This document shows positions 1 through 43,290 of a DNA stretch of 43,290 bases, one piece after another. The notes beneath the pieces are model-generated. The model saw only the letters and a program-made list of their open reading frames with translations, had not been told where the DNA came from and made no database searches. This DNA comes from Gemmatimonadaceae bacterium. GTDB lineage: Bacteria; Gemmatimonadota; Gemmatimonadetes; Gemmatimonadales; Gemmatimonadaceae. The position numbers were made by a program, and so were the translations under genes. How positions within the stretch are numbered: position 1 is the stretch's first letter; each line of letters starts with the position of its first letter. The DNA is taken from positions 1-43,290 of the forward strand of contig JANWLO010000045.1 in NCBI GenBank assembly GCA_025450815.1. The letters are read 5' to 3'.

Positions 1-555
1 CCCACGACTTCGCTCGTCGTGCAGGAGAGCTTTCCCACGGGGAGGTACGACCAGCTGGGCCACAGGCCGAGCGATGGCCTGGGAAGCGGCGCCTACACTA
101 CCACGGTGTCGCTCTACTCGCAGACGTATTTCTGGCTGAACAACGGACGGATCCTTCGTATGCGCTTCGATGCATCGCAGTCGTTCTCCAACGAAGTGAG
201 CGTCCAGGGCGTGAGCGTCTACGGAACGGGCGATGGATTCCGCGGCCGTGCGCAGCCTGGAAATTCCATGCTGCTCGACGCGTCGTGGGAGTACAGCGTG
301 ACGCGCAGTTGGGTGCTCGCGTTAGACATGATGTATCGTCACGGCGGCGCAACGCACGTGCTCGGCCACGACGCGCTTGCCTCGTCGGAAATCCAGCTGC
401 GCAGCGGCGCGAGCGATGCCTTCGGTTTCGCGCCGGGCGTGGAATTCAGCTGGAAGCCCACTATCGGCGTGCTGGTCGCCGCCCGCGTGATTCCTACGGG
501 GCACAACACGACATCGTCAATCACGCCGGCCATCGCGATCAACATCGTCCGGTAG
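1..555 (+). CDS. Outer-membrane beta-barrel protein, 3' part (5' end outside the window)
   Basis: The reading frame is open from the first base and ends in TAG at 553-555, so the gene is truncated at the left edge. A GTG at 19 exists but is probably internal, because the codons before it continue in the same style. The visible 184 residues alternate polar and hydrophobic residues in strand-like stretches (TVSLYSQTYFWL, SMLLDASWEYSV, SWVLALDMMYRHG) and end in a short hydrophobic strand (AIAINIVR), as expected for an outer-membrane barrel. It resembles the loosely defined MetA-pathway 'transporter' barrels. That family name is a guess, and no substrate can be inferred. Confidence 0.6.
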   Translation, partial: PTTSLVVQESFPTGRYDQLGHRPSDGLGSGAYTTTVSLYSQTYFWLNNGRILRMRFDASQSFSNEVSVQGVSVYGTGDGFRGRAQPGNSMLLDASWEYSVTRSWVLALDMMYRHGGATHVLGHDALASSEIQLRSGASDAFGFAPGVEFSWKPTIGVLVAARVIPTGHNTTSSITPAIAINIVR

Positions 556-707
556 TACAAAATGATTTTCAACGACTCCACCGCGGAGACCACAGGAGGA
601 GACGCCTAGGAAGGCCGCTACAACCAATTCACCAATGGATTATTCCATCTTTGAGTCGTGCGACGTTGAGGTGTAACAGGGTGCAGAAAAACCAGGAATT
701 GCTCGAC

Positions 708-850
708 GCAGAGTCGCAGAGGTGAACTGAGAGACGCAGAAGAGTGGCATTAACTCTTCCGTGACGGACTTACCCGGCGATTTTCCTCCGCGGCTCTCCG
801 TATCCTCTGCGACTCTGTGTCCCTCTTTTGTCTTTTTCTTTCTTTTCAGC
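708..850 (+). repeat. Dispersed CTCTGCG-type repeat, copy A
   Basis: A non-coding stretch with an exact 14-bp inverted repeat, CAGAGTCGCAGAGG at 709-722 and CCTCTGCGACTCTG at 804-817. A conserved centre (CGTGACGGACTTAC, 760-773) and a pyrimidine tract ending in TTTTCAGCAA (about 818-852) follow the same order as an inverted copy at 14818-14973. No gene overlaps it convincingly. It lies between the barrel gene and the end of the tRNA cluster. Confidence 0.75.
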
Positions 851-910
851 AATCTGGTAAGCGGTTCAACCCTATCCGACTCGCGCGCCACACGGCGCCA
901 GACGCAAGAC

Positions 911-942
911 GGCTCCAGCCTCGACGAATCGACGCTGGAGCC
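911..942 (-). terminator. Hairpin after the tRNA cluster, probable terminator
   Basis: Nine-base arms GGCTCCAGC (911-919) and GCTGGAGCC (934-942) enclose a second short stem (TCGA/TCGA) with a CGAA loop. It begins 14 nt past the 3' end of the last tRNA gene read on the minus strand. The sequence after it (GTCTTGCGTCTG) is only mildly U-rich, so it could also be a processing or 3'-protecting hairpin. Confidence 0.5.
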
Positions 943-955
943 GCAAGGTCTAACA

Positions 956-1033
956 TGGTCGGGGCGAGTGGATTTGAACCACCGACCTCCTGGTCCCGAA
1001 CCAGGCGCGCTAACCGGGCTGCGCCACGCCCCG
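956..1033 (-). tRNA. tRNA-Pro (anticodon CGG)
   Basis: The minus strand folds as a full cloverleaf. The acceptor CGGGGCG pairs with CGCCCCG, the anticodon stem is CCTGG/CCAGG with loop TTCGGGA (anticodon CGG), the T-loop is TTCAAAT, and the discriminator is A. The 3' CCA is encoded (complement of 956-958). It starts with C1, usual for bacterial tRNA-Pro, and is the last gene of the five-gene cluster. Confidence 0.95.
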
Positions 1034-1066
1034 CAAATCTCACAGCCGCGCTGCACCGCGAGATCA

Positions 1067-1143
1067 TGGTGCGCCCGGAGGAACTCGAATCCCCAACCTT
1101 CTGATCCGTAGTCAGATGCTCTATCCAATTGAGCTACGGGCGC
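1067..1143 (-). tRNA. tRNA-Arg (anticodon ACG)
   Basis: The minus strand gives a 7-bp acceptor GCGCCCG/CGGGCGC, an anticodon stem TCTGA/TCAGA with loop CTACGGA (anticodon ACG, presumably A-to-I edited at the wobble position to read CGN), a TTCGAGT T-loop, and an encoded CCA (complement of 1067-1069). It is the fourth gene of the cluster. Confidence 0.95.
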
Positions 1144-1170
1144 CCGTCAGAATCCATTTTTTAACGTCAC

Positions 1171-1211
1171 GACGGCGGACATGTCTCGGTTGCGGAGACA
1201 CAGCCGCCGTC
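1171..1211. other. Long imperfect hairpin between tRNA-Val and tRNA-Arg
   Basis: Arms GACGGCGG (1171-1178) and CCGCCGTC (1204-1211) enclose a second stem, TGTCTC/GAGACA, with a 7-nt loop. It lies within a 188-bp spacer (1144-1331) that holds no gene I can recognise. Read in the direction of tRNA transcription it is followed by an A-rich run, not a U-run, so it is not a classical terminator. It may be a processing signal for the polycistronic tRNA precursor. Confidence 0.4.
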
Positions 1212-1317
1212 ATCGCTGCAAACTAGCCGTCCACTGCGGCACCGTCAAGCGATTTGCCGACGCACTCAGGCGACGCACTCATCGGCGAACGAACGATTGT
1301 CTCACTCGACCGTGAGC

Positions 1318-1343
1318 AATGGGCGGTACAATGGGCGGTACAA
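1318..1343. repeat. 12-bp tandem duplication at the 3' end of tRNA-Val
   Basis: The unit AATGGGCGGTAC occurs twice head to tail (1318-1329 and 1330-1341) and is followed by AA. The second copy contains the 3' acceptor strand of tRNA-Val; the first lies directly downstream of the gene in its transcription direction. Confidence 0.85.
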
Positions 1344-1405
1344 GTCTCGAACTTGTGACCTCCACGATGTCAACGTGGCGCTCTAACCACCTGAGCTAAC
1401 CGCCC
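1332..1405 (-). tRNA. tRNA-Val (anticodon GAC)
   Basis: The minus strand gives an acceptor GGGCGGT/ACCGCCC, an anticodon stem CCACG/CGTGG with loop TTGACAT (anticodon GAC), a T-stem ACAAG/CTTGT, and discriminator A. The 3' CCA is not encoded (the next bases are TTG) and must be added after transcription. A 12-bp tandem duplication covers its 3' end. Confidence 0.93.
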
Positions 1406-1417
1406 CACTTGCAACAG

Positions 1418-1490
1418 AGCGGGAAACGGGACTCGAACCCGCGACCCCAACCTTGGCAAGGTTGTGCTCTACCAACTGAGCTATTCCCGC
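1418..1490 (-). tRNA. tRNA-Gly (anticodon GCC)
   Basis: The minus strand gives an acceptor GCGGGAA/TTCCCGC, an anticodon stem CAACC/GGTTG with loop TTGCCAA (anticodon GCC), a TTCGAGT T-loop, and discriminator T. The next bases are CTG, so CCA is not encoded. It is second in the cluster and only 12 bp from tRNA-Val. Confidence 0.94.
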
Positions 1491-1509
1491 ATGTCTGTTT
1501 GAGCCCAGG

Positions 1510-1582
<73 letters not shown>

Positions 1583-1620
1583 TGGAAACCCGCTGCGAAA
1601 ATTACCGCCGCGAGCCCACA

Positions 1621-1649
1621 ATGTTAGTCGCGTACGTTTGGGCAGTCAA
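1621..1649 (-). promoter_or_regulatory. Promoter of the tRNA cluster
   Basis: On the minus strand TTGACT (1644-1649) is separated by 17 nt from TAACAT (1621-1626), close to the sigma-70 consensus with ideal spacing. The next stretch is GC-rich (GTGGGCTCGCGGCGG), as in stringently controlled stable-RNA promoters. The predicted start lies about 30 nt before tRNA-Ala. Confidence 0.75.
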
Positions 1650-1756
1650 GCAAAACAGGGGCTGGCGCGACGTGTGCCCCATGGTATTTTTGCACCGCGC
1701 GTAGAGGCTTTTCGCAGCACCGCGCGCTCCACGCGCGTACTCCATTCGTACTTTCT

Positions 1757-1780
1757 CGCGATGACGATCTCGTCATCGCG
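1757..1780. promoter_or_regulatory. Perfect 10-bp palindrome in the sigma-factor leader
   Basis: CGCGATGACG (1757-1766), a 4-nt spacer ATCT, then CGTCATCGCG (1771-1780). It lies 47 nt before the sigma-factor ATG. As RNA it would be a stable tetraloop hairpin; as DNA it could be an operator. No U-run follows, so it does not look like a terminator. Confidence 0.5.
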
Positions 1781-1827
1781 GGTTCGCATCGCAGCGCCAC
1801 GCCGACCCCTAATCGAGACCAGCAGCC

Positions 1828-2715
1828 ATGACCGAAGTGCAGCGCCGCCGCCGTCGCGTCGCCCCAGCGGGCATCGTGCCGAATGAACCGGAGCGCGACA
1901 TCCTCGATCAATACCTCGCCGAGGTCAGTAAGTATCCTCTGCTAAAGGGAACGCAGGAGTTCGATCTCGCACGCCAGATTCGTGCAGGCGATCAGGACGC
2001 CCTGCAGGAGCTCGTCAAGCGCAACCTGCGCTTCGTGATCTCCGTCGCCAAGAAATATCAGAATCGCGGCATGCCCCTCATCGATCTCATCGGCGAGGGC
2101 AACGTCGGCCTGCTCACCGCCGCACGAAAGTTCGATCCGGATCAGGGCGTCAAGTTCATCTCCTACGCTGTGTGGTGGATTCGCCAGGCAATTCTGTCGT
2201 CGCTGGCGAAACAGGGACGCACCGTGCGCGTTCCGCTCAATCGCACCTCCGACCTCTCGCGCATCATCAAGGGCGCGGAGATCCTCCGTCAGCAGCTACG
2301 CCGCGAGCCCATGCCCGAGGAGCTTGCGCACCTCACTGGACTCACCGTCGAGGTGGTGCAGGCGCTCTCCGCACTCAACACCGGCGACATCCGGCTCGAC
2401 GCGCCAATGGATCCCGACAGCGATCGCTCTCTCCTCGAGCGATTCGTTGCCGATGACATGACCAATCCCGAAGACGAGTACATGAATCGCTTCGTCAGCG
2501 AGGAGATCGAGCGTGCGCTCGCCACGATTCCCGCGCGCGATGCGAAGGTGCTGCGCCTCTACTTCGGACTGGACGGCGGCCGCGAGCACACCCTGGAGGA
2601 GATCGGCTCGATGCTCGGCGTCACGCGCGAGCGCGTTCGCCAGCTCCGCGATCGGGCGCTCAAGCGCCTGCGCGAGGGCGAAGTGGGCGTCGCTCTGCGC
2701 AGCTTCGCCGCCTGA
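1828..2715 (+). CDS. RNA polymerase sigma-70 family factor (RpoD/SigA-like, no region 1.1)
   Basis: 295 residues carrying sigma regions 1.2 to 4. Region 1.2 begins near residue 24 (DILDQYLAEVSKYPLL). Region 2 holds the core-binding and -10 recognition sequences (NLRFVISVAKKYQNRG, then GVKFISYAVWWIRQAI). Region 4 ends in the -35-binding helix-turn-helix (TLEEIGSMLGVTRERVRQLR). Region 1.1 and the non-conserved insert of housekeeping RpoD are absent, so it may be a group 2 (RpoS/SigB/Hrd-like) factor or a short primary sigma; the sequence does not decide which. The ATG at 1828 has a poor ribosome site (CAGCAGCC). A perfect 24-nt palindrome lies in the leader. It is divergent from the tRNA cluster and convergent with the next gene, 22 bp away. 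Confidence 0.93.
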   Translation: MTEVQRRRRRVAPAGIVPNEPERDILDQYLAEVSKYPLLKGTQEFDLARQIRAGDQDALQELVKRNLRFVISVAKKYQNRGMPLIDLIGEGNVGLLTAARKFDPDQGVKFISYAVWWIRQAILSSLAKQGRTVRVPLNRTSDLSRIIKGAEILRQQLRREPMPEELAHLTGLTVEVVQALSALNTGDIRLDAPMDPDSDRSLLERFVADDMTNPEDEYMNRFVSEEIERALATIPARDAKVLRLYFGLDGGREHTLEEIGSMLGVTRERVRQLRDRALKRLREGEVGVALRSFAA

Positions 2716-2737
2716 CAGCCCCTCTCGTCCGCTTTCC

Positions 2738-4234
2738 CTACTGCGTCTTCGGCTTCGATCTCCCGGCCGAGCGCTTCGTCCAGACGAGAATCGTGCCACA
2801 CGCCGCGTTGCTCCCCTGATACTGCACGGGAACTTCGCTCGCACTCTTGTACACTTCGATCGCCTCGATGTCGTCCGGCCTGAGCATCTGATCCAGATCG
2901 TTGCCCGAGTTGTCGAACGGCGAGCCATCCAGAAACCACTGCACGTTGCATCCCGATCCCACCGAGCGCGACGACGAAACAGCGTAGTTCGTGCCGTCGA
3001 AGTTTACCGTCATCCCGGGAACGGAGCGGAAAACATCCGTGAGCAGAATCGGCTGCTGCTTCTCGATATCGTCGCGAGTGAGGAAGGTGCCGAAGCCGCG
3101 CTTGGCTCGGTCCTCGAATCCCGGAATGTCGACGTGCGCCTTTCCCTCTACCTTCACCTCACCCAGCACCGTCGTCCGCGTATCCAGCACTGCCGCGAGC
3201 TTGCTCGCTCGCGCCGGCGAGAGATCCACCGCGAACCGCTTGGGCGCGTACGATATCTGCCGCACCTCCACCGTCTGTGTGCCCGCCGGCAGTCCCGTGA
3301 GTCGGAACGCGCCGCGGTAGTCGGCCCGTGCGCCGATCGCCGTGCCCACGAGGTACACCTGTGCGCCCTCGAGCGGCTTTCCGTCGGCTCCAACGACCGT
3401 GCCGCTTAGCGCCGCACTACCAAGTGGTTTCGGAGCCTCCTCATCTGGAGCCAGTCCGGGCGTCGCGGCCACCACCTTCGGCTTCTCCCCAAGAAGAAAG
3501 TTGCGCTGCAGCACGCCGCCCGGCGGCATAGTGATGTCGATCCATCCACTCTGCTTGGTGCCGAGCCTCGCCTGCGCGCGCAGCTGCACGCCGCCGGGAA
3601 TTCCGCACAGCCGGTAGCCGCCATTCGCATTGACCGTCGTGTGCGTTGCCTTCGGCAGCTTCGACAGCGACGTGGAGCCGATGTTCATCTCCGTCCACAT
3701 CACGACCACGAGCGCGCCGGCCACCGGAGCATCCGTCTGCGCATCGCTCACGACTCCCATCATCATCCCGCGCCCCTCGCTCGTGCTGTCGCGGCAGACG
3801 ACGCGCAGCACAGTCCTCATTGACGGCACGCCGAGGTCGAGCACCCCCGACTCGCCATGATGGATGCCGATCTGGCGCACGGGCGGCGTGATGCCCAGCG
3901 AGTCCATCGAAGGCAGGAAGAAGCCGACGGTGGCCACACCCTCCGGCAGGCTGTCGACGTCGAATCGGTACTGACCCGTGGAATCCGTGTGCGTCTGATG
4001 CGTCGTTCCCGCTATGACCACGGTCGCGCCACGCACCGGCACGTCCTGCAAGCTGTCGTAAACGAACCCCGTGAGCGTGGGATGACCTTCCGCCGGGAGC
4101 GTGCGCGGCGGCGCGGCCGGACGCACAGGCGTCGTATCCGCGCTCGGACGGCCGAGCCGGTGGATGACCTGCCCTTGCAGCGGAACTGCTGCAGGGAAGA
4201 GAAGAAAGAGAAAAGCGAGTCGGCGCATACGCAT
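2738..4234 (-). CDS. Secreted protein with CarboxypepD_reg-like repeats and a TonB plug domain, no barrel
   Basis: 498 residues from the ATG at 4234. A longer open frame runs upstream but crosses the oppositely coded ABC and Nudix genes and lacks coding character there. This start gives a signal peptide (RMRRLAFLFLLFPAAVPLQG). Three carboxypeptidase regulatory-like beta-sandwich units follow, near residues 50-120 (LTGFVYDSLQDVPVRGATVV), 155-245 and 280-355 (LSGTVVGADGKPLEGAQVYL). A TonB-receptor plug-like segment fills residues 370-490 (LTDVFRSVPGMTV, FLDGSPF, DDIEAIEVYKSASEVPVQY). The 22-strand barrel of TonB-dependent receptors is missing; the protein ends soon after the plug. It probably sits in the periplasm or at the outer membrane. 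The domain calls are firm, the role is unknown. Confidence 0.8.
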   Translation of the reverse strand: MRMRRLAFLFLLFPAAVPLQGQVIHRLGRPSADTTPVRPAAPPRTLPAEGHPTLTGFVYDSLQDVPVRGATVVIAGTTHQTHTDSTGQYRFDVDSLPEGVATVGFFLPSMDSLGITPPVRQIGIHHGESGVLDLGVPSMRTVLRVVCRDSTSEGRGMMMGVVSDAQTDAPVAGALVVVMWTEMNIGSTSLSKLPKATHTTVNANGGYRLCGIPGGVQLRAQARLGTKQSGWIDITMPPGGVLQRNFLLGEKPKVVAATPGLAPDEEAPKPLGSAALSGTVVGADGKPLEGAQVYLVGTAIGARADYRGAFRLTGLPAGTQTVEVRQISYAPKRFAVDLSPARASKLAAVLDTRTTVLGEVKVEGKAHVDIPGFEDRAKRGFGTFLTRDDIEKQQPILLTDVFRSVPGMTVNFDGTNYAVSSSRSVGSGCNVQWFLDGSPFDNSGNDLDQMLRPDDIEAIEVYKSASEVPVQYQGSNAACGTILVWTKRSAGRSKPKTQ

Positions 4235-4322
4235 CGTTCCACAAAGGTCGCGGCGTGTCGCCACCCTTGTCGAGGGGGAGCGAGGATCATCGCACGCAAT
4301 TCCTACACACGGAGAGCTCGAT

Positions 4323-4339
4323 CGTTCGGCGACCGAACG
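4323..4339. promoter_or_regulatory. Short perfect inverted repeat before the ABC ATPase gene
   Basis: CGTTCGG, loop CGA, CCGAACG. It lies 39 nt before the ATG at 4379, in the 144-bp divergent region between the plug-domain gene and the ABC ATPase gene. It may be an operator or a leader hairpin; there is no further evidence. Confidence 0.35.
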
Positions 4340-4378
4340 GGTCGTTGCCCGATGCTCGCCATTGCGGCACATTTCCGC

Positions 4379-5149
4379 ATGATCAAGCTGATCGACGTCT
4401 ACAAGGCTTTCGGTGACAAACAGGTTCTGAAGGGATTCAGCCTGGACGTCACCGAAGGCGAGACGATGGTCGTCATCGGCTATTCGGGTACCGGGAAGTC
4501 CGTCGCCATCAAGCACATCGTGGGGCTCCTCATGCCCGACGCCGGCACCGTGTTCGTCGACGGCAAGGAGGTGCCCATCCTTCCGCGCCGCGAACTGTAT
4601 GCCCTGCGCGCCCAGATCGGCTATGTCTTCCAGTTCGCCGCTCTCTTCGACTCGCTGAGCATCGGTGACAACGTTGCAATGGGGCTGCGGAAGCTCGACA
4701 TGCAGCCCGCCGAGATTCGCGATCGAGTGAGCGAGGCTCTCCGGCTCGTCGATCTCCCCGACACGGCGCAGCGCTTTCCGGCAGAGCTCTCGGGGGGCAT
4801 GCGCAAGCGCGTGGGAATAGCGCGCGCGATCGCGCTGCGCCCCAAGTACATCCTCTATGATGAGCCCACCACCGGGCTCGACCCCGTCACGAGCGCCGTC
4901 ATCGACGAGCTGATGATCCGCATGCGACGCCAGCTCGGTGTCACGAGCGTCGTAATCACGCACGACATGCGGAGCGCGTACACTGTCGGCTCGCGCATCG
5001 CGATGCTCTACGATGGCCGCGTGCGACAGGTCGGGACGGTGGACGAGATCAGGAACACGAAGGACCCCGTGGTGCGCCAATTCATCGAAGGTCGCGCCAC
5101 ACTCAACGACGTTGAGATGGCCGGAGTCCCGGCCACAGCGCGCGGATAA
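4379..5149 (+). CDS. ABC transporter ATP-binding protein, MlaF-like
   Basis: 256 residues starting MIKLIDVYKAFGD. Walker A is GYSGTGKS (residues 34-41), the signature is LSGGMRKRVGIARA (from residue 137), Walker B is ILYDEPTTGLDP, and the switch histidine is in VVITHDM. The LSGGMRKRV form and the PTTGLDPVTSAVID stretch are typical of MlaF/Ttg2A ATPases, which power phospholipid or sterol transport between the membranes with the permease MlaE and the MCE protein MlaD. No MlaE or MlaD gene lies nearby, so partners must be elsewhere. An in-frame ATG at 4352 would add nine residues. The Nudix gene starts 6 bp after the stop. Confidence 0.88.
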   Translation: MIKLIDVYKAFGDKQVLKGFSLDVTEGETMVVIGYSGTGKSVAIKHIVGLLMPDAGTVFVDGKEVPILPRRELYALRAQIGYVFQFAALFDSLSIGDNVAMGLRKLDMQPAEIRDRVSEALRLVDLPDTAQRFPAELSGGMRKRVGIARAIALRPKYILYDEPTTGLDPVTSAVIDELMIRMRRQLGVTSVVITHDMRSAYTVGSRIAMLYDGRVRQVGTVDEIRNTKDPVVRQFIEGRATLNDVEMAGVPATARG

Positions 5150-5155
5150 CGGGCG

Positions 5156-5602
5156 GTGACGCGCTCGCAGATCAACCGCGAAGTCTCGGCCGGAGGCGTG
5201 GTTTATCGTCTGGAGGATGGTCGGCCGCTCTTCCTTCTCATTCGCGACAGCTACCGCAATTGGGGATTCCCCAAGGGACATATCGAGAAGGGCGAGCGCC
5301 CCGAGGCGGCAGCGCAGCGTGAAGTGGCGGAGGAGACCGGGCTCGACGATCTGTCGGTGCGCGGCGAGCTGGCGACGATCGACTGGCACTTTCGCTTTCG
5401 TGGAAAGCTGATTCACAAGGTCTGCCATTTCTTCCTGATGGAGACGGCTACGGCGCGCACCAGCCCGCAGCGCGAAGAGGGAATTACCGCGTGCAAGTGG
5501 CTGCCGATCGAGGAGGCGCTCGTCCTCATCTCGTACGCAAACGCGCGTGAAGTGCTGCAGCGGGCGGCGGAAAAGGTGGGCGCCGCGCCTGCCGCGCACT
5601 GA
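5156..5602 (+). CDS. Nudix hydrolase
   Basis: 148 residues from a GTG start 6 bp after the ABC gene. The Nudix box is complete at residues 41-63: G41, E47, R55-E56-V57, E59-E60, G62-L63, the metal-binding Gx5Ex7REUxEExGU pattern. Such enzymes hydrolyse a nucleoside diphosphate linked to another group (NTPs, Ap4A-like dinucleotides, nucleotide sugars). The GGVVYR opening and the GFPKGHIEKGE box resemble Ap4A/NTP-type members, but the substrate cannot be read from sequence. The TGA shares its A with the ATG of the next gene, so the two are probably translationally coupled. Confidence 0.9.
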   Translation: MTRSQINREVSAGGVVYRLEDGRPLFLLIRDSYRNWGFPKGHIEKGERPEAAAQREVAEETGLDDLSVRGELATIDWHFRFRGKLIHKVCHFFLMETATARTSPQREEGITACKWLPIEEALVLISYANAREVLQRAAEKVGAAPAAH

Positions 5603-6399
5603 TGCCCGTGCCGCCGCCAGCCGCGCCGCTTCGTTCCGCGCCCGGAGGGATCGTCGTCGCGTACGCGCCGCGCGATGCCGTGCGGGCGCGAGTTCGCGCC
5701 GCGCTCGCGCGAACCCATCTCCGCGGCGTGCTCGCGCGCACGCATCGCGATTTCAGCGACGCGTTTCGCACGCACTTCGTGGACACGGCACTCGTGGAAG
5801 TGGCGGCCGACGGCGACGGCCACGAGTCGGCCGAGCTCGCACGCGATTATCCGAGCGTTCCGTTTCTGGCGCTCACGCCGTTTCGCCCGGTGGACGCGCC
5901 CGCGATCGCGCGGTGTGCGGAGCTGGACTTCGCCGACATCCTCGCCGATGGCACCGACGACGGAACGCTTGGCCATGCGCTGCTCGCGCACGCGTTCACC
6001 GCGCGCTTCGCGGCGGCGCTCGACTCTCCCCCCGCTCCACTTTCGCTTGGCTCGCCGCTGCAGCTCGCCGCGTGGCGCGCGATCATCGCGCACGGCGGGC
6101 GCCCGGTGGGTACTGCACACATCGCGCGCGCCCTTCGCGTCACCCGTGAGCATCTGAGCCGCTCATTTTCCGGCGGCGGTGCGCCGACGCTCAAGCGCGC
6201 GATCGACTTCGTTCGACTGCTCGCGGCTGGCGAGCTTGCGAAAAACCCCGGCTACGATCTGACCGAGGTCGCGCGTCTGGTTGGCTTTGCATCCGCCGCC
6301 CGGCTCTCCGCCAGCGTGCAGCGCCTGGTTCGCGCGCAGGCCACCGCGCTCTCGGCGTTGCGGGCCACGGATTTGCTCGAGCGATTCGTGCGTGGCTAG
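5602..6399 (+). CDS. AraC-type helix-turn-helix regulator
   Basis: 265 residues; the ATG overlaps the Nudix stop by 1 nt. The C-terminal 100 residues form a two-part AraC-like DNA-binding domain: a first helix-turn-helix around residues 170-186 (HIARALRVTREHLSRSF) and a second with the family-typical DLTEVARLVGFASAARLS. The N-terminal 140 residues do not look like a sugar-binding cupin. They contain alternating strands and helices (GIVVAYAPRDAVRARVRAAL, PSVPFLALTPFRPVD) that could be a degenerate receiver-like fold. The ligand and targets are unknown; the F1 ATP synthase operon begins 117 bp downstream. Confidence 0.75.
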   Translation: MPVPPPAAPLRSAPGGIVVAYAPRDAVRARVRAALARTHLRGVLARTHRDFSDAFRTHFVDTALVEVAADGDGHESAELARDYPSVPFLALTPFRPVDAPAIARCAELDFADILADGTDDGTLGHALLAHAFTARFAAALDSPPAPLSLGSPLQLAAWRAIIAHGGRPVGTAHIARALRVTREHLSRSFSGGGAPTLKRAIDFVRLLAAGELAKNPGYDLTEVARLVGFASAARLSASVQRLVRAQATALSALRATDLLERFVRG

Positions 6400-6440
6400 C
6401 GCTATCGCGCTGTCCAGACGATATATGGGCAACTTCGCTA

Positions 6441-6469
6441 TTGCCCGGAAAGGCCGCTTGTGATAAATT
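6441..6469 (+). promoter_or_regulatory. Candidate promoter of the atpAGDC operon
   Basis: TTGCCC (6441-6446), a 17-nt spacer, then TAAATT (6464-6469). A start near 6476 would leave a leader of about 40 nt. The -35-like hexamer is also one arm of a small hairpin (GGGCAA 6427-6432 / TTGCCC 6441-6446). The promoter assignment is tentative. Confidence 0.4.
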
Positions 6470-6477
6470 TCACAAGC
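6456..6477. promoter_or_regulatory. CRP/FNR-like palindrome upstream of atpA
   Basis: An inverted repeat of GCTTGTGA and TCACAAGC around a 6-nt AT-rich core. The central 16 bases, TGTGATAAATTTCACA, match the E. coli CRP consensus TGTGA-N6-TCACA. It lies 39 nt before the atpA ATG and overlaps the candidate -10 region, which would fit a repressor better than an activator. Which Crp/Fnr-family protein this organism has is unknown from the window. Confidence 0.6.
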
Positions 6478-6516
6478 TGCGCCCGATACCTCGCGACCCC
6501 ATAGCCCCGCGCCTAT

Positions 6517-8115
<1,599 letters not shown>

Positions 8116-8138
8116 CGCGCACCCTGGAGAGCTGAGTA

Positions 8139-9029
8139 ATGGCCAAGGGGCGCGAGCTCAAGGGACGGATCAAGTCCATCGAAGGAACCCGAAAAATCAC
8201 GCGCAGCATGGAGATGGTTGCCACCTCCAAGCTCAAGCGCGCGCAGGATCGTGTCGTGGCCGCGCGCCCGTACGCGCGCGCTCTCGAGGCCGTGATCGCG
8301 GATCTCTACTCCCCCGAGCTCGCGGAGCGCTTCCCGCTGCTCCGACAGCCGGAGAGCGGTGCGCAGGGTGACATGCCGAAGTCGGGAGGCCGAGCGGCGG
8401 TGCTGCTGCTCACTTCCAACCAGGGACTCGCGGGCGCGTTCAACGCGAATCTCATTCGCGAGGCGCGCAACCTGCTCGCGCGTCTCGCCGCCGGCGGCGT
8501 CGAGACCGAGCTCCACATCGTGGGCCGCAAGGGAATCGGCTTCTTCCGCTACATCGGAGCGAAGATCGCATCGTCGCGCACGGACATAGGCGACAAGCCC
8601 GCTGCGGCGCACGGCTCCGAGCTCGTCGACGGACTGATGAACGCGTTCATCGAGAAGAAGCTCGACGCGCTCTACATCGTTTACGCGAAGTACAACTCAC
8701 CGCTCTCCACGCCACCGGTGGCGGAGCGTGTGCTGCCGGTGACGCCGCCGGAGCGGAAGGGCGCGGCGCGCGACTATCTGCTCTTCCCGAACGCCGAGGA
8801 AATTCTCACGGCGCTCCTGCCCCTCTACGTGCGCAATGCGGTGTATCGCGCGCTGGTTGAAACGGTGGCGGGCGAGCAGGGCGCGCGCCGCACGGCGATG
8901 AAGGCGGCGACGGACAACGCCGGCGACATTCTCAACGTTCTTCGGCGCACGTACAATCGCGCGCGCCAGGCCCAGATCACGCAGGAAATCGCCGAGATCG
9001 TCGGCGGTGCGGAAGCGCTGAGCGGCTGA
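8139..9029 (+). CDS. atpG: ATP synthase F1 subunit gamma
   Basis: 296 residues. It starts with the family-typical LKGRIKSIEGTRKITRSMEM and ends with the conserved C-terminal helix containing MKAATDNAGDIL and YNRARQAQITQEI. Gamma is the central rotor stalk, which turns inside the alpha3beta3 ring. A ribosome site GGAGAG precedes the ATG, 23 nt after atpA. The middle is slightly longer than in E. coli (an insert around residues 65-85, PESGAQGDMPKSGGR), which is common in the family. Confidence 0.96.
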   Translation: MAKGRELKGRIKSIEGTRKITRSMEMVATSKLKRAQDRVVAARPYARALEAVIADLYSPELAERFPLLRQPESGAQGDMPKSGGRAAVLLLTSNQGLAGAFNANLIREARNLLARLAAGGVETELHIVGRKGIGFFRYIGAKIASSRTDIGDKPAAAHGSELVDGLMNAFIEKKLDALYIVYAKYNSPLSTPPVAERVLPVTPPERKGAARDYLLFPNAEEILTALLPLYVRNAVYRALVETVAGEQGARRTAMKAATDNAGDILNVLRRTYNRARQAQITQEIAEIVGGAEALSG

Positions 9030-10517
<1,488 letters not shown>

Positions 10518-10522
10518 TCATC

Positions 10523-10774
10523 GTGCTGAAAGTCTCGGTCATCTCGCCGGAGAAGGTGCTGTACGAGGGGGAGGCGTCGTCGGTCGTCGCGCCCGCGTTC
10601 GACGGCGAGGTAGGCATTTTGACGGGCCACGCGCCGATGATCACCGCGCTCGGCCGTGGCACGCTGCGCGTGGATGGCGGCGCGGGCAATCAGCGCTTCA
10701 TCGTAGAGGGCGGATTTCTTCAGGTAGTGGACGATCAGGTACGCGTGGTGACCGAGCAGGCGAAAGCGGGCTAA
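10523..10774 (+). CDS. atpC: ATP synthase F1 subunit epsilon, short form
   Basis: 83 residues from a GTG 5 nt after the atpD stop. The whole protein corresponds to the N-terminal beta-sandwich of epsilon (SVISPEKVLYEGEASSVVAP, then GEVGILTGHAPMITALGRG). The C-terminal helical domain that inhibits ATP hydrolysis in E. coli, where the protein is about 139 residues, is absent. Short epsilon subunits are known in several phyla, so this is probably natural. The stop is followed within 30 nt by a strong terminator. Confidence 0.93.
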   Translation: MLKVSVISPEKVLYEGEASSVVAPAFDGEVGILTGHAPMITALGRGTLRVDGGAGNQRFIVEGGFLQVVDDQVRVVTEQAKAG

Positions 10775-10800
10775 ACGCGCACGCACATTGCATTGGGGAG

Positions 10801-10831
10801 ACGCGGGCCGGTTGCTGGCCCGCGTTTTTTT
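10801..10831 (+). terminator. Rho-independent terminator of the atp operon
   Basis: Perfect 9-bp stem ACGCGGGCC/GGCCCGCGT (10801-10809 and 10817-10825), a 7-nt loop, then seven T residues (10825-10831). It closes the atpAGDC unit. The ribosome site of the next gene lies only a few bases beyond it. Confidence 0.95.
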
Positions 10832-10848
10832 CTGAGGAGTACGTGTCC

Positions 10849-11508
10849 ATGCGTTCGGTCGCGATGATTGGAGTGACGGTGGTGCTCGCGTGTGCGGTCG
10901 TGCCGTCGGCACGGGCGCAGATGCTGGGCGCGCCTGTGCTTCAGAACGCGTTCGCGAATCGCGGCTTCACGCTCGGCGTGGACTTCGGAGCGGGCAACGA
11001 TGCCACCACGTATGGTGGAGCGGTCGCGTGGTCTCCGATGAACCTGAAGTTTCAGCTCGCCGGCGGCGTCGCGTATCTCGATCAGAAGCATGCGTCCGGC
11101 ACGGCAACGTACGGCGCGCGACTCATGGTGCCGGTGCTGAACCAACGCTCGGCCTTTGGTGTATCGCCGTTCGTCGGCATGGGAGGGGCGAGCTTCGATG
11201 GCATCACCGATTGGCAGATTCCGCTTGGCATTACGGCAGGGTATCGCCGTGCGATCGGCAGCGGACGTGGCATTTCGGCCTATGTTTCGCCATTCTACAC
11301 GTGGGCGCGGGTTCGCTCGAACCAGGTGACCAGTACGCACGGATTATTTCGCGTTTCCGTTGGAGTCGACGCCGCGGTTTTGCCGTCGGTTGGCGTGACG
11401 ATCGGTTTTGAAACGGGGGCGACGGCCGGTGAAGGCGAACCCGGCGCAACCGGCGGCATCTTTGGGCTCGGCGTTTCGTACGCGTTGCACCACGCGCGAC
11501 AGCAGTGA
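10849..11508 (+). CDS. Outer-membrane beta-barrel protein (uncharacterised)
   Basis: 219 residues from the ATG at 10849, preceded by GAGGAG. A signal peptide ends near residue 24 (VVLACAVVPSARAQ). The mature part has repeating amphipathic, glycine-rich strands (GFTLGVDFGAGNDATTYGGA, FQLAGGVAYLD, RLMVPVLN, SVGVTIGFETGA) and ends GIFGLGVSYAL, typical of an 8- to 10-strand outer-membrane barrel. An open frame extends upstream through atpC and the terminator and is not coding there. It starts right after the atp terminator, so it needs its own promoter or read-through. The next gene encodes a similar protein of equal length. Function unknown. Confidence 0.75.
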   Translation: MRSVAMIGVTVVLACAVVPSARAQMLGAPVLQNAFANRGFTLGVDFGAGNDATTYGGAVAWSPMNLKFQLAGGVAYLDQKHASGTATYGARLMVPVLNQRSAFGVSPFVGMGGASFDGITDWQIPLGITAGYRRAIGSGRGISAYVSPFYTWARVRSNQVTSTHGLFRVSVGVDAAVLPSVGVTIGFETGATAGEGEPGATGGIFGLGVSYALHHARQQ

Positions 11509-11555
11509 GCCGGCAAATCACCGAACTATCCACTCATATGATTCGAGGAAGATCA

Positions 11556-12215
11556 ATGCGCACAAGTTTGTCGTTCACGAAGGCACTGATCGTTGCGGGC
11601 AGCGCGATCGTTCTCGGTGCTGGCGGCGCATCGGCGCAGGCGTGGCACTACCCCACGCTGCAGACGCCCGACATCTCGACGCGCGATTTCACGTTCCTGG
11701 TCGCAGGCGGCGGTGACTACGGCACGAGCGCCGTTGCGCAGTGGCGCGAGGGAATTACGCCGGACGCGATGGTGAATTTCGATGTCGGCGTCGCCACGCC
11801 CACCGACAACTCGAAGTTTCTCGCCGGCGTCGGACTTGGCTATGGTCTCATGAAGTCGTCCCAGGAGACGCCGATCGATCTCATTCTCACTGGTGGAGTG
11901 TATGGCGCGTTCGGCACGCAGAGCTTCGTCCGGATTCCGATCGGCGTGGTTGCCGGACATCATTTTCCCCTCGCGGGCGCTCTGACGCTCACGCCGTTCG
12001 TGTCGCCTCGACTCTCGGTGGACGCGTGCGCGAGCGACTGCCACGGCATCGGGACCGACCTGAAGCTCGACTTCGACATCGGCGCGAGCCTCGACGTCAC
12101 GAGAACGGTTGGCGTTCGCGCGGCATTGACGATCGGCGGCGTGAGCGACGGACCGAGCCAAACCTCGTTCGGCATCGGCCTCGTGTACCGTCCGAACATG
12201 GCCCCACGCCGTTAA
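11556..12215 (+). CDS. Outer-membrane beta-barrel protein (uncharacterised), second of a pair
   Basis: 219 residues from the ATG at 11556, chosen because GAGGAAG lies 5 nt before it and the protein then begins with a signal peptide (SFTKALIVAGSAIVLGAGGASAQA). An in-frame upstream start at 11505 would overlap the previous gene and spoil the signal. The mature protein shows barrel-like strands (FTFLVAGGGDYGTSAVAQWR, FLAGVGLGYGLM, LTLTPFVSPRLSV) and ends FGIGLVYRPN. A Cys pair (CASDC) lies in a predicted loop. The previous gene has the same length and layout, so the two may be distant paralogues. Role unknown. Confidence 0.75.
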   Translation: MRTSLSFTKALIVAGSAIVLGAGGASAQAWHYPTLQTPDISTRDFTFLVAGGGDYGTSAVAQWREGITPDAMVNFDVGVATPTDNSKFLAGVGLGYGLMKSSQETPIDLILTGGVYGAFGTQSFVRIPIGVVAGHHFPLAGALTLTPFVSPRLSVDACASDCHGIGTDLKLDFDIGASLDVTRTVGVRAALTIGGVSDGPSQTSFGIGLVYRPNMAPRR

Positions 12216-12223
12216 GCATCGCG

Positions 12224-12252
12224 GGTGCGCGGCCGCTATCCGGCCGCGCACC
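12224..12252 (+). terminator. Strong hairpin after the barrel gene pair, terminator-like
   Basis: A perfect 12-bp stem GGTGCGCGGCCG/CGGCCGCGCACC with a 5-nt loop (CTATC). No T-run follows, so it may act in Rho-dependent or partial termination, or protect the upstream mRNA. It lies 9 nt after the stop and 18 nt before the receiver gene. Confidence 0.45.
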
Positions 12253-12270
12253 AACTGGTCCCGGAGCACT

Positions 12271-12669
12271 ATGGAGAACACTCCCGCGCCGGCGATTCTC
12301 GTCGTCGATGACAATGACGACAACGCGGAGATCGTCCGCACGCTGCTCGAGTCGCGCGGCTTCGCCGTTTTCGTCGCACGTGATGGCGACGAGGCGATGA
12401 CGCTCTTCGAGTCCGCGCGCCCCGCGCTCGTTCTGCTCGACGTGCGGATGCCGGGACGAAGCGGTTGGGAGGTGTGCCGCCTCATGCGCCAGCATCCGGA
12501 GCACGGACGCGCAGTACGCATCGTCATGCTGACCGCGCTAGCGGCGTGGAACGACAAGCAGTCGGCGATTCAGACTGGTGCCGACGACTACATCACCAAG
12601 CCGATCGATCTGGCCGAGCTCGAGCTGCGCGTCAGGCGCAATCTCGCCCTCGTGTCGCCGCAGGCATGA
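12271..12669 (+). CDS. Single-domain response regulator (CheY-like receiver)
   Basis: 132 residues, just one receiver domain. It shows the acidic pair (VVDDNDDN), the phosphoacceptor aspartate in LVLLDVRMPG, a conserved Thr (MLTA) and the lysine in YITKP. No output domain follows. GGAG lies shortly before the ATG. Its stop overlaps the start of the EAL-protein gene by 4 nt, so the two are co-translated and probably work together in a phosphorelay that changes c-di-GMP. No histidine kinase gene is nearby. Confidence 0.92.
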   Translation: MENTPAPAILVVDDNDDNAEIVRTLLESRGFAVFVARDGDEAMTLFESARPALVLLDVRMPGRSGWEVCRLMRQHPEHGRAVRIVMLTALAAWNDKQSAIQTGADDYITKPIDLAELELRVRRNLALVSPQA

Positions 12670-14312
12670 CGCCGGTGCCGCGCGCGTTCCTGCTCTCGGA
12701 TGGTACCGACGACGCGCTCGCGCAAGCAGCGGAGATGCTGCAGCTCGACGTGGTCACTGTGCATCCGGCGGTGCTGCTCCCGGCCGCGATCGACGCGCAC
12801 CCATCCGCGCGCGCGATCGTGGTTGCCACCGACGATCCAGTGGTGCTCCGCGCGATCGTCGAGCGCGCGGGCATGCGGCGCATTCCGGTCATCCTCGCGG
12901 GCGCGAACGACGTCGCGTACCGGCGCGCGATCGAGTTCCGCGTGGACGACTGGTATCTCGCTCCCGGCACTCCGATCGAGATCGCGTGGCGCATTCGCTC
13001 GGCGCTCGCGCGCGTCGCCGCGCAAGGGAACGGGGTGGCGCATCGCATCGAGAAATCCGAGTACGAGGAGATGCTCTACGACACTCTCACGGGGATGCCG
13101 ACGCTGCCCGTGATGCTCGAGCGCACGCGCGGGCTGATCAAGGACCGCGGTGAGGTGATCGTTTTCTACCTCGACTTCGTGCGTTACTCGAAAATCGAGG
13201 AGATCTACGGCTGGGAGAAGCTCGATCAGGTGCTCGAGACGACCGCGGGCGCGGTGCGCGAATTCCTCGACTCGAACGCGCTGGGCACGATCCGAATGAT
13301 GGTGGGCTACGCGAACGACGATGACTTCATCTTCCTTCAGATTCCCGACAAGGGACAGCCCGCTGCTACCGACCGGCAGATCACGGAGGTCGGGCGGCAG
13401 CTGAAACTGTTCGTCGGCAATCGCCTCGAGGAGGTGCACGGGGAGGATGTGTCGTCGCTCTTCGATATCTACATCGGATCCTCTCACGTCTACTACACTC
13501 CCAAGCTCCGCCTCGAGCGCCTCATCTACCGTGGCATTCGCGAGGCCGCCAACGCCGCGCGCAGTGTGGAACAGCGCGAGCGCGTGCGGCGCACCGCGGC
13601 GCTCAAGCAGGTGCTGCACGACGGCGCGGTGTACATCGAGTTCCATCCGATCGTGCTCGCGGAGACAGGGGAGATCTTCGGCTACGAAGCGCTCGCGCGT
13701 GGCGCGCCTCGCAACCTGCGGAGCCCCGAGGTGTTGTTCGAGGTAGCCGCGGAGGCCGATCTCGTGTGGGAGCTCAGCCGCCTCTGTCGCGAGCGCGCGC
13801 TCGCCGGCGCGAAGGAGCTGCTGCACGGCAACCAGCTGCTGTTCGTGAACATCGACCCGCACGACTTCGCGGACCCCGGCTTCGGCGAGCTCGGATCCGT
13901 CGATCCGCATCGCGTGGTCCTGGAGATCACCGAGCGCACCGCGATCAAGGACTATCCCAAGTTTCGCGAACGGCTGCGCAGCTTCCGCGAGCGCGGATTC
14001 CGCTTCGCCGTCGACGACGCCGGCAGTGGCTACGCCGGACTCGGCTCGATCGCGAATCTCGAGCCCGACTTCATCAAGCTAGACATCTCGCTCATCAACT
14101 CCATCGACACGAACTTCATCAAGCAGAATCTCGTCGAGACGATGGTGGGCTTCGCGAAGGAACAGGGCGCGATGGTGATCGCGGAGGGAATCGAGCGCGC
14201 GGAGGAGCTGGAGACGGTGAAGCGTATCGGCGTGCCACTCGTGCAGGGATTCCTGCTCCATCGCCCGGAGCGCGCGGGTGCGGCAGTTGCTGCGCACTCG
14301 GCCGGGGATTAG
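12666..14312 (+). CDS. Degenerate-GGDEF/EAL domain protein (likely c-di-GMP phosphodiesterase)
   Basis: 548 residues from the ATG that overlaps the receiver stop by 4 nt. Residues 1-120 look like a receiver-like fold without the full acidic pocket. Residues 135-300 resemble a GGDEF domain (YDTLTGMPTLPVMLER, FYLDFVRYSKIEE), but the signature is lost (YANDDDFIFL at the GGDEF position), so cyclase activity is unlikely. The C-terminal EAL domain keeps most catalytic residues: E341-A-L, N in NIDPHDF, E420 and E423 (EITE), D450-D451 (DDAGSGY), K471 (KLD), E507 (AEGIE) and Q in VQGF. It should hydrolyse c-di-GMP, with the upstream segments as regulatory input. Confidence 0.85.
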   Translation: MTPVPRAFLLSDGTDDALAQAAEMLQLDVVTVHPAVLLPAAIDAHPSARAIVVATDDPVVLRAIVERAGMRRIPVILAGANDVAYRRAIEFRVDDWYLAPGTPIEIAWRIRSALARVAAQGNGVAHRIEKSEYEEMLYDTLTGMPTLPVMLERTRGLIKDRGEVIVFYLDFVRYSKIEEIYGWEKLDQVLETTAGAVREFLDSNALGTIRMMVGYANDDDFIFLQIPDKGQPAATDRQITEVGRQLKLFVGNRLEEVHGEDVSSLFDIYIGSSHVYYTPKLRLERLIYRGIREAANAARSVEQRERVRRTAALKQVLHDGAVYIEFHPIVLAETGEIFGYEALARGAPRNLRSPEVLFEVAAEADLVWELSRLCRERALAGAKELLHGNQLLFVNIDPHDFADPGFGELGSVDPHRVVLEITERTAIKDYPKFRERLRSFRERGFRFAVDDAGSGYAGLGSIANLEPDFIKLDISLINSIDTNFIKQNLVETMVGFAKEQGAMVIAEGIERAEELETVKRIGVPLVQGFLLHRPERAGAAVAAHSAGD

Positions 14313-14433
14313 CAGAGCTACTGCTTCACCGCAGAGTTATTCACGGCTTCGCCGACCCCAGCGCATGAAATACGCGGTGAATGGTTTTGATCGTGCGGGC
14401 TCGGCGATGATGGCAGATTTGTTTTTGTAGGGG

Positions 14434-14717
14434 TGTGGAGAGGCCAGGCTGTGAGCTTATGAGCTTGAAAGCTTTGAGTCCTGAGCTTACCGGCGCCGGC
14501 ATCGCGAGACCGGTCTGGATCGAGAAGGGGAAGGCGGGCTCGAGCTGTAAGCTTGTGAGCTGAAGGCTTTGAGCTTCGAGCTTGCTCCGATGGCGCTACC
14601 GCGCATCACTTGCGCCCTAAGGAAACGGATGCTCGCGAAGGGGCGGTAATGGCTTACCGCCCAGTGCTGTCAGCTCTCGAGCTACCAGCTGAGGCTCGCC
14701 TTCCGCCCTCTCAATGC
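14434..14717 (+). repeat. Large dispersed repeat (AGCTT-rich modular element), copy 1
   Basis: A non-coding element matching the inverted copy at 36849-37142 along almost its whole length by eye. Two about 40-nt modules rich in GAGCTT/AAGCTT (14448-14488 and 14543-14583) are separated by a conserved spacer (GCATCGCGAGACCGG). A second spacer with GATGGCGCTACCGCGCATCA follows, then a module in the opposite sense ending CCGCCCTCTCAATG. The left end is more diverged than in copy 2. Confidence 0.75.
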
Positions 14718-14756
14718 CAGTGGGGGACCGAGAGTCGTGAGGAGAGGTTTTACATG

Positions 14757-14820
14757 CTTGTGCCGATGGCGATACCGAGCATCCCTTCGCATGGAGAAGA
14801 GGCGGTAACGGCTTACTGGG
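14757..14820 (+). repeat. Partial extra copy of the large repeat's second spacer
   Basis: CTTGTGCCGATGGCGATACC and the following GGCGGTAACGGCTTACTGG repeat the segment at 14581-14661 (CTTGCTCCGATGGCGCTACC and GGCGGTAATGGCTTACC) in the same orientation, with internal loss of about 17 nt. It abuts the CTCTGCG-type repeat. Confidence 0.65.
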
Positions 14821-14973
14821 TTGCTGAAAAAAGGAAAAAAGACAAAAAGACAACTGCGGGACGCAGAGCCGCGGAGAATACGGAGAGCCGCGGAGAAAAA
14901 TCAGCAAGTAAGTCCGTCACGCAATATTGAAGTCCCACTCCTCTGCCTCTCCGCGTTTCTCTGTGTCTCCGCG
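14818..14973 (-). repeat. Dispersed CTCTGCG-type repeat, copy B
   Basis: An inverted copy of 708-850. On the minus strand it reads, in the same order, a CGCGGAGACACAGAGAAACG arm, GCGTGACGGACTTAC, TTTTTCTCCGCGGCTCTCCG and a long pyrimidine tract ending TTTTTTCAGCAA. Its own inverted arms CCGCGGAG and CTCCGCGG have drifted from those of copy A. With the two repeats above it fills the 696-bp gap 14313-15008; I see no gene there. Confidence 0.75.
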
Positions 14974-15008
14974 GTAAGCAGGTCGCCCCAATCGAAACCA
15001 ATCTCTTA

Positions 15009-16358
15009 TTACCTGCCGAGCAGCTTCTCGATGATCGCCACCGAGCGCGCCGACGCGCCGGTGCCGCGGTCCACCATGGATTTCGCGCACGCGCCGGCCT
15101 CCGCCCGCGCCTCGTCATCCGTGAGCAACTCCGTGAGTCTGGCGCCTAGCGCCGCGCCGTCCGGCACCGACATACCCCCGCCGCACGCTTCGAGCAGCGA
15201 CGCGTCTCGACTGCCCTCGTGCCGCGGTCCGAAGAGCACCGGTACGCCGAACGCCGCGGGCTCGAGCACCGAGTGCAGTCCGGCATCGTGGAATCCGCCG
15301 CCCACGTACGCGACGTTCGCGAGCGCGTACAGATCGCCGAGCATGCCCACGACGTCCACGAGCAGCACGTCGGCGCGCGCCGGATCTCGTGCGCTTGTGC
15401 GCTCGAGCGCGAGTCCACGCTCCGACGCCCATTGCTCGATCGGTGCGAGATGCCTGGGGCTGGGTTCGTGAGGCGCGATGATTAGTCGCGCATCGGGCAC
15501 GCGCGTGCGAGTTGCGATCCACGCGGGGAGAAGCGCGCGCTCGTCGGCGGGCCACGTCGACCCCGCCACCAGAGTCGGACGATCGGAGCGCAGCGGCGCG
15601 AGCACCGTCTCGCGCTCCGCGATCGCGCGAGCGCGCGCCGACACCTGGTCGTAGCGCGTGTCGCCGGTGATCGTGATGACCTCGCGTTGCACGCCGATGC
15701 CGACTAGTCGCATGGCGTCCGCCTCGTCGATCGCGCCTACGGCATCGAGCATCGCGTAGGCGTCGCGCGTGAGCGAGGCGGCTACTGGCGAGCGACGGCT
15801 CGAGCGCGCCGACAGCGTCGCGCTCACGAGCGCGAGCCGAACTCCGCGCGCGTGCGCCGCGGCGACGAGCTCCGGCCACAGGTCGAGCTTGGAGAAGGCG
15901 AGCACGCGTGGACGGAGCGCGTCGAGCGCCGCGCGCGCATCGCCGCGCGAATCGAACGGCAGGTAGTCCGCGAAATCCACCGCGAGCGAGCGCGCGAACT
16001 GCTCGGCGCTCGGCGAGAAAAATGTGTACGCGAGCCGAATCTCGGGATGCGCATCTCGTAGTGCGGCGAGCACCGGGCGCGCCTGGAGACCCTCGCCAAC
16101 GGACGACGCGTGCATCCAGACGAGCGGACGAGACTCGTCGCCCGGGGCGCGCGACTCGCGCCCCCACCGCGCGTAACGCGCCCGGATGCCGCGCCGCGCG
16201 CGAAATGTCGCGCCCAGCTTCCCGCCACCGGACGGCGCCAGCGCGGCCGCTCCGCGCGCGAGCTGCATTGCAGCCTCGTACGCGCCACCGATGAGAGCGT
16301 TCACTTGCGGAGAACGTTGCGCGCGAAGCGTTGCATCGTTACTCTTTTCGCCGAACAT
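15009..16358 (-). CDS. waaA: 3-deoxy-D-manno-octulosonic acid (Kdo) transferase
   Basis: 449 residues from the ATG at 16358. A GTG at 16304 (VNALIGGAYEAAMQLARG) may be the true start, since family members begin close to such a helix. The N-terminal half has the catalytic motif WMHASSVGEGLQARPVL with its glutamate, and the LDLWPELV motif. The C-terminal half has the sugar-nucleotide motif VAYVGGGFHDAGLHSVLEPA followed by GVPVLFGP, as in GT30 WaaA/KdtA enzymes. It adds Kdo from CMP-Kdo to lipid A at the inner membrane, which implies the organism makes a Kdo-containing LPS core. It is separated by a 225-bp gap from the DsbA-like gene on the same strand. Confidence 0.9.
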   Translation of the reverse strand: MFGEKSNDATLRAQRSPQVNALIGGAYEAAMQLARGAAALAPSGGGKLGATFRARRGIRARYARWGRESRAPGDESRPLVWMHASSVGEGLQARPVLAALRDAHPEIRLAYTFFSPSAEQFARSLAVDFADYLPFDSRGDARAALDALRPRVLAFSKLDLWPELVAAAHARGVRLALVSATLSARSSRRSPVAASLTRDAYAMLDAVGAIDEADAMRLVGIGVQREVITITGDTRYDQVSARARAIAERETVLAPLRSDRPTLVAGSTWPADERALLPAWIATRTRVPDARLIIAPHEPSPRHLAPIEQWASERGLALERTSARDPARADVLLVDVVGMLGDLYALANVAYVGGGFHDAGLHSVLEPAAFGVPVLFGPRHEGSRDASLLEACGGGMSVPDGAALGARLTELLTDDEARAEAGACAKSMVDRGTGASARSVAIIEKLLGR

Positions 16359-16583
16359 CGCGCGCGCTCGCGCAGCGCGGTGTCGGGTGCATGTTTCCGC
16401 CCGATGTCGAACCCTGCAACGAGGAGGTGATCCATTGTCTAGTGACCAGCAAGCGGCGAGGATCGCTCGAAGCCGTTAAGGCTCGAAAGGTTTGTTTGAC
16501 CGGTGGTCCTCGCCGCTCGGTCGAAATAAATAGTGTGGGGTTCATCACGGCTCGGTTCGAGCTCGCGGTGGACCCCGCATTCG
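16359..16583. other. Gap before waaA: anti-SD complement and terminator, no gene
   Basis: This 225-bp gap holds the terminator of the DsbA-like gene (16533-16579). On the plus strand it also has GGAGGTGATCC (16423-16433), which is complementary to the 3' end of 16S rRNA, but no start codon follows at a usable distance. I could not identify a waaA promoter. Open frames crossing the gap have no recognisable product. Confidence 0.5.
16533..16579 (-). terminator. Probable terminator of the DsbA-like gene
   Basis: On the minus strand, just after the stop at 16584, TGCGGGGTCCAC and GTGATGAACCCCACA form an imperfect hairpin with further pairing inside (GCGAGC/GCCGTG region). It is followed by a T-rich run (CTATTTATTT). 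The stem has mismatches, so the exact fold is approximate. Confidence 0.5.
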
Positions 16584-17252
16584 TTAGTGCTTGCCCGCGC
16601 GCGCGAGCACGAGGGCGGAATCGAGCACCTGGCGGAACACGGCGAGCGGCTGAGCGCCGGTGACCATGGTACCGCCGATGAGAAAGGTGGGTGTCGACTC
16701 CACTCCGGCCTTCGTCGCGCGATCGATGTCCGCGTCGATCGTCGCCTTCATGAGATGTCCGGACACGCACTTGTGGAACGCGCCCATGTCGACGCCCGCC
16801 GCGGCCGCGAGCGAATCGAACAGCTGCTGCGGCGCCGGGAGCTTTTCCCACTGGAGCTGTGTGGCGAACAGCGCGTCGTGCAGCGGCCAGAACTTGTCCT
16901 GCGCCGCCGCGCACATCGCCGTCTCGGCCGCGGGCATCGCGTTGTGGTGCATCGAGAGCGGAAAGTTCACGTATGCCAGTCGCACCTTCCCCGAGTCGAC
17001 GTACGCACGCTTGATCGCGTCGTAGCTCTGATCGTGCCACTGCTTGCAGTACGGGCACTGAAAGTCGCTCACCTCAACGAGCCACACCGGCGCGGTGGCG
17101 CTGCCCAGAATCCGCCCCTGGTCCGCGCGCCTGGCGAGCACGCTGTCCGCCGGAGTGCCTGTGGTGGGCGAGCTCGCGCTCGAGCTCTTGCTGCACGCGA
17201 GAACGACTGCGAACGCGGCGACGGCGGCGATCAGTGGATAGCGGCTCTGCAC
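16584..17252 (-). CDS. DsbA-family thiol-disulfide lipoprotein
   Basis: 222 residues from a GTG start with AGAGGAG just upstream. A lipoprotein signal ends in LAC with Cys20 as lipidation site, then a Ser/Thr-rich linker. The thioredoxin-like core carries the active site FQCPYC (Cys66-Cys69), a helical insertion with two further cysteines (AMCAAAQ, FHKCVSGH) and the cis-proline loop STPTFLIGG. This is the Thioredoxin_4/DsbA architecture, in which the protein oxidises or isomerises disulfides of exported proteins. The CPYC centre and the lipid anchor suggest a periplasmic, membrane-tethered oxidoreductase. It lies 12 bp after the propeller-like gene on the same strand, probably one transcript. 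Confidence 0.88.
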   Translation of the reverse strand: MQSRYPLIAAVAAFAVVLACSKSSSASSPTTGTPADSVLARRADQGRILGSATAPVWLVEVSDFQCPYCKQWHDQSYDAIKRAYVDSGKVRLAYVNFPLSMHHNAMPAAETAMCAAAQDKFWPLHDALFATQLQWEKLPAPQQLFDSLAAAAGVDMGAFHKCVSGHLMKATIDADIDRATKAGVESTPTFLIGGTMVTGAQPLAVFRQVLDSALVLARAGKH

Positions 17253-17264
17253 GTGCTCCTCTGT

Positions 17265-18446
17265 CTAGTAGGTGGAGATGATGCGCCGAAGCGCGTTGGT
17301 GCGGCGGTCGAGAATGAATGTATGGTGGTCGTGCGAGACGAGCGCGGAGGCGAAGCCGAGGGAGCGAGCGAGTCCGAAGGTGTGCGGCCCGTCGGCGTTC
17401 AGGTCCACCAGATAGACCCCCTCGGGGCCCGCGGCGACGAACATCCGCGAGCCGTCGATCGAGACATCGTAGGCGAAGCGAGCGCCGGTCCACACGTTGC
17501 GTTCCTTTGGATGCGCGGCGTCCGTGATGTCGAAGATCGCCACGCCCTTCTCGCCCATCGCAACCGCGGCTACTCCCTCATCTATGACCATGCGCAGCCC
17601 GATGCCGGGGAGGGGGACGGAGCCGATGAGCACGAGGCTGTCGCCGGTGAGATGGAGTGCGACGAGCTCGCGGTCCGTGGACGCCCAGATCACCGCTCGC
17701 GCCTCATCCAATGCGAGATCGCGAACGGGGGCGCTCAGCGTGGTGCCGGGCCAGGGTCGCTCGGAATCCGCGGTGACCGGCACGATTTCGACACGATTGT
17801 CGACCGCGACGAAAATGCGCGTGTCGGCCGCGGCGATCGAGCTGACGCCCGCCCGTCCAACCAGAATCCCGGGCCCCCTAACGGGCGGGTAGAGGTAGAG
17901 GCCGCTCCGCGAGCCGATCGCGAGCCATCCCGTTCCCGGAGCCAGCGCGAGCGCATCGACGCCATGGAGTCCGTTCGCGCGATGTCCCATGGGCGCGAGC
18001 CGAGGGTCGCTGGCCGAGAATAGCTGGACGCCGGCGCTCCCGCCGATCGCGACCTCGGAGTCGCGTACGGCGAGCACGCTTGGGTCGCCTTCGAGCTGGA
18101 TGGCCACGTTCGGGATTCGGAGCGCCGGGGCGCCGCGGTAGTTTACGGCGCGGCGCTCGTCGAACTGGCGTCCGACGAAGAAGCCCGCCAGACCGCCGGC
18201 TGCGGCCCCCACCAGCGTCATCCCCGAACCTGGCTGCTTGCCGCCCCGGCTAAAGCCGAAGCCGGCGAGACCGCCGATGATGGCGCCGGCGATTCCCAGC
18301 ACCAGCGACCTGGGCTTGGGGCGCGTCACGGTGCCCACAGCGCTGCTGTCGCTGGAGCGCTGGGCGCGGAGCTCGGGGGCCGTGCCAGCCAGCGCCAGAG
18401 GCACGAGCAGGAGGGCCGCCCGCCGGGGAATTGAGTGGCGGTGCAC
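17265..18446 (-). CDS. Secreted beta-propeller-like (LVIVD-type repeat) protein
   Basis: 393 residues from a GTG at 18446, chosen because TGGGG precedes it and it gives a clean signal peptide (RRAALLLVPLALAGTAPELRAQ). An ATG at 18482 would add 12 residues before the signal. After the signal come two glycine-rich hydrophobic segments (LVLGIAGAIIGGLAGFGFS and LVGAAAGGLAGFFVGRQF), like glycine-zipper membrane segments. Then follow about seven degenerate 40-residue repeats (VAAVAMGEKGVAIFDITDAA, RMFVAAGPEGVYLVDLNADG), each shaped like a propeller blade. LVIVD-repeat proteins are surface or periplasmic with unknown role. It is upstream of, and probably co-transcribed with, the DsbA-like gene. Confidence 0.7.
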   Translation of the reverse strand: MHRHSIPRRAALLLVPLALAGTAPELRAQRSSDSSAVGTVTRPKPRSLVLGIAGAIIGGLAGFGFSRGGKQPGSGMTLVGAAAGGLAGFFVGRQFDERRAVNYRGAPALRIPNVAIQLEGDPSVLAVRDSEVAIGGSAGVQLFSASDPRLAPMGHRANGLHGVDALALAPGTGWLAIGSRSGLYLYPPVRGPGILVGRAGVSSIAAADTRIFVAVDNRVEIVPVTADSERPWPGTTLSAPVRDLALDEARAVIWASTDRELVALHLTGDSLVLIGSVPLPGIGLRMVIDEGVAAVAMGEKGVAIFDITDAAHPKERNVWTGARFAYDVSIDGSRMFVAAGPEGVYLVDLNADGPHTFGLARSLGFASALVSHDHHTFILDRRTNALRRIISTY

Positions 18447-18543
18447 GCCCCAACATACCGGATGTCGGGGGCCAAACGCCACGCCCCGGATTCGGGGTCC
18501 GAATTCGGCTATAATCCATGTGGTGGCACACTTTACGAGATTC

Positions 18544-18572
18544 TTGCACTGTGCGCTGCCACACTTTATGTT
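18544..18572 (+). promoter_or_regulatory. Candidate promoter of the first susCD pair
   Basis: TTGCAC (18544-18549), a 17-nt spacer, TATGTT (18567-18572). This would leave a leader of about 255 nt before the susC ATG, similar in length to that of the second susC. A TATAAT at 18510-18515 lacks a -35 partner at a good distance. Confidence 0.45.
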
Positions 18573-18656
18573 CGTGACTGTTCGGTGACGTCATCAAGCG
18601 GATCCATCGGCGTCATCGTCGAACTCGGCTACTTCGTGGAACATGTGCGCTGCGCT

Positions 18657-18693
18657 TGCGGCGGCGTGTTCTCATGCGTGTCGTGCCGCCGCA
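18657..18693 (+). promoter_or_regulatory. Hairpin in the susC leader
   Basis: TGCGGCGGC (18657-18665) and GCCGCCGCA (18685-18693) form a perfect 9-bp stem with a 19-nt loop, between the candidate promoter and the susC start. No T-run follows. It may be a leader structure; the surrounding small open frame is Cys-rich but has no ribosome site. Confidence 0.35.
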
Positions 18694-18836
18694 TGCAGTG
18701 TCACCGCTAACGGGAGGGAAGACGCAAAGCGGAACGAGTCCGAGGCGCCACGCGATCTTCGCGTACGCTCGAAAGCCAACCAGACAGGCATGATCGTCGT
18801 CCACACACCTTTTGGAAGAGGTGGCAAGGAGGAAGC

Positions 18837-21800
18837 ATGGGACGTTCTGTTAGGTCAGTTATAGCCGTCGTGCTCGCACTCTTCGCGCTCCCGGCATTCG
18901 CCGCAGCGCAAGAGGGAGTCACGATCAGCGGAAAAGTCACCAGCGATGCTGGTGCTCCGCTTAGTTCGGCCAGTGTGCTCGTAGATGGAATGGGCGTCGG
19001 CACGATCTCTCGTGACGACGGCCGCTATTCGTTCGTAGTTCCGGCCGCCCGCGCGCATGGGCAGCAGGCGCAGCTCACCGCCAAGTTGATCGGCTACAAG
19101 GCGAAGAGCGTCACGATCACGCTCGCGGGTTCGATCGCGCAGGACTTCGTGCTCGAGTCCAACCCGCTGCAGCTTGGCGTCGTGATCGTCACGGGCGCAG
19201 GTACGACGAACACCGTGGAGAAGATCAGCACCGCGATCAACTCCGTCGACTCGTCAGCGATCTCGCGGTCCAACGAGTCGCAGAACATCGTCTCGGCGCT
19301 ATCTGCGCAGGCTCCGAACGTCGTCGTCAACACACAGGGTGGTGACCCGGGTTCGTCTGCGTATATCCTCATCCGCGGCGCCAAGTCGCTGCAAGGCACC
19401 AACCAGCCGCTCTTTGTGGTTGATGGCACGCCGATCGACAACACAACTGAGTCCACGATGGGCGGCGATGCGAGCACTGTGACGCAGAACCGTGCTGCCG
19501 ACATCAATCCGAACGATGTCGAGTCGGTCCAGATCCTCAAGGGCTCGGCGGCTGGCGCGATTTACGGCGCGCGCGCGGCGAACGGCGTGGTGCTCATAAC
19601 GACCAAGTCGGGCCATCCGGGCTCGACCCGCTACTCGCTCGCCTCGAAGACGTCATTCGACAAGGTTTCCAAGGAATACCCGCTGCAGCGTCTCTACGGC
19701 CAGGGGTCCTACGGCGTGGATGCGCATTGCCGCTCGGGCGGCGTGAACAACGATGATCTTCCGAATTGCTCTCCGGTTGCACCCAACTTCGCCGGGACTT
19801 CCTATGGCTCCGCGACGCGGTCCTGGGGCGCGGCGATCGATCCGAGCACGCCCGTCTACAATCACGCAACCGAGATCTACGACACGGGATTGACGTTCGA
19901 CAACACCCTGACCATGTCGGGTGGCAGTGACCGGACAACCTTCTACCTCTCCGCTGGCTCGACCAACCAGAACGGTGTGATCGTTGGCCCGAACAACCGA
20001 TATGATCGCACGACTGTTCGTCTGAAGGCAACGCATCAACTTCTGAGCTCCCTCAACCTCGGCGGTAATCTTTCATACGCCGATGGCCGCGGTAACTATG
20101 TGCAAAAGGGCTCCAATACGGACGGCCTCCTCCTCGGCGCGCTTCGCACGCCGCCGAATTTCAACAACCTCCCGTATTTGAACCCGATCTCCGGTCTGCA
20201 GCAGTCCTACCGCTTCCGGAACCCAACGCCTGCGAGCGTCACCTCGAGCCGCGGCTATGACAACCCGTTCTTCACTTTGAACAGTGATGGAAACAAGAGC
20301 GAGTTGGGTCGCTTCATCGGAAACCTCACCGGTGACTGGTCGCCTCTCGACTGGCTCAAGGTGAACGAAACTCTTGGCGCCGACTATTACAACGACTGGC
20401 GTCTCGAGGCGCTTCCGCAGAGTTCTTCCGGCGATCCAATTGGTCTCGTAACGCGCGAGGACATCAACAATCTCGTGCTCGATCACAACCTCACGGCGAC
20501 CGCCTCGCACACTTTTTCACCCAGCTTTGCGGGCACGCTGACGCTTGGCCAGAACCTGGACTCCCGTCGGCGTCGCGACACGTTCATTCAGGGTGAACAG
20601 CTCAAGACGGCGAGCCCGCTGGCGATTCAGAACACCGTCAGCTACTCGCCGAACGAAGCACGCTCGCTCGAGCACACTGAGTCGTACTTTGCTCAGGCGA
20701 CGGCAGACCTGTTCGACCAGCTCTACCTCAACGGCGCCGTGCGCAACGACGGCTTTTCCACGTTCGGCGTCAGCGATCGCCGCGCATGGTTTCCGAAGGT
20801 TGGTGCTTCGTGGGTCTTCACCAACGCGCTCGGCAACAAGGATCAGAAGGGTTTCCTCAGCTACGGGAAGCTCCGCGCGGGATACGGAGAGACGGGCAAG
20901 GAGCCGGGCGTGTATCAAACGATCACGGCGCTCTCGCTCACGACGCAGTTCGGCTCCGGCTTCGGCGACCTTGTTAACGAGTCGCAGAGTGGGTTGCCGG
21001 GCGTCATCACGGCGTTCGCCGCTGGCAACAGCAACCTGAAGCCCGAGCGCACCAAAGAGTACGAGGGTGGAGTCGATTTCGGACTCCTCGATCAGAAGGT
21101 CGACGCAGGTATTACGTACTACAACGACAAGTCCACGGACGCCATTCTGCAGATTCCTACCAACGGTGCCTCCACGGGCTTCGGAGCGAAGCTCGCGAAC
21201 GGCGCGGTGATTACTAACAAGGGCTGGGAGGCGACGCTGAACGCCCGCCCAGTGACCGGTGCTAACTTCGCGTGGGACTTCGGTCTCCAGTGGGGCAAGA
21301 ACACGAACCACGTCGTCAGTCTTCAGGGTGCGGAGTTCATTACCTTCAACAACGAAGGATTTACCGGCGCGATCGGCGCCGCAGTGGCTGGCGCCGGCAC
21401 CGGAGTGGTGCTTGGCGAGGACTTCGTTCGCTGCGGTCGTGGCCTGAAATTCGACCCGGGCACCGGCTCAGTCGTCGATTTCGACGCGGAGTGCGGCAGC
21501 GCTCCCAAGGGTGCTCTGTACCTCGACGCTAGTGGCTACCCGGTTACCGATCCGACTCAGCGCGTGATCGCGGACGCGACGCCGGATTGGAGCGGAAGCT
21601 TTCACACGAACTTCCGTATCTACAAGCGCTTCCAGATTGGCGGACTGCTCGACGTTCGCCATGGCGGAAGCATTTGGAACGGAACGCGTGGCGCCCTCTA
21701 TTCCTTCGGCACGCACAAGGATACCGAGATTCGCACGGTAACCGACGGCACGTTCTGCAAGAACTTCCAGCAGGACATCAATCCGGTCTGCGGCGGTCCG

Positions 21801-22148
21801 GGCGTAGGCGTCGTCGCCTTCGCATCGGAGGCAGATTGGCAGAACTGGTTCACGGGTCCTGGCGGAAGCGCCGGAGAAGTGCAGACACAGTTCGTCGAGT
21901 CCGCGAGCTTCGTCAAGCTTCGCGAAATCAGTGTCGCGTACTCCGCGGATCAGAAGTGGGTACAGTCCGTCGGGTTTTCCTCGATCGATTTCCGCGTGGC
22001 GGGGCGCAATCTCCACACGTGGTCCAACTACAAGGGCCTCGATCCCGAGTCCAACCTCGGCGGTGCCGAGTTCCTGACACAGGGAATCGACTATTTCAAT
22101 GGTCCGCAAACTCGCTCAATCGTTGTTTCGATTGGGCTCAACAAATAA
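18837..22148 (+). CDS. SusC/RagA-type TonB-dependent outer-membrane receptor
   Basis: 1103 residues, full length. AAGGAGGAAG precedes the ATG. A signal peptide (SVIAVVLALFALPAFAAAQ) is followed by a CarboxypepD_reg-like domain (residues 27-115, ISGKVTSDAGAPLSSASVLV). The plug (about 120-260) holds the SusC hallmarks GDPGSSAYILIRGAKSL, QPLFVVDGTPIDN and KGSAAGAIYGARAANGVVLI. The rest is a 22-strand barrel ending in RSIVVSIGLNK. Such receptors take up oligosaccharides or peptides across the outer membrane with a SusD lipoprotein lid and TonB-ExbBD energy. The susD gene follows after 15 bp. No glycosidase or peptidase partner is in the window, so the substrate is unknown. A second SusC starts at 40934. 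Confidence 0.95.
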   Translation: MGRSVRSVIAVVLALFALPAFAAAQEGVTISGKVTSDAGAPLSSASVLVDGMGVGTISRDDGRYSFVVPAARAHGQQAQLTAKLIGYKAKSVTITLAGSIAQDFVLESNPLQLGVVIVTGAGTTNTVEKISTAINSVDSSAISRSNESQNIVSALSAQAPNVVVNTQGGDPGSSAYILIRGAKSLQGTNQPLFVVDGTPIDNTTESTMGGDASTVTQNRAADINPNDVESVQILKGSAAGAIYGARAANGVVLITTKSGHPGSTRYSLASKTSFDKVSKEYPLQRLYGQGSYGVDAHCRSGGVNNDDLPNCSPVAPNFAGTSYGSATRSWGAAIDPSTPVYNHATEIYDTGLTFDNTLTMSGGSDRTTFYLSAGSTNQNGVIVGPNNRYDRTTVRLKATHQLLSSLNLGGNLSYADGRGNYVQKGSNTDGLLLGALRTPPNFNNLPYLNPISGLQQSYRFRNPTPASVTSSRGYDNPFFTLNSDGNKSELGRFIGNLTGDWSPLDWLKVNETLGADYYNDWRLEALPQSSSGDPIGLVTREDINNLVLDHNLTATASHTFSPSFAGTLTLGQNLDSRRRRDTFIQGEQLKTASPLAIQNTVSYSPNEARSLEHTESYFAQATADLFDQLYLNGAVRNDGFSTFGVSDRRAWFPKVGASWVFTNALGNKDQKGFLSYGKLRAGYGETGKEPGVYQTITALSLTTQFGSGFGDLVNESQSGLPGVITAFAAGNSNLKPERTKEYEGGVDFGLLDQKVDAGITYYNDKSTDAILQIPTNGASTGFGAKLANGAVITNKGWEATLNARPVTGANFAWDFGLQWGKNTNHVVSLQGAEFITFNNEGFTGAIGAAVAGAGTGVVLGEDFVRCGRGLKFDPGTGSVVDFDAECGSAPKGALYLDASGYPVTDPTQRVIADATPDWSGSFHTNFRIYKRFQIGGLLDVRHGGSIWNGTRGALYSFGTHKDTEIRTVTDGTFCKNFQQDINPVCGGPGVGVVAFASEADWQNWFTGPGGSAGEVQTQFVESASFVKLREISVAYSADQKWVQSVGFSSIDFRVAGRNLHTWSNYKGLDPESNLGGAEFLTQGIDYFNGPQTRSIVVSIGLNK

Positions 22149-22163
22149 TCGAGGAGACCTAAG

Positions 22164-23552
22164 GTGAATACTGCCAAGAGGTTTGCACTCCTCGGCGTAC
22201 TGGCAATGGCCGGAACGATAGGAGCGTGCAACAATTTTCTGACCGGTGGCGAGCTAAGCACCGATCCTAACCGTCCAACCTCCGGAACGCCGCAGTCGCG
22301 TTTCGAAGCGACTCAGCCGTCGCTCTGGGCTCTACTCTCGAGCGATTTGGCTCGTGTGACGAGCGTGTGGATGCAGCAGCTGGAAGGGATCAACTTCCAG
22401 TACACGTCGGTGAACATTTACGTGCACGACGAATCCACAACCGGTGGACTACAAGCCGGATTGTATACTGGTGGCGGTCTCGTGGATCTTCGCGAGGTCG
22501 AGAGCGAGTCAGTCGCGTCAGGCGATTCATTGCTGCTTGGTCAAGCGCAGATCGTGGAAGCATTCATGATCGGCACTGGTGCGGACCTGTTCGGTGACCT
22601 GGTCTACTCACAGGCGCTCACGAACACTCCAAATCCGACGCTGGACAATCAGCTCGACGTCTACGATGCCGTGCAAACCTTGCTCACCACGGGTATCGGC
22701 AACCTCACCGCAACAGGACCCACGAATTTCGGTGCGGGTACGTCAGACCTGGTGTACGGCAACAGCAGGGCAAAGTGGACGGCGCTCGCACACACGCTAA
22801 AGGCGCGCTTCTTCCTGCACACGGCAGAAGTGCGGCCGGCCGCATATGCGCAAGCGTTGGCCGAGGCGCAGCTTGGAATCACCTCAACCACGGGTGATTA
22901 CAAGGCAATCTGGTCGGGATCGCTTGCCGAGCAGAACTTCTGGTTTCAGTTCTTCGTCAATCAGAGGGCCGGTTACATTGTGCCTGGACCGTTTTTCGTG
23001 AATCTGCTCAAGACGAACAGTGATCCACGGCTGACGGAGTACTTTGCGGTTGACGGCGCCAACAACGCGGTTGATTTGAGTGCAACACGACTCGACCCAA
23101 CGTTCTCACAGCCTCTCGTAACAGCCCAGGAGAACTCGCTCATCTGGGCGGAATCAGCGTATCGCACTGGCTCGACTGGTCCGGCATTGTCCGAGCTGAA
23201 TATCGCCCGTGCCCAGGCGGACACAGTGTGCAGCGCGGAAACCGGTTCATCCTGCGGCATTGGGCCTGAAGCAGCCGCCGGCAGCGCACTTCTCAAAGCC
23301 ATTCTCACGGAGAAGTACATCGCCGAGTTCCAGAACATCGAAGCATGGAACGATTACAAGCGCACCTGCTTCCCGAATCTCACGCCGACGGTCGCGGGCC
23401 TGATTATTCCCGCCCGGTTCTTCTACGACACGTCGGAGCGTCAGACGGACACGAACATCCCGGTCCCGGGCGCTCAGCCCACCCGGAATGCAAACGATCC
23501 GGCGAATGCGTTCGACGATTTCGGCGTAGCCTGCAAGGGACAGACTCCATGA
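22164..23552 (+). CDS. SusD/RagB-type outer-membrane lipoprotein
   Basis: 462 residues from a GTG start 15 bp after susC, with GAGGAG upstream. A lipoprotein signal ends IGAC (Cys22). The body is helical and TPR-like, as in SusD: PNRPTSGTPQSRFEATQPSL, a central FGDLVYSQAL, the domain-typical AKWTALAHTLKARFFLHTAEV, and a C-terminal LTEKYIAEFQNIEAWNDYKR before the proline-rich end. SusD proteins bind the ligand at the cell surface and close over SusC. It is 462 residues, within the family's usual range. A strong terminator follows 70 nt later, so susC-susD is a two-gene operon. Confidence 0.93.
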   Translation: MNTAKRFALLGVLAMAGTIGACNNFLTGGELSTDPNRPTSGTPQSRFEATQPSLWALLSSDLARVTSVWMQQLEGINFQYTSVNIYVHDESTTGGLQAGLYTGGGLVDLREVESESVASGDSLLLGQAQIVEAFMIGTGADLFGDLVYSQALTNTPNPTLDNQLDVYDAVQTLLTTGIGNLTATGPTNFGAGTSDLVYGNSRAKWTALAHTLKARFFLHTAEVRPAAYAQALAEAQLGITSTTGDYKAIWSGSLAEQNFWFQFFVNQRAGYIVPGPFFVNLLKTNSDPRLTEYFAVDGANNAVDLSATRLDPTFSQPLVTAQENSLIWAESAYRTGSTGPALSELNIARAQADTVCSAETGSSCGIGPEAAAGSALLKAILTEKYIAEFQNIEAWNDYKRTCFPNLTPTVAGLIIPARFFYDTSERQTDTNIPVPGAQPTRNANDPANAFDDFGVACKGQTP

Positions 23553-23615
23553 TGATCGGTTAAGATGCAGCCAGGATCGCAGTCGGTCCTGGCGGCGTCT
23601 CCGAGCTTTGGCTGT

Positions 23616-23664
23616 AAAAAAGCGGCCCGGTATGCCTTCGCGGCGTACCGGGTCGTTTTCTTTA
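23616..23664 (+). terminator. Rho-independent terminator of the susCD operon
   Basis: A 14-bp stem (23623-23636 with 23642-23655, two G-U pairs) and a 5-nt loop TTCGC, then TTTTCTTT. An A-run (GTAAAAAAG) just before the stem means it could also work on the other strand. A shorter stem (GCCAGGA/TCCTGGC, 23570-23593) precedes it. Confidence 0.9.
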
Positions 23665-23687
23665 TTCCCTCTTCATCGCCACTGCTC

Positions 23688-23718
23688 TTGACGGCTCCGC
23701 GTCTCAGGGCGGTATATT
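23688..23718 (+). promoter_or_regulatory. Candidate promoter of the small lipoprotein gene
   Basis: TTGACG (23688-23693) and TATATT (23713-23718) with a 19-nt spacer, slightly long. It lies between the susCD terminator and the ATG at 23745, so the lipoprotein gene is probably a separate transcript with a short leader. Confidence 0.55.
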
Positions 23719-23744
23719 GTGCGTATCCATCGATCGAGGATTAC

Positions 23745-24185
23745 ATGCGCGTTCGGCTCTCGCTCTGTTCGGCCGCCATCATGCTGTGCGGATGCTATGC
23801 ATCCTTCCCGATCGACATCGCGCAGGCGAAACCGGGCACCAAGCTACGCGTCAGTCTAACCGACGCGGGATCCGACAGCCTGGCTCGATATCTCGGCCCC
23901 GGAGTCGAATCAGTCGACGGCAAGCTGCTCAGGAGCACGGACACCGATCTTTCTCTCGGCGTCTCTCAGATCTCGATGCGGTCGGGTATCGATCAGTTCT
24001 GGAAGGGGGAATCAGTCGTTCTTCCGAAGTATTCGGTGGCCACCGTTCTCGAGCGCCGGCTGTCCAAACCACGCACGTTCCTGCTCGCCGGCGCCATCAT
24101 CGCCGCGCTCGCGAGCGTCAAGCTTTCGGGAGTCGGAGGGAGCAACGGCGCACCCAACTCGCACGGCGGAGGCGGGCCCAAGTAA
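23745..24185 (+). CDS. Small lipoprotein with C-terminal membrane segment (uncharacterised)
   Basis: 146 residues from the ATG at 23745, with GAGGA 4 nt before it. The upstream open frame overlaps the terminator and is not coding. The N-terminus is a lipoprotein signal ending LCGC (Cys18). A beta-rich segment follows (GTKLRVSLTDAGSDSLARYL, LLRSTDTDLSLGVSQI). Near the end comes one hydrophobic span (FLLAGAIIAALASVKL) and a Gly/Asn-rich tail (SNGAPNSHGGGGPK). I do not recognise the family. It converges on the next gene with 22 bp between stops. Confidence 0.7.
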   Translation: MRVRLSLCSAAIMLCGCYASFPIDIAQAKPGTKLRVSLTDAGSDSLARYLGPGVESVDGKLLRSTDTDLSLGVSQISMRSGIDQFWKGESVVLPKYSVATVLERRLSKPRTFLLAGAIIAALASVKLSGVGGSNGAPNSHGGGGPK

Positions 24186-24207
24186 TGCGAGCAGGGCTTA
24201 GCGACGA

Positions 24208-24579
24208 TCAGTATGTCGACAGCGTGGCCCGCTCCAGATTCGTCTCCAGCGTCCAGTTGATCTGCATGCCCGCCCGGTATGACATCGTCTCGCTGTCCAA
24301 GGTGCCTGGCAGCGCGATGGCGTGCGCCTCCAGTTGCAGCTGGCCGGCACTTCCAATTATCCGCCATGGAATCGTAAACGTCGCGTCGCTCGCCGCCGTC
24401 ACCGTGCCCAGCCGCGTGCGCTGACCGTCATGGAGCAGGAAGATGTTTACGTCCCCCCAGTGATGGTTTTCGACGTGCACCGTGGAATCAACCGCTCCCT
24501 GATAACCGTCCGAAACACTCCTGTGGACGCAACCCGCCACCATTCCCACGACCATCAGCATCGCAAGCCAGTTCCGCAT
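24208..24579 (-). CDS. Small lipoprotein (uncharacterised)
   Basis: 123 residues on the minus strand with a strong ribosome site (GGAGG, 5 nt before ATG). The signal ends VAGC (Cys17). The remainder alternates short beta strands (VDSTVHVENHHWGDVNIFLL, FTIPWRIIGSAGQLQLEAHA), resembling a small beta-sandwich or barrel-like periplasmic domain. I do not recognise the family. It converges with the lipoprotein at 23745-24185 and is divergent from the ten-gene block starting at 24889. Confidence 0.75.
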   Translation of the reverse strand: MRNWLAMLMVVGMVAGCVHRSVSDGYQGAVDSTVHVENHHWGDVNIFLLHDGQRTRLGTVTAASDATFTIPWRIIGSAGQLQLEAHAIALPGTLDSETMSYRAGMQINWTLETNLERATLSTY

Positions 24580-24888
24580 TGAAACCTCCGGACGCTCGGC
24601 GTCCCCTCGATGCGCCTAATCAGGCGCCTCGGCTCCCACCCGTCAAGGCATCTTTGTTCCGCTTCCGGTCGGTTCGGCGCCACCCCCTTTCGCCCCGCCG
24701 CCAATTGACCATACTGCTTGCGACCCCGACGGTGTATTATTACGTCGCAGGTCCCACCGGTTCGCCAGCGCTGTAACGTCTTAAGTAGTACGCGCGTCTA
24801 TGGATGCACCCGCCACGTGTCACTTTTTGCGCGCTTCGTGATACTGCGCGAGTACGCTGCACGTCTCCAATTACATGCTCGGAGGTTT
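24580..24888. other. Divergent intergenic region before the ten-gene envelope block
   Basis: This 309-bp gap must hold the promoters of both flanking genes. The only AT-rich spot is TGTATTATTAC near 24733-24743, a possible -10, but no -35 lies at the right distance (TTGACC at 24705 is 24 nt upstream of TATTAT). No gene or convincing repeat was seen. The ribosome site GGAGG (24881-24885) belongs to the next gene. Confidence 0.5.
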
Positions 24889-26130
24889 ATGCGCACGACG
24901 CGGTGGAAGATCGCACTCGTATCCAGCGCGCTGATCGGTGCGCACGCGAGCGCCCCCGCACTCGCGGCGCAGGACGCGACGCAGGATGCGCCGCCCCCCG
25001 CTGCCGCAGAGCAAATTCTCTATCCCGCCACACTCGACTACGGCACCGGGCTGATAGACATCCCCGTCGCCTGGGTCTCACCGACTTCCGGCGACGTCTG
25101 GATGCAGGCGTCCGGGAAAATCGTGTCGTACTGCGCAACGCCGTGCACCATCAACTTCGGCGACAAGCTCAACTCCAACTTCTCCATCGACACCCACTGG
25201 ATGCAACGCTTCTCCGTGGGTCTCTCCGTATACAGCCAGAACCCCGAGTGGGGATTCTTCGGTCAGGCGCTCGTGCTCAAGCAGCAGCCGAGCAAGGCGT
25301 GGCCGTCCATCGCGCTCGGCTTCCGCAATCTCGGCCCGTACAACCACGAAGAGCGTTTCCTCATCGGTCACGACATCTTCGTCTCGCCCTCCGGCGGAAT
25401 CAACGGCATCACACCGGGCTTCGCGCGCGACTTTCACACATCGCCCACCGTGTACGCCGTCGCTACGAAAGAGGCGACGTTCGGCAAGAGCTCCGCGAGC
25501 TTCAGCCTCGGTTACGGCAGCGGCATCTTCCACGATGACGGCGGACTGGGAAGCGCCTACAACGACAAGGGCACGATCGCAAAGGGCCTTTTCCTCGGCG
25601 CGCGCTACGCACTGCGCACGTCGGAGAACAGCAGCCTCACGATCCTCGCCGAGAACAACGGATTCGACTGGAACGCGGGCGTCGTCGGCAACTGGCGCGG
25701 ACTGTCGGCTGGCATCTACGGAACCGAGCTCGAGGAAGGCGGCAAGGATCCGAGCAAGGGCCCGCTCTACACGATTTACAACTACGCCAAGTTCAACGCT
25801 TCCATCGGCTACAGCGGCAACCTGCACGACATCGCGCACGGCACGATTCTCCGTGCGCGCATCGGTGAGCTCGAGCAGGAGCAGCTGCGGCTTCGCGCGC
25901 AGATCGCGCAGCGCGAGCACAAGATCGAGGATTTGCAGGTCGCTCTCTCGAAGGCGCAGGGCGGCGAGCTCGCCGAGGTTGCGAAGCGCCGCGAACAGCT
26001 CGACTCGCAAATTCAGGAAGAGCAGGAAGCGATCAAGCGCGCCGAAGAGCGGCTGAACGCGTTGCAGGGCGGAGCGCCACCACCACCAGCGCCCACGCCC
26101 CCGCCCAGCACCACCACGCCTCCGCGCTAA
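24889..26130 (+). CDS. Outer-membrane barrel with C-terminal coiled coil, paralogue 1
   Basis: 413 residues from the ATG at 24889, behind GGAGG. A signal peptide (KIALVSSALIGAHASAPALA) is followed by about 290 residues of barrel-like strands, including GLIDIPVAWVSPTSGDVWMQ, GLSVYSQNPEWGFFGQALVL and LGYGSGIFHDDGGLGSAYN. Residues about 320-390 form a long charged coiled coil (RIGELEQEQLRLRAQIAQRE), then a Pro/Thr tail (PPPPAPTPPPSTTTPPR). The next gene encodes a paralogue with the same three motifs and the same layout. A barrel followed by a coiled coil suggests a periplasmic arm that could touch the peptidoglycan or the TPR proteins encoded downstream. First gene of the ten-gene block; function unknown. 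Confidence 0.8.
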   Translation: MRTTRWKIALVSSALIGAHASAPALAAQDATQDAPPPAAAEQILYPATLDYGTGLIDIPVAWVSPTSGDVWMQASGKIVSYCATPCTINFGDKLNSNFSIDTHWMQRFSVGLSVYSQNPEWGFFGQALVLKQQPSKAWPSIALGFRNLGPYNHEERFLIGHDIFVSPSGGINGITPGFARDFHTSPTVYAVATKEATFGKSSASFSLGYGSGIFHDDGGLGSAYNDKGTIAKGLFLGARYALRTSENSSLTILAENNGFDWNAGVVGNWRGLSAGIYGTELEEGGKDPSKGPLYTIYNYAKFNASIGYSGNLHDIAHGTILRARIGELEQEQLRLRAQIAQREHKIEDLQVALSKAQGGELAEVAKRREQLDSQIQEEQEAIKRAEERLNALQGGAPPPPAPTPPPSTTTPPR

Positions 26131-26147
26131 CTCGACCCAGGTCAACG

Positions 26148-27362
26148 ATGATTTTCTCCGTCACCCGATCCGTGCGCATCGCGCTGCTGCTCGCCGTCTC
26201 GACGGCCGCCGGCATGATTCCCCGAGTCGCGAGCGCGCAAGAGACGTATCCGCAAACCATGTACTGGGGCGCCGGCCTGATCGACATTCCGGTGGCTTGG
26301 GTATCGCCGGTGACCGGCGACTTCTCGCTCAACTTCTCCGGCAAGACGTTCCACGGCGCGAAGGCATCGCCCGATCTCACGGTGCTCAATGGACTGAACA
26401 CCAACGGCGCGATCTCGTTCTCGTTTGCCGGGCGGCTCGAAGCCGGGCTCTCGATCTACTCTGATAATCCGGAGTGGGGAATCTTCGCGCAGGGGCTGCT
26501 CGTGAACGAGGAAAACTTTCGCCCGCGCTCTGGTGCGGTGCACTGGATTCCGAGCGTCGCGGTAGGGATGCGCAACATCGGTCCGTACGATCACATCGAT
26601 CGCTTCACCGCCGGCTACTCGCTCTTTCCAGGAACGGTGGCGAACCCGGGGAAGCAGCACATCGCGGATTCGCTGCACGCGAACTTCAAGACTGGTAACA
26701 CGGTGTACGGAGTAGCAACGAAGTCGTTCGCGCTCGAGGAGCTGAATCCCGGGTGGGGAAAGACGACGGTCAGCCTGTCGTTCGGCTACGGCAACGGTCT
26801 GTTCAAGAATGACGGCGGCCTCGGGAAGGCGTACGCCGCCAATTCGTGGGGCGGCGCGTTCGGAGGCGTGAAGGTGGATCTCTATCCGTCGGCGCACAGC
26901 ACGCTCTCGTTCATGGCCGAGAACAATGCGTGGGACTACGATGTTGGTGCCGCGTACGAGTGGCACGGACTGCGCGCCGGCGCGTACTGGACTGAGCTCG
27001 GCGCGTCGCGCGCCGACACGACGTCCTCCGCGTCGAAGCTGTACGGCTACAGCAAATTCGCGTTCACGCTCGGCTGGCAGAACAATGTCCTCGCGTTGCT
27101 GCGCGGACACGCACTGGACCGTCGCGTGGCGGAGCTCGAGCGCCAGCGCAAGCTGCTCACAGGCGAGATCACGGCGCGGCAGCAGCGCATATCGTCGCTG
27201 GAGCTCGAAATCAATCGGTACCCGGCGCAGAATCTGCTCGAGCTCGAGCAGCGACGCGCGCAGGCGGAACAGGAGCTACGCTCGGAGCGCGAGGCGCTCC
27301 AGCGACTGGAGGAGCGTCTGCACCGGCTGGAGCAGGACGCGCCGCCGAGCACCACTCCGTAA
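26148..27362 (+). CDS. Outer-membrane barrel with C-terminal coiled coil, paralogue 2
   Basis: 404 residues, 17 bp after paralogue 1. A signal peptide (SVRIALLLAVSTAAGMIPRV) precedes a barrel with the same landmarks: GLIDIPVAWVSPVTGDFSLN, GLSIYSDNPEWGIFAQGLLV and FGYGNGLFKNDGGLGKAYA. The C-terminal about 85 residues are a coiled coil (LDRRVAELERQRKLLTGEIT, then RRAQAEQELRSEREALQRLE) and the end is PPSTTP. A tandem duplication followed by divergence is likely. The pair may form a hetero-oligomer, as proposed for barrel pairs in myxobacterial Glt/Nfs complexes; that is inference. Confidence 0.8.
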   Translation: MIFSVTRSVRIALLLAVSTAAGMIPRVASAQETYPQTMYWGAGLIDIPVAWVSPVTGDFSLNFSGKTFHGAKASPDLTVLNGLNTNGAISFSFAGRLEAGLSIYSDNPEWGIFAQGLLVNEENFRPRSGAVHWIPSVAVGMRNIGPYDHIDRFTAGYSLFPGTVANPGKQHIADSLHANFKTGNTVYGVATKSFALEELNPGWGKTTVSLSFGYGNGLFKNDGGLGKAYAANSWGGAFGGVKVDLYPSAHSTLSFMAENNAWDYDVGAAYEWHGLRAGAYWTELGASRADTTSSASKLYGYSKFAFTLGWQNNVLALLRGHALDRRVAELERQRKLLTGEITARQQRISSLELEINRYPAQNLLELEQRRAQAEQELRSEREALQRLEERLHRLEQDAPPSTTP

Positions 27363-27385
27363 TTGCCCACGACCGAGACCATCTG

Positions 27386-28114
27386 ATGCGAGCACAGAGT
27401 CTTCGCTCCTCCCTGCTGGTGATGACGGTCGGGTTGCTGCTCCCGGCAGTCGCGATCGCACAACAGACCGATTCGATGCAGGCCGACAGCGCGGCGCAGC
27501 AGCAGGCGTACGAGAACCGGCGCGGCGCGCTCGTAAAGGAGCTGCAGAGCACGCAGGACAAGCTAAGCGATCTGCGCAGCCAGCGCGTGCGACTCGAGGC
27601 GCGCATCGAGAACGTGCTCGCCGAAACAATGCAGCGGCGCACGCAGCAGCTGCTCGTTAGCAAGGAGCAGACGGCGCTCCTGCAGCTGGACGGCGTGCTC
27701 GCCTCGGCGCAGGACAACATGGTGGCGCAGCGCGATCGCATGCGCTCGCTCGGCGACGCGGTGAGGCGACGTGCGGGCGCGGTGCTCGTCGTCACGCTGC
27801 GCGCCGACTCGGCGGCTCCGGGGTCGCTAGGTGATGCATCGCTTCAAATCGACAACATGGTCGCGGCCACGCGCACTTACTCGCAGGTCGCGGCGCAGGC
27901 GCTTCAGACCGGCGCGGTGGATCCGCTCTACCGCTCCGAGGTGCTGCCGAGCACGCACACGGTGGAGCTGCATCTAACGCTCGCCGGCCAGCAGGTGGTG
28001 CAGGGAATCAACGTGAACGCGGTTGCCGAAACGGTGACGTACGTCGAGTTCACGGTTCGCAATGGGCAGCTCGTCCCCACCACGTGGACGAGCCGCGGGA
28101 CAACGCCGTTCTGA
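27386..28114 (+). CDS. Periplasmic coiled-coil protein (uncharacterised)
   Basis: 242 residues, 23 bp after the second barrel gene. Signal peptide SLLVMTVGLLLPAVAIAQ. Residues 35-130 are a strongly charged helix with heptad character (RGALVKELQSTQDKLSDLRS, QRVRLEARIENVLAETMQRR). The C-terminal 100 residues look like a beta-rich domain (TVELHLTLAGQQVVQGINVN, VTYVEFTVRNGQLVPTTW). No family recognised. Position and spacing make it part of the ten-gene block, probably a periplasmic partner of the barrel coiled coils. Confidence 0.75.
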   Translation: MRAQSLRSSLLVMTVGLLLPAVAIAQQTDSMQADSAAQQQAYENRRGALVKELQSTQDKLSDLRSQRVRLEARIENVLAETMQRRTQQLLVSKEQTALLQLDGVLASAQDNMVAQRDRMRSLGDAVRRRAGAVLVVTLRADSAAPGSLGDASLQIDNMVAATRTYSQVAAQALQTGAVDPLYRSEVLPSTHTVELHLTLAGQQVVQGINVNAVAETVTYVEFTVRNGQLVPTTWTSRGTTPF

Positions 28115-28128
28115 TTCTTTCGAGATCG

Positions 28129-30321
28129 GTGCGCGCACTCGCGGTCCTTGCCGCGATGATTCTGGTGTCGCCAGTGCTGGCACAGCAGCCCGTCGCCGCG
28201 CCGCCCGCACCGGCGTCGCCCGCGTCGCAGGCGGTCGTGCAGCCATCGCCAGACCAGGCGCGCGGGATGGACGCCGAGCTTCGCATGGCGCTCTTCGACG
28301 TCACGATGGATCATCCACTGAGCGCGCTCGATCGCCTCGAGTGGTTGCGCTCATCCCCGCTCGCCGGCTCGGGCGCCGCGGTGCCGGGAATGCGCGCGCA
28401 GGAAGACCTGCTCTTTCTCCTCGCCGAGTCGTACTACCGCCTTGGCATGCGCGACGCGTTTCGCAAGACCGCGACTTCGCTCGACTCGGCGGCGCCCGAC
28501 GGACGCTACGCCGGTGTGATCGCAGCGCAGCGGAGGCTCGACGCGTACTCGCGCGGCGACTACTCGCGCGTGCGCACGCTCGCGTCCGCGAAGAGTACCG
28601 GCGACCGCGCGCTGATCTCGCTCGTCGCCGGCCTGGCGGCGGTGCAGGTCAGGGACTACAACGCCGCGCACAACGCGTTTCTGCAGGCATCCCTCGCCGG
28701 GGGGCAGTTCGCGCTCTATGCGCAGTACATGGACGCCTTGGCCACCGCCGCCGGCGACAGTACGAAGGGAGTCGTCGCGCTGAACGCGCTGCAGGCGCTG
28801 AGCGAGGCGTCCCGCGGCGCCTTCTCCGAGCAGGTGCGCTTGAGCGCCGCCCAGACCGCGCTCGGCATCGGCCAGTACGCGGCCGCCGCATCGCTCGCCG
28901 ACGGCGTTCCCGCAACGAGCGGCGCCGGCGCGCAGGCGCTCCTCACCAAGGCTTGGGCGCTGTACCGCGGCGGCAATGCGTCCGGCGCAGCAACGGCCTT
29001 CCGCGATTTCGCACGGCTCTATCCGCAGCTGCCGGAGCGCGATCAAGCGCGACTGATGGCGGGACAGATCATGCTGGAAGGCGGGAAAAGCGATTCAGCC
29101 GAGCAGTACTTTCAGGGCGTTGCGGACTCGATTGGCGGCGAGCTCGCAGCGCTCCAGACTCGCGCCACCACGGCGATGACGGACGCTAGCCGCGCACTGG
29201 TTGGTGCTCGCATCGCCGGCACGGTGTTCATCGCGAACGCGGGCGCGGGCAAGGTCATCTCGCTTGCCGACGATGCGGGCGCGGAGAAAGCGCGCATCGC
29301 CGCCGCCTTCGCCGGCACTCCGGATTCTTCGCAGATGACTTCAGCGCCGCAAATCCTGAACGAGAACGGCATCGTGCAGCGCGTCGATTCCGTTACCGGC
29401 GGCGGATTCCCCGTGCGCGTGGTGTTCTCGCCTCGCGTCGACTCGCCCACGCCGGGTGCGTACGCCGACCGCACGCAAGCCGTGCTCGCGACGGATATCC
29501 GGCTCGCGCTCGCGTCGTACCGGCTGCAGGAGGAGATCGATGCGCAGAAGACGAAGATCGCGGCGCTTGAAAATCTGCAGCTGCTCATCGTGCAGGGCGA
29601 CAGCGGATTGGCCGAGAACGCGCGCCAGATCGGGTCGACTCAGGACTCGCTCGAGAAGATGAAGGGCGTGCTCGAAGGGACGCGCGACAAGGTGCGCACG
29701 GCGCTTCGAGCGCAGATCACCGCCACTCGCCAGATCGCCGCCGAGAACATCCGGCTGCTCGACAGCACGAAGGCGTCGCTCGGCGCAAACGCCAAGGGCC
29801 CCGAGCTCGATGCGCTGACGTTGGAGCAGCAGACGGCATCGATCTACAGCGGGATCGCGGACATGATCGAGCGCGGGCTGGAGCAGGCGCTCGATCGCAA
29901 CCCCGCATTCGTGCTGCGCGATTCGCTCGTCGTGCGGCTCGCGCGGGCGCACGCGCTCCACGACACCACGGCGGCGGTGCTGAGCACTGACTCGTCGGTG
30001 GTGGCGACGGAGCTGGCGGTACAGCGCGGCAAGGAGTCGAACGCGGTGATCGCGATGCGCACGGAGGTCGCGACGGCGGGCACGCAGCGGGCGGCGGCTG
30101 AGGGCGCGCTGGTGACGCTGGTGGACGAAGAGCTTCGCGCGCGCGCGACGGGGCTCATTGCGCAGCTGAGCCACGATCGCGAGGCGGCGGACTACGCGAG
30201 TGCGAGCGCTGCGTTCTTCAAGGCGATGGATGCGACAGCGACTGCACCCGGCGGTGCCAGCACCGCGGGAGCGGGCGCGGGCACTCCGTCCGGCGGCACC
30301 TCAACGCCTCCCGAACGATGA
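28129..30321 (+). CDS. Large periplasmic helical-repeat/coiled-coil protein
   Basis: 730 residues from a GTG at 28129. A GTG at 28084 would add 15 residues but overlap the previous gene by 31 nt and place acidic residues before the signal peptide (RALAVLAAMILVSPVLAQ). Residues about 55-330 are helical pairs like TPR units (LFLLAESYYRLGMRDAFRKT, ALISLVAGLAAVQVRDYNAA, AWALYRGGNASGAATAFRDF). The C-terminal half is long charged helices (YRLQEEIDAQKTKIAALENL) and ends in a Gly/Ser/Pro tail. It is probably a periplasmic scaffold. The stop overlaps the next start by 4 nt. Confidence 0.75.
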   Translation: MRALAVLAAMILVSPVLAQQPVAAPPAPASPASQAVVQPSPDQARGMDAELRMALFDVTMDHPLSALDRLEWLRSSPLAGSGAAVPGMRAQEDLLFLLAESYYRLGMRDAFRKTATSLDSAAPDGRYAGVIAAQRRLDAYSRGDYSRVRTLASAKSTGDRALISLVAGLAAVQVRDYNAAHNAFLQASLAGGQFALYAQYMDALATAAGDSTKGVVALNALQALSEASRGAFSEQVRLSAAQTALGIGQYAAAASLADGVPATSGAGAQALLTKAWALYRGGNASGAATAFRDFARLYPQLPERDQARLMAGQIMLEGGKSDSAEQYFQGVADSIGGELAALQTRATTAMTDASRALVGARIAGTVFIANAGAGKVISLADDAGAEKARIAAAFAGTPDSSQMTSAPQILNENGIVQRVDSVTGGGFPVRVVFSPRVDSPTPGAYADRTQAVLATDIRLALASYRLQEEIDAQKTKIAALENLQLLIVQGDSGLAENARQIGSTQDSLEKMKGVLEGTRDKVRTALRAQITATRQIAAENIRLLDSTKASLGANAKGPELDALTLEQQTASIYSGIADMIERGLEQALDRNPAFVLRDSLVVRLARAHALHDTTAAVLSTDSSVVATELAVQRGKESNAVIAMRTEVATAGTQRAAAEGALVTLVDEELRARATGLIAQLSHDREAADYASASAAFFKAMDATATAPGGASTAGAGAGTPSGGTSTPPER

Positions 30322-33320
30322 TGATGCGTTCGGGCCATCGTGCCCTCTTCGCGCTCATCTCGCTGTCGCTCGGCGTTGCCGCCGCGCCTGCGCAGGCGCC
30401 CCCTGCCCAGGCGCCGACGCAGCTCCTGGCATCGGCACGGCCTGCGAACGCCGACGCGCGCGACGACGCGATCGAGAAGCTCACCACCTTCCTCACGCGC
30501 TATCCGCAAAGCACGCTGCGGCCGGGCGCGCTCTTCCAGCTTGGCGAGCTGCTCGTGCGCCGCGCGGACGAGAACTTCGCCTCCGCGCAGCGCGCTGGCG
30601 GCGAGGTGCCCGACCGCCCGGACTACGCGCCCGCGATCACGCGCTACGAGGAGCTCATCCAGAAATTCCCGGCGTATCCGCGCGTCGACGCTGCGGCCTA
30701 CACGCTTGGCACGCTCTACTTCGCGGATCAGCGCAACGCCGATGCGGCGAAGATGTTCGACCTCGTGACTTCCAAGGAACAGTCGCACTTCCGCCCTGAG
30801 GGATACTTCCGGCTGGGCGATGCCGACTTCGAGCTCGCGGCGAAACTGCGCGGTGAACCGCGCAAGGCTATGTTCGAGCGCGCGGCCACGGCTTACGAGA
30901 GCGCAACGAAGATCGCACCGCCCAACGGCGACATCTATTTCCTCTCGCTCTACAAGCTCGGCTGGTCGTACTACAATCAGGCGACGCAGGCCAATCAGCC
31001 GGAATACCAGCAGGCGGTCGAGGTGTTCGGGCGTCTGGTGGCCGAGTACGACAAGCTCTCGGCGGAACAGCAGGCGCGGCTCGGGCTGCGCGGCGAAGCG
31101 ATCGAGTACATGGCGGTCGCGCTCACGCAAACCGGCGGCGCCGATGCGGCGCGTCGGTACTTCGGCACACATGCCGCGTCGGAGTTCAAGCTCCCGGTGC
31201 TGCGCCGCGTGGCCTCCGGACTCCGTGACCAGGGCGACTTCGTGCGCGCCGTGGATGCGTATCGCGCGGTGCTCGCGGACGCGCCCGCGGACTCGGGCGC
31301 GCTGGCGGCGCAGCGCGAGATCGTGGACATCTATCAGAATCGAGTGCTCGAGCCGGACAAGGCGCAGCAGGCGCGACTCGAGTTGGTGGACCGCTTCGCA
31401 CCGAACTCGGTGTGGTGGAATGCGAACGAGCCGCTGCGCGACAGCGCGCTCAAGACGCGCGAGTCCGCTCTGCGGCAGAGCGGCCAATACAGTCTGTCGC
31501 GCGCGCAGGACAAAAAGGACCGGGTGAAGTTCGCCGAGGCGGCCGATCTCTACGGTCGATACATGGGCGAGTTCTCGAAGAGTGACAGTGCGCAGGCGGT
31601 GGATCTGTTGTACGGCGAGGCGTTGTTCGCGGAGGGTGACTACTTCAAGGCTGGCACCGAGTACTCGCGCGCCGCGTACGCGTACACCAACGATCCAAAG
31701 CTCTCCGCGCAGGCGGGGCAGGACGCAATCGTCGCGTTCGACTCCGCCACGGTGCGCGGCAAGGGCGATCGCGCGGCGCAGGACTCCATGTTCGCCGTGG
31801 TCGACAAGTACGTGGCCGCGTTCCCCGCAACCGATGTCGCGCACCACGCGCTCATCGAGAAGGGGAAGCGCGCGTCGGAGGCTCAGCGGTGGGACGTGAT
31901 GGCGGCGACGTTCAAGACGTACGCCGACAACTATCCCGCCGACGCCTACACGCCCACGGCCCAGAAGCTGATTGGCGACGCGCTCTACAAGCAGGGGCTC
32001 TACACCGAGGCGCAGGGACAGTGGGAGAATGCCCAAGCGGTGGCGACGAAGGCAGGGAAGCGCGCGCTGGCGGATTCGATCACGCTCGTCCGCAACGCCG
32101 CGGCCGTGACGTACGGTGATTCGCTCGTGAAGGCGGGGAACTATCGCGAGGCAGCGGAAGCCGTGTACGTCGCGTTCGCGGACAGGAATCCGACGTCGGA
32201 CCGCGCGCCGGACGCCCTCCGCAACGCCATCGAGACGTACGTACTCGCTGACAGCGTCGCGCGGGCGAAGGGCGATGGCAGTGCGTCGAGCGCCGCGAAG
32301 CAGCGCGCGCTCGAGCTGTCGCAGCGTCTCGTCACGCAGTACCCCACGTACAAGTATCGCGTGCAATACCAGGCGCTTCAGACGCAGCTGCTCGCGGATC
32401 TCGGAAAGCGCGACGAGGCGGCGGGTGCTCTCGAGACGCTGATCAAGGAAAATCCGACGTGGCCCGGCCGCGCGGACGCGATGGTTCGTCTCGCGGTGGA
32501 CTACGATTCGCTCGCGAAGCCGAAGGATGAAGCAGCAGCGTACGAGCGGTTCGCGATCGCGTATCCGAAGGATGCTCGCGCCGTGGACGCGCAATACAAC
32601 GCCGCCGTCGCATATCTTCAGGGTGCGGACACGGCAAGCGCGATCCGCGCGTACGGCACCTTTGCAACGCGCTATCCGCGCGACCAGCGAGTGGGTGGTG
32701 CGCAGGCGACACGGGTGGCGCTCATCAAGGCGGGCGGTAACGTTGCGGCTGCCAACGTCGAGCTCGCGCGACTCTGCGTGCGTCCCTCGGCCGAGCTGCG
32801 CACGGAGTGCGCGGCGCGCATGGGTGAGAGCGAGTTCGCGCAAGGGCGCGCGCTCTTCCCGCGCTACCAGGCGCTCAAGCTCTCAATTCCGCTTCGCGTG
32901 AATCTGACGCGCGCGGGCGTCGAGCGGCTCTCCGCGCCCAAGCGCAAGCTGCTCGCGGAAATGTCGGGGCACTTCACGAAGGCCATCGCGAGCGGCGATC
33001 CTTCGTGGCTGTCGGCCTCGTCGTATTACGTCGGTCTGGCGCAGTGGGAGTATGGGAATTACCTGGCGAATCTCAGCCTGCCCAAAGATCTCACCGACGA
33101 CCAGCGCGCCGCGGCGCAGGCGGGGTCGGCGCGCCAGGCAGAGCAGTACTACCAGGCGGCGAACAAATTGTGGCAGACGCTCGTGGACAAGGCGGCCGCG
33201 GACAAGTTCGACAATGCGTGGGTTCAGCGCGCGAAGGATGCCTTGGGCGGCAAGGTTGATGCTTCGCCGCCGGCGGCGTCTGCGGACAATGAGGCAGCTC
33301 CTTCGCGAGGCGCACAATGA
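30318..33320 (+). CDS. Large periplasmic TPR protein
   Basis: 1000 residues with an N-terminal signal (ALFALISLSLGVAAAPAQA). Many tetratricopeptide-like units run through the chain, e.g. LRPGALFQLGELLVRRADEN, AAAYTLGTLYFADQRNADAA, AVDLLYGEALFAEGDYFKAG, AVDAQYNAAVAYLQGADTAS; each pairs two helices with conserved small and aromatic residues. The architecture recalls the periplasmic TPR proteins of trans-envelope machines (AgmU/GltD of Myxococcus, YbgF/CpoB of Tol systems), which act as protein-binding scaffolds. It overlaps its neighbours by 4 nt on both sides (ATGA), so it is translationally coupled. A long open frame on the opposite strand is a shadow. Confidence 0.85.
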   Translation: MMMRSGHRALFALISLSLGVAAAPAQAPPAQAPTQLLASARPANADARDDAIEKLTTFLTRYPQSTLRPGALFQLGELLVRRADENFASAQRAGGEVPDRPDYAPAITRYEELIQKFPAYPRVDAAAYTLGTLYFADQRNADAAKMFDLVTSKEQSHFRPEGYFRLGDADFELAAKLRGEPRKAMFERAATAYESATKIAPPNGDIYFLSLYKLGWSYYNQATQANQPEYQQAVEVFGRLVAEYDKLSAEQQARLGLRGEAIEYMAVALTQTGGADAARRYFGTHAASEFKLPVLRRVASGLRDQGDFVRAVDAYRAVLADAPADSGALAAQREIVDIYQNRVLEPDKAQQARLELVDRFAPNSVWWNANEPLRDSALKTRESALRQSGQYSLSRAQDKKDRVKFAEAADLYGRYMGEFSKSDSAQAVDLLYGEALFAEGDYFKAGTEYSRAAYAYTNDPKLSAQAGQDAIVAFDSATVRGKGDRAAQDSMFAVVDKYVAAFPATDVAHHALIEKGKRASEAQRWDVMAATFKTYADNYPADAYTPTAQKLIGDALYKQGLYTEAQGQWENAQAVATKAGKRALADSITLVRNAAAVTYGDSLVKAGNYREAAEAVYVAFADRNPTSDRAPDALRNAIETYVLADSVARAKGDGSASSAAKQRALELSQRLVTQYPTYKYRVQYQALQTQLLADLGKRDEAAGALETLIKENPTWPGRADAMVRLAVDYDSLAKPKDEAAAYERFAIAYPKDARAVDAQYNAAVAYLQGADTASAIRAYGTFATRYPRDQRVGGAQATRVALIKAGGNVAAANVELARLCVRPSAELRTECAARMGESEFAQGRALFPRYQALKLSIPLRVNLTRAGVERLSAPKRKLLAEMSGHFTKAIASGDPSWLSASSYYVGLAQWEYGNYLANLSLPKDLTDDQRAAAQAGSARQAEQYYQAANKLWQTLVDKAAADKFDNAWVQRAKDALGGKVDASPPAASADNEAAPSRGAQ

Positions 33321-34075
33321 GGCGTTTCGTGAGGCTGGGATGCGGCGTCCTTGTGGGTGGCGCAGCGCTGCTTTCGCCGGCGAGGCTGCACGCGCAGCAA
33401 AAGGGACCTCCGCCCAAGCGCGGGCAGGCCATCGAGATTCGCGGGCAGGTGCCCACACCGCAGGTGGTGACGGTGCGTCCACGCGAAGTGCCGGCGTACG
33501 ATCGGCAGATTCTCTCGCCCGCATTCTACAATGGAACAGGGACGATGGCATCTGCGGGCGGAGTGCAACTCGTGCCGGAGAGTCAGGTGAGGGGCACGAC
33601 TGCGCTCGACACTCTGCCGGTGGGCATCGCGCGCGAGGGCGGAGCACCCGCATCCGCCGCGACCGGACTCGCTCCGCTGCAGGTGAAAGCGGATTCGACG
33701 CGCAATGCGCAGGCGGCGGCGGTTGCACGTGCCGGCGCGAGCGCGGCGGAGATCGAAGCGATGCGACGCGAGCTGGCGGTGAGACGCGCGCGACTCGATT
33801 CGCTGCGGCGCGCGCTGAACGAGAGCATGCAGACGCCGGTGGATCTCGGGAAGATGCCGGCGCCGGCGGTGAGACGAATGAGCGCTGCCGATTCAGCGGC
33901 GCGCGCGCAGGAGATCGAGTCGATCAGGCGCGAGCTCGAGTACCGGCGCCAGCGGCTGGATTCGCTGCAGCGCGTAGTGAGAGCGATGGGAAGGGCACGA
34001 AAACCGGCACCACCGAAGCGCACCACACCGGATACGACCGCCGCACGGCCGACGACACCGCGCGGCCGCGAGTGA
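33317..34075 (+). CDS. Periplasmic protein with duplicated coiled-coil segment
   Basis: 252 residues, overlapping the TPR gene by 4 nt. An N-terminal signal (RLGCGVLVGGAALLSPARLH) is followed by a proline-rich region (KRGQAIEIRGQVPTPQVVTV). Two similar helices follow: AAEIEAMRRELAVRRARLDS and, after a linker, AQEIESIRRELEYRRQRLDS, an obvious internal duplication of about 28 residues. The end is Lys/Pro/Thr-rich. It may be anchored or periplasmic and dimerise by the coils. It lies just before the ExbB-type gene (38 bp). No family recognised. Confidence 0.75.
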   Translation: MRRFVRLGCGVLVGGAALLSPARLHAQQKGPPPKRGQAIEIRGQVPTPQVVTVRPREVPAYDRQILSPAFYNGTGTMASAGGVQLVPESQVRGTTALDTLPVGIAREGGAPASAATGLAPLQVKADSTRNAQAAAVARAGASAAEIEAMRRELAVRRARLDSLRRALNESMQTPVDLGKMPAPAVRRMSAADSAARAQEIESIRRELEYRRQRLDSLQRVVRAMGRARKPAPPKRTTPDTTAARPTTPRGRE

Positions 34076-34113
34076 ACGATGTCAGCTAGACCTTTCGCCG
34101 AGGACACAGATCG

Positions 34114-34755
34114 ATGAGCAATATGATCGAGTATTTCCGCAGTGGCGGCCCAATCATGTGGCCCATTCTCCTCGTGGCGCTGATCGGTCTCGCCGTTTTC
34201 GTCGAGCGGTTCTACATGATCGTGATCCGCTCGAAGATCAACGGGCGCACGTTCATCGAACGCGTGATCCAGCTCGTGCGCGCAGGGCGCATCGAGGATG
34301 CGATAAAACTGTGCGGACAGTCGAACGCGGTGCTCCCGGACATGGGGCTCCTCATTCTGCGCAGCCGGAGTCGTGATGAGGCGGATCTGCAGAATGTCGC
34401 CGACGCGGCTGCACTCAGCGTGCTCCCGCGACTCACTCGACGACTTCACTACCTGCCGATGCTCGCGAACGTCGCGACCCTCATCGGACTGCTCGGTACG
34501 ATCTACGGCTTGCGCGCTGCGTTCTCCGCGGTTGGCGTGGCGGCGGCGGCCGAGCGGTCGGCGGCGCTGGCGTCCGGCATCGCGATCGCGCTGAACGCCA
34601 CTGGATTCGGATTGTTCACCGCGATCCCGCTGACGGTGGCGCACTCGTATCTCGTGAGCCAGGCGGAAGGCATCATCGAGCAGGTCGATGAGTTCCAGGT
34701 GCGCCTGATCAACGCGCTCATCGATCGTCCCGACGTCCGACTCGGCCACCGGTAA
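34114..34755 (+). CDS. MotA/TolQ/ExbB-family proton channel protein
   Basis: 213 residues. Three membrane spans are visible: residues about 11-33 (GPIMWPILLVALIGLAVFVE), about 111-136 (LHYLPMLANVATLIGLLGTI) and about 152-178 (SGIAIALNATGFGLFTAIPL). A cytoplasmic loop lies between the first and second spans, as in ExbB/TolQ/AglR. These proteins form a pentamer around the ExbD/TolR helices and use the proton gradient to move a periplasmic partner. The next two genes encode the ExbD-type partners, the first with no gap. One TolQ plus two TolR homologues is the AglRQS arrangement of Myxococcus. Confidence 0.93.
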   Translation: MSNMIEYFRSGGPIMWPILLVALIGLAVFVERFYMIVIRSKINGRTFIERVIQLVRAGRIEDAIKLCGQSNAVLPDMGLLILRSRSRDEADLQNVADAAALSVLPRLTRRLHYLPMLANVATLIGLLGTIYGLRAAFSAVGVAAAAERSAALASGIAIALNATGFGLFTAIPLTVAHSYLVSQAEGIIEQVDEFQVRLINALIDRPDVRLGHR

Positions 34756-35286
34756 ATGGCATCAGTCTTTCATCGGGCCAAACAGCGCCGCGCCGAACGG
34801 GCGCCGGTGCTGGCGAGCGGGAACATCAACCTCGTTCCGCTCGTGGACATTCTCACGTCCATCGTGTTCTTCAGCCTCCTGACGTATCAGGGGGCGACGA
34901 TGGCCGCGCTGACGTCCTTCGACCTGACGCTGCCGCCCGTGGTGGTGAACACGCCCGAGCAGCTTTCGAAGATCAAGTCCGAGAAGGACGTGCTCAATCT
35001 GTTGCTCGCAGTACGCGTGGATAACGACAAGCTCACGGTGGAGCACTCCGAGGAGGGAGGATTTCACCAGGTGATCGAGGGGTTGAATGCGCAGTCGCTG
35101 GACCAGCTGCAGGCACTCATGACGGGAATTCGCTCCAAGTATCCGCAGAATGCCGACGTCACCGTGATCCCGGCGGACGAAGTGAGCTACGCGAACATCG
35201 TTCATGTGCTCGAACGGCTGAAGCTCTCGCACTTCACCGGGATCTCGCTCACGACGAAGGCGCGCGGCGCCGCGACGGGAGCATAG
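34756..35286 (+). CDS. ExbD/TolR-family protein, first copy
   Basis: 176 residues starting directly after the ExbB-type stop. One membrane span (residues about 24-48) contains the conserved proton-carrying aspartate, Asp31, in NINLVPLVDILTSIVFF, as in ExbD, TolR and AglQ/AglS. The periplasmic part (residues 50-176) is a TolR-like alpha/beta domain (LLLAVRVDNDKLTVEHSEEG, NADVTVIPADEVSYANIVHV). The next gene, 1 nt further on, encodes a second ExbD-like protein. Confidence 0.93.
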   Translation: MASVFHRAKQRRAERAPVLASGNINLVPLVDILTSIVFFSLLTYQGATMAALTSFDLTLPPVVVNTPEQLSKIKSEKDVLNLLLAVRVDNDKLTVEHSEEGGFHQVIEGLNAQSLDQLQALMTGIRSKYPQNADVTVIPADEVSYANIVHVLERLKLSHFTGISLTTKARGAATGA

Positions 35287-35287
35287 G

Positions 35288-35851
35288 ATGAGTCGCGCCC
35301 GTGATGCGCGCAGTGCGCGCCGCGCAGCACAGTTCGCGAAGTTCAGGCTCACCGAGCTGAATCTGATTCCGCTCGTTGATACGTTCGTGTCGATCGTGTT
35401 CTTCGCGCTCACCACCGCCACCGTCGGCGAGCTCTCGCCAGTGGTACCAGGCGTCCGGCTTCCGACCACCAGCGTGGGCGCGGTTGCACTTTCGCAGCTC
35501 ACGCTCGGCATCGGAGCGCAGGTGACGCTGAGCGGCCATCCGCTCATGAGCACGGTGGATGCGGCGCGCGCGCGTGCCACCGATCCGCGGCAGCCGCTCG
35601 TCATTCCGCAGCTCTTCAGGGCGCTCAAGACTGCCGCCGATTCGATGCGGAGTGTGAAGCGCATTTCCGCGGACTCGTCGCTGGATACGCCGCTAGCGAT
35701 TCAGGGCGACAGCAGCATGCACTACGACCTGCTCGCACGCGTCATGCAAACGGCGCGGATGGCGGGATTCAAGAATCTCTCTCTGCAGGTGAATAGAACC
35801 GGATCTTCAACGACGGTCACGACGGCTCCCTCGGGCACAGGAGCGCCGTAA
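35288..35851 (+). CDS. ExbD/TolR-family protein, second copy
   Basis: 187 residues. A single N-terminal span carries Asp31 (ELNLIPLVDTFVSIVFF), at the same residue number as in the first copy. The periplasmic part differs (LTLGIGAQVTLSGHPLMSTV, PLAIQGDSSMHYDLLARVMQ), so the two are distinct partners and not a recent duplication. The stop overlaps the next start by 1 nt. Two different ExbD-type proteins with one ExbB-type protein is unusual for a plain TonB system and resembles AglR-AglQ-AglS. Confidence 0.93.
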   Translation: MSRARDARSARRAAQFAKFRLTELNLIPLVDTFVSIVFFALTTATVGELSPVVPGVRLPTTSVGAVALSQLTLGIGAQVTLSGHPLMSTVDAARARATDPRQPLVIPQLFRALKTAADSMRSVKRISADSSLDTPLAIQGDSSMHYDLLARVMQTARMAGFKNLSLQVNRTGSSTTVTTAPSGTGAP

Positions 35852-36819
35852 TGGCCGACGAGAACAGGCCGCGCCGTGCGCGGGCGATGGCGGACGATGC
35901 GTCCTTTACGCGACAGCTCCGCTACGAGTTCGCCGACGCCGAAGGGCGGGCGATTCTGTATTCGTATCTGCTCGCGGCGGCGCTCGGCATCATCTGGATT
36001 TTGCTCGTGATCTTTCTTCCTTCTCCCCCGAACTCGATCAATCTGCTCAAGGAAGAGGAGCCGGTGCAGATCGAGGTGAAGACGGAGGACGTGCCGATCC
36101 CGACGCCAGCGCCGGTGGCTGCCGTTGGCGGAAGCCCGAAGGTTGCCGCGCCAACGCCCAAGCCGGCAGGTGGAAAGGGTGGCAACTCCCCCAAGAACGA
36201 CACGCGCGCGATCAACGATGCGTTCGGCGGCGGGCCGGCGAACAACACGGGCGGCATGGTCGGCGACGTGTCGAACGCGTTGCGCGGCACCGAGGTCGCA
36301 ACGGGAAGCGGCGCTACGCCTGGTGCGCAGGGGAAGGCAGTGATCGGCTACGGCAACGGCGGACAGAGCTCGCGGACGCCAGGGCGTGGCGGACTGGGCT
36401 CGGGGCTCGGCACTGGCGGCACCGGCGGTTTGGGCGGCGTGGGCGGCGGTGGCGGTGTCGGCTTCGCGACGGTGAAGGTCGCCCCGCCAAGTGTGATCCA
36501 CGCGGAAAACGTCGGCGGCCCGGGGCGCAACGTGTCTGACCTGGGCGACTACGTGCGCGGGCGCAACTCGCAGCTCCAGTTCTGCTATTCGGAGTACGGG
36601 CTCAAGACGAATCCGTCGCTCGCGGGATCGGTGTCGGTGGCGGTTACGCTCACGAGTGCGGGCGCCGTGACCGGCGTCGACATCACGAAGCGTACCTGGT
36701 CGGGCCCGGGCGCCTCCGAATCGGAGTCGTGCATCAAGCAGCGCATCGCCGGGTGGAAGTTCCCGAGCTCCGACCAGGGAGGGGGGACGTACAGCTTCTC
36801 GTTCTCCTTCAGCAGGTGA
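35851..36819 (+). CDS. TonB-like single-span protein with AgmX/PglI-type C-terminal domain
   Basis: 322 residues. A cytoplasmic N-terminus of about 34 residues is followed by one span (AILYSYLLAAALGIIWILLV, residues 34-57). A Pro-rich stretch (VPIPTPAPVAA) and a long Gly/Asn-rich linker (GRGGLGSGLGTGGTGGLGGV) would cross the periplasm. The C-terminal domain (about 230-322) has Cys245 in QFCYSEYG and Cys294 in ESCIKQRI, with SLAGSVSVAVTLTSAGAVTG between, then WKFP: the AgmX/PglI (GltJ/GltG) C-terminal pattern rather than ordinary TonB_C. It is probably driven by the ExbB/ExbD proteins encoded upstream. Last gene of the ten-gene block. The same domain recurs on a lipoprotein at 38796-39287. Confidence 0.88.
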   Translation: MADENRPRRARAMADDASFTRQLRYEFADAEGRAILYSYLLAAALGIIWILLVIFLPSPPNSINLLKEEEPVQIEVKTEDVPIPTPAPVAAVGGSPKVAAPTPKPAGGKGGNSPKNDTRAINDAFGGGPANNTGGMVGDVSNALRGTEVATGSGATPGAQGKAVIGYGNGGQSSRTPGRGGLGSGLGTGGTGGLGGVGGGGGVGFATVKVAPPSVIHAENVGGPGRNVSDLGDYVRGRNSQLQFCYSEYGLKTNPSLAGSVSVAVTLTSAGAVTGVDITKRTWSGPGASESESCIKQRIAGWKFPSSDQGGGTYSFSFSFSR

Positions 36820-36848
36820 ATATTCGCCTGATAAATCGCGTGCCTGCG

Positions 36849-37142
36849 GAGATTGAGAGGCGAAAGGCGAGCCCAAGCAGATAGCTTGAGAGCCATTAGC
36901 TGTGAGCTGTCAGCCCTTACCGCCGGTTCTCGAGCCTCCCCTTCCCACTGGCGAAGGTGATGCGCGGTACCGCCATCGTCACAAGCTCGAGGCTCAAGGC
37001 CATCGGCTCACAGGCTTACAGCTTGGGCCCGCCCTCCGCCTCTCGATCCACCCCGGCCTCGCGATGCTCGCGCCCGCAAGCTCAGGACTCAAGGCTTTCG
37101 GCTCATAGGCTCGCAGCTTGCCCCCTTCCGCCTCTCGATCTC
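36849..37142 (-). repeat. Large dispersed repeat (AGCTT-rich modular element), copy 2
   Basis: An inverted copy of 14434-14717. Its ends form an imperfect terminal inverted repeat: GAGATTGAGAGGCGAAAGGC at the left (36849) and, read on the other strand from 37142, GAGATCGAGAGGCGGAAGGG. Inside, read on the minus strand, come two direct modules (AGCTGCGAGCCTATGAGCC and AGCTGTAAGCCTGTGAGCC) and one inverted module. It fills most of the gap 36820-37224. No open frame in it is convincing. Confidence 0.8.
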
Positions 37143-37224
37143 ATCGAGCATCACCACGCCGAAGACGACCGGTGCGCGCGCACTTCCACCGCCCTTCGCA
37201 CCGTGATAGTATCGACTGTGCGGC

Positions 37225-38076
37225 ATGAAGGGACGACAGCAAGCGACCGATAACCGGGAGAACGAGACGACGGTGTGGCATAAGGCGCTGCAGGCTATCG
37301 GGATCCTGATGCTGCTGCAACACGCGGTACAGCTCCCCGAACCGCGTGGATACGTCAACGATTTCGCGAACGTCATTCCGGCGGAGCAAACGCAGCGCAT
37401 CCAGTCGATCATCGACGATGTGCGTGCGAAGTCGGGTGGCGAGATCGTGGTAGTCACGCTCGCCGACATCGGCGATGAGGCTCCCTCGGACGTCGCGCTG
37501 CAGATCGGTCGCACGTGGAAGGTCGGAAAGCTGGGGAAGCCCGGTGATCCGACGCGCAACACGGGCGTCATCATCCTCGTGCAGCCAAAGGAAACGGCGT
37601 CGAGCGGGCGCGGTCAGTGCTACGTCGGAGTTGGGTATGGCGCCGAGGGGTTCATAACGGATGCGACGAGTGGGCAGATGTGCCGCGACGCTACGGACTC
37701 GTTCAAGGCGCGCGACTACGGCACAGGAATCGAGCAGCTCACGGCGCAGGTCGCGCAGCGCTTCGCGGGAGAATATCATTTCACGCTCGACAGCTCGCTC
37801 GTTGCGAGCGTGCCCGCGCCGACTCGGCAACAGGGCTCGCGACAGCTGCCGCCGTTCGCGTTCTTCATCATCCTGTTCGTCATCTACCTCGTCGTGACGT
37901 CGATCATGAGGAAAGGCGGCGGCGGCGGGTGTGGTGGATGCATTCCGATCTTCATCCCCACGGGACGAGGTGGAGGGTGGAGCGGTGGTGGAGGCGGATT
38001 CGGAGGCGGCGGAGGATTTGGCGGCTTCGGTGGTGGTGGCGGATTCGGTGGCGGTGGCGGCGGCTCCAGCTGGTGA
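37225..38076 (+). CDS. TPM-domain membrane protein (YgcG-like)
   Basis: 283 residues from the ATG at 37225. An N-terminal hydrophobic stretch (ALQAIGILMLLQHAV) may be a signal or anchor. Residues about 40-180 form a TPM domain (TLP18.3/Psb32/MOLO-1 fold): YVNDFANVIPAEQTQRIQSI, SGGEIVVVTLADIGDEAPSD, a family-typical GVIILVQPKE and VGYGAEGFITDATSG. A C-terminal span (PFAFFIILFVIYLVVTSIM) is followed by a very Gly-rich tail with CGGC (residues about 234-283). TPM proteins with a glycine-rich tail are often neighbours of LemA, as here (39347). The role is poorly known; a link to membrane stress or protein quality control has been suggested for some. Confidence 0.85.
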   Translation: MKGRQQATDNRENETTVWHKALQAIGILMLLQHAVQLPEPRGYVNDFANVIPAEQTQRIQSIIDDVRAKSGGEIVVVTLADIGDEAPSDVALQIGRTWKVGKLGKPGDPTRNTGVIILVQPKETASSGRGQCYVGVGYGAEGFITDATSGQMCRDATDSFKARDYGTGIEQLTAQVAQRFAGEYHFTLDSSLVASVPAPTRQQGSRQLPPFAFFIILFVIYLVVTSIMRKGGGGGCGGCIPIFIPTGRGGGWSGGGGGFGGGGGFGGFGGGGGFGGGGGGSSW

Positions 38077-38082
38077 GATGAC

Positions 38083-38799
38083 ATGGCGAAGATGACCCTG
38101 GACGAGCTGGTCTCGCAGTTAACGAAGGCCTTCGGCGATTCGCTCGAGGCGGTGGTGCTCTACGGCTCGGCAGCCGCGGGCGAGCACATTCCCAAGCGGT
38201 CGGACTACAACGTGCTCGTGATCGTGCGCGAGCTCGGGCTCGCGGAGCTGGAGCGCGAGGCGGCGATCGCGCGAGCGTGGGGCGAGGCGGGCAATCCGCC
38301 GCCGCTTACGCTCACGGCGGCTGAGTGGCGCGGGTCGAGCGACATATTTCCGATGGAATATTCGGACGTGCTAGAGCGGCATCGCGTGCTGTATGGAACG
38401 CCGCCGTTCGATGGTGTGTCGGTGCGGCCGCACGATCTGCGGCTGCAGCTCGAGCACGAGGCGATGGGGAAGCTGCTCGCGCTCAGGCAGGGCGTGCTCG
38501 CGGCGGGCGGCGATCGCAAGCGGCAGGTGGAGCTGCTCGGCGCGAGCCTGAGCACGTTCATGGTGATCTTTCGCGCGCTGTTGCGATACCATGGCGAGTC
38601 GCCGCCACTCGACTATGAGCGGCGGATCGACGCAGTGTCGAAGAAGACGGGAATGAACGGCGCGCCGTTCGCGCGCGTGGTTCGTCATCATCGCGGAAGC
38701 GAGCCGCTTCCGGAGCGCGAGGTGCAGGAGGTGCTGGCCGGCTATCTTGCCGGGGCACACGCGCTCGTCGACTACCTCGACCGATTGGAAACGAAATGA
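38083..38799 (+). CDS. Nucleotidyltransferase-fold protein with altered catalytic motif
   Basis: 238 residues, 6 bp after the TPM gene. The N-terminal half has the Pol-beta nucleotidyltransferase motif AVVLYGSAAAGEHIPKRSDY followed by NVLVIV. The GS is intact, but the usual DxD after it reads D-Y-N, so one metal ligand is replaced and activity may be lost or changed. The C-terminal half is helical (QVELLGASLSTFMVIFRALL, ending EVLAGYLAGAHALVDYLDRL), like a HEPN-type or substrate-binding helical bundle. The stop overlaps the next start by 4 nt, so it is coupled to the lipoprotein gene. The function is open; MNT/HEPN-like toxin systems are one possibility, without support here. Confidence 0.7.
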   Translation: MAKMTLDELVSQLTKAFGDSLEAVVLYGSAAAGEHIPKRSDYNVLVIVRELGLAELEREAAIARAWGEAGNPPPLTLTAAEWRGSSDIFPMEYSDVLERHRVLYGTPPFDGVSVRPHDLRLQLEHEAMGKLLALRQGVLAAGGDRKRQVELLGASLSTFMVIFRALLRYHGESPPLDYERRIDAVSKKTGMNGAPFARVVRHHRGSEPLPEREVQEVLAGYLAGAHALVDYLDRLETK

Positions 38800-39287
38800 G
38801 ACGAATCGTGTTGCTGCCGGCAGTGCTGCTCCTGTGCGCGTGTCCGTCCGACAAGAAGTCGGCGCCGGCCGCGCTCGCGCAGGATACGATGCCGGTGAAT
38901 CTGAGCGATGTGAAGACGGACATTCCGCCGGCGGCGCCGGATACGTTCACCGCGCCAAAGCCGGTGGTGCGGACATCGACGAAAATTCCGAATGCACCGC
39001 CGGCGCTATTGGAGGTCGTGCAGCGGGAGCAGGCATTCTCGAAGTTCTGCTATCAGGAGTTCGGCGAGAAGGCCGATCCGTCGCTGGCTGGCGGTGTGGC
39101 GATGGTGGTGACGGTGGGCGGCGAGGGCGTCAGCGAGGCGCACGTACAGGCGGACAGCTGGTCGTCGAAGGCGGGGAAGCAGGTGAACGGGTGCCTGAAT
39201 GACAAGGCGGCGCGCGCGTGGAAGATTCCTTCGGACGCGGTGAAGCCGGGCCAGTACGTGGTGCAGCTCGCGTTTCGACCGTCCTGA
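38796..39287 (+). CDS. Lipoprotein with AgmX/PglI-type C-terminal domain
   Basis: 163 residues. A lipoprotein signal ends LCAC (Cys16). A Pro/Thr-rich linker (PPAAPDTFTAPKPVVRTSTK) leads to a C-terminal domain of about 85 residues with Cys85 (KFCYQEFG) and Cys133 (VNGCLNDK). Between them lie SLAGGVAMVVTVGGEGVSEA and, after the second Cys, WKIPSD. Order and spacing match the C-terminal domain of the TonB-like protein at 35851-36819 (Cys to Cys 48 versus 49 residues). So the same fold appears on a single-span and on a lipidated protein in one neighbourhood. It may be an outer- or inner-membrane-anchored partner of the putative ExbB/D-driven machine. Confidence 0.8.
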   Translation: MRRIVLLPAVLLLCACPSDKKSAPAALAQDTMPVNLSDVKTDIPPAAPDTFTAPKPVVRTSTKIPNAPPALLEVVQREQAFSKFCYQEFGEKADPSLAGGVAMVVTVGGEGVSEAHVQADSWSSKAGKQVNGCLNDKAARAWKIPSDAVKPGQYVVQLAFRPS

Positions 39288-39346
39288 GTTGTCGAGTAGT
39301 GAGCGGGGATCGTAAATTTTTCTTTATTCTGCTGCGGAGAAATTCG

Positions 39347-39973
39347 ATGCGTCTACGAAAATGGGTTGCCCTGGCGCTTCCACTCGCGATGGCGGGTTGC
39401 GGATACAACTCGATCCAGACGCTGGACGAGCAGTCGACAGCAGCGCGAAGCCAGATCGAGGTGCAGCTCCAGCGGCGCGCGGATCTCATTCCGAACCTGG
39501 TGCAGACGGTGAAGGGGTACGCTGCGCACGAGGAGCAGGTGTTCAGCGAGGTCGCGCAGGCGCGCGCCGGACTGCTCGGGGCCGTGCAGTCTCACGATCC
39601 GGAGCAGATGGCGAATGCGAACGCGGTGGCGACGGGGGCGCTGGGGCGGCTGCTGGCGATTTCCGAGGCGTATCCACAGCTCAAGGCGGACCAGAGCTTT
39701 CTCCGGCTCCAGGATGAGCTCACGGGCACGGAGAACCGGATTGCGGTTGCGCGCGGCGACTACAATCAAGCGGCGCAGCAGTACAACACGTACATCCGAA
39801 AGTTTCCGGCGGCGCTCACGGCGAAGGTCATAGGCTCGAAGCCCAAGCCTTACTTCGAGGTGACGAACGCCGCGAACCGCGAGGCGCCGACGGTTGACTT
39901 CTCGAAGCCAGCGCCAGGGGCGACGGGCGCTCCTCCCGCTCCGCCGGCAGCACCGCCGGCCAAGGTGCCGTGA
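39347..39973 (+). CDS. LemA-family lipoprotein
   Basis: 208 residues from the ATG at 39347, with GGAGA upstream. A longer in-frame opening runs back into the previous gene and is not coding. The signal ends MAGC (Cys18), followed by YNSIQTLDEQ and the LemA hallmark QIEVQLQRRADLIPNLVQTV, then KGYAAHEEQVFSEVAQARAG. The body is helical; the C-terminus is Ala/Pro-rich (GAPPAPPAAPPAKVP). LemA proteins are membrane- or lipid-anchored helical bundles of poorly known role, often with TPM-domain proteins. The stop overlaps the M23 peptidase start by 4 nt. Confidence 0.9.
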   Translation: MRLRKWVALALPLAMAGCGYNSIQTLDEQSTAARSQIEVQLQRRADLIPNLVQTVKGYAAHEEQVFSEVAQARAGLLGAVQSHDPEQMANANAVATGALGRLLAISEAYPQLKADQSFLRLQDELTGTENRIAVARGDYNQAAQQYNTYIRKFPAALTAKVIGSKPKPYFEVTNAANREAPTVDFSKPAPGATGAPPAPPAAPPAKVP

Positions 39974-40560
39974 GCGCGGCTGTCGTGCGCTGGATCACGA
40001 AGGCGCGACCGATTCTGGTCGCGCTTTTCGTTTCCGGCTGTATGTCAGCGTCCGGTAAACAAGCTATCGCGCCGGCGCCCGTGCCTGTTATCGTGTTTCC
40101 ACTCGTCGCTGATTCGGTGCGCTTCACGAGCGGCTTCGGGGATGCGAGGGGCGGCGGACGCGCGCATCACGGGCAGGATATGTTCTGCGCGCGCTGGACG
40201 CCCATCCTCGCGGTGGTGAACGGAACTGTCGACTGGATCGCGACCGCGCGGCCGAAGAGTGGGAAGAGCTATTCCGTTCTGCTGCGAGGCGACGATGGCA
40301 ATCAGTACTTCTATGACCATTTGAATAACGATGATCCGGGCACGCGCGATAACAGCGGTGAGCCCGGATACGCGTACGCGCGCGGGCTACGCAACGGCGA
40401 GCGTGTGAGCGCGGGCGAGATCATAGGTTACGTGGGCGATTCGGGAAACGCGGAGCGGGCTGGCGCGCATCTGCACTTCGAGATTCACATCGGCAGGTGG
40501 GACAATCCAGTGGATCCCGCGCCCGCGCTGCGCGCCGCGCTGGCGCGCCGATCGCACTGA
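39970..40560 (+). CDS. M23-family (LytM-type) metallopeptidase lipoprotein
   Basis: 196 residues from a GTG overlapping the LemA stop. A lipoprotein signal ends VSGC (Cys24). The peptidase domain has the M23 fold: RFTSGFGDARGGGRAHHGQD carries the first zinc ligands (HxxxD), and the catalytic HLHFEIH lies near residue 170. VGDSGNAERAGAHLHFE is the typical approach to it. The zinc ligands are intact, so it could be an active D,D-endopeptidase cutting peptide cross-links in peptidoglycan. Last gene of the TPM-to-M23 cluster. Confidence 0.9.
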   Translation: MSAAVVRWITKARPILVALFVSGCMSASGKQAIAPAPVPVIVFPLVADSVRFTSGFGDARGGGRAHHGQDMFCARWTPILAVVNGTVDWIATARPKSGKSYSVLLRGDDGNQYFYDHLNNDDPGTRDNSGEPGYAYARGLRNGERVSAGEIIGYVGDSGNAERAGAHLHFEIHIGRWDNPVDPAPALRAALARRSH

Positions 40561-40657
40561 GCATCGTGAGTCGCGCGCCCTGTCCAATCGGCTAGTCCGA
40601 CTGCGGCGCACCGCGATGAAGTGCGTCGCGATGTATTGGTTGCGTCGTGATCGCTTC

Positions 40658-40686
40658 TTGACAGTCACGATTGGCCGCTCTATTCT
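40658..40686 (+). promoter_or_regulatory. Promoter of the second susC gene
   Basis: TTGACA (40658-40663), a 17-nt spacer, TATTCT (40681-40686): a perfect -35 and a -10 with four of six consensus bases. The predicted start near 40693 gives a leader of about 240 nt before the susC ATG at 40934. Confidence 0.8.
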
Positions 40687-40692
40687 CGTCTC

Positions 40693-40933
40693 TCCTGCAA
40701 CGCACATCCAATTGCAATCGTTTCGCGCGCCGTGTTGCCGCGCGCTTCGTCTCGCCCTGCTGATTCGATGATTCTCGAGTATACCGTGCGCTGGCAATTC
40801 CACACCGTGCCGCGCGCTGGTGAGTGATGTGATGGCAGTCCAATCCTTCTGAGCGGAGGTGCGCGGAGATGCTTCATCGTTCGAGCCATAGTGTGACCAG
40901 GACTTACCGCAAGAGCCAACAACAGGAGGGCGC
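40693..40933 (+). other. Long leader of the second susC gene
   Basis: About 240 nt between predicted start and ATG. A possible 19-codon open frame (ATG 40768 to TGA 40825-40827) and a GC-rich inverted repeat (CGCGCG near 40724 and 40739) are present; neither has other support. The leader ends with AGGAGGG just before the ATG. The first susC has a leader of similar length. Upstream, 40561-40657 holds nothing I recognise. Confidence 0.4.
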
Positions 40934-43290
40934 ATGAAGTCTCGTGTTCTGTCAGTGCTCGCGATGCTCGCCCTGGCGGTGCCCGCAGCGGCGCACGCGC
41001 AGGGGGAAGCATTGCTGACTGGAAAGGTCACCAGCGCGGCGGGTGCTCCCGTGGATGGTGCGCAGGTTTTCCTCGACAAGATGGGATTGGGTACGCTCAC
41101 GAAGAACGACGGCACGTATCGCTTCTCGGTGCCCGCGGCGCGAGCGAACGGGCAAATCGCGTCGCTCACGGTGCACATCATCGGCTACAAGCCGAAGACG
41201 GCGAGCGTCACGCTCAGCGCCGGAACGATCACCACCGACTTCCAGCTCGAGTCTCAGGCGGTGGTTCTGCAGCAGATCGTGATCACCGGCGAAGGGACGA
41301 TCACGACGAACGAAAAGCTCGGCGTGACGGTCAACAACGTCAGCTCCGACGAGATCACGAAGTCCAATGAACCGAATCTCACGTCGGCGCTCGCGGGCAA
41401 GGCGCCGAACGTCGCGATCACCTCGGAATCCGGTGATCCGGGCAGCAGCGTGAACATTCAGATTCGCGGCATCAAGACGTTCACCGGCGACGGCCAGCCG
41501 CTGTTCGTCGTCGACGGCGTGCCGGTGGACAACTCCTCGATCAACACGCAGGCGTTGATTCCCGGCGTGAACAACCAGGAACAGGGCACGGTATCCCCGA
41601 ACCGTATCTCCGACATCAACCCGAACGACGTCGAGTCGGTGACGATCCTCAAGGGATCTGCCGCCGCCGCGATCTACGGCGCACGCGCCGCGCAGGGCGT
41701 CGTCCTCATCACCACCAAGAGCGGGAGCGCGGGCGCAACGAAATACTCGCTCCGTTCCTCGTTCTCGTTCGACAAGGTGACGGCCGGCTATCCGCTGCAG
41801 ACGAAGTATGGACAGGGCAACAACGGCTTCATTGCCGATGCGGGCATCGATCCAACACCGGACGCCTACTCCTCCAGCCACAGTTGGGGCCCCGTACTGG
41901 CGGCCGGCACGAAGACCTACGACCACTTCACCGAAATGTTCGAGACGGGACACGTCGCGGACAACAACCTTTCCGTGTCTGGCGGTGACGATCGGCGTAC
42001 GTTCTTCCTGTCCGCGGGCATCAACAACAACGATGGCTTCGTGGTTGGCCCTAACGACTCCTACAAGCGGAGCTCGATTCGCCTCAAGGCGTCTCAGCTC
42101 ATCGGCGACAAGTTCAAGCTCGGCGGCAACGTCTCGTACACGGACAGCCGCGGTTCCTACATTCAGCGCGGTGACAACACGAGCGGCATCATGCTCGGCG
42201 GCATGCGCACGCCGCCGGAATGGAACAACCTCTCCTTCTTCACGGCGGACGGCCTCTACAAATCGTATCGCTTCCAGAATCCGACGGCCACCGCCTCGGA
42301 CTCGTCGCGCGGTTACGATAATCCATTCTGGATTACGAGCGAGGCGCCGGCGAAGTCGACTCTGAGTCGAATAATGGGGAATCTCGACGTGAACTGGGAG
42401 CCGTTCGACTGGCTCAAGATTCAGGAAACGGCCGGCGCTGACTATTACACGGACTCACGTCTCGAAGGGCTTCCGCTCGGCAATTCTACCACACCCGTGG
42501 GCCAGGTGATTCGGGCGGACTTCAACAACTACATTCTCGATCACAACCTCACGGCGATCGCGAGCCACACGTTCTCGCCATGGTTCCAGGGGACGTTCAC
42601 GCTCGGACAGAACCTGAATTCCACTGACTACCATCAGATCTACGCGCTCGGCAACTCCCTGGTCGCGCCGAAGCCGTTCGTCATCACGAACACGGTACAG
42701 GTGGACGTGAACGACATGGAAACGCTCGTGCACCGCGAGTCGTACTTCGGTCAGGCAACCGCGGATCTCTGGGACCAGCTCTTCCTGACGGGAGCTCTGC
42801 GAAACGACGGATTCTCGACGTTCGGCAACAACAACCGCCGGCACTGGTTCCCCAAGGCGAGCGCCGCGTGGACGTTTACTAAGGCTATCGCCGGACTCAC
42901 GGACAAGATCGACTACGCGAAGGTCCGCGCCGCATATGGCGAAACGGGCCGCGAGCCGAACGTCTACTCGACGCTCAACGCGTTCAGCGTCGGACGCTTT
43001 ACCGAGTACGGCGGCGACGCCTCCGGAGTGCTGCGCACGACTTACATGGGACAGGGCGGACTTATCGGTCCCGACTCCATCGGCAGTGACAGTCTGCGCC
43101 CCGAGCGCACGCGCGAGTATGAGGGCGGCCTCGACTTCGGCCTGTTCAAGGGCTTCGTGGACATGGGCATTTCGTACTACAACTCGAAGACCAGCGACGT
43201 GATCTTCGAGGCGCCGACCCCGCCTTCGAGCGGAAGCCTGGCGATCATCAAGAACGCGGCAACGATCACGAATAACGGGTGGGAAGTCAC
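40934..43290 (+). CDS. SusC/RagA-type TonB-dependent receptor, second copy (3' end outside the window)
   Basis: 785 complete codons with no stop before the right edge. AGGAGGG precedes the ATG. A signal peptide (SVLAMLALAVPAAAHAQ) is followed by a CarboxypepD_reg-like domain (LTGKVTSAAGAPVDGAQVFL). The plug carries the SusC hallmarks GDPGSSVNIQIRGIKTF, QPLFVVDGVPVDN and KGSAAAAIYGARAAQGVVLI, and then the start of the barrel. It is clearly homologous along its whole visible length to the SusC at 18837-22148 (e.g. shared ISDINPNDVESV versus AADINPNDVESV). A susD gene probably follows outside the window. Confidence 0.95.
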   Translation, partial: MKSRVLSVLAMLALAVPAAAHAQGEALLTGKVTSAAGAPVDGAQVFLDKMGLGTLTKNDGTYRFSVPAARANGQIASLTVHIIGYKPKTASVTLSAGTITTDFQLESQAVVLQQIVITGEGTITTNEKLGVTVNNVSSDEITKSNEPNLTSALAGKAPNVAITSESGDPGSSVNIQIRGIKTFTGDGQPLFVVDGVPVDNSSINTQALIPGVNNQEQGTVSPNRISDINPNDVESVTILKGSAAAAIYGARAAQGVVLITTKSGSAGATKYSLRSSFSFDKVTAGYPLQTKYGQGNNGFIADAGIDPTPDAYSSSHSWGPVLAAGTKTYDHFTEMFETGHVADNNLSVSGGDDRRTFFLSAGINNNDGFVVGPNDSYKRSSIRLKASQLIGDKFKLGGNVSYTDSRGSYIQRGDNTSGIMLGGMRTPPEWNNLSFFTADGLYKSYRFQNPTATASDSSRGYDNPFWITSEAPAKSTLSRIMGNLDVNWEPFDWLKIQETAGADYYTDSRLEGLPLGNSTTPVGQVIRADFNNYILDHNLTAIASHTFSPWFQGTFTLGQNLNSTDYHQIYALGNSLVAPKPFVITNTVQVDVNDMETLVHRESYFGQATADLWDQLFLTGALRNDGFSTFGNNNRRHWFPKASAAWTFTKAIAGLTDKIDYAKVRAAYGETGREPNVYSTLNAFSVGRFTEYGGDASGVLRTTYMGQGGLIGPDSIGSDSLRPERTREYEGGLDFGLFKGFVDMGISYYNSKTSDVIFEAPTPPSSGSLAIIKNAATITNNGWEV

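Follow-up and report, generated by a model that had tools for sequence, protein, structure and literature searches.

Machines of the Agl-Glt/Nfs type are known from Myxococcota, Bdellovibrio, some Gammaproteobacteria, Geobacter and Fibrobacter (PMC3169522). The Glt core of M. xanthus is made up of AglRQS together with GltC, GltD, GltE and GltG; the barrel-type and other Group A genes have been reported for Myxococcales and Bdellovibrionales only (PMC3169522). GltA and GltB, two paralogous barrels encoded side by side, stabilise one another and bind to GltC, a TPR protein (PMC4488436). The genes nfsA-H lie in one region, are homologous to gltA-H and have kept their synteny, and AglRQS, encoded in a separate cluster, also drives Nfs (PMC3858216, PMC3169522). 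Whether AglQ/AglS-like pairs work as heterodimers is listed as unknown (PMC9389320). Literature searches for Gemmatimonadota or Gemmatimonadetes with AglQ, or with ExbD and gliding, retrieved nothing.

A block of genes resembling these systems was analysed in a 43,290-nt stretch of DNA from a member of the Gemmatimonadaceae (the window). Its order is barrel, barrel, g3, TPR, TPR, small coiled coil, TolQ, TolR, TolR, linker. The original prediction had read this as the part list of the Agl-Glt and Nfs machines; the kinds and the order of the parts do match the published inventory, but sequence kinship to Glt/Nfs proteins was detected only at the linker tail, and the barrels gave no match to the Pfam OmpA_membrane family. 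Based on homology, conservation and structure prediction, the genes g1-g11 probably encode (we would put the chance at about 60%) a dedicated third proton-driven trans-envelope machine of the general Agl-Glt/Nfs type, separate from Tol-Pal and TonB.

Gene organization, distribution and descent

The ten open reading frames g1 to g10 were confirmed where they had been predicted (positions 24889-36819 of the window), all on the + strand. The source genome is a 2.94 Mb assembly which is 68.5% complete. The genes g1 (24889..26130) and g2 (26148..27362) are separated by 17 nt, and g2 and g3 (27386..28114) by 23 nt. These are followed by g4 (28084..30321), g5 (30318..33320) and g6 (33317..34075), with overlaps of 4 nt at both g4/g5 and g5/g6. 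After a gap of 38 nt come g7 (34114..34755), g8 (34756..35286; gap 0), g9 (35288..35851; gap 1 nt) and g10 (35851..36819), which overlaps g9 by 1 nt. The tight packing described earlier was thus borne out, with measured gaps of 0-38 nt and overlaps of 1-4 nt, except that the start of g4 is ambiguous: a GTG at 28129 gives a protein of 730 residues, and a GTG at 28084 gives an overlap of 31 nt with g3. Promoter and terminator signals were near chance level. An eleventh gene, g11 (38796..39287, + strand), had been overlooked, as had fusions of g4 with g5 in relatives and the variation in length of g6, both of which are described below.

All 26 named Gemmatimonadaceae records keep the order of the block over whatever part of it their contigs cover. 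These carriers are labelled Gemmatimonadaceae, Gemmatimonadetes or Gemmatimonas, are without exception metagenome-assembled, and include soil and freshwater bacteria. Named records and numbered genomes overlap, and their counts are not additive. Conservation of the block across the Gemmatimonadota, proposed earlier as a check, was not borne out: its occurrence was patchy and confined to nine genera of this one family, in which the barrels could be followed down to about 37% identity. When 200 genomes of the phylum were searched with g2, all nine Gemmatimonadaceae with a match carried g1 and g2 in tandem; weaker matches were found in other families of the class. The barrel homologues from another family were rejected as parts of the same machine, with no g3-g10 nearby and unrelated genes as the neighbours checked. 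The cleanest marker of the block was g3: of 298 genomes of the phylum, 16 had it, every one of them a member of the Gemmatimonadaceae, and one further match was weak and contained a stop codon. The AgmX/PglI tail domain scored above its cut-off in 15 of the 298, namely the g3 genomes minus one whose block is scattered across small contigs. The same set of genomes is picked out by g3, by the tail domain and by the tandem barrels. The scan beyond the phylum consisted of two exact peptides sought in genome contigs, which does not establish that other phyla lack the block.

Within one genus, three genomes (including G065) carry the block and four (including G223) show none of its markers. In the block-free G223 both flanks lie on one contig. 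The DNA of G065 and that of G223 cease to be similar about 450 bp upstream of g1 and become similar again 3 bp past g11, with no remnant of the block in G223. The differing DNA spans g1 to g11, and the unit is therefore a cassette of eleven genes, found either complete or not at all. The tree of g7 and that of the housekeeping ExbB group the same genomes, a concordance (read from the trees by eye) in line with descent that was mainly vertical, accompanied by losses.

Properties of the encoded proteins

The three motor subunits had been described as one ExbB/TolQ-type and two ExbD/TolR-type proteins, each with Asp31, and this was upheld by Pfam matches above the curated cut-offs: 80.3 bits for g7 against MotA_ExbB (PF01618; cut-off 22.9), and 40.2 and 48.8 bits for g8 and g9, respectively, against ExbD (PF02472; cut-off 25.4). 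Asp31 was kept in all orthologues examined (23/23 for g8 and 25/25 for g9), and g8 and g9 share about 28-30% identity. In the tree, g7 formed its own clade (25 rows, SH-aLRT 95), set off by a very long branch. Thr129 and Thr163 of the proton path were invariant (25/25), as was Asn161, and in TM2 a Thr stands in place of proline. The TM3 glutamate of TolQ/ExbB, present in 33 of 34 housekeeping copies, is replaced by Ile or Val in every one of the 25 g7 sequences; proton coupling by g7 may differ from that of TolQ and ExbB, because this residue is absent. At least two MotA_ExbB genes were found in each of the 30 genomes examined, g7 being an extra, lower-scoring copy in the carriers (a few of which are incomplete assemblies). 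No match to g7 was found among the plasmids searched. A Zorya anti-phage system was rejected, since g7 reached only 14.2 bits to a ZorA model and g8 and g9 gave nothing.

The linker g10 has one transmembrane segment (38-56), a Pro/Gly-rich region and a C-terminal AgmX/PglI tail of the GltG/GltJ type, in which two cysteines are conserved (C245 in 28/28 and C294 in 27/28 orthologues). It had been called a TonB-like protein similar to GltG and GltJ. The tail scored 56.7 bits against NF033768 (cut-off 40), in agreement with that description, but kinship to the full-length proteins was not seen: the 34.5 bits to the GltG model (cut-off 650) and 25.3 bits to GltJ covered C-terminal parts only and lie far below the equivalog cut-offs, and neither FHA, GYF nor any other Pfam domain was found. 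The product of g11 (163 aa) carries the same tail domain (27.0 bits to NF033768). Its lipobox Cys16 and its tail cysteines Cys85 and Cys133 were invariant (25/25), and it is a probable outer-membrane lipoprotein. The gene is conserved 3' of g10, after genes for TPM-domain and unknown proteins in the clade of the window and directly in other relatives. Further proteins with AgmX tails are encoded elsewhere in carrier genomes; they were rejected as a second machine cluster, there being no ExbB or ExbD beside their genes.

Two large exported proteins, expected to be a helical-repeat protein of 730 residues and a TPR protein of 1000, were both identified as TPR proteins with Pfam. The helical-repeat protein g4 matched TPR_6 at 30.5 bits and has the expected length if it starts at GTG 28129; g5, of 1000 aa, contains seven YbgF-type TPR stretches (124.3 bits). 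The two are fused in frame in four related genomes, which suggests that g4 and g5 act as a single body. The exported coiled-coil protein g6 is poorly conserved, and its orthologues vary in length from 119 to 252 aa.

The barrels g1 and g2 are always found in tandem. They share 39% identity and are thus paralogues, as had been proposed, and g1 could be aligned with the g2 family. The AlphaFold2 model of g2 (mean pLDDT 79.8) is an outer-membrane beta-barrel of about 12 strands followed by a C-terminal helical hairpin of about 84 residues (314-397), in keeping with the barrel and arm predicted earlier; g1 is likewise assigned a C-terminal hairpin. Searches of Pfam, NCBIfam and PDB profiles with g1, g2, g3 and g6 returned no family beyond coiled-coil noise, and in the PDB profile search the barrels matched coiled coils only. 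Foldseek placed the g2 model nearest to solved barrels of the KdgM, NanC, VhGalP and FapF type, with modest scores. A distant barrel homologue from another family of the class bears an OmpA peptidoglycan-binding domain at its C-terminus, and for this reason the C-terminal part of the block's barrels may grip something in the periplasm. The exported protein g3 was modelled with AlphaFold2 as a 99-residue helix (31-129) followed by a transthyretin-like beta-sandwich, the top Foldseek E-value of 0.0013 indicating fold class only.

Proposed working and alternative explanations

In the machine that we propose, g7 would form a pentameric channel around an inner pair of g8 and g9, possibly a heterodimer, with Asp31 carrying the protons and a likely 5:2 assembly. 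The motor would move g10, whose transmembrane segment, low-complexity arm and tail are present in the protein, so that a flexible periplasmic arm would end in the tail domain. This arm could pass force to g3 and to the g4-g5 TPR scaffold, taken as one functional unit, and g3 and the scaffold may in turn contact the helical hairpins of g1 and g2 and the lipoprotein g11 at the outer membrane. The most likely output, exerted through the paired barrels, would be a polymer, adhesin or other surface structure moved along or anchored against the outer membrane, as is the case for Glt and Nfs; gliding is possible. The block reads as working like an Agl-Glt/Nfs machine and is not filed as a member of that group.

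A more novel but less likely reading is that the cassette represents a separate class of trans-envelope rotary machine which did not descend from Agl-Glt/Nfs, only the motor and the tail module being common to known machines. Such a class might be characterised by a two-ExbD motor with a pentamer lacking the TM3 glutamate, by a linker and a lipoprotein which carry the same tail and meet across the periplasm, and by a new family of hairpin-armed barrels.

Directly upstream of the block lie genes for a SusC-like receptor, a SusD-like lipoprotein and a third protein, an arrangement found at least partly at three other loci. Together with the 12-strand oligosaccharide porins of the KdgM/NanC/VhGalP kind as closest solved barrels, it would suit a TonB-like import or export system in which g7-g10 pull either g1/g2 or the upstream SusC/SusD, moving a polymer or oligosaccharide across the outer membrane. 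This is nevertheless unlikely. The SusC/SusD pair does not adjoin the block in other genera and lies outside the presence/absence segment; the resemblance to porins is general and slight, with a TM-score of about 0.3 on the query; Ton systems do not include a pair of giant TPR proteins; and g10 gave no TonB_C (PF03544) match in the Pfam search, whereas a genuine TonB of the genus has one. The latter was confirmed for one protein of a locus in a sister genome which encodes TonB, TonB, ExbB, ExbD, ExbD and another possible TonB-like protein. One TolQ with two TolRs had been taken as a pointer to an Agl-like motor, and the second ExbD as foreign to TonB. This argument does not stand, because the plain TonB locus likewise encodes one ExbB together with two ExbDs, and the pair of ExbDs was discarded as an Agl-like signature.

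The source genome also encodes, on another contig, a complete TolQ-TolR-TolA-TolB-Pal-CpoB set with one TolR, and the sister genome has a complete TolQRAB-Pal-CpoB set. A second Tol-Pal locus of the block's own architecture, which would have spoken against a distinct machine, was looked for, and what was found was this ordinary one. The block was consequently rejected as a duplicate of Tol-Pal or TonB, both of which occur at separate loci. An auxiliary role in envelope integrity, in which a Tol-Pal-like machine would tether or constrict the outer membrane with the barrels as OmpA-like anchors, would agree with the YbgF/CpoB-type TPRs and PMF motor of the block and with the OmpA domain of the distant barrel homologue. 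We consider it quite improbable, given that full Tol-Pal set, the lack of TolB, Pal or an OmpA domain within the block, and close relatives which live without the block.

An orthologue of Agl-Glt that serves true gliding under the direction of MglA is very doubtful in spite of the part list and order, the GltG/GltJ tail and the presence of MglA (279 bits to that of M. xanthus) in the same genomes, as g10 lacks a cytosolic FHA or GYF/zinc domain for a link to MglA/AglZ, no counterparts of AglZ, GltF, GltI or GltK were found in the block, and MglA turned up in carriers and non-carriers alike (30 of 30 family genomes tested), so that it is uninformative as a co-occurring marker and neither supports nor excludes gliding.

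Comparison with described machines

The preferred reading, a third machine beside Tol-Pal and TonB, would give the Gemmatimonadaceae a complete cassette whose eleven genes together supply motor, scaffold, linker, paired barrels and lipoprotein. It could serve as a minimal system for dissecting how a proton motor transmits force to the outer membrane, and it could help to decide whether AglQ/AglS-like pairs act as heterodimers.

Tol-Pal shares with the block a TolQ/TolR-type motor and YbgF/CpoB-type TPRs; the block differs in having neither TolB nor Pal and in having two ExbDs and the barrels. The ExbB-ExbD-TonB system is similar in its local composition of one ExbB and two ExbDs, whereas g7 forms a separate clade without the TM3 glutamate, the tail of g10 is of the AgmX/PglI and not the TonB_C type, and TPR and barrel proteins are added. 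With the standalone Agl-Glt cores of Gammaproteobacteria, Geobacter and Fibrobacter the block has in common a motor, TPR proteins and a linker in one locus; the described core, compared by description only, has no paired barrels (PMC3169522).

The M. xanthus Nfs system with AglRQS resembles the block in placing two barrels first, followed by large TPR proteins, a small protein and a TonB-like linker (PMC3858216, PMC3169522, PMC4488436), and AglRQS likewise comprises one TolQ-like and two TolR-like proteins. In kind and order the genes of the block run parallel to nfsA-G/gltBAC combined with AglRQS. In contrast to Nfs, the cassette includes its own motor genes, which sit between those for the TPR proteins and that for the linker, and g3 and the tail lipoprotein g11 are extra. 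The known linkers GltG and NfsG combine a TM segment, a periplasmic arm and a TonB-like AgmX/PglI tail with a cytosolic FHA domain, which g10 lacks. The adjacent barrels GltB/GltA and NfsA/NfsB are annotated as OmpA-like; the barrels of the block have about 400 aa, with about 12 strands and a hairpin, compared with 256-275 aa for GltA and GltB. At the level of sequence, kinship to Agl-Glt/Nfs could be demonstrated only for the tail of the linker and for the families of the motor proteins, with the other parts compared by published descriptions. The resemblance is one of parts and their order, and because of this the cassette is likened to the Agl-Glt/Nfs machines and not filed under them.

AgmX/PglI tails

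AgmX/PglI tails above the cut-off were found only in genomes carrying the block. Exported proteins with an AgmX/PglI tail were also encoded in block-carrying genomes by solitary genes away from the block, as at L079:9872-11002 (L numbers denote loci in related genomes), with further cases in L082, L083, L085, L087 and L096; these differed in their N-terminal region and had a Pro-rich stretch and the tail found in the block.

Flanking genes

The block was immediately preceded by genes for a SusC-like TonB-dependent receptor, a SusD-like lipoprotein and a 206-aa protein (18837-24185), a trio which, whole or in part, also lay ahead of the block in L095, L103 and L110. Downstream, at 37225-39973, lay genes whose products were a TPM-domain protein, a protein of unknown kind and a LemA protein; these genes accompanied the block in several genera (L091, L093, L095, L102-L106) and were absent beside it in others. 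On the minus strand, tRNA genes for Pro, Arg, Val, Gly and Ala, five in all, were clustered at 956-1582.

Other loci

Two MglA paralogues were encoded elsewhere in the window's own genome (G000:C79:4281-4952 and G000:C8:2367-2846), both kinds being common across Gemmatimonadaceae genomes. In another family of the same class, a homologue of the g1/g2 outer-membrane barrels carried a C-terminal OmpA peptidoglycan-binding domain (L044:7422-9107), and its gene adjoined that of a second barrel paralogue. A plain TonB locus (L157:3822-8170) comprised TonB, TonB, ExbB, ExbD and ExbD genes together with one more possible TonB-like gene.

Follow-up and report, generated by a model that had tools for sequence, protein, structure and literature searches.

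Introduction

The closest described relatives of the locus analysed here are the Agl-Glt and Nfs machines of Myxococcus. The genes gltC, gltD, gltE and gltG together with aglRQS were described as a core occurring in Delta- and Gammaproteobacteria and in Fibrobacter, to which gltA, gltB and gltF were recruited later, and in the accessible text of that study Gemmatimonadota are not named among the holders of the core (Luciano 2011, PMC3169522). According to the accessible part of a second source, nfsA-H are paralogous to gltA-H and sporulation fails in an AglQ D28N mutant (PMC3858216). At the outer membrane, GltB and GltA are reported, in the sections of the paper open to us, as paralogous barrels which stabilise each other and are both required to stabilise GltC, a periplasmic protein; purified GltA, GltB and GltC interact (PMC4488436). 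Barrels like those presented below are not mentioned in the accessible text of two recent reviews (PMC13104615, PMC12288465), and no work linking a gemmatimonad with gliding or with Agl/Glt was among the matches listed in a literature search that did not extend to subscription papers and preprints.

Here, we analysed a stretch of 43,290 nucleotides from a Gemmatimonadaceae bacterium (contig JANWLO010000045.1 of assembly GCA_025450815.1), referred to as the window, in which a sequence-only reading had pointed to two tandem genes, A and B. We consider it reasonably probable that A and B are the outer-membrane part of a machine which spans the envelope, is driven by protons and is kin to Agl-Glt/Nfs, with their C-terminal helical hairpins docking on the periplasmic proteins C and/or D encoded next to them.

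Results and discussion

A ten-gene operon

The two genes claimed at 24889-27362 are real and correctly placed. They open an operon with the order A-B-C-D-E-F-Q-R1-R2-G, in which neighbouring genes overlap or lie no more than 38 bases apart:

24889..26130, + strand: gene A, 413 aa; signal peptide, probable barrel, predicted two-helix coil, Pro/Thr tail
25066..25821, + strand: probable barrel region of A, residues ~60-311 (low-confidence AlphaFold2 strands, porin matches, alignment with OmpA-tailed relatives)
25822..26067, + strand: predicted two-helix coiled-coil segment of A, residues 312-393, break at 356-360 (heptad score, AlphaFold2, alignment)
26148..27362, + strand: gene B, 404 aa; paralogue of A with the same make
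26247..27083, + strand: probable barrel region of B, residues ~34-312 (homology to A and to OmpA-tailed relatives; unresolved by AlphaFold2)
27087..27335, + strand: predicted two-helix coiled-coil segment of B, residues 314-396, break at 358-359 (heptad score, AlphaFold2, structural matches, alignment)
27386..28114, + strand: gene C; exported coiled-coil protein whose profile weakly matches a protein at the equivalent position of Myxococcota Glt-like clusters
28084..30321, + strand: gene D; TPR and coiled coil, probably GltC-type; start at 28084 or 28129
30318..33320, + strand: gene E; GltD/NfsD-type TPR protein
33317..34075, + strand: gene F; coiled-coil protein with a signal-like start, in the place of GltE/GltF
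34114..34755, + strand: gene Q; AglR-type proton-channel subunit (TolQ/MotA_ExbB)
34756..35286, + strand: gene R1; TolR/ExbD-type subunit with an Asp in its hydrophobic stretch
35288..35851, + strand: gene R2; second TolR/ExbD-type subunit, likewise with an Asp in its hydrophobic stretch
35851..36819, + strand: gene G; C-terminal tail of the GltG/AgmX type, a single strongly hydrophobic segment, no FHA domain

Gene A starts at the ATG at 24889, with a GGAGG that begins eight bases 5' of it. Both A and B carry signal peptides, and the two share 39% identity (E 1e-75 in the genome search). All three motifs quoted for them in the sequence-only reading, including NPEWG(F/I)F and (H/K)(D/N)DGGLG(S/K)AY, are found in both proteins, as are the Pro/Thr tails. 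Directly upstream in the window, at 18837-23552, lies a pair which we take to be SusC/SusD-like. The two best plasmid matches of its SusC protein are Gemmatirosa replicons at 28-30% identity, and plasmid searches with B and E gave no match.

Probable barrels of an unnamed family

That A and B contain a barrel, as had been proposed, is likely, while the AlphaFold2 models, for which a two-sequence alignment served as input, left it unresolved (barrel-region pLDDT of 21-55 in the A model and 21-37 in the B model). The low-confidence A model resembles outer-membrane porins such as KdgM (Z 10.1, 3.4 Å over 148) and further matches CymA, OmpG, FapF and a designed 12-strand barrel, a porin resemblance which the B model, unlike the A model, does not display. 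An ad hoc count of amphipathic strands gave 10 peaks against 5.2 expected for the sequences of families f1 (which includes all holders of A and B) and f5 taken together, and 7 against 5.3 for f1 alone, each time with one peak in the signal peptide; for the myxobacterial barrels, 9 peaks were counted in both cases, where 4.2 and 5.1 were expected. The strand count thus lends weak support to a barrel in A and B.

No fitting Pfam or NCBIfam family was found for the barrel, the one weak Pfam row being Porin_4 at E 0.014 for a single B relative (L052). No relative of solved structure was found by sequence either: the rows below E 0.01 were a keratin coil and Pal/OmpA domains, and B alone returned two galectin rows at E 0.4-0.5, all of which we rejected. 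A GLIDIP motif is reminiscent of YjbH-type barrels, a reading that was dropped, since no such family is among the first 25 of the 47 that matched at E up to 5.

The strongest independent indication of a barrel is given by the relatives in family f5, which is of the same class. All 11 proteins inspected, from 8 genomes, lack the coil; 7 of them end in an OmpA domain (PF00691) and 4 in other tails, while PF00691 is absent from A and B. Since this domain binds peptidoglycan, the C-terminus of the barrel should face the periplasm. A periplasmic domain after the last strand had been called unusual, a view that finds no support, as 7 of 11 relatives carry an OmpA domain at this very place and OmpA itself has a periplasmic domain after its last barrel strand. 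Judged by sequence comparison, a periplasmic module behind the barrel is ordinary for this family, and what is special is the coiled coil in its place. Low-confidence models and relatives together thus point to a barrel, and A and B probably belong to an unnamed barrel family.

As the Glt and Nfs machines also feature two tandem barrels, we compared these with A and B. Myxobacterial genomes were reached via MglA and yielded the Nfs operon (L187), two glt clusters (L307 and L308) and further Glt-like clusters (L298-L301). All six Myxococcota barrels tested passed the cut-off of the family TIGR04565. By contrast, neither A nor B had a listed match to it with E up to 1, B had none even with E up to 5, and hhalign of A and B against 64 collected Myxococcota Glt/Nfs-type barrels gave only 0.4-0.5%. 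Matches above the TIGR04565 cut-off were obtained in both Myxococcota genomes searched and in none of 20 f1 genomes; 16 of these 20 gave weaker matches, and none of those in the window's own genome is on the window contig. By the tests made, A and B are not members of TIGR04565, and the idea that they are distant GltA/GltB proteins found no support in profile comparisons. The argument from their slot in the operon is therefore not one of homology: in L187 and L307 two barrels directly precede GltC and GltD, as A and B precede C, D and E, and by this position A and B may work like GltB and GltA.

A C-terminal coil of fixed length

The C-terminal coiled coil proposed for A and B was corroborated by a strong heptad pattern and helical AlphaFold2 tails, but it is made up of two helices, interrupted near 356-360, and does not form a single long rod. 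Heptad hydrophobicity over 80 residues reaches 0.64 from A322 (shuffle mean 0.14; 1 of 500 shuffles reaches 0.64) and 0.68 from B325 (shuffle mean 0.15; 0 of 500 reach 0.68). AlphaFold2 places helices at 312-355 and 361-393 in A and at 314-357 and 360-396 in B, with ten-residue pLDDT means of 70-86 over 331-390 and values near or below 50 at the helix ends. Structural matches of the B tail include known hairpins, such as that of CHMP4B (Z 10.3, 1.2 Å over 76 residues), and the Rad50 hook (Z 10.6); these and other helical matches (LSD1, ESCRT hairpins) concern shape only. Z values of this size are common among helices, and for helical bundles those under ~13 can be of little significance. Taken together, the coil of A and B is predicted to be a two-helix hairpin.

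The length of this element is fixed. In the alignment, which holds 23 of the 30 A/B proteins from the 15 genomes that carry them, no gap interrupts the 83 columns of the coil in 22 of the 23 aligned proteins (12 of the 15 genomes), whereas the barrel region is gapped in all 23 rows. The fixed length argues for a structural job. Conservation of the coil is about equal to that of the barrel. Compared with the window copy, tail and barrel of A reach similar identities; in B, the tail exceeds the barrel in near relatives (71% against 58% in L046) and falls short of it in far ones (27% against 41% in L053).

Such a job could also lie in assembly, of A with B or of A and B each with itself, so that A and B would belong to a Glt-like machine with a coil that does not dock on C or D. 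We regard this as rather unlikely. Pairing of A and B and their tails of equal, fixed length would fit it, as would the mutual stabilisation of GltB and GltA in Myxococcus (PMC4488436, accessible part), and the coil of one B relative (L045) has a weak match to a trimerisation motif (PF08954, 22.9 bits against a cut-off of 27), which would speak against a simple hairpin. However, the B tail modelled alone packs as a closed hairpin, as far as matches of shape only can tell, leaving less need for a partner, and the operon itself encodes C and D, both with coiled coils. Docking of the hairpins on C and/or D is the preferred reading.

Distribution in Gemmatimonadota

A search with B matched 67 of 298 genomes of the phylum, and one with E matched 16 of 298; both are approximate, with at most 6 (B) or 2 (E) candidate places scored per genome. 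Two adjacent copies including the coil were found in 15 genomes, all of family f1, while all or part of the barrel region only was matched in 51 f5 genomes, and the barrel only also in a single f9 genome. The genomes found with E, all of f1, are exactly the 15 holders of A and B plus one further genome (G242). In 14 of the 15 genomes the gene after B is C; in the fifteenth the contig ends just after B. A tie between A/B and the periplasmic proteins encoded next had been suggested, and its genomic side, the association of the pair with E (15 of 15) and with C (14 of 15), is borne out. Homologues standing alone in many genomes, raised in the same reading as possible counter-evidence, do exist for the barrel, in the 51 f5 genomes, but not for barrel plus coil. 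Among these 51 genomes, neighbourhoods were read in 8 (11 proteins; L056 of G132 was dropped, having hardly any gene calls), where the f5 barrel does not adjoin the block, and the E search finds no f5 genome. In all such readings, individual genes such as F in L045 and C in L049 escape the GC-based gene caller or are cut short by it.

G242 possesses C to G without A and B; a presumably DsbA-like gene occupies their place, and no A/B match was found elsewhere in this genome. Judging from this arrangement, A and B would be either dispensable or replaced there. Within genera the block is patchy: in genus g9, G092 and G236 have it, and G027, G057 and G063 do not. MglA was considered as a sign of polarity control or motility and discarded as uninformative, since all of the 32 genomes tested have it, whether they carry the block or not. 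A candidate A/B relative in the window's own genome (L003) proved to be a chance match to a protein which we take to be subtilase-like.

Kinship with the Agl-Glt/Nfs core

The sequence-only reading overlooked that the block downstream of A and B is of the Agl-Glt/Nfs kind, which becomes apparent from E, Q and the tail of G. In hhalign, the alignment of E with GltD/NfsD extends over 874 columns (100%, E 2e-38), compared with 5% for GltC and 41% for GltE, both likewise TPR proteins. In six Myxococcota genomes, the E search gave six matches below 1e-14, all of them GltD/NfsD-type genes. Strong matches were confined to three of the six genomes (G304, G305 and G308), with weak ones in G309 and G310 and none at E 0.001 in G311, which counts against the machine proposed here; G311 nonetheless has a GltD-type gene in L298, found by the E profile at 6e-12.

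Q matches PF01618 with 80.3 bits against a cut-off of 22.9. In a tree of 37 Q-like proteins it falls into one clade with AglR-type rows (support 99/96, with long-branch warnings), apart from the other superfamily rows, which are not named one by one; the cluster L305 (tree row L266) was taken as AglRQS from its protein lengths of 245 and 162 aa, those of AglR and AglQ in the accessible text of PMC3169522. In each of the six Myxococcota genomes, the two best matches of Q exceed the third by 24 to 68 bits. R1 and R2 both match PF02472 above the cut-off, and their membrane Asp would be the proton-path residue. The C-terminus of G aligns with GltG (hhalign 99%) and its tail matches NF033768 (AgmX/PglI) with 56.7 bits against a cut-off of 40, while G as a whole reaches 34.5 of 650 bits with the GltG model and also stays far below the cut-off of the GltJ model; no Pfam match was obtained for G at E up to 1, so that it has no FHA domain.

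In profile comparisons covering the TPR region only, D matches GltC at 77% and GltC-type proteins of the further clusters at 92%. C weakly matches the protein preceding GltC in these clusters (hhalign 29%, E 6e-4), GltE was not recognised among C, D and F (at most 8%), and profile comparison revealed no relative of F among GltC, D, E and G. The order A-B-(C)-D-E-...-G parallels barrel-barrel-GltC-GltD-GltE-F-GltG in L187 and L307. On the strength of these comparisons, E, Q and the tail of G are related to the Agl-Glt/Nfs machine, and D is probably GltC-type.

The same proteins could in principle make up a Tol-Pal variant, with a TolQ, a pair of TolR proteins, G resembling TolA and the TPR proteins resembling YbgF, in which A and B would be OmpA-like anchors tying the outer membrane to the other envelope layers. 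E does pass the YbgF cut-off (124.3 against 90.1 bits), Q and the R proteins match the TolQ and TolR models, though below cut-off, and relatives of the barrel bear OmpA/Pal domains. Yet Q reaches 70.9 of 221 bits with TolQ and the R proteins 24.0 and 25.1 of 127.3 bits with TolR, short of the equivalog cut-offs, Q sides with the AglR-type rows and apart from the remaining, not individually named, superfamily rows, E aligns nearly end to end with GltD, A and B are without an OmpA domain, and a TolB or Pal match occurs in none of the ten products, so that we consider this variant improbable. An ExbBD/TonB-type energiser for the upstream SusC/SusD pair, with A and B as accessory porins for the imported polymer, is hardly credible, for although this pair lies directly upstream in the window, a SusD relative adjoins the block in L045, a SusC relative lies ~3.5 kb beyond G in G242 (L310) and Q and the R proteins are of the ExbB/ExbD superfamily, a SusC/SusD relative occurs in L045 only among 11 f1 loci read (several contigs or stretches end nearby), G has an AgmX/GltG tail and E is of the GltD kind.

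Proposed machine

We propose a model in which A and B terminate an Agl-Glt/Nfs-related chain. Q, R1 and R2, by their kinship, would form an AglRQS-type proton channel and motor in the inner membrane, and G, single-pass and with a GltG/AgmX tail, would carry the motion into the periplasm, which E (GltD-type), D (probably GltC-type), C and F would bridge. A and B, as probable barrels, would anchor this chain in the outer membrane, each hairpin docking on coiled coils in C, D or both in the way that GltB and GltA bind GltC, a contact suggested by position and analogy. Force would thus run from Q-R1-R2 via G and then E, D, C and F to A and B. Surface transport or gliding-like work, with the cell, a surface adhesin or a polysaccharide as possible cargo, is favoured over nutrient uptake.

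More tentatively, the outer-membrane coupler of an Agl-Glt/Nfs-type machine may have been replaced in this lineage, in that a barrel family tied elsewhere in the class to peptidoglycan by an OmpA domain has a fixed-length hairpin in its stead, forms the pair A and B and took the slot of GltB and GltA. If this is true, the motor-transducer core is a module which can be fitted to unrelated outer-membrane parts. For the question of how the motor of Myxococcus acts across the periplasm and takes hold of the outer membrane, one operon holding motor, transducer and barrels, with a different outer-membrane end and in another phylum, would set the requirements of the core apart from those of the surface job, and the 83-residue tail against C or D would be a small, testable contact.

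Comparison with described systems

With the Agl-Glt/Nfs core the window operon shares the AglR-type Q, two ExbD-type R proteins, the GltD-type E, the GltG-type tail and the probable GltC-type D. It differs in lacking a recognised GltE and an FHA domain in G, in combining motor and transducer in one operon and in its extra genes C and F. Among porins, the amyloid porin FapF (PDB 5o65, 5o67, 5o68) matches the low-confidence A barrel at Z 8.7-9.5; no sequence relation to A was seen, and the periplasmic helical domain of FapF is N-terminal. Like OmpA-like two-domain proteins, A and B would consist of an N-terminal barrel followed by a C-terminal periplasmic module, which is PF00691 in the former and the predicted two-helix coil in the latter. 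GltB/GltA and NfsA/NfsB are, as A and B probably are, tandem paralogous outer-membrane barrels, theirs directly upstream of GltC-type genes; however, the Myxococcota barrels inspected by eye end at or shortly after their apparent last strand, whereas A and B add the two-helix coil and a Pro/Thr tail.

In addition to the GltG/AgmX-type tail of the operon protein G, another tail of the AgmX type was observed in the window:
38796-39287, AgmX-type tail sharing 32% identity with the tail of G (E 5e-14), in a short lipoprotein-like protein encoded 2 kb downstream of that gene

In part of f1, the family in which pairs of the barrel proteins A and B occur together with E, the probably GltC-type protein D and the GltD-type protein E form a single open frame of about 1530-1770 residues (L048, L049, L051-L054), which suggests that the two act together. 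Neighbouring pairs were also seen for OmpA-tailed relatives of the A/B barrel, whose members are adjacent in L060:1903-5120 and L057:8652-12111 and about 1.7 kb apart in L061:7384-12405.

Two genomes of the sister family f5, G017 and G058, carry two AglR-like genes each (L263, L264, L269, L270), which branch as sister to the AglR clade in a tree with long-branch warnings, and a search of both genomes with E gave no match. These genes perhaps represent other Agl-type motors without the transducer of the window operon.

Comamonas sp. KCTC 72670 is the label of a myxobacterial record with a Glt-like cluster next to MglA. The label looks mistaken, since this MglA and the M. xanthus query share 98% identity. 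The genes concerned are:
L299:4846-5924, a gene that by eye looks roadblock/MglB-like, and MglA, directly upstream of the cluster
L299:6046-15599, Glt-like cluster with C-like, GltC-, GltD- and GltG-type genes

The cluster of Enhygromyxa salina (L298:4226-17731) comprises C-like, GltC-, GltD- and GltE-type genes, Q, two ExbD genes (PF02472) and a GltG-type gene, in this order. Its Q is the closest to the AglR-type Q of the window outside the latter's own family (41%), and the gene order is nearly that of the window operon, but without A and B.
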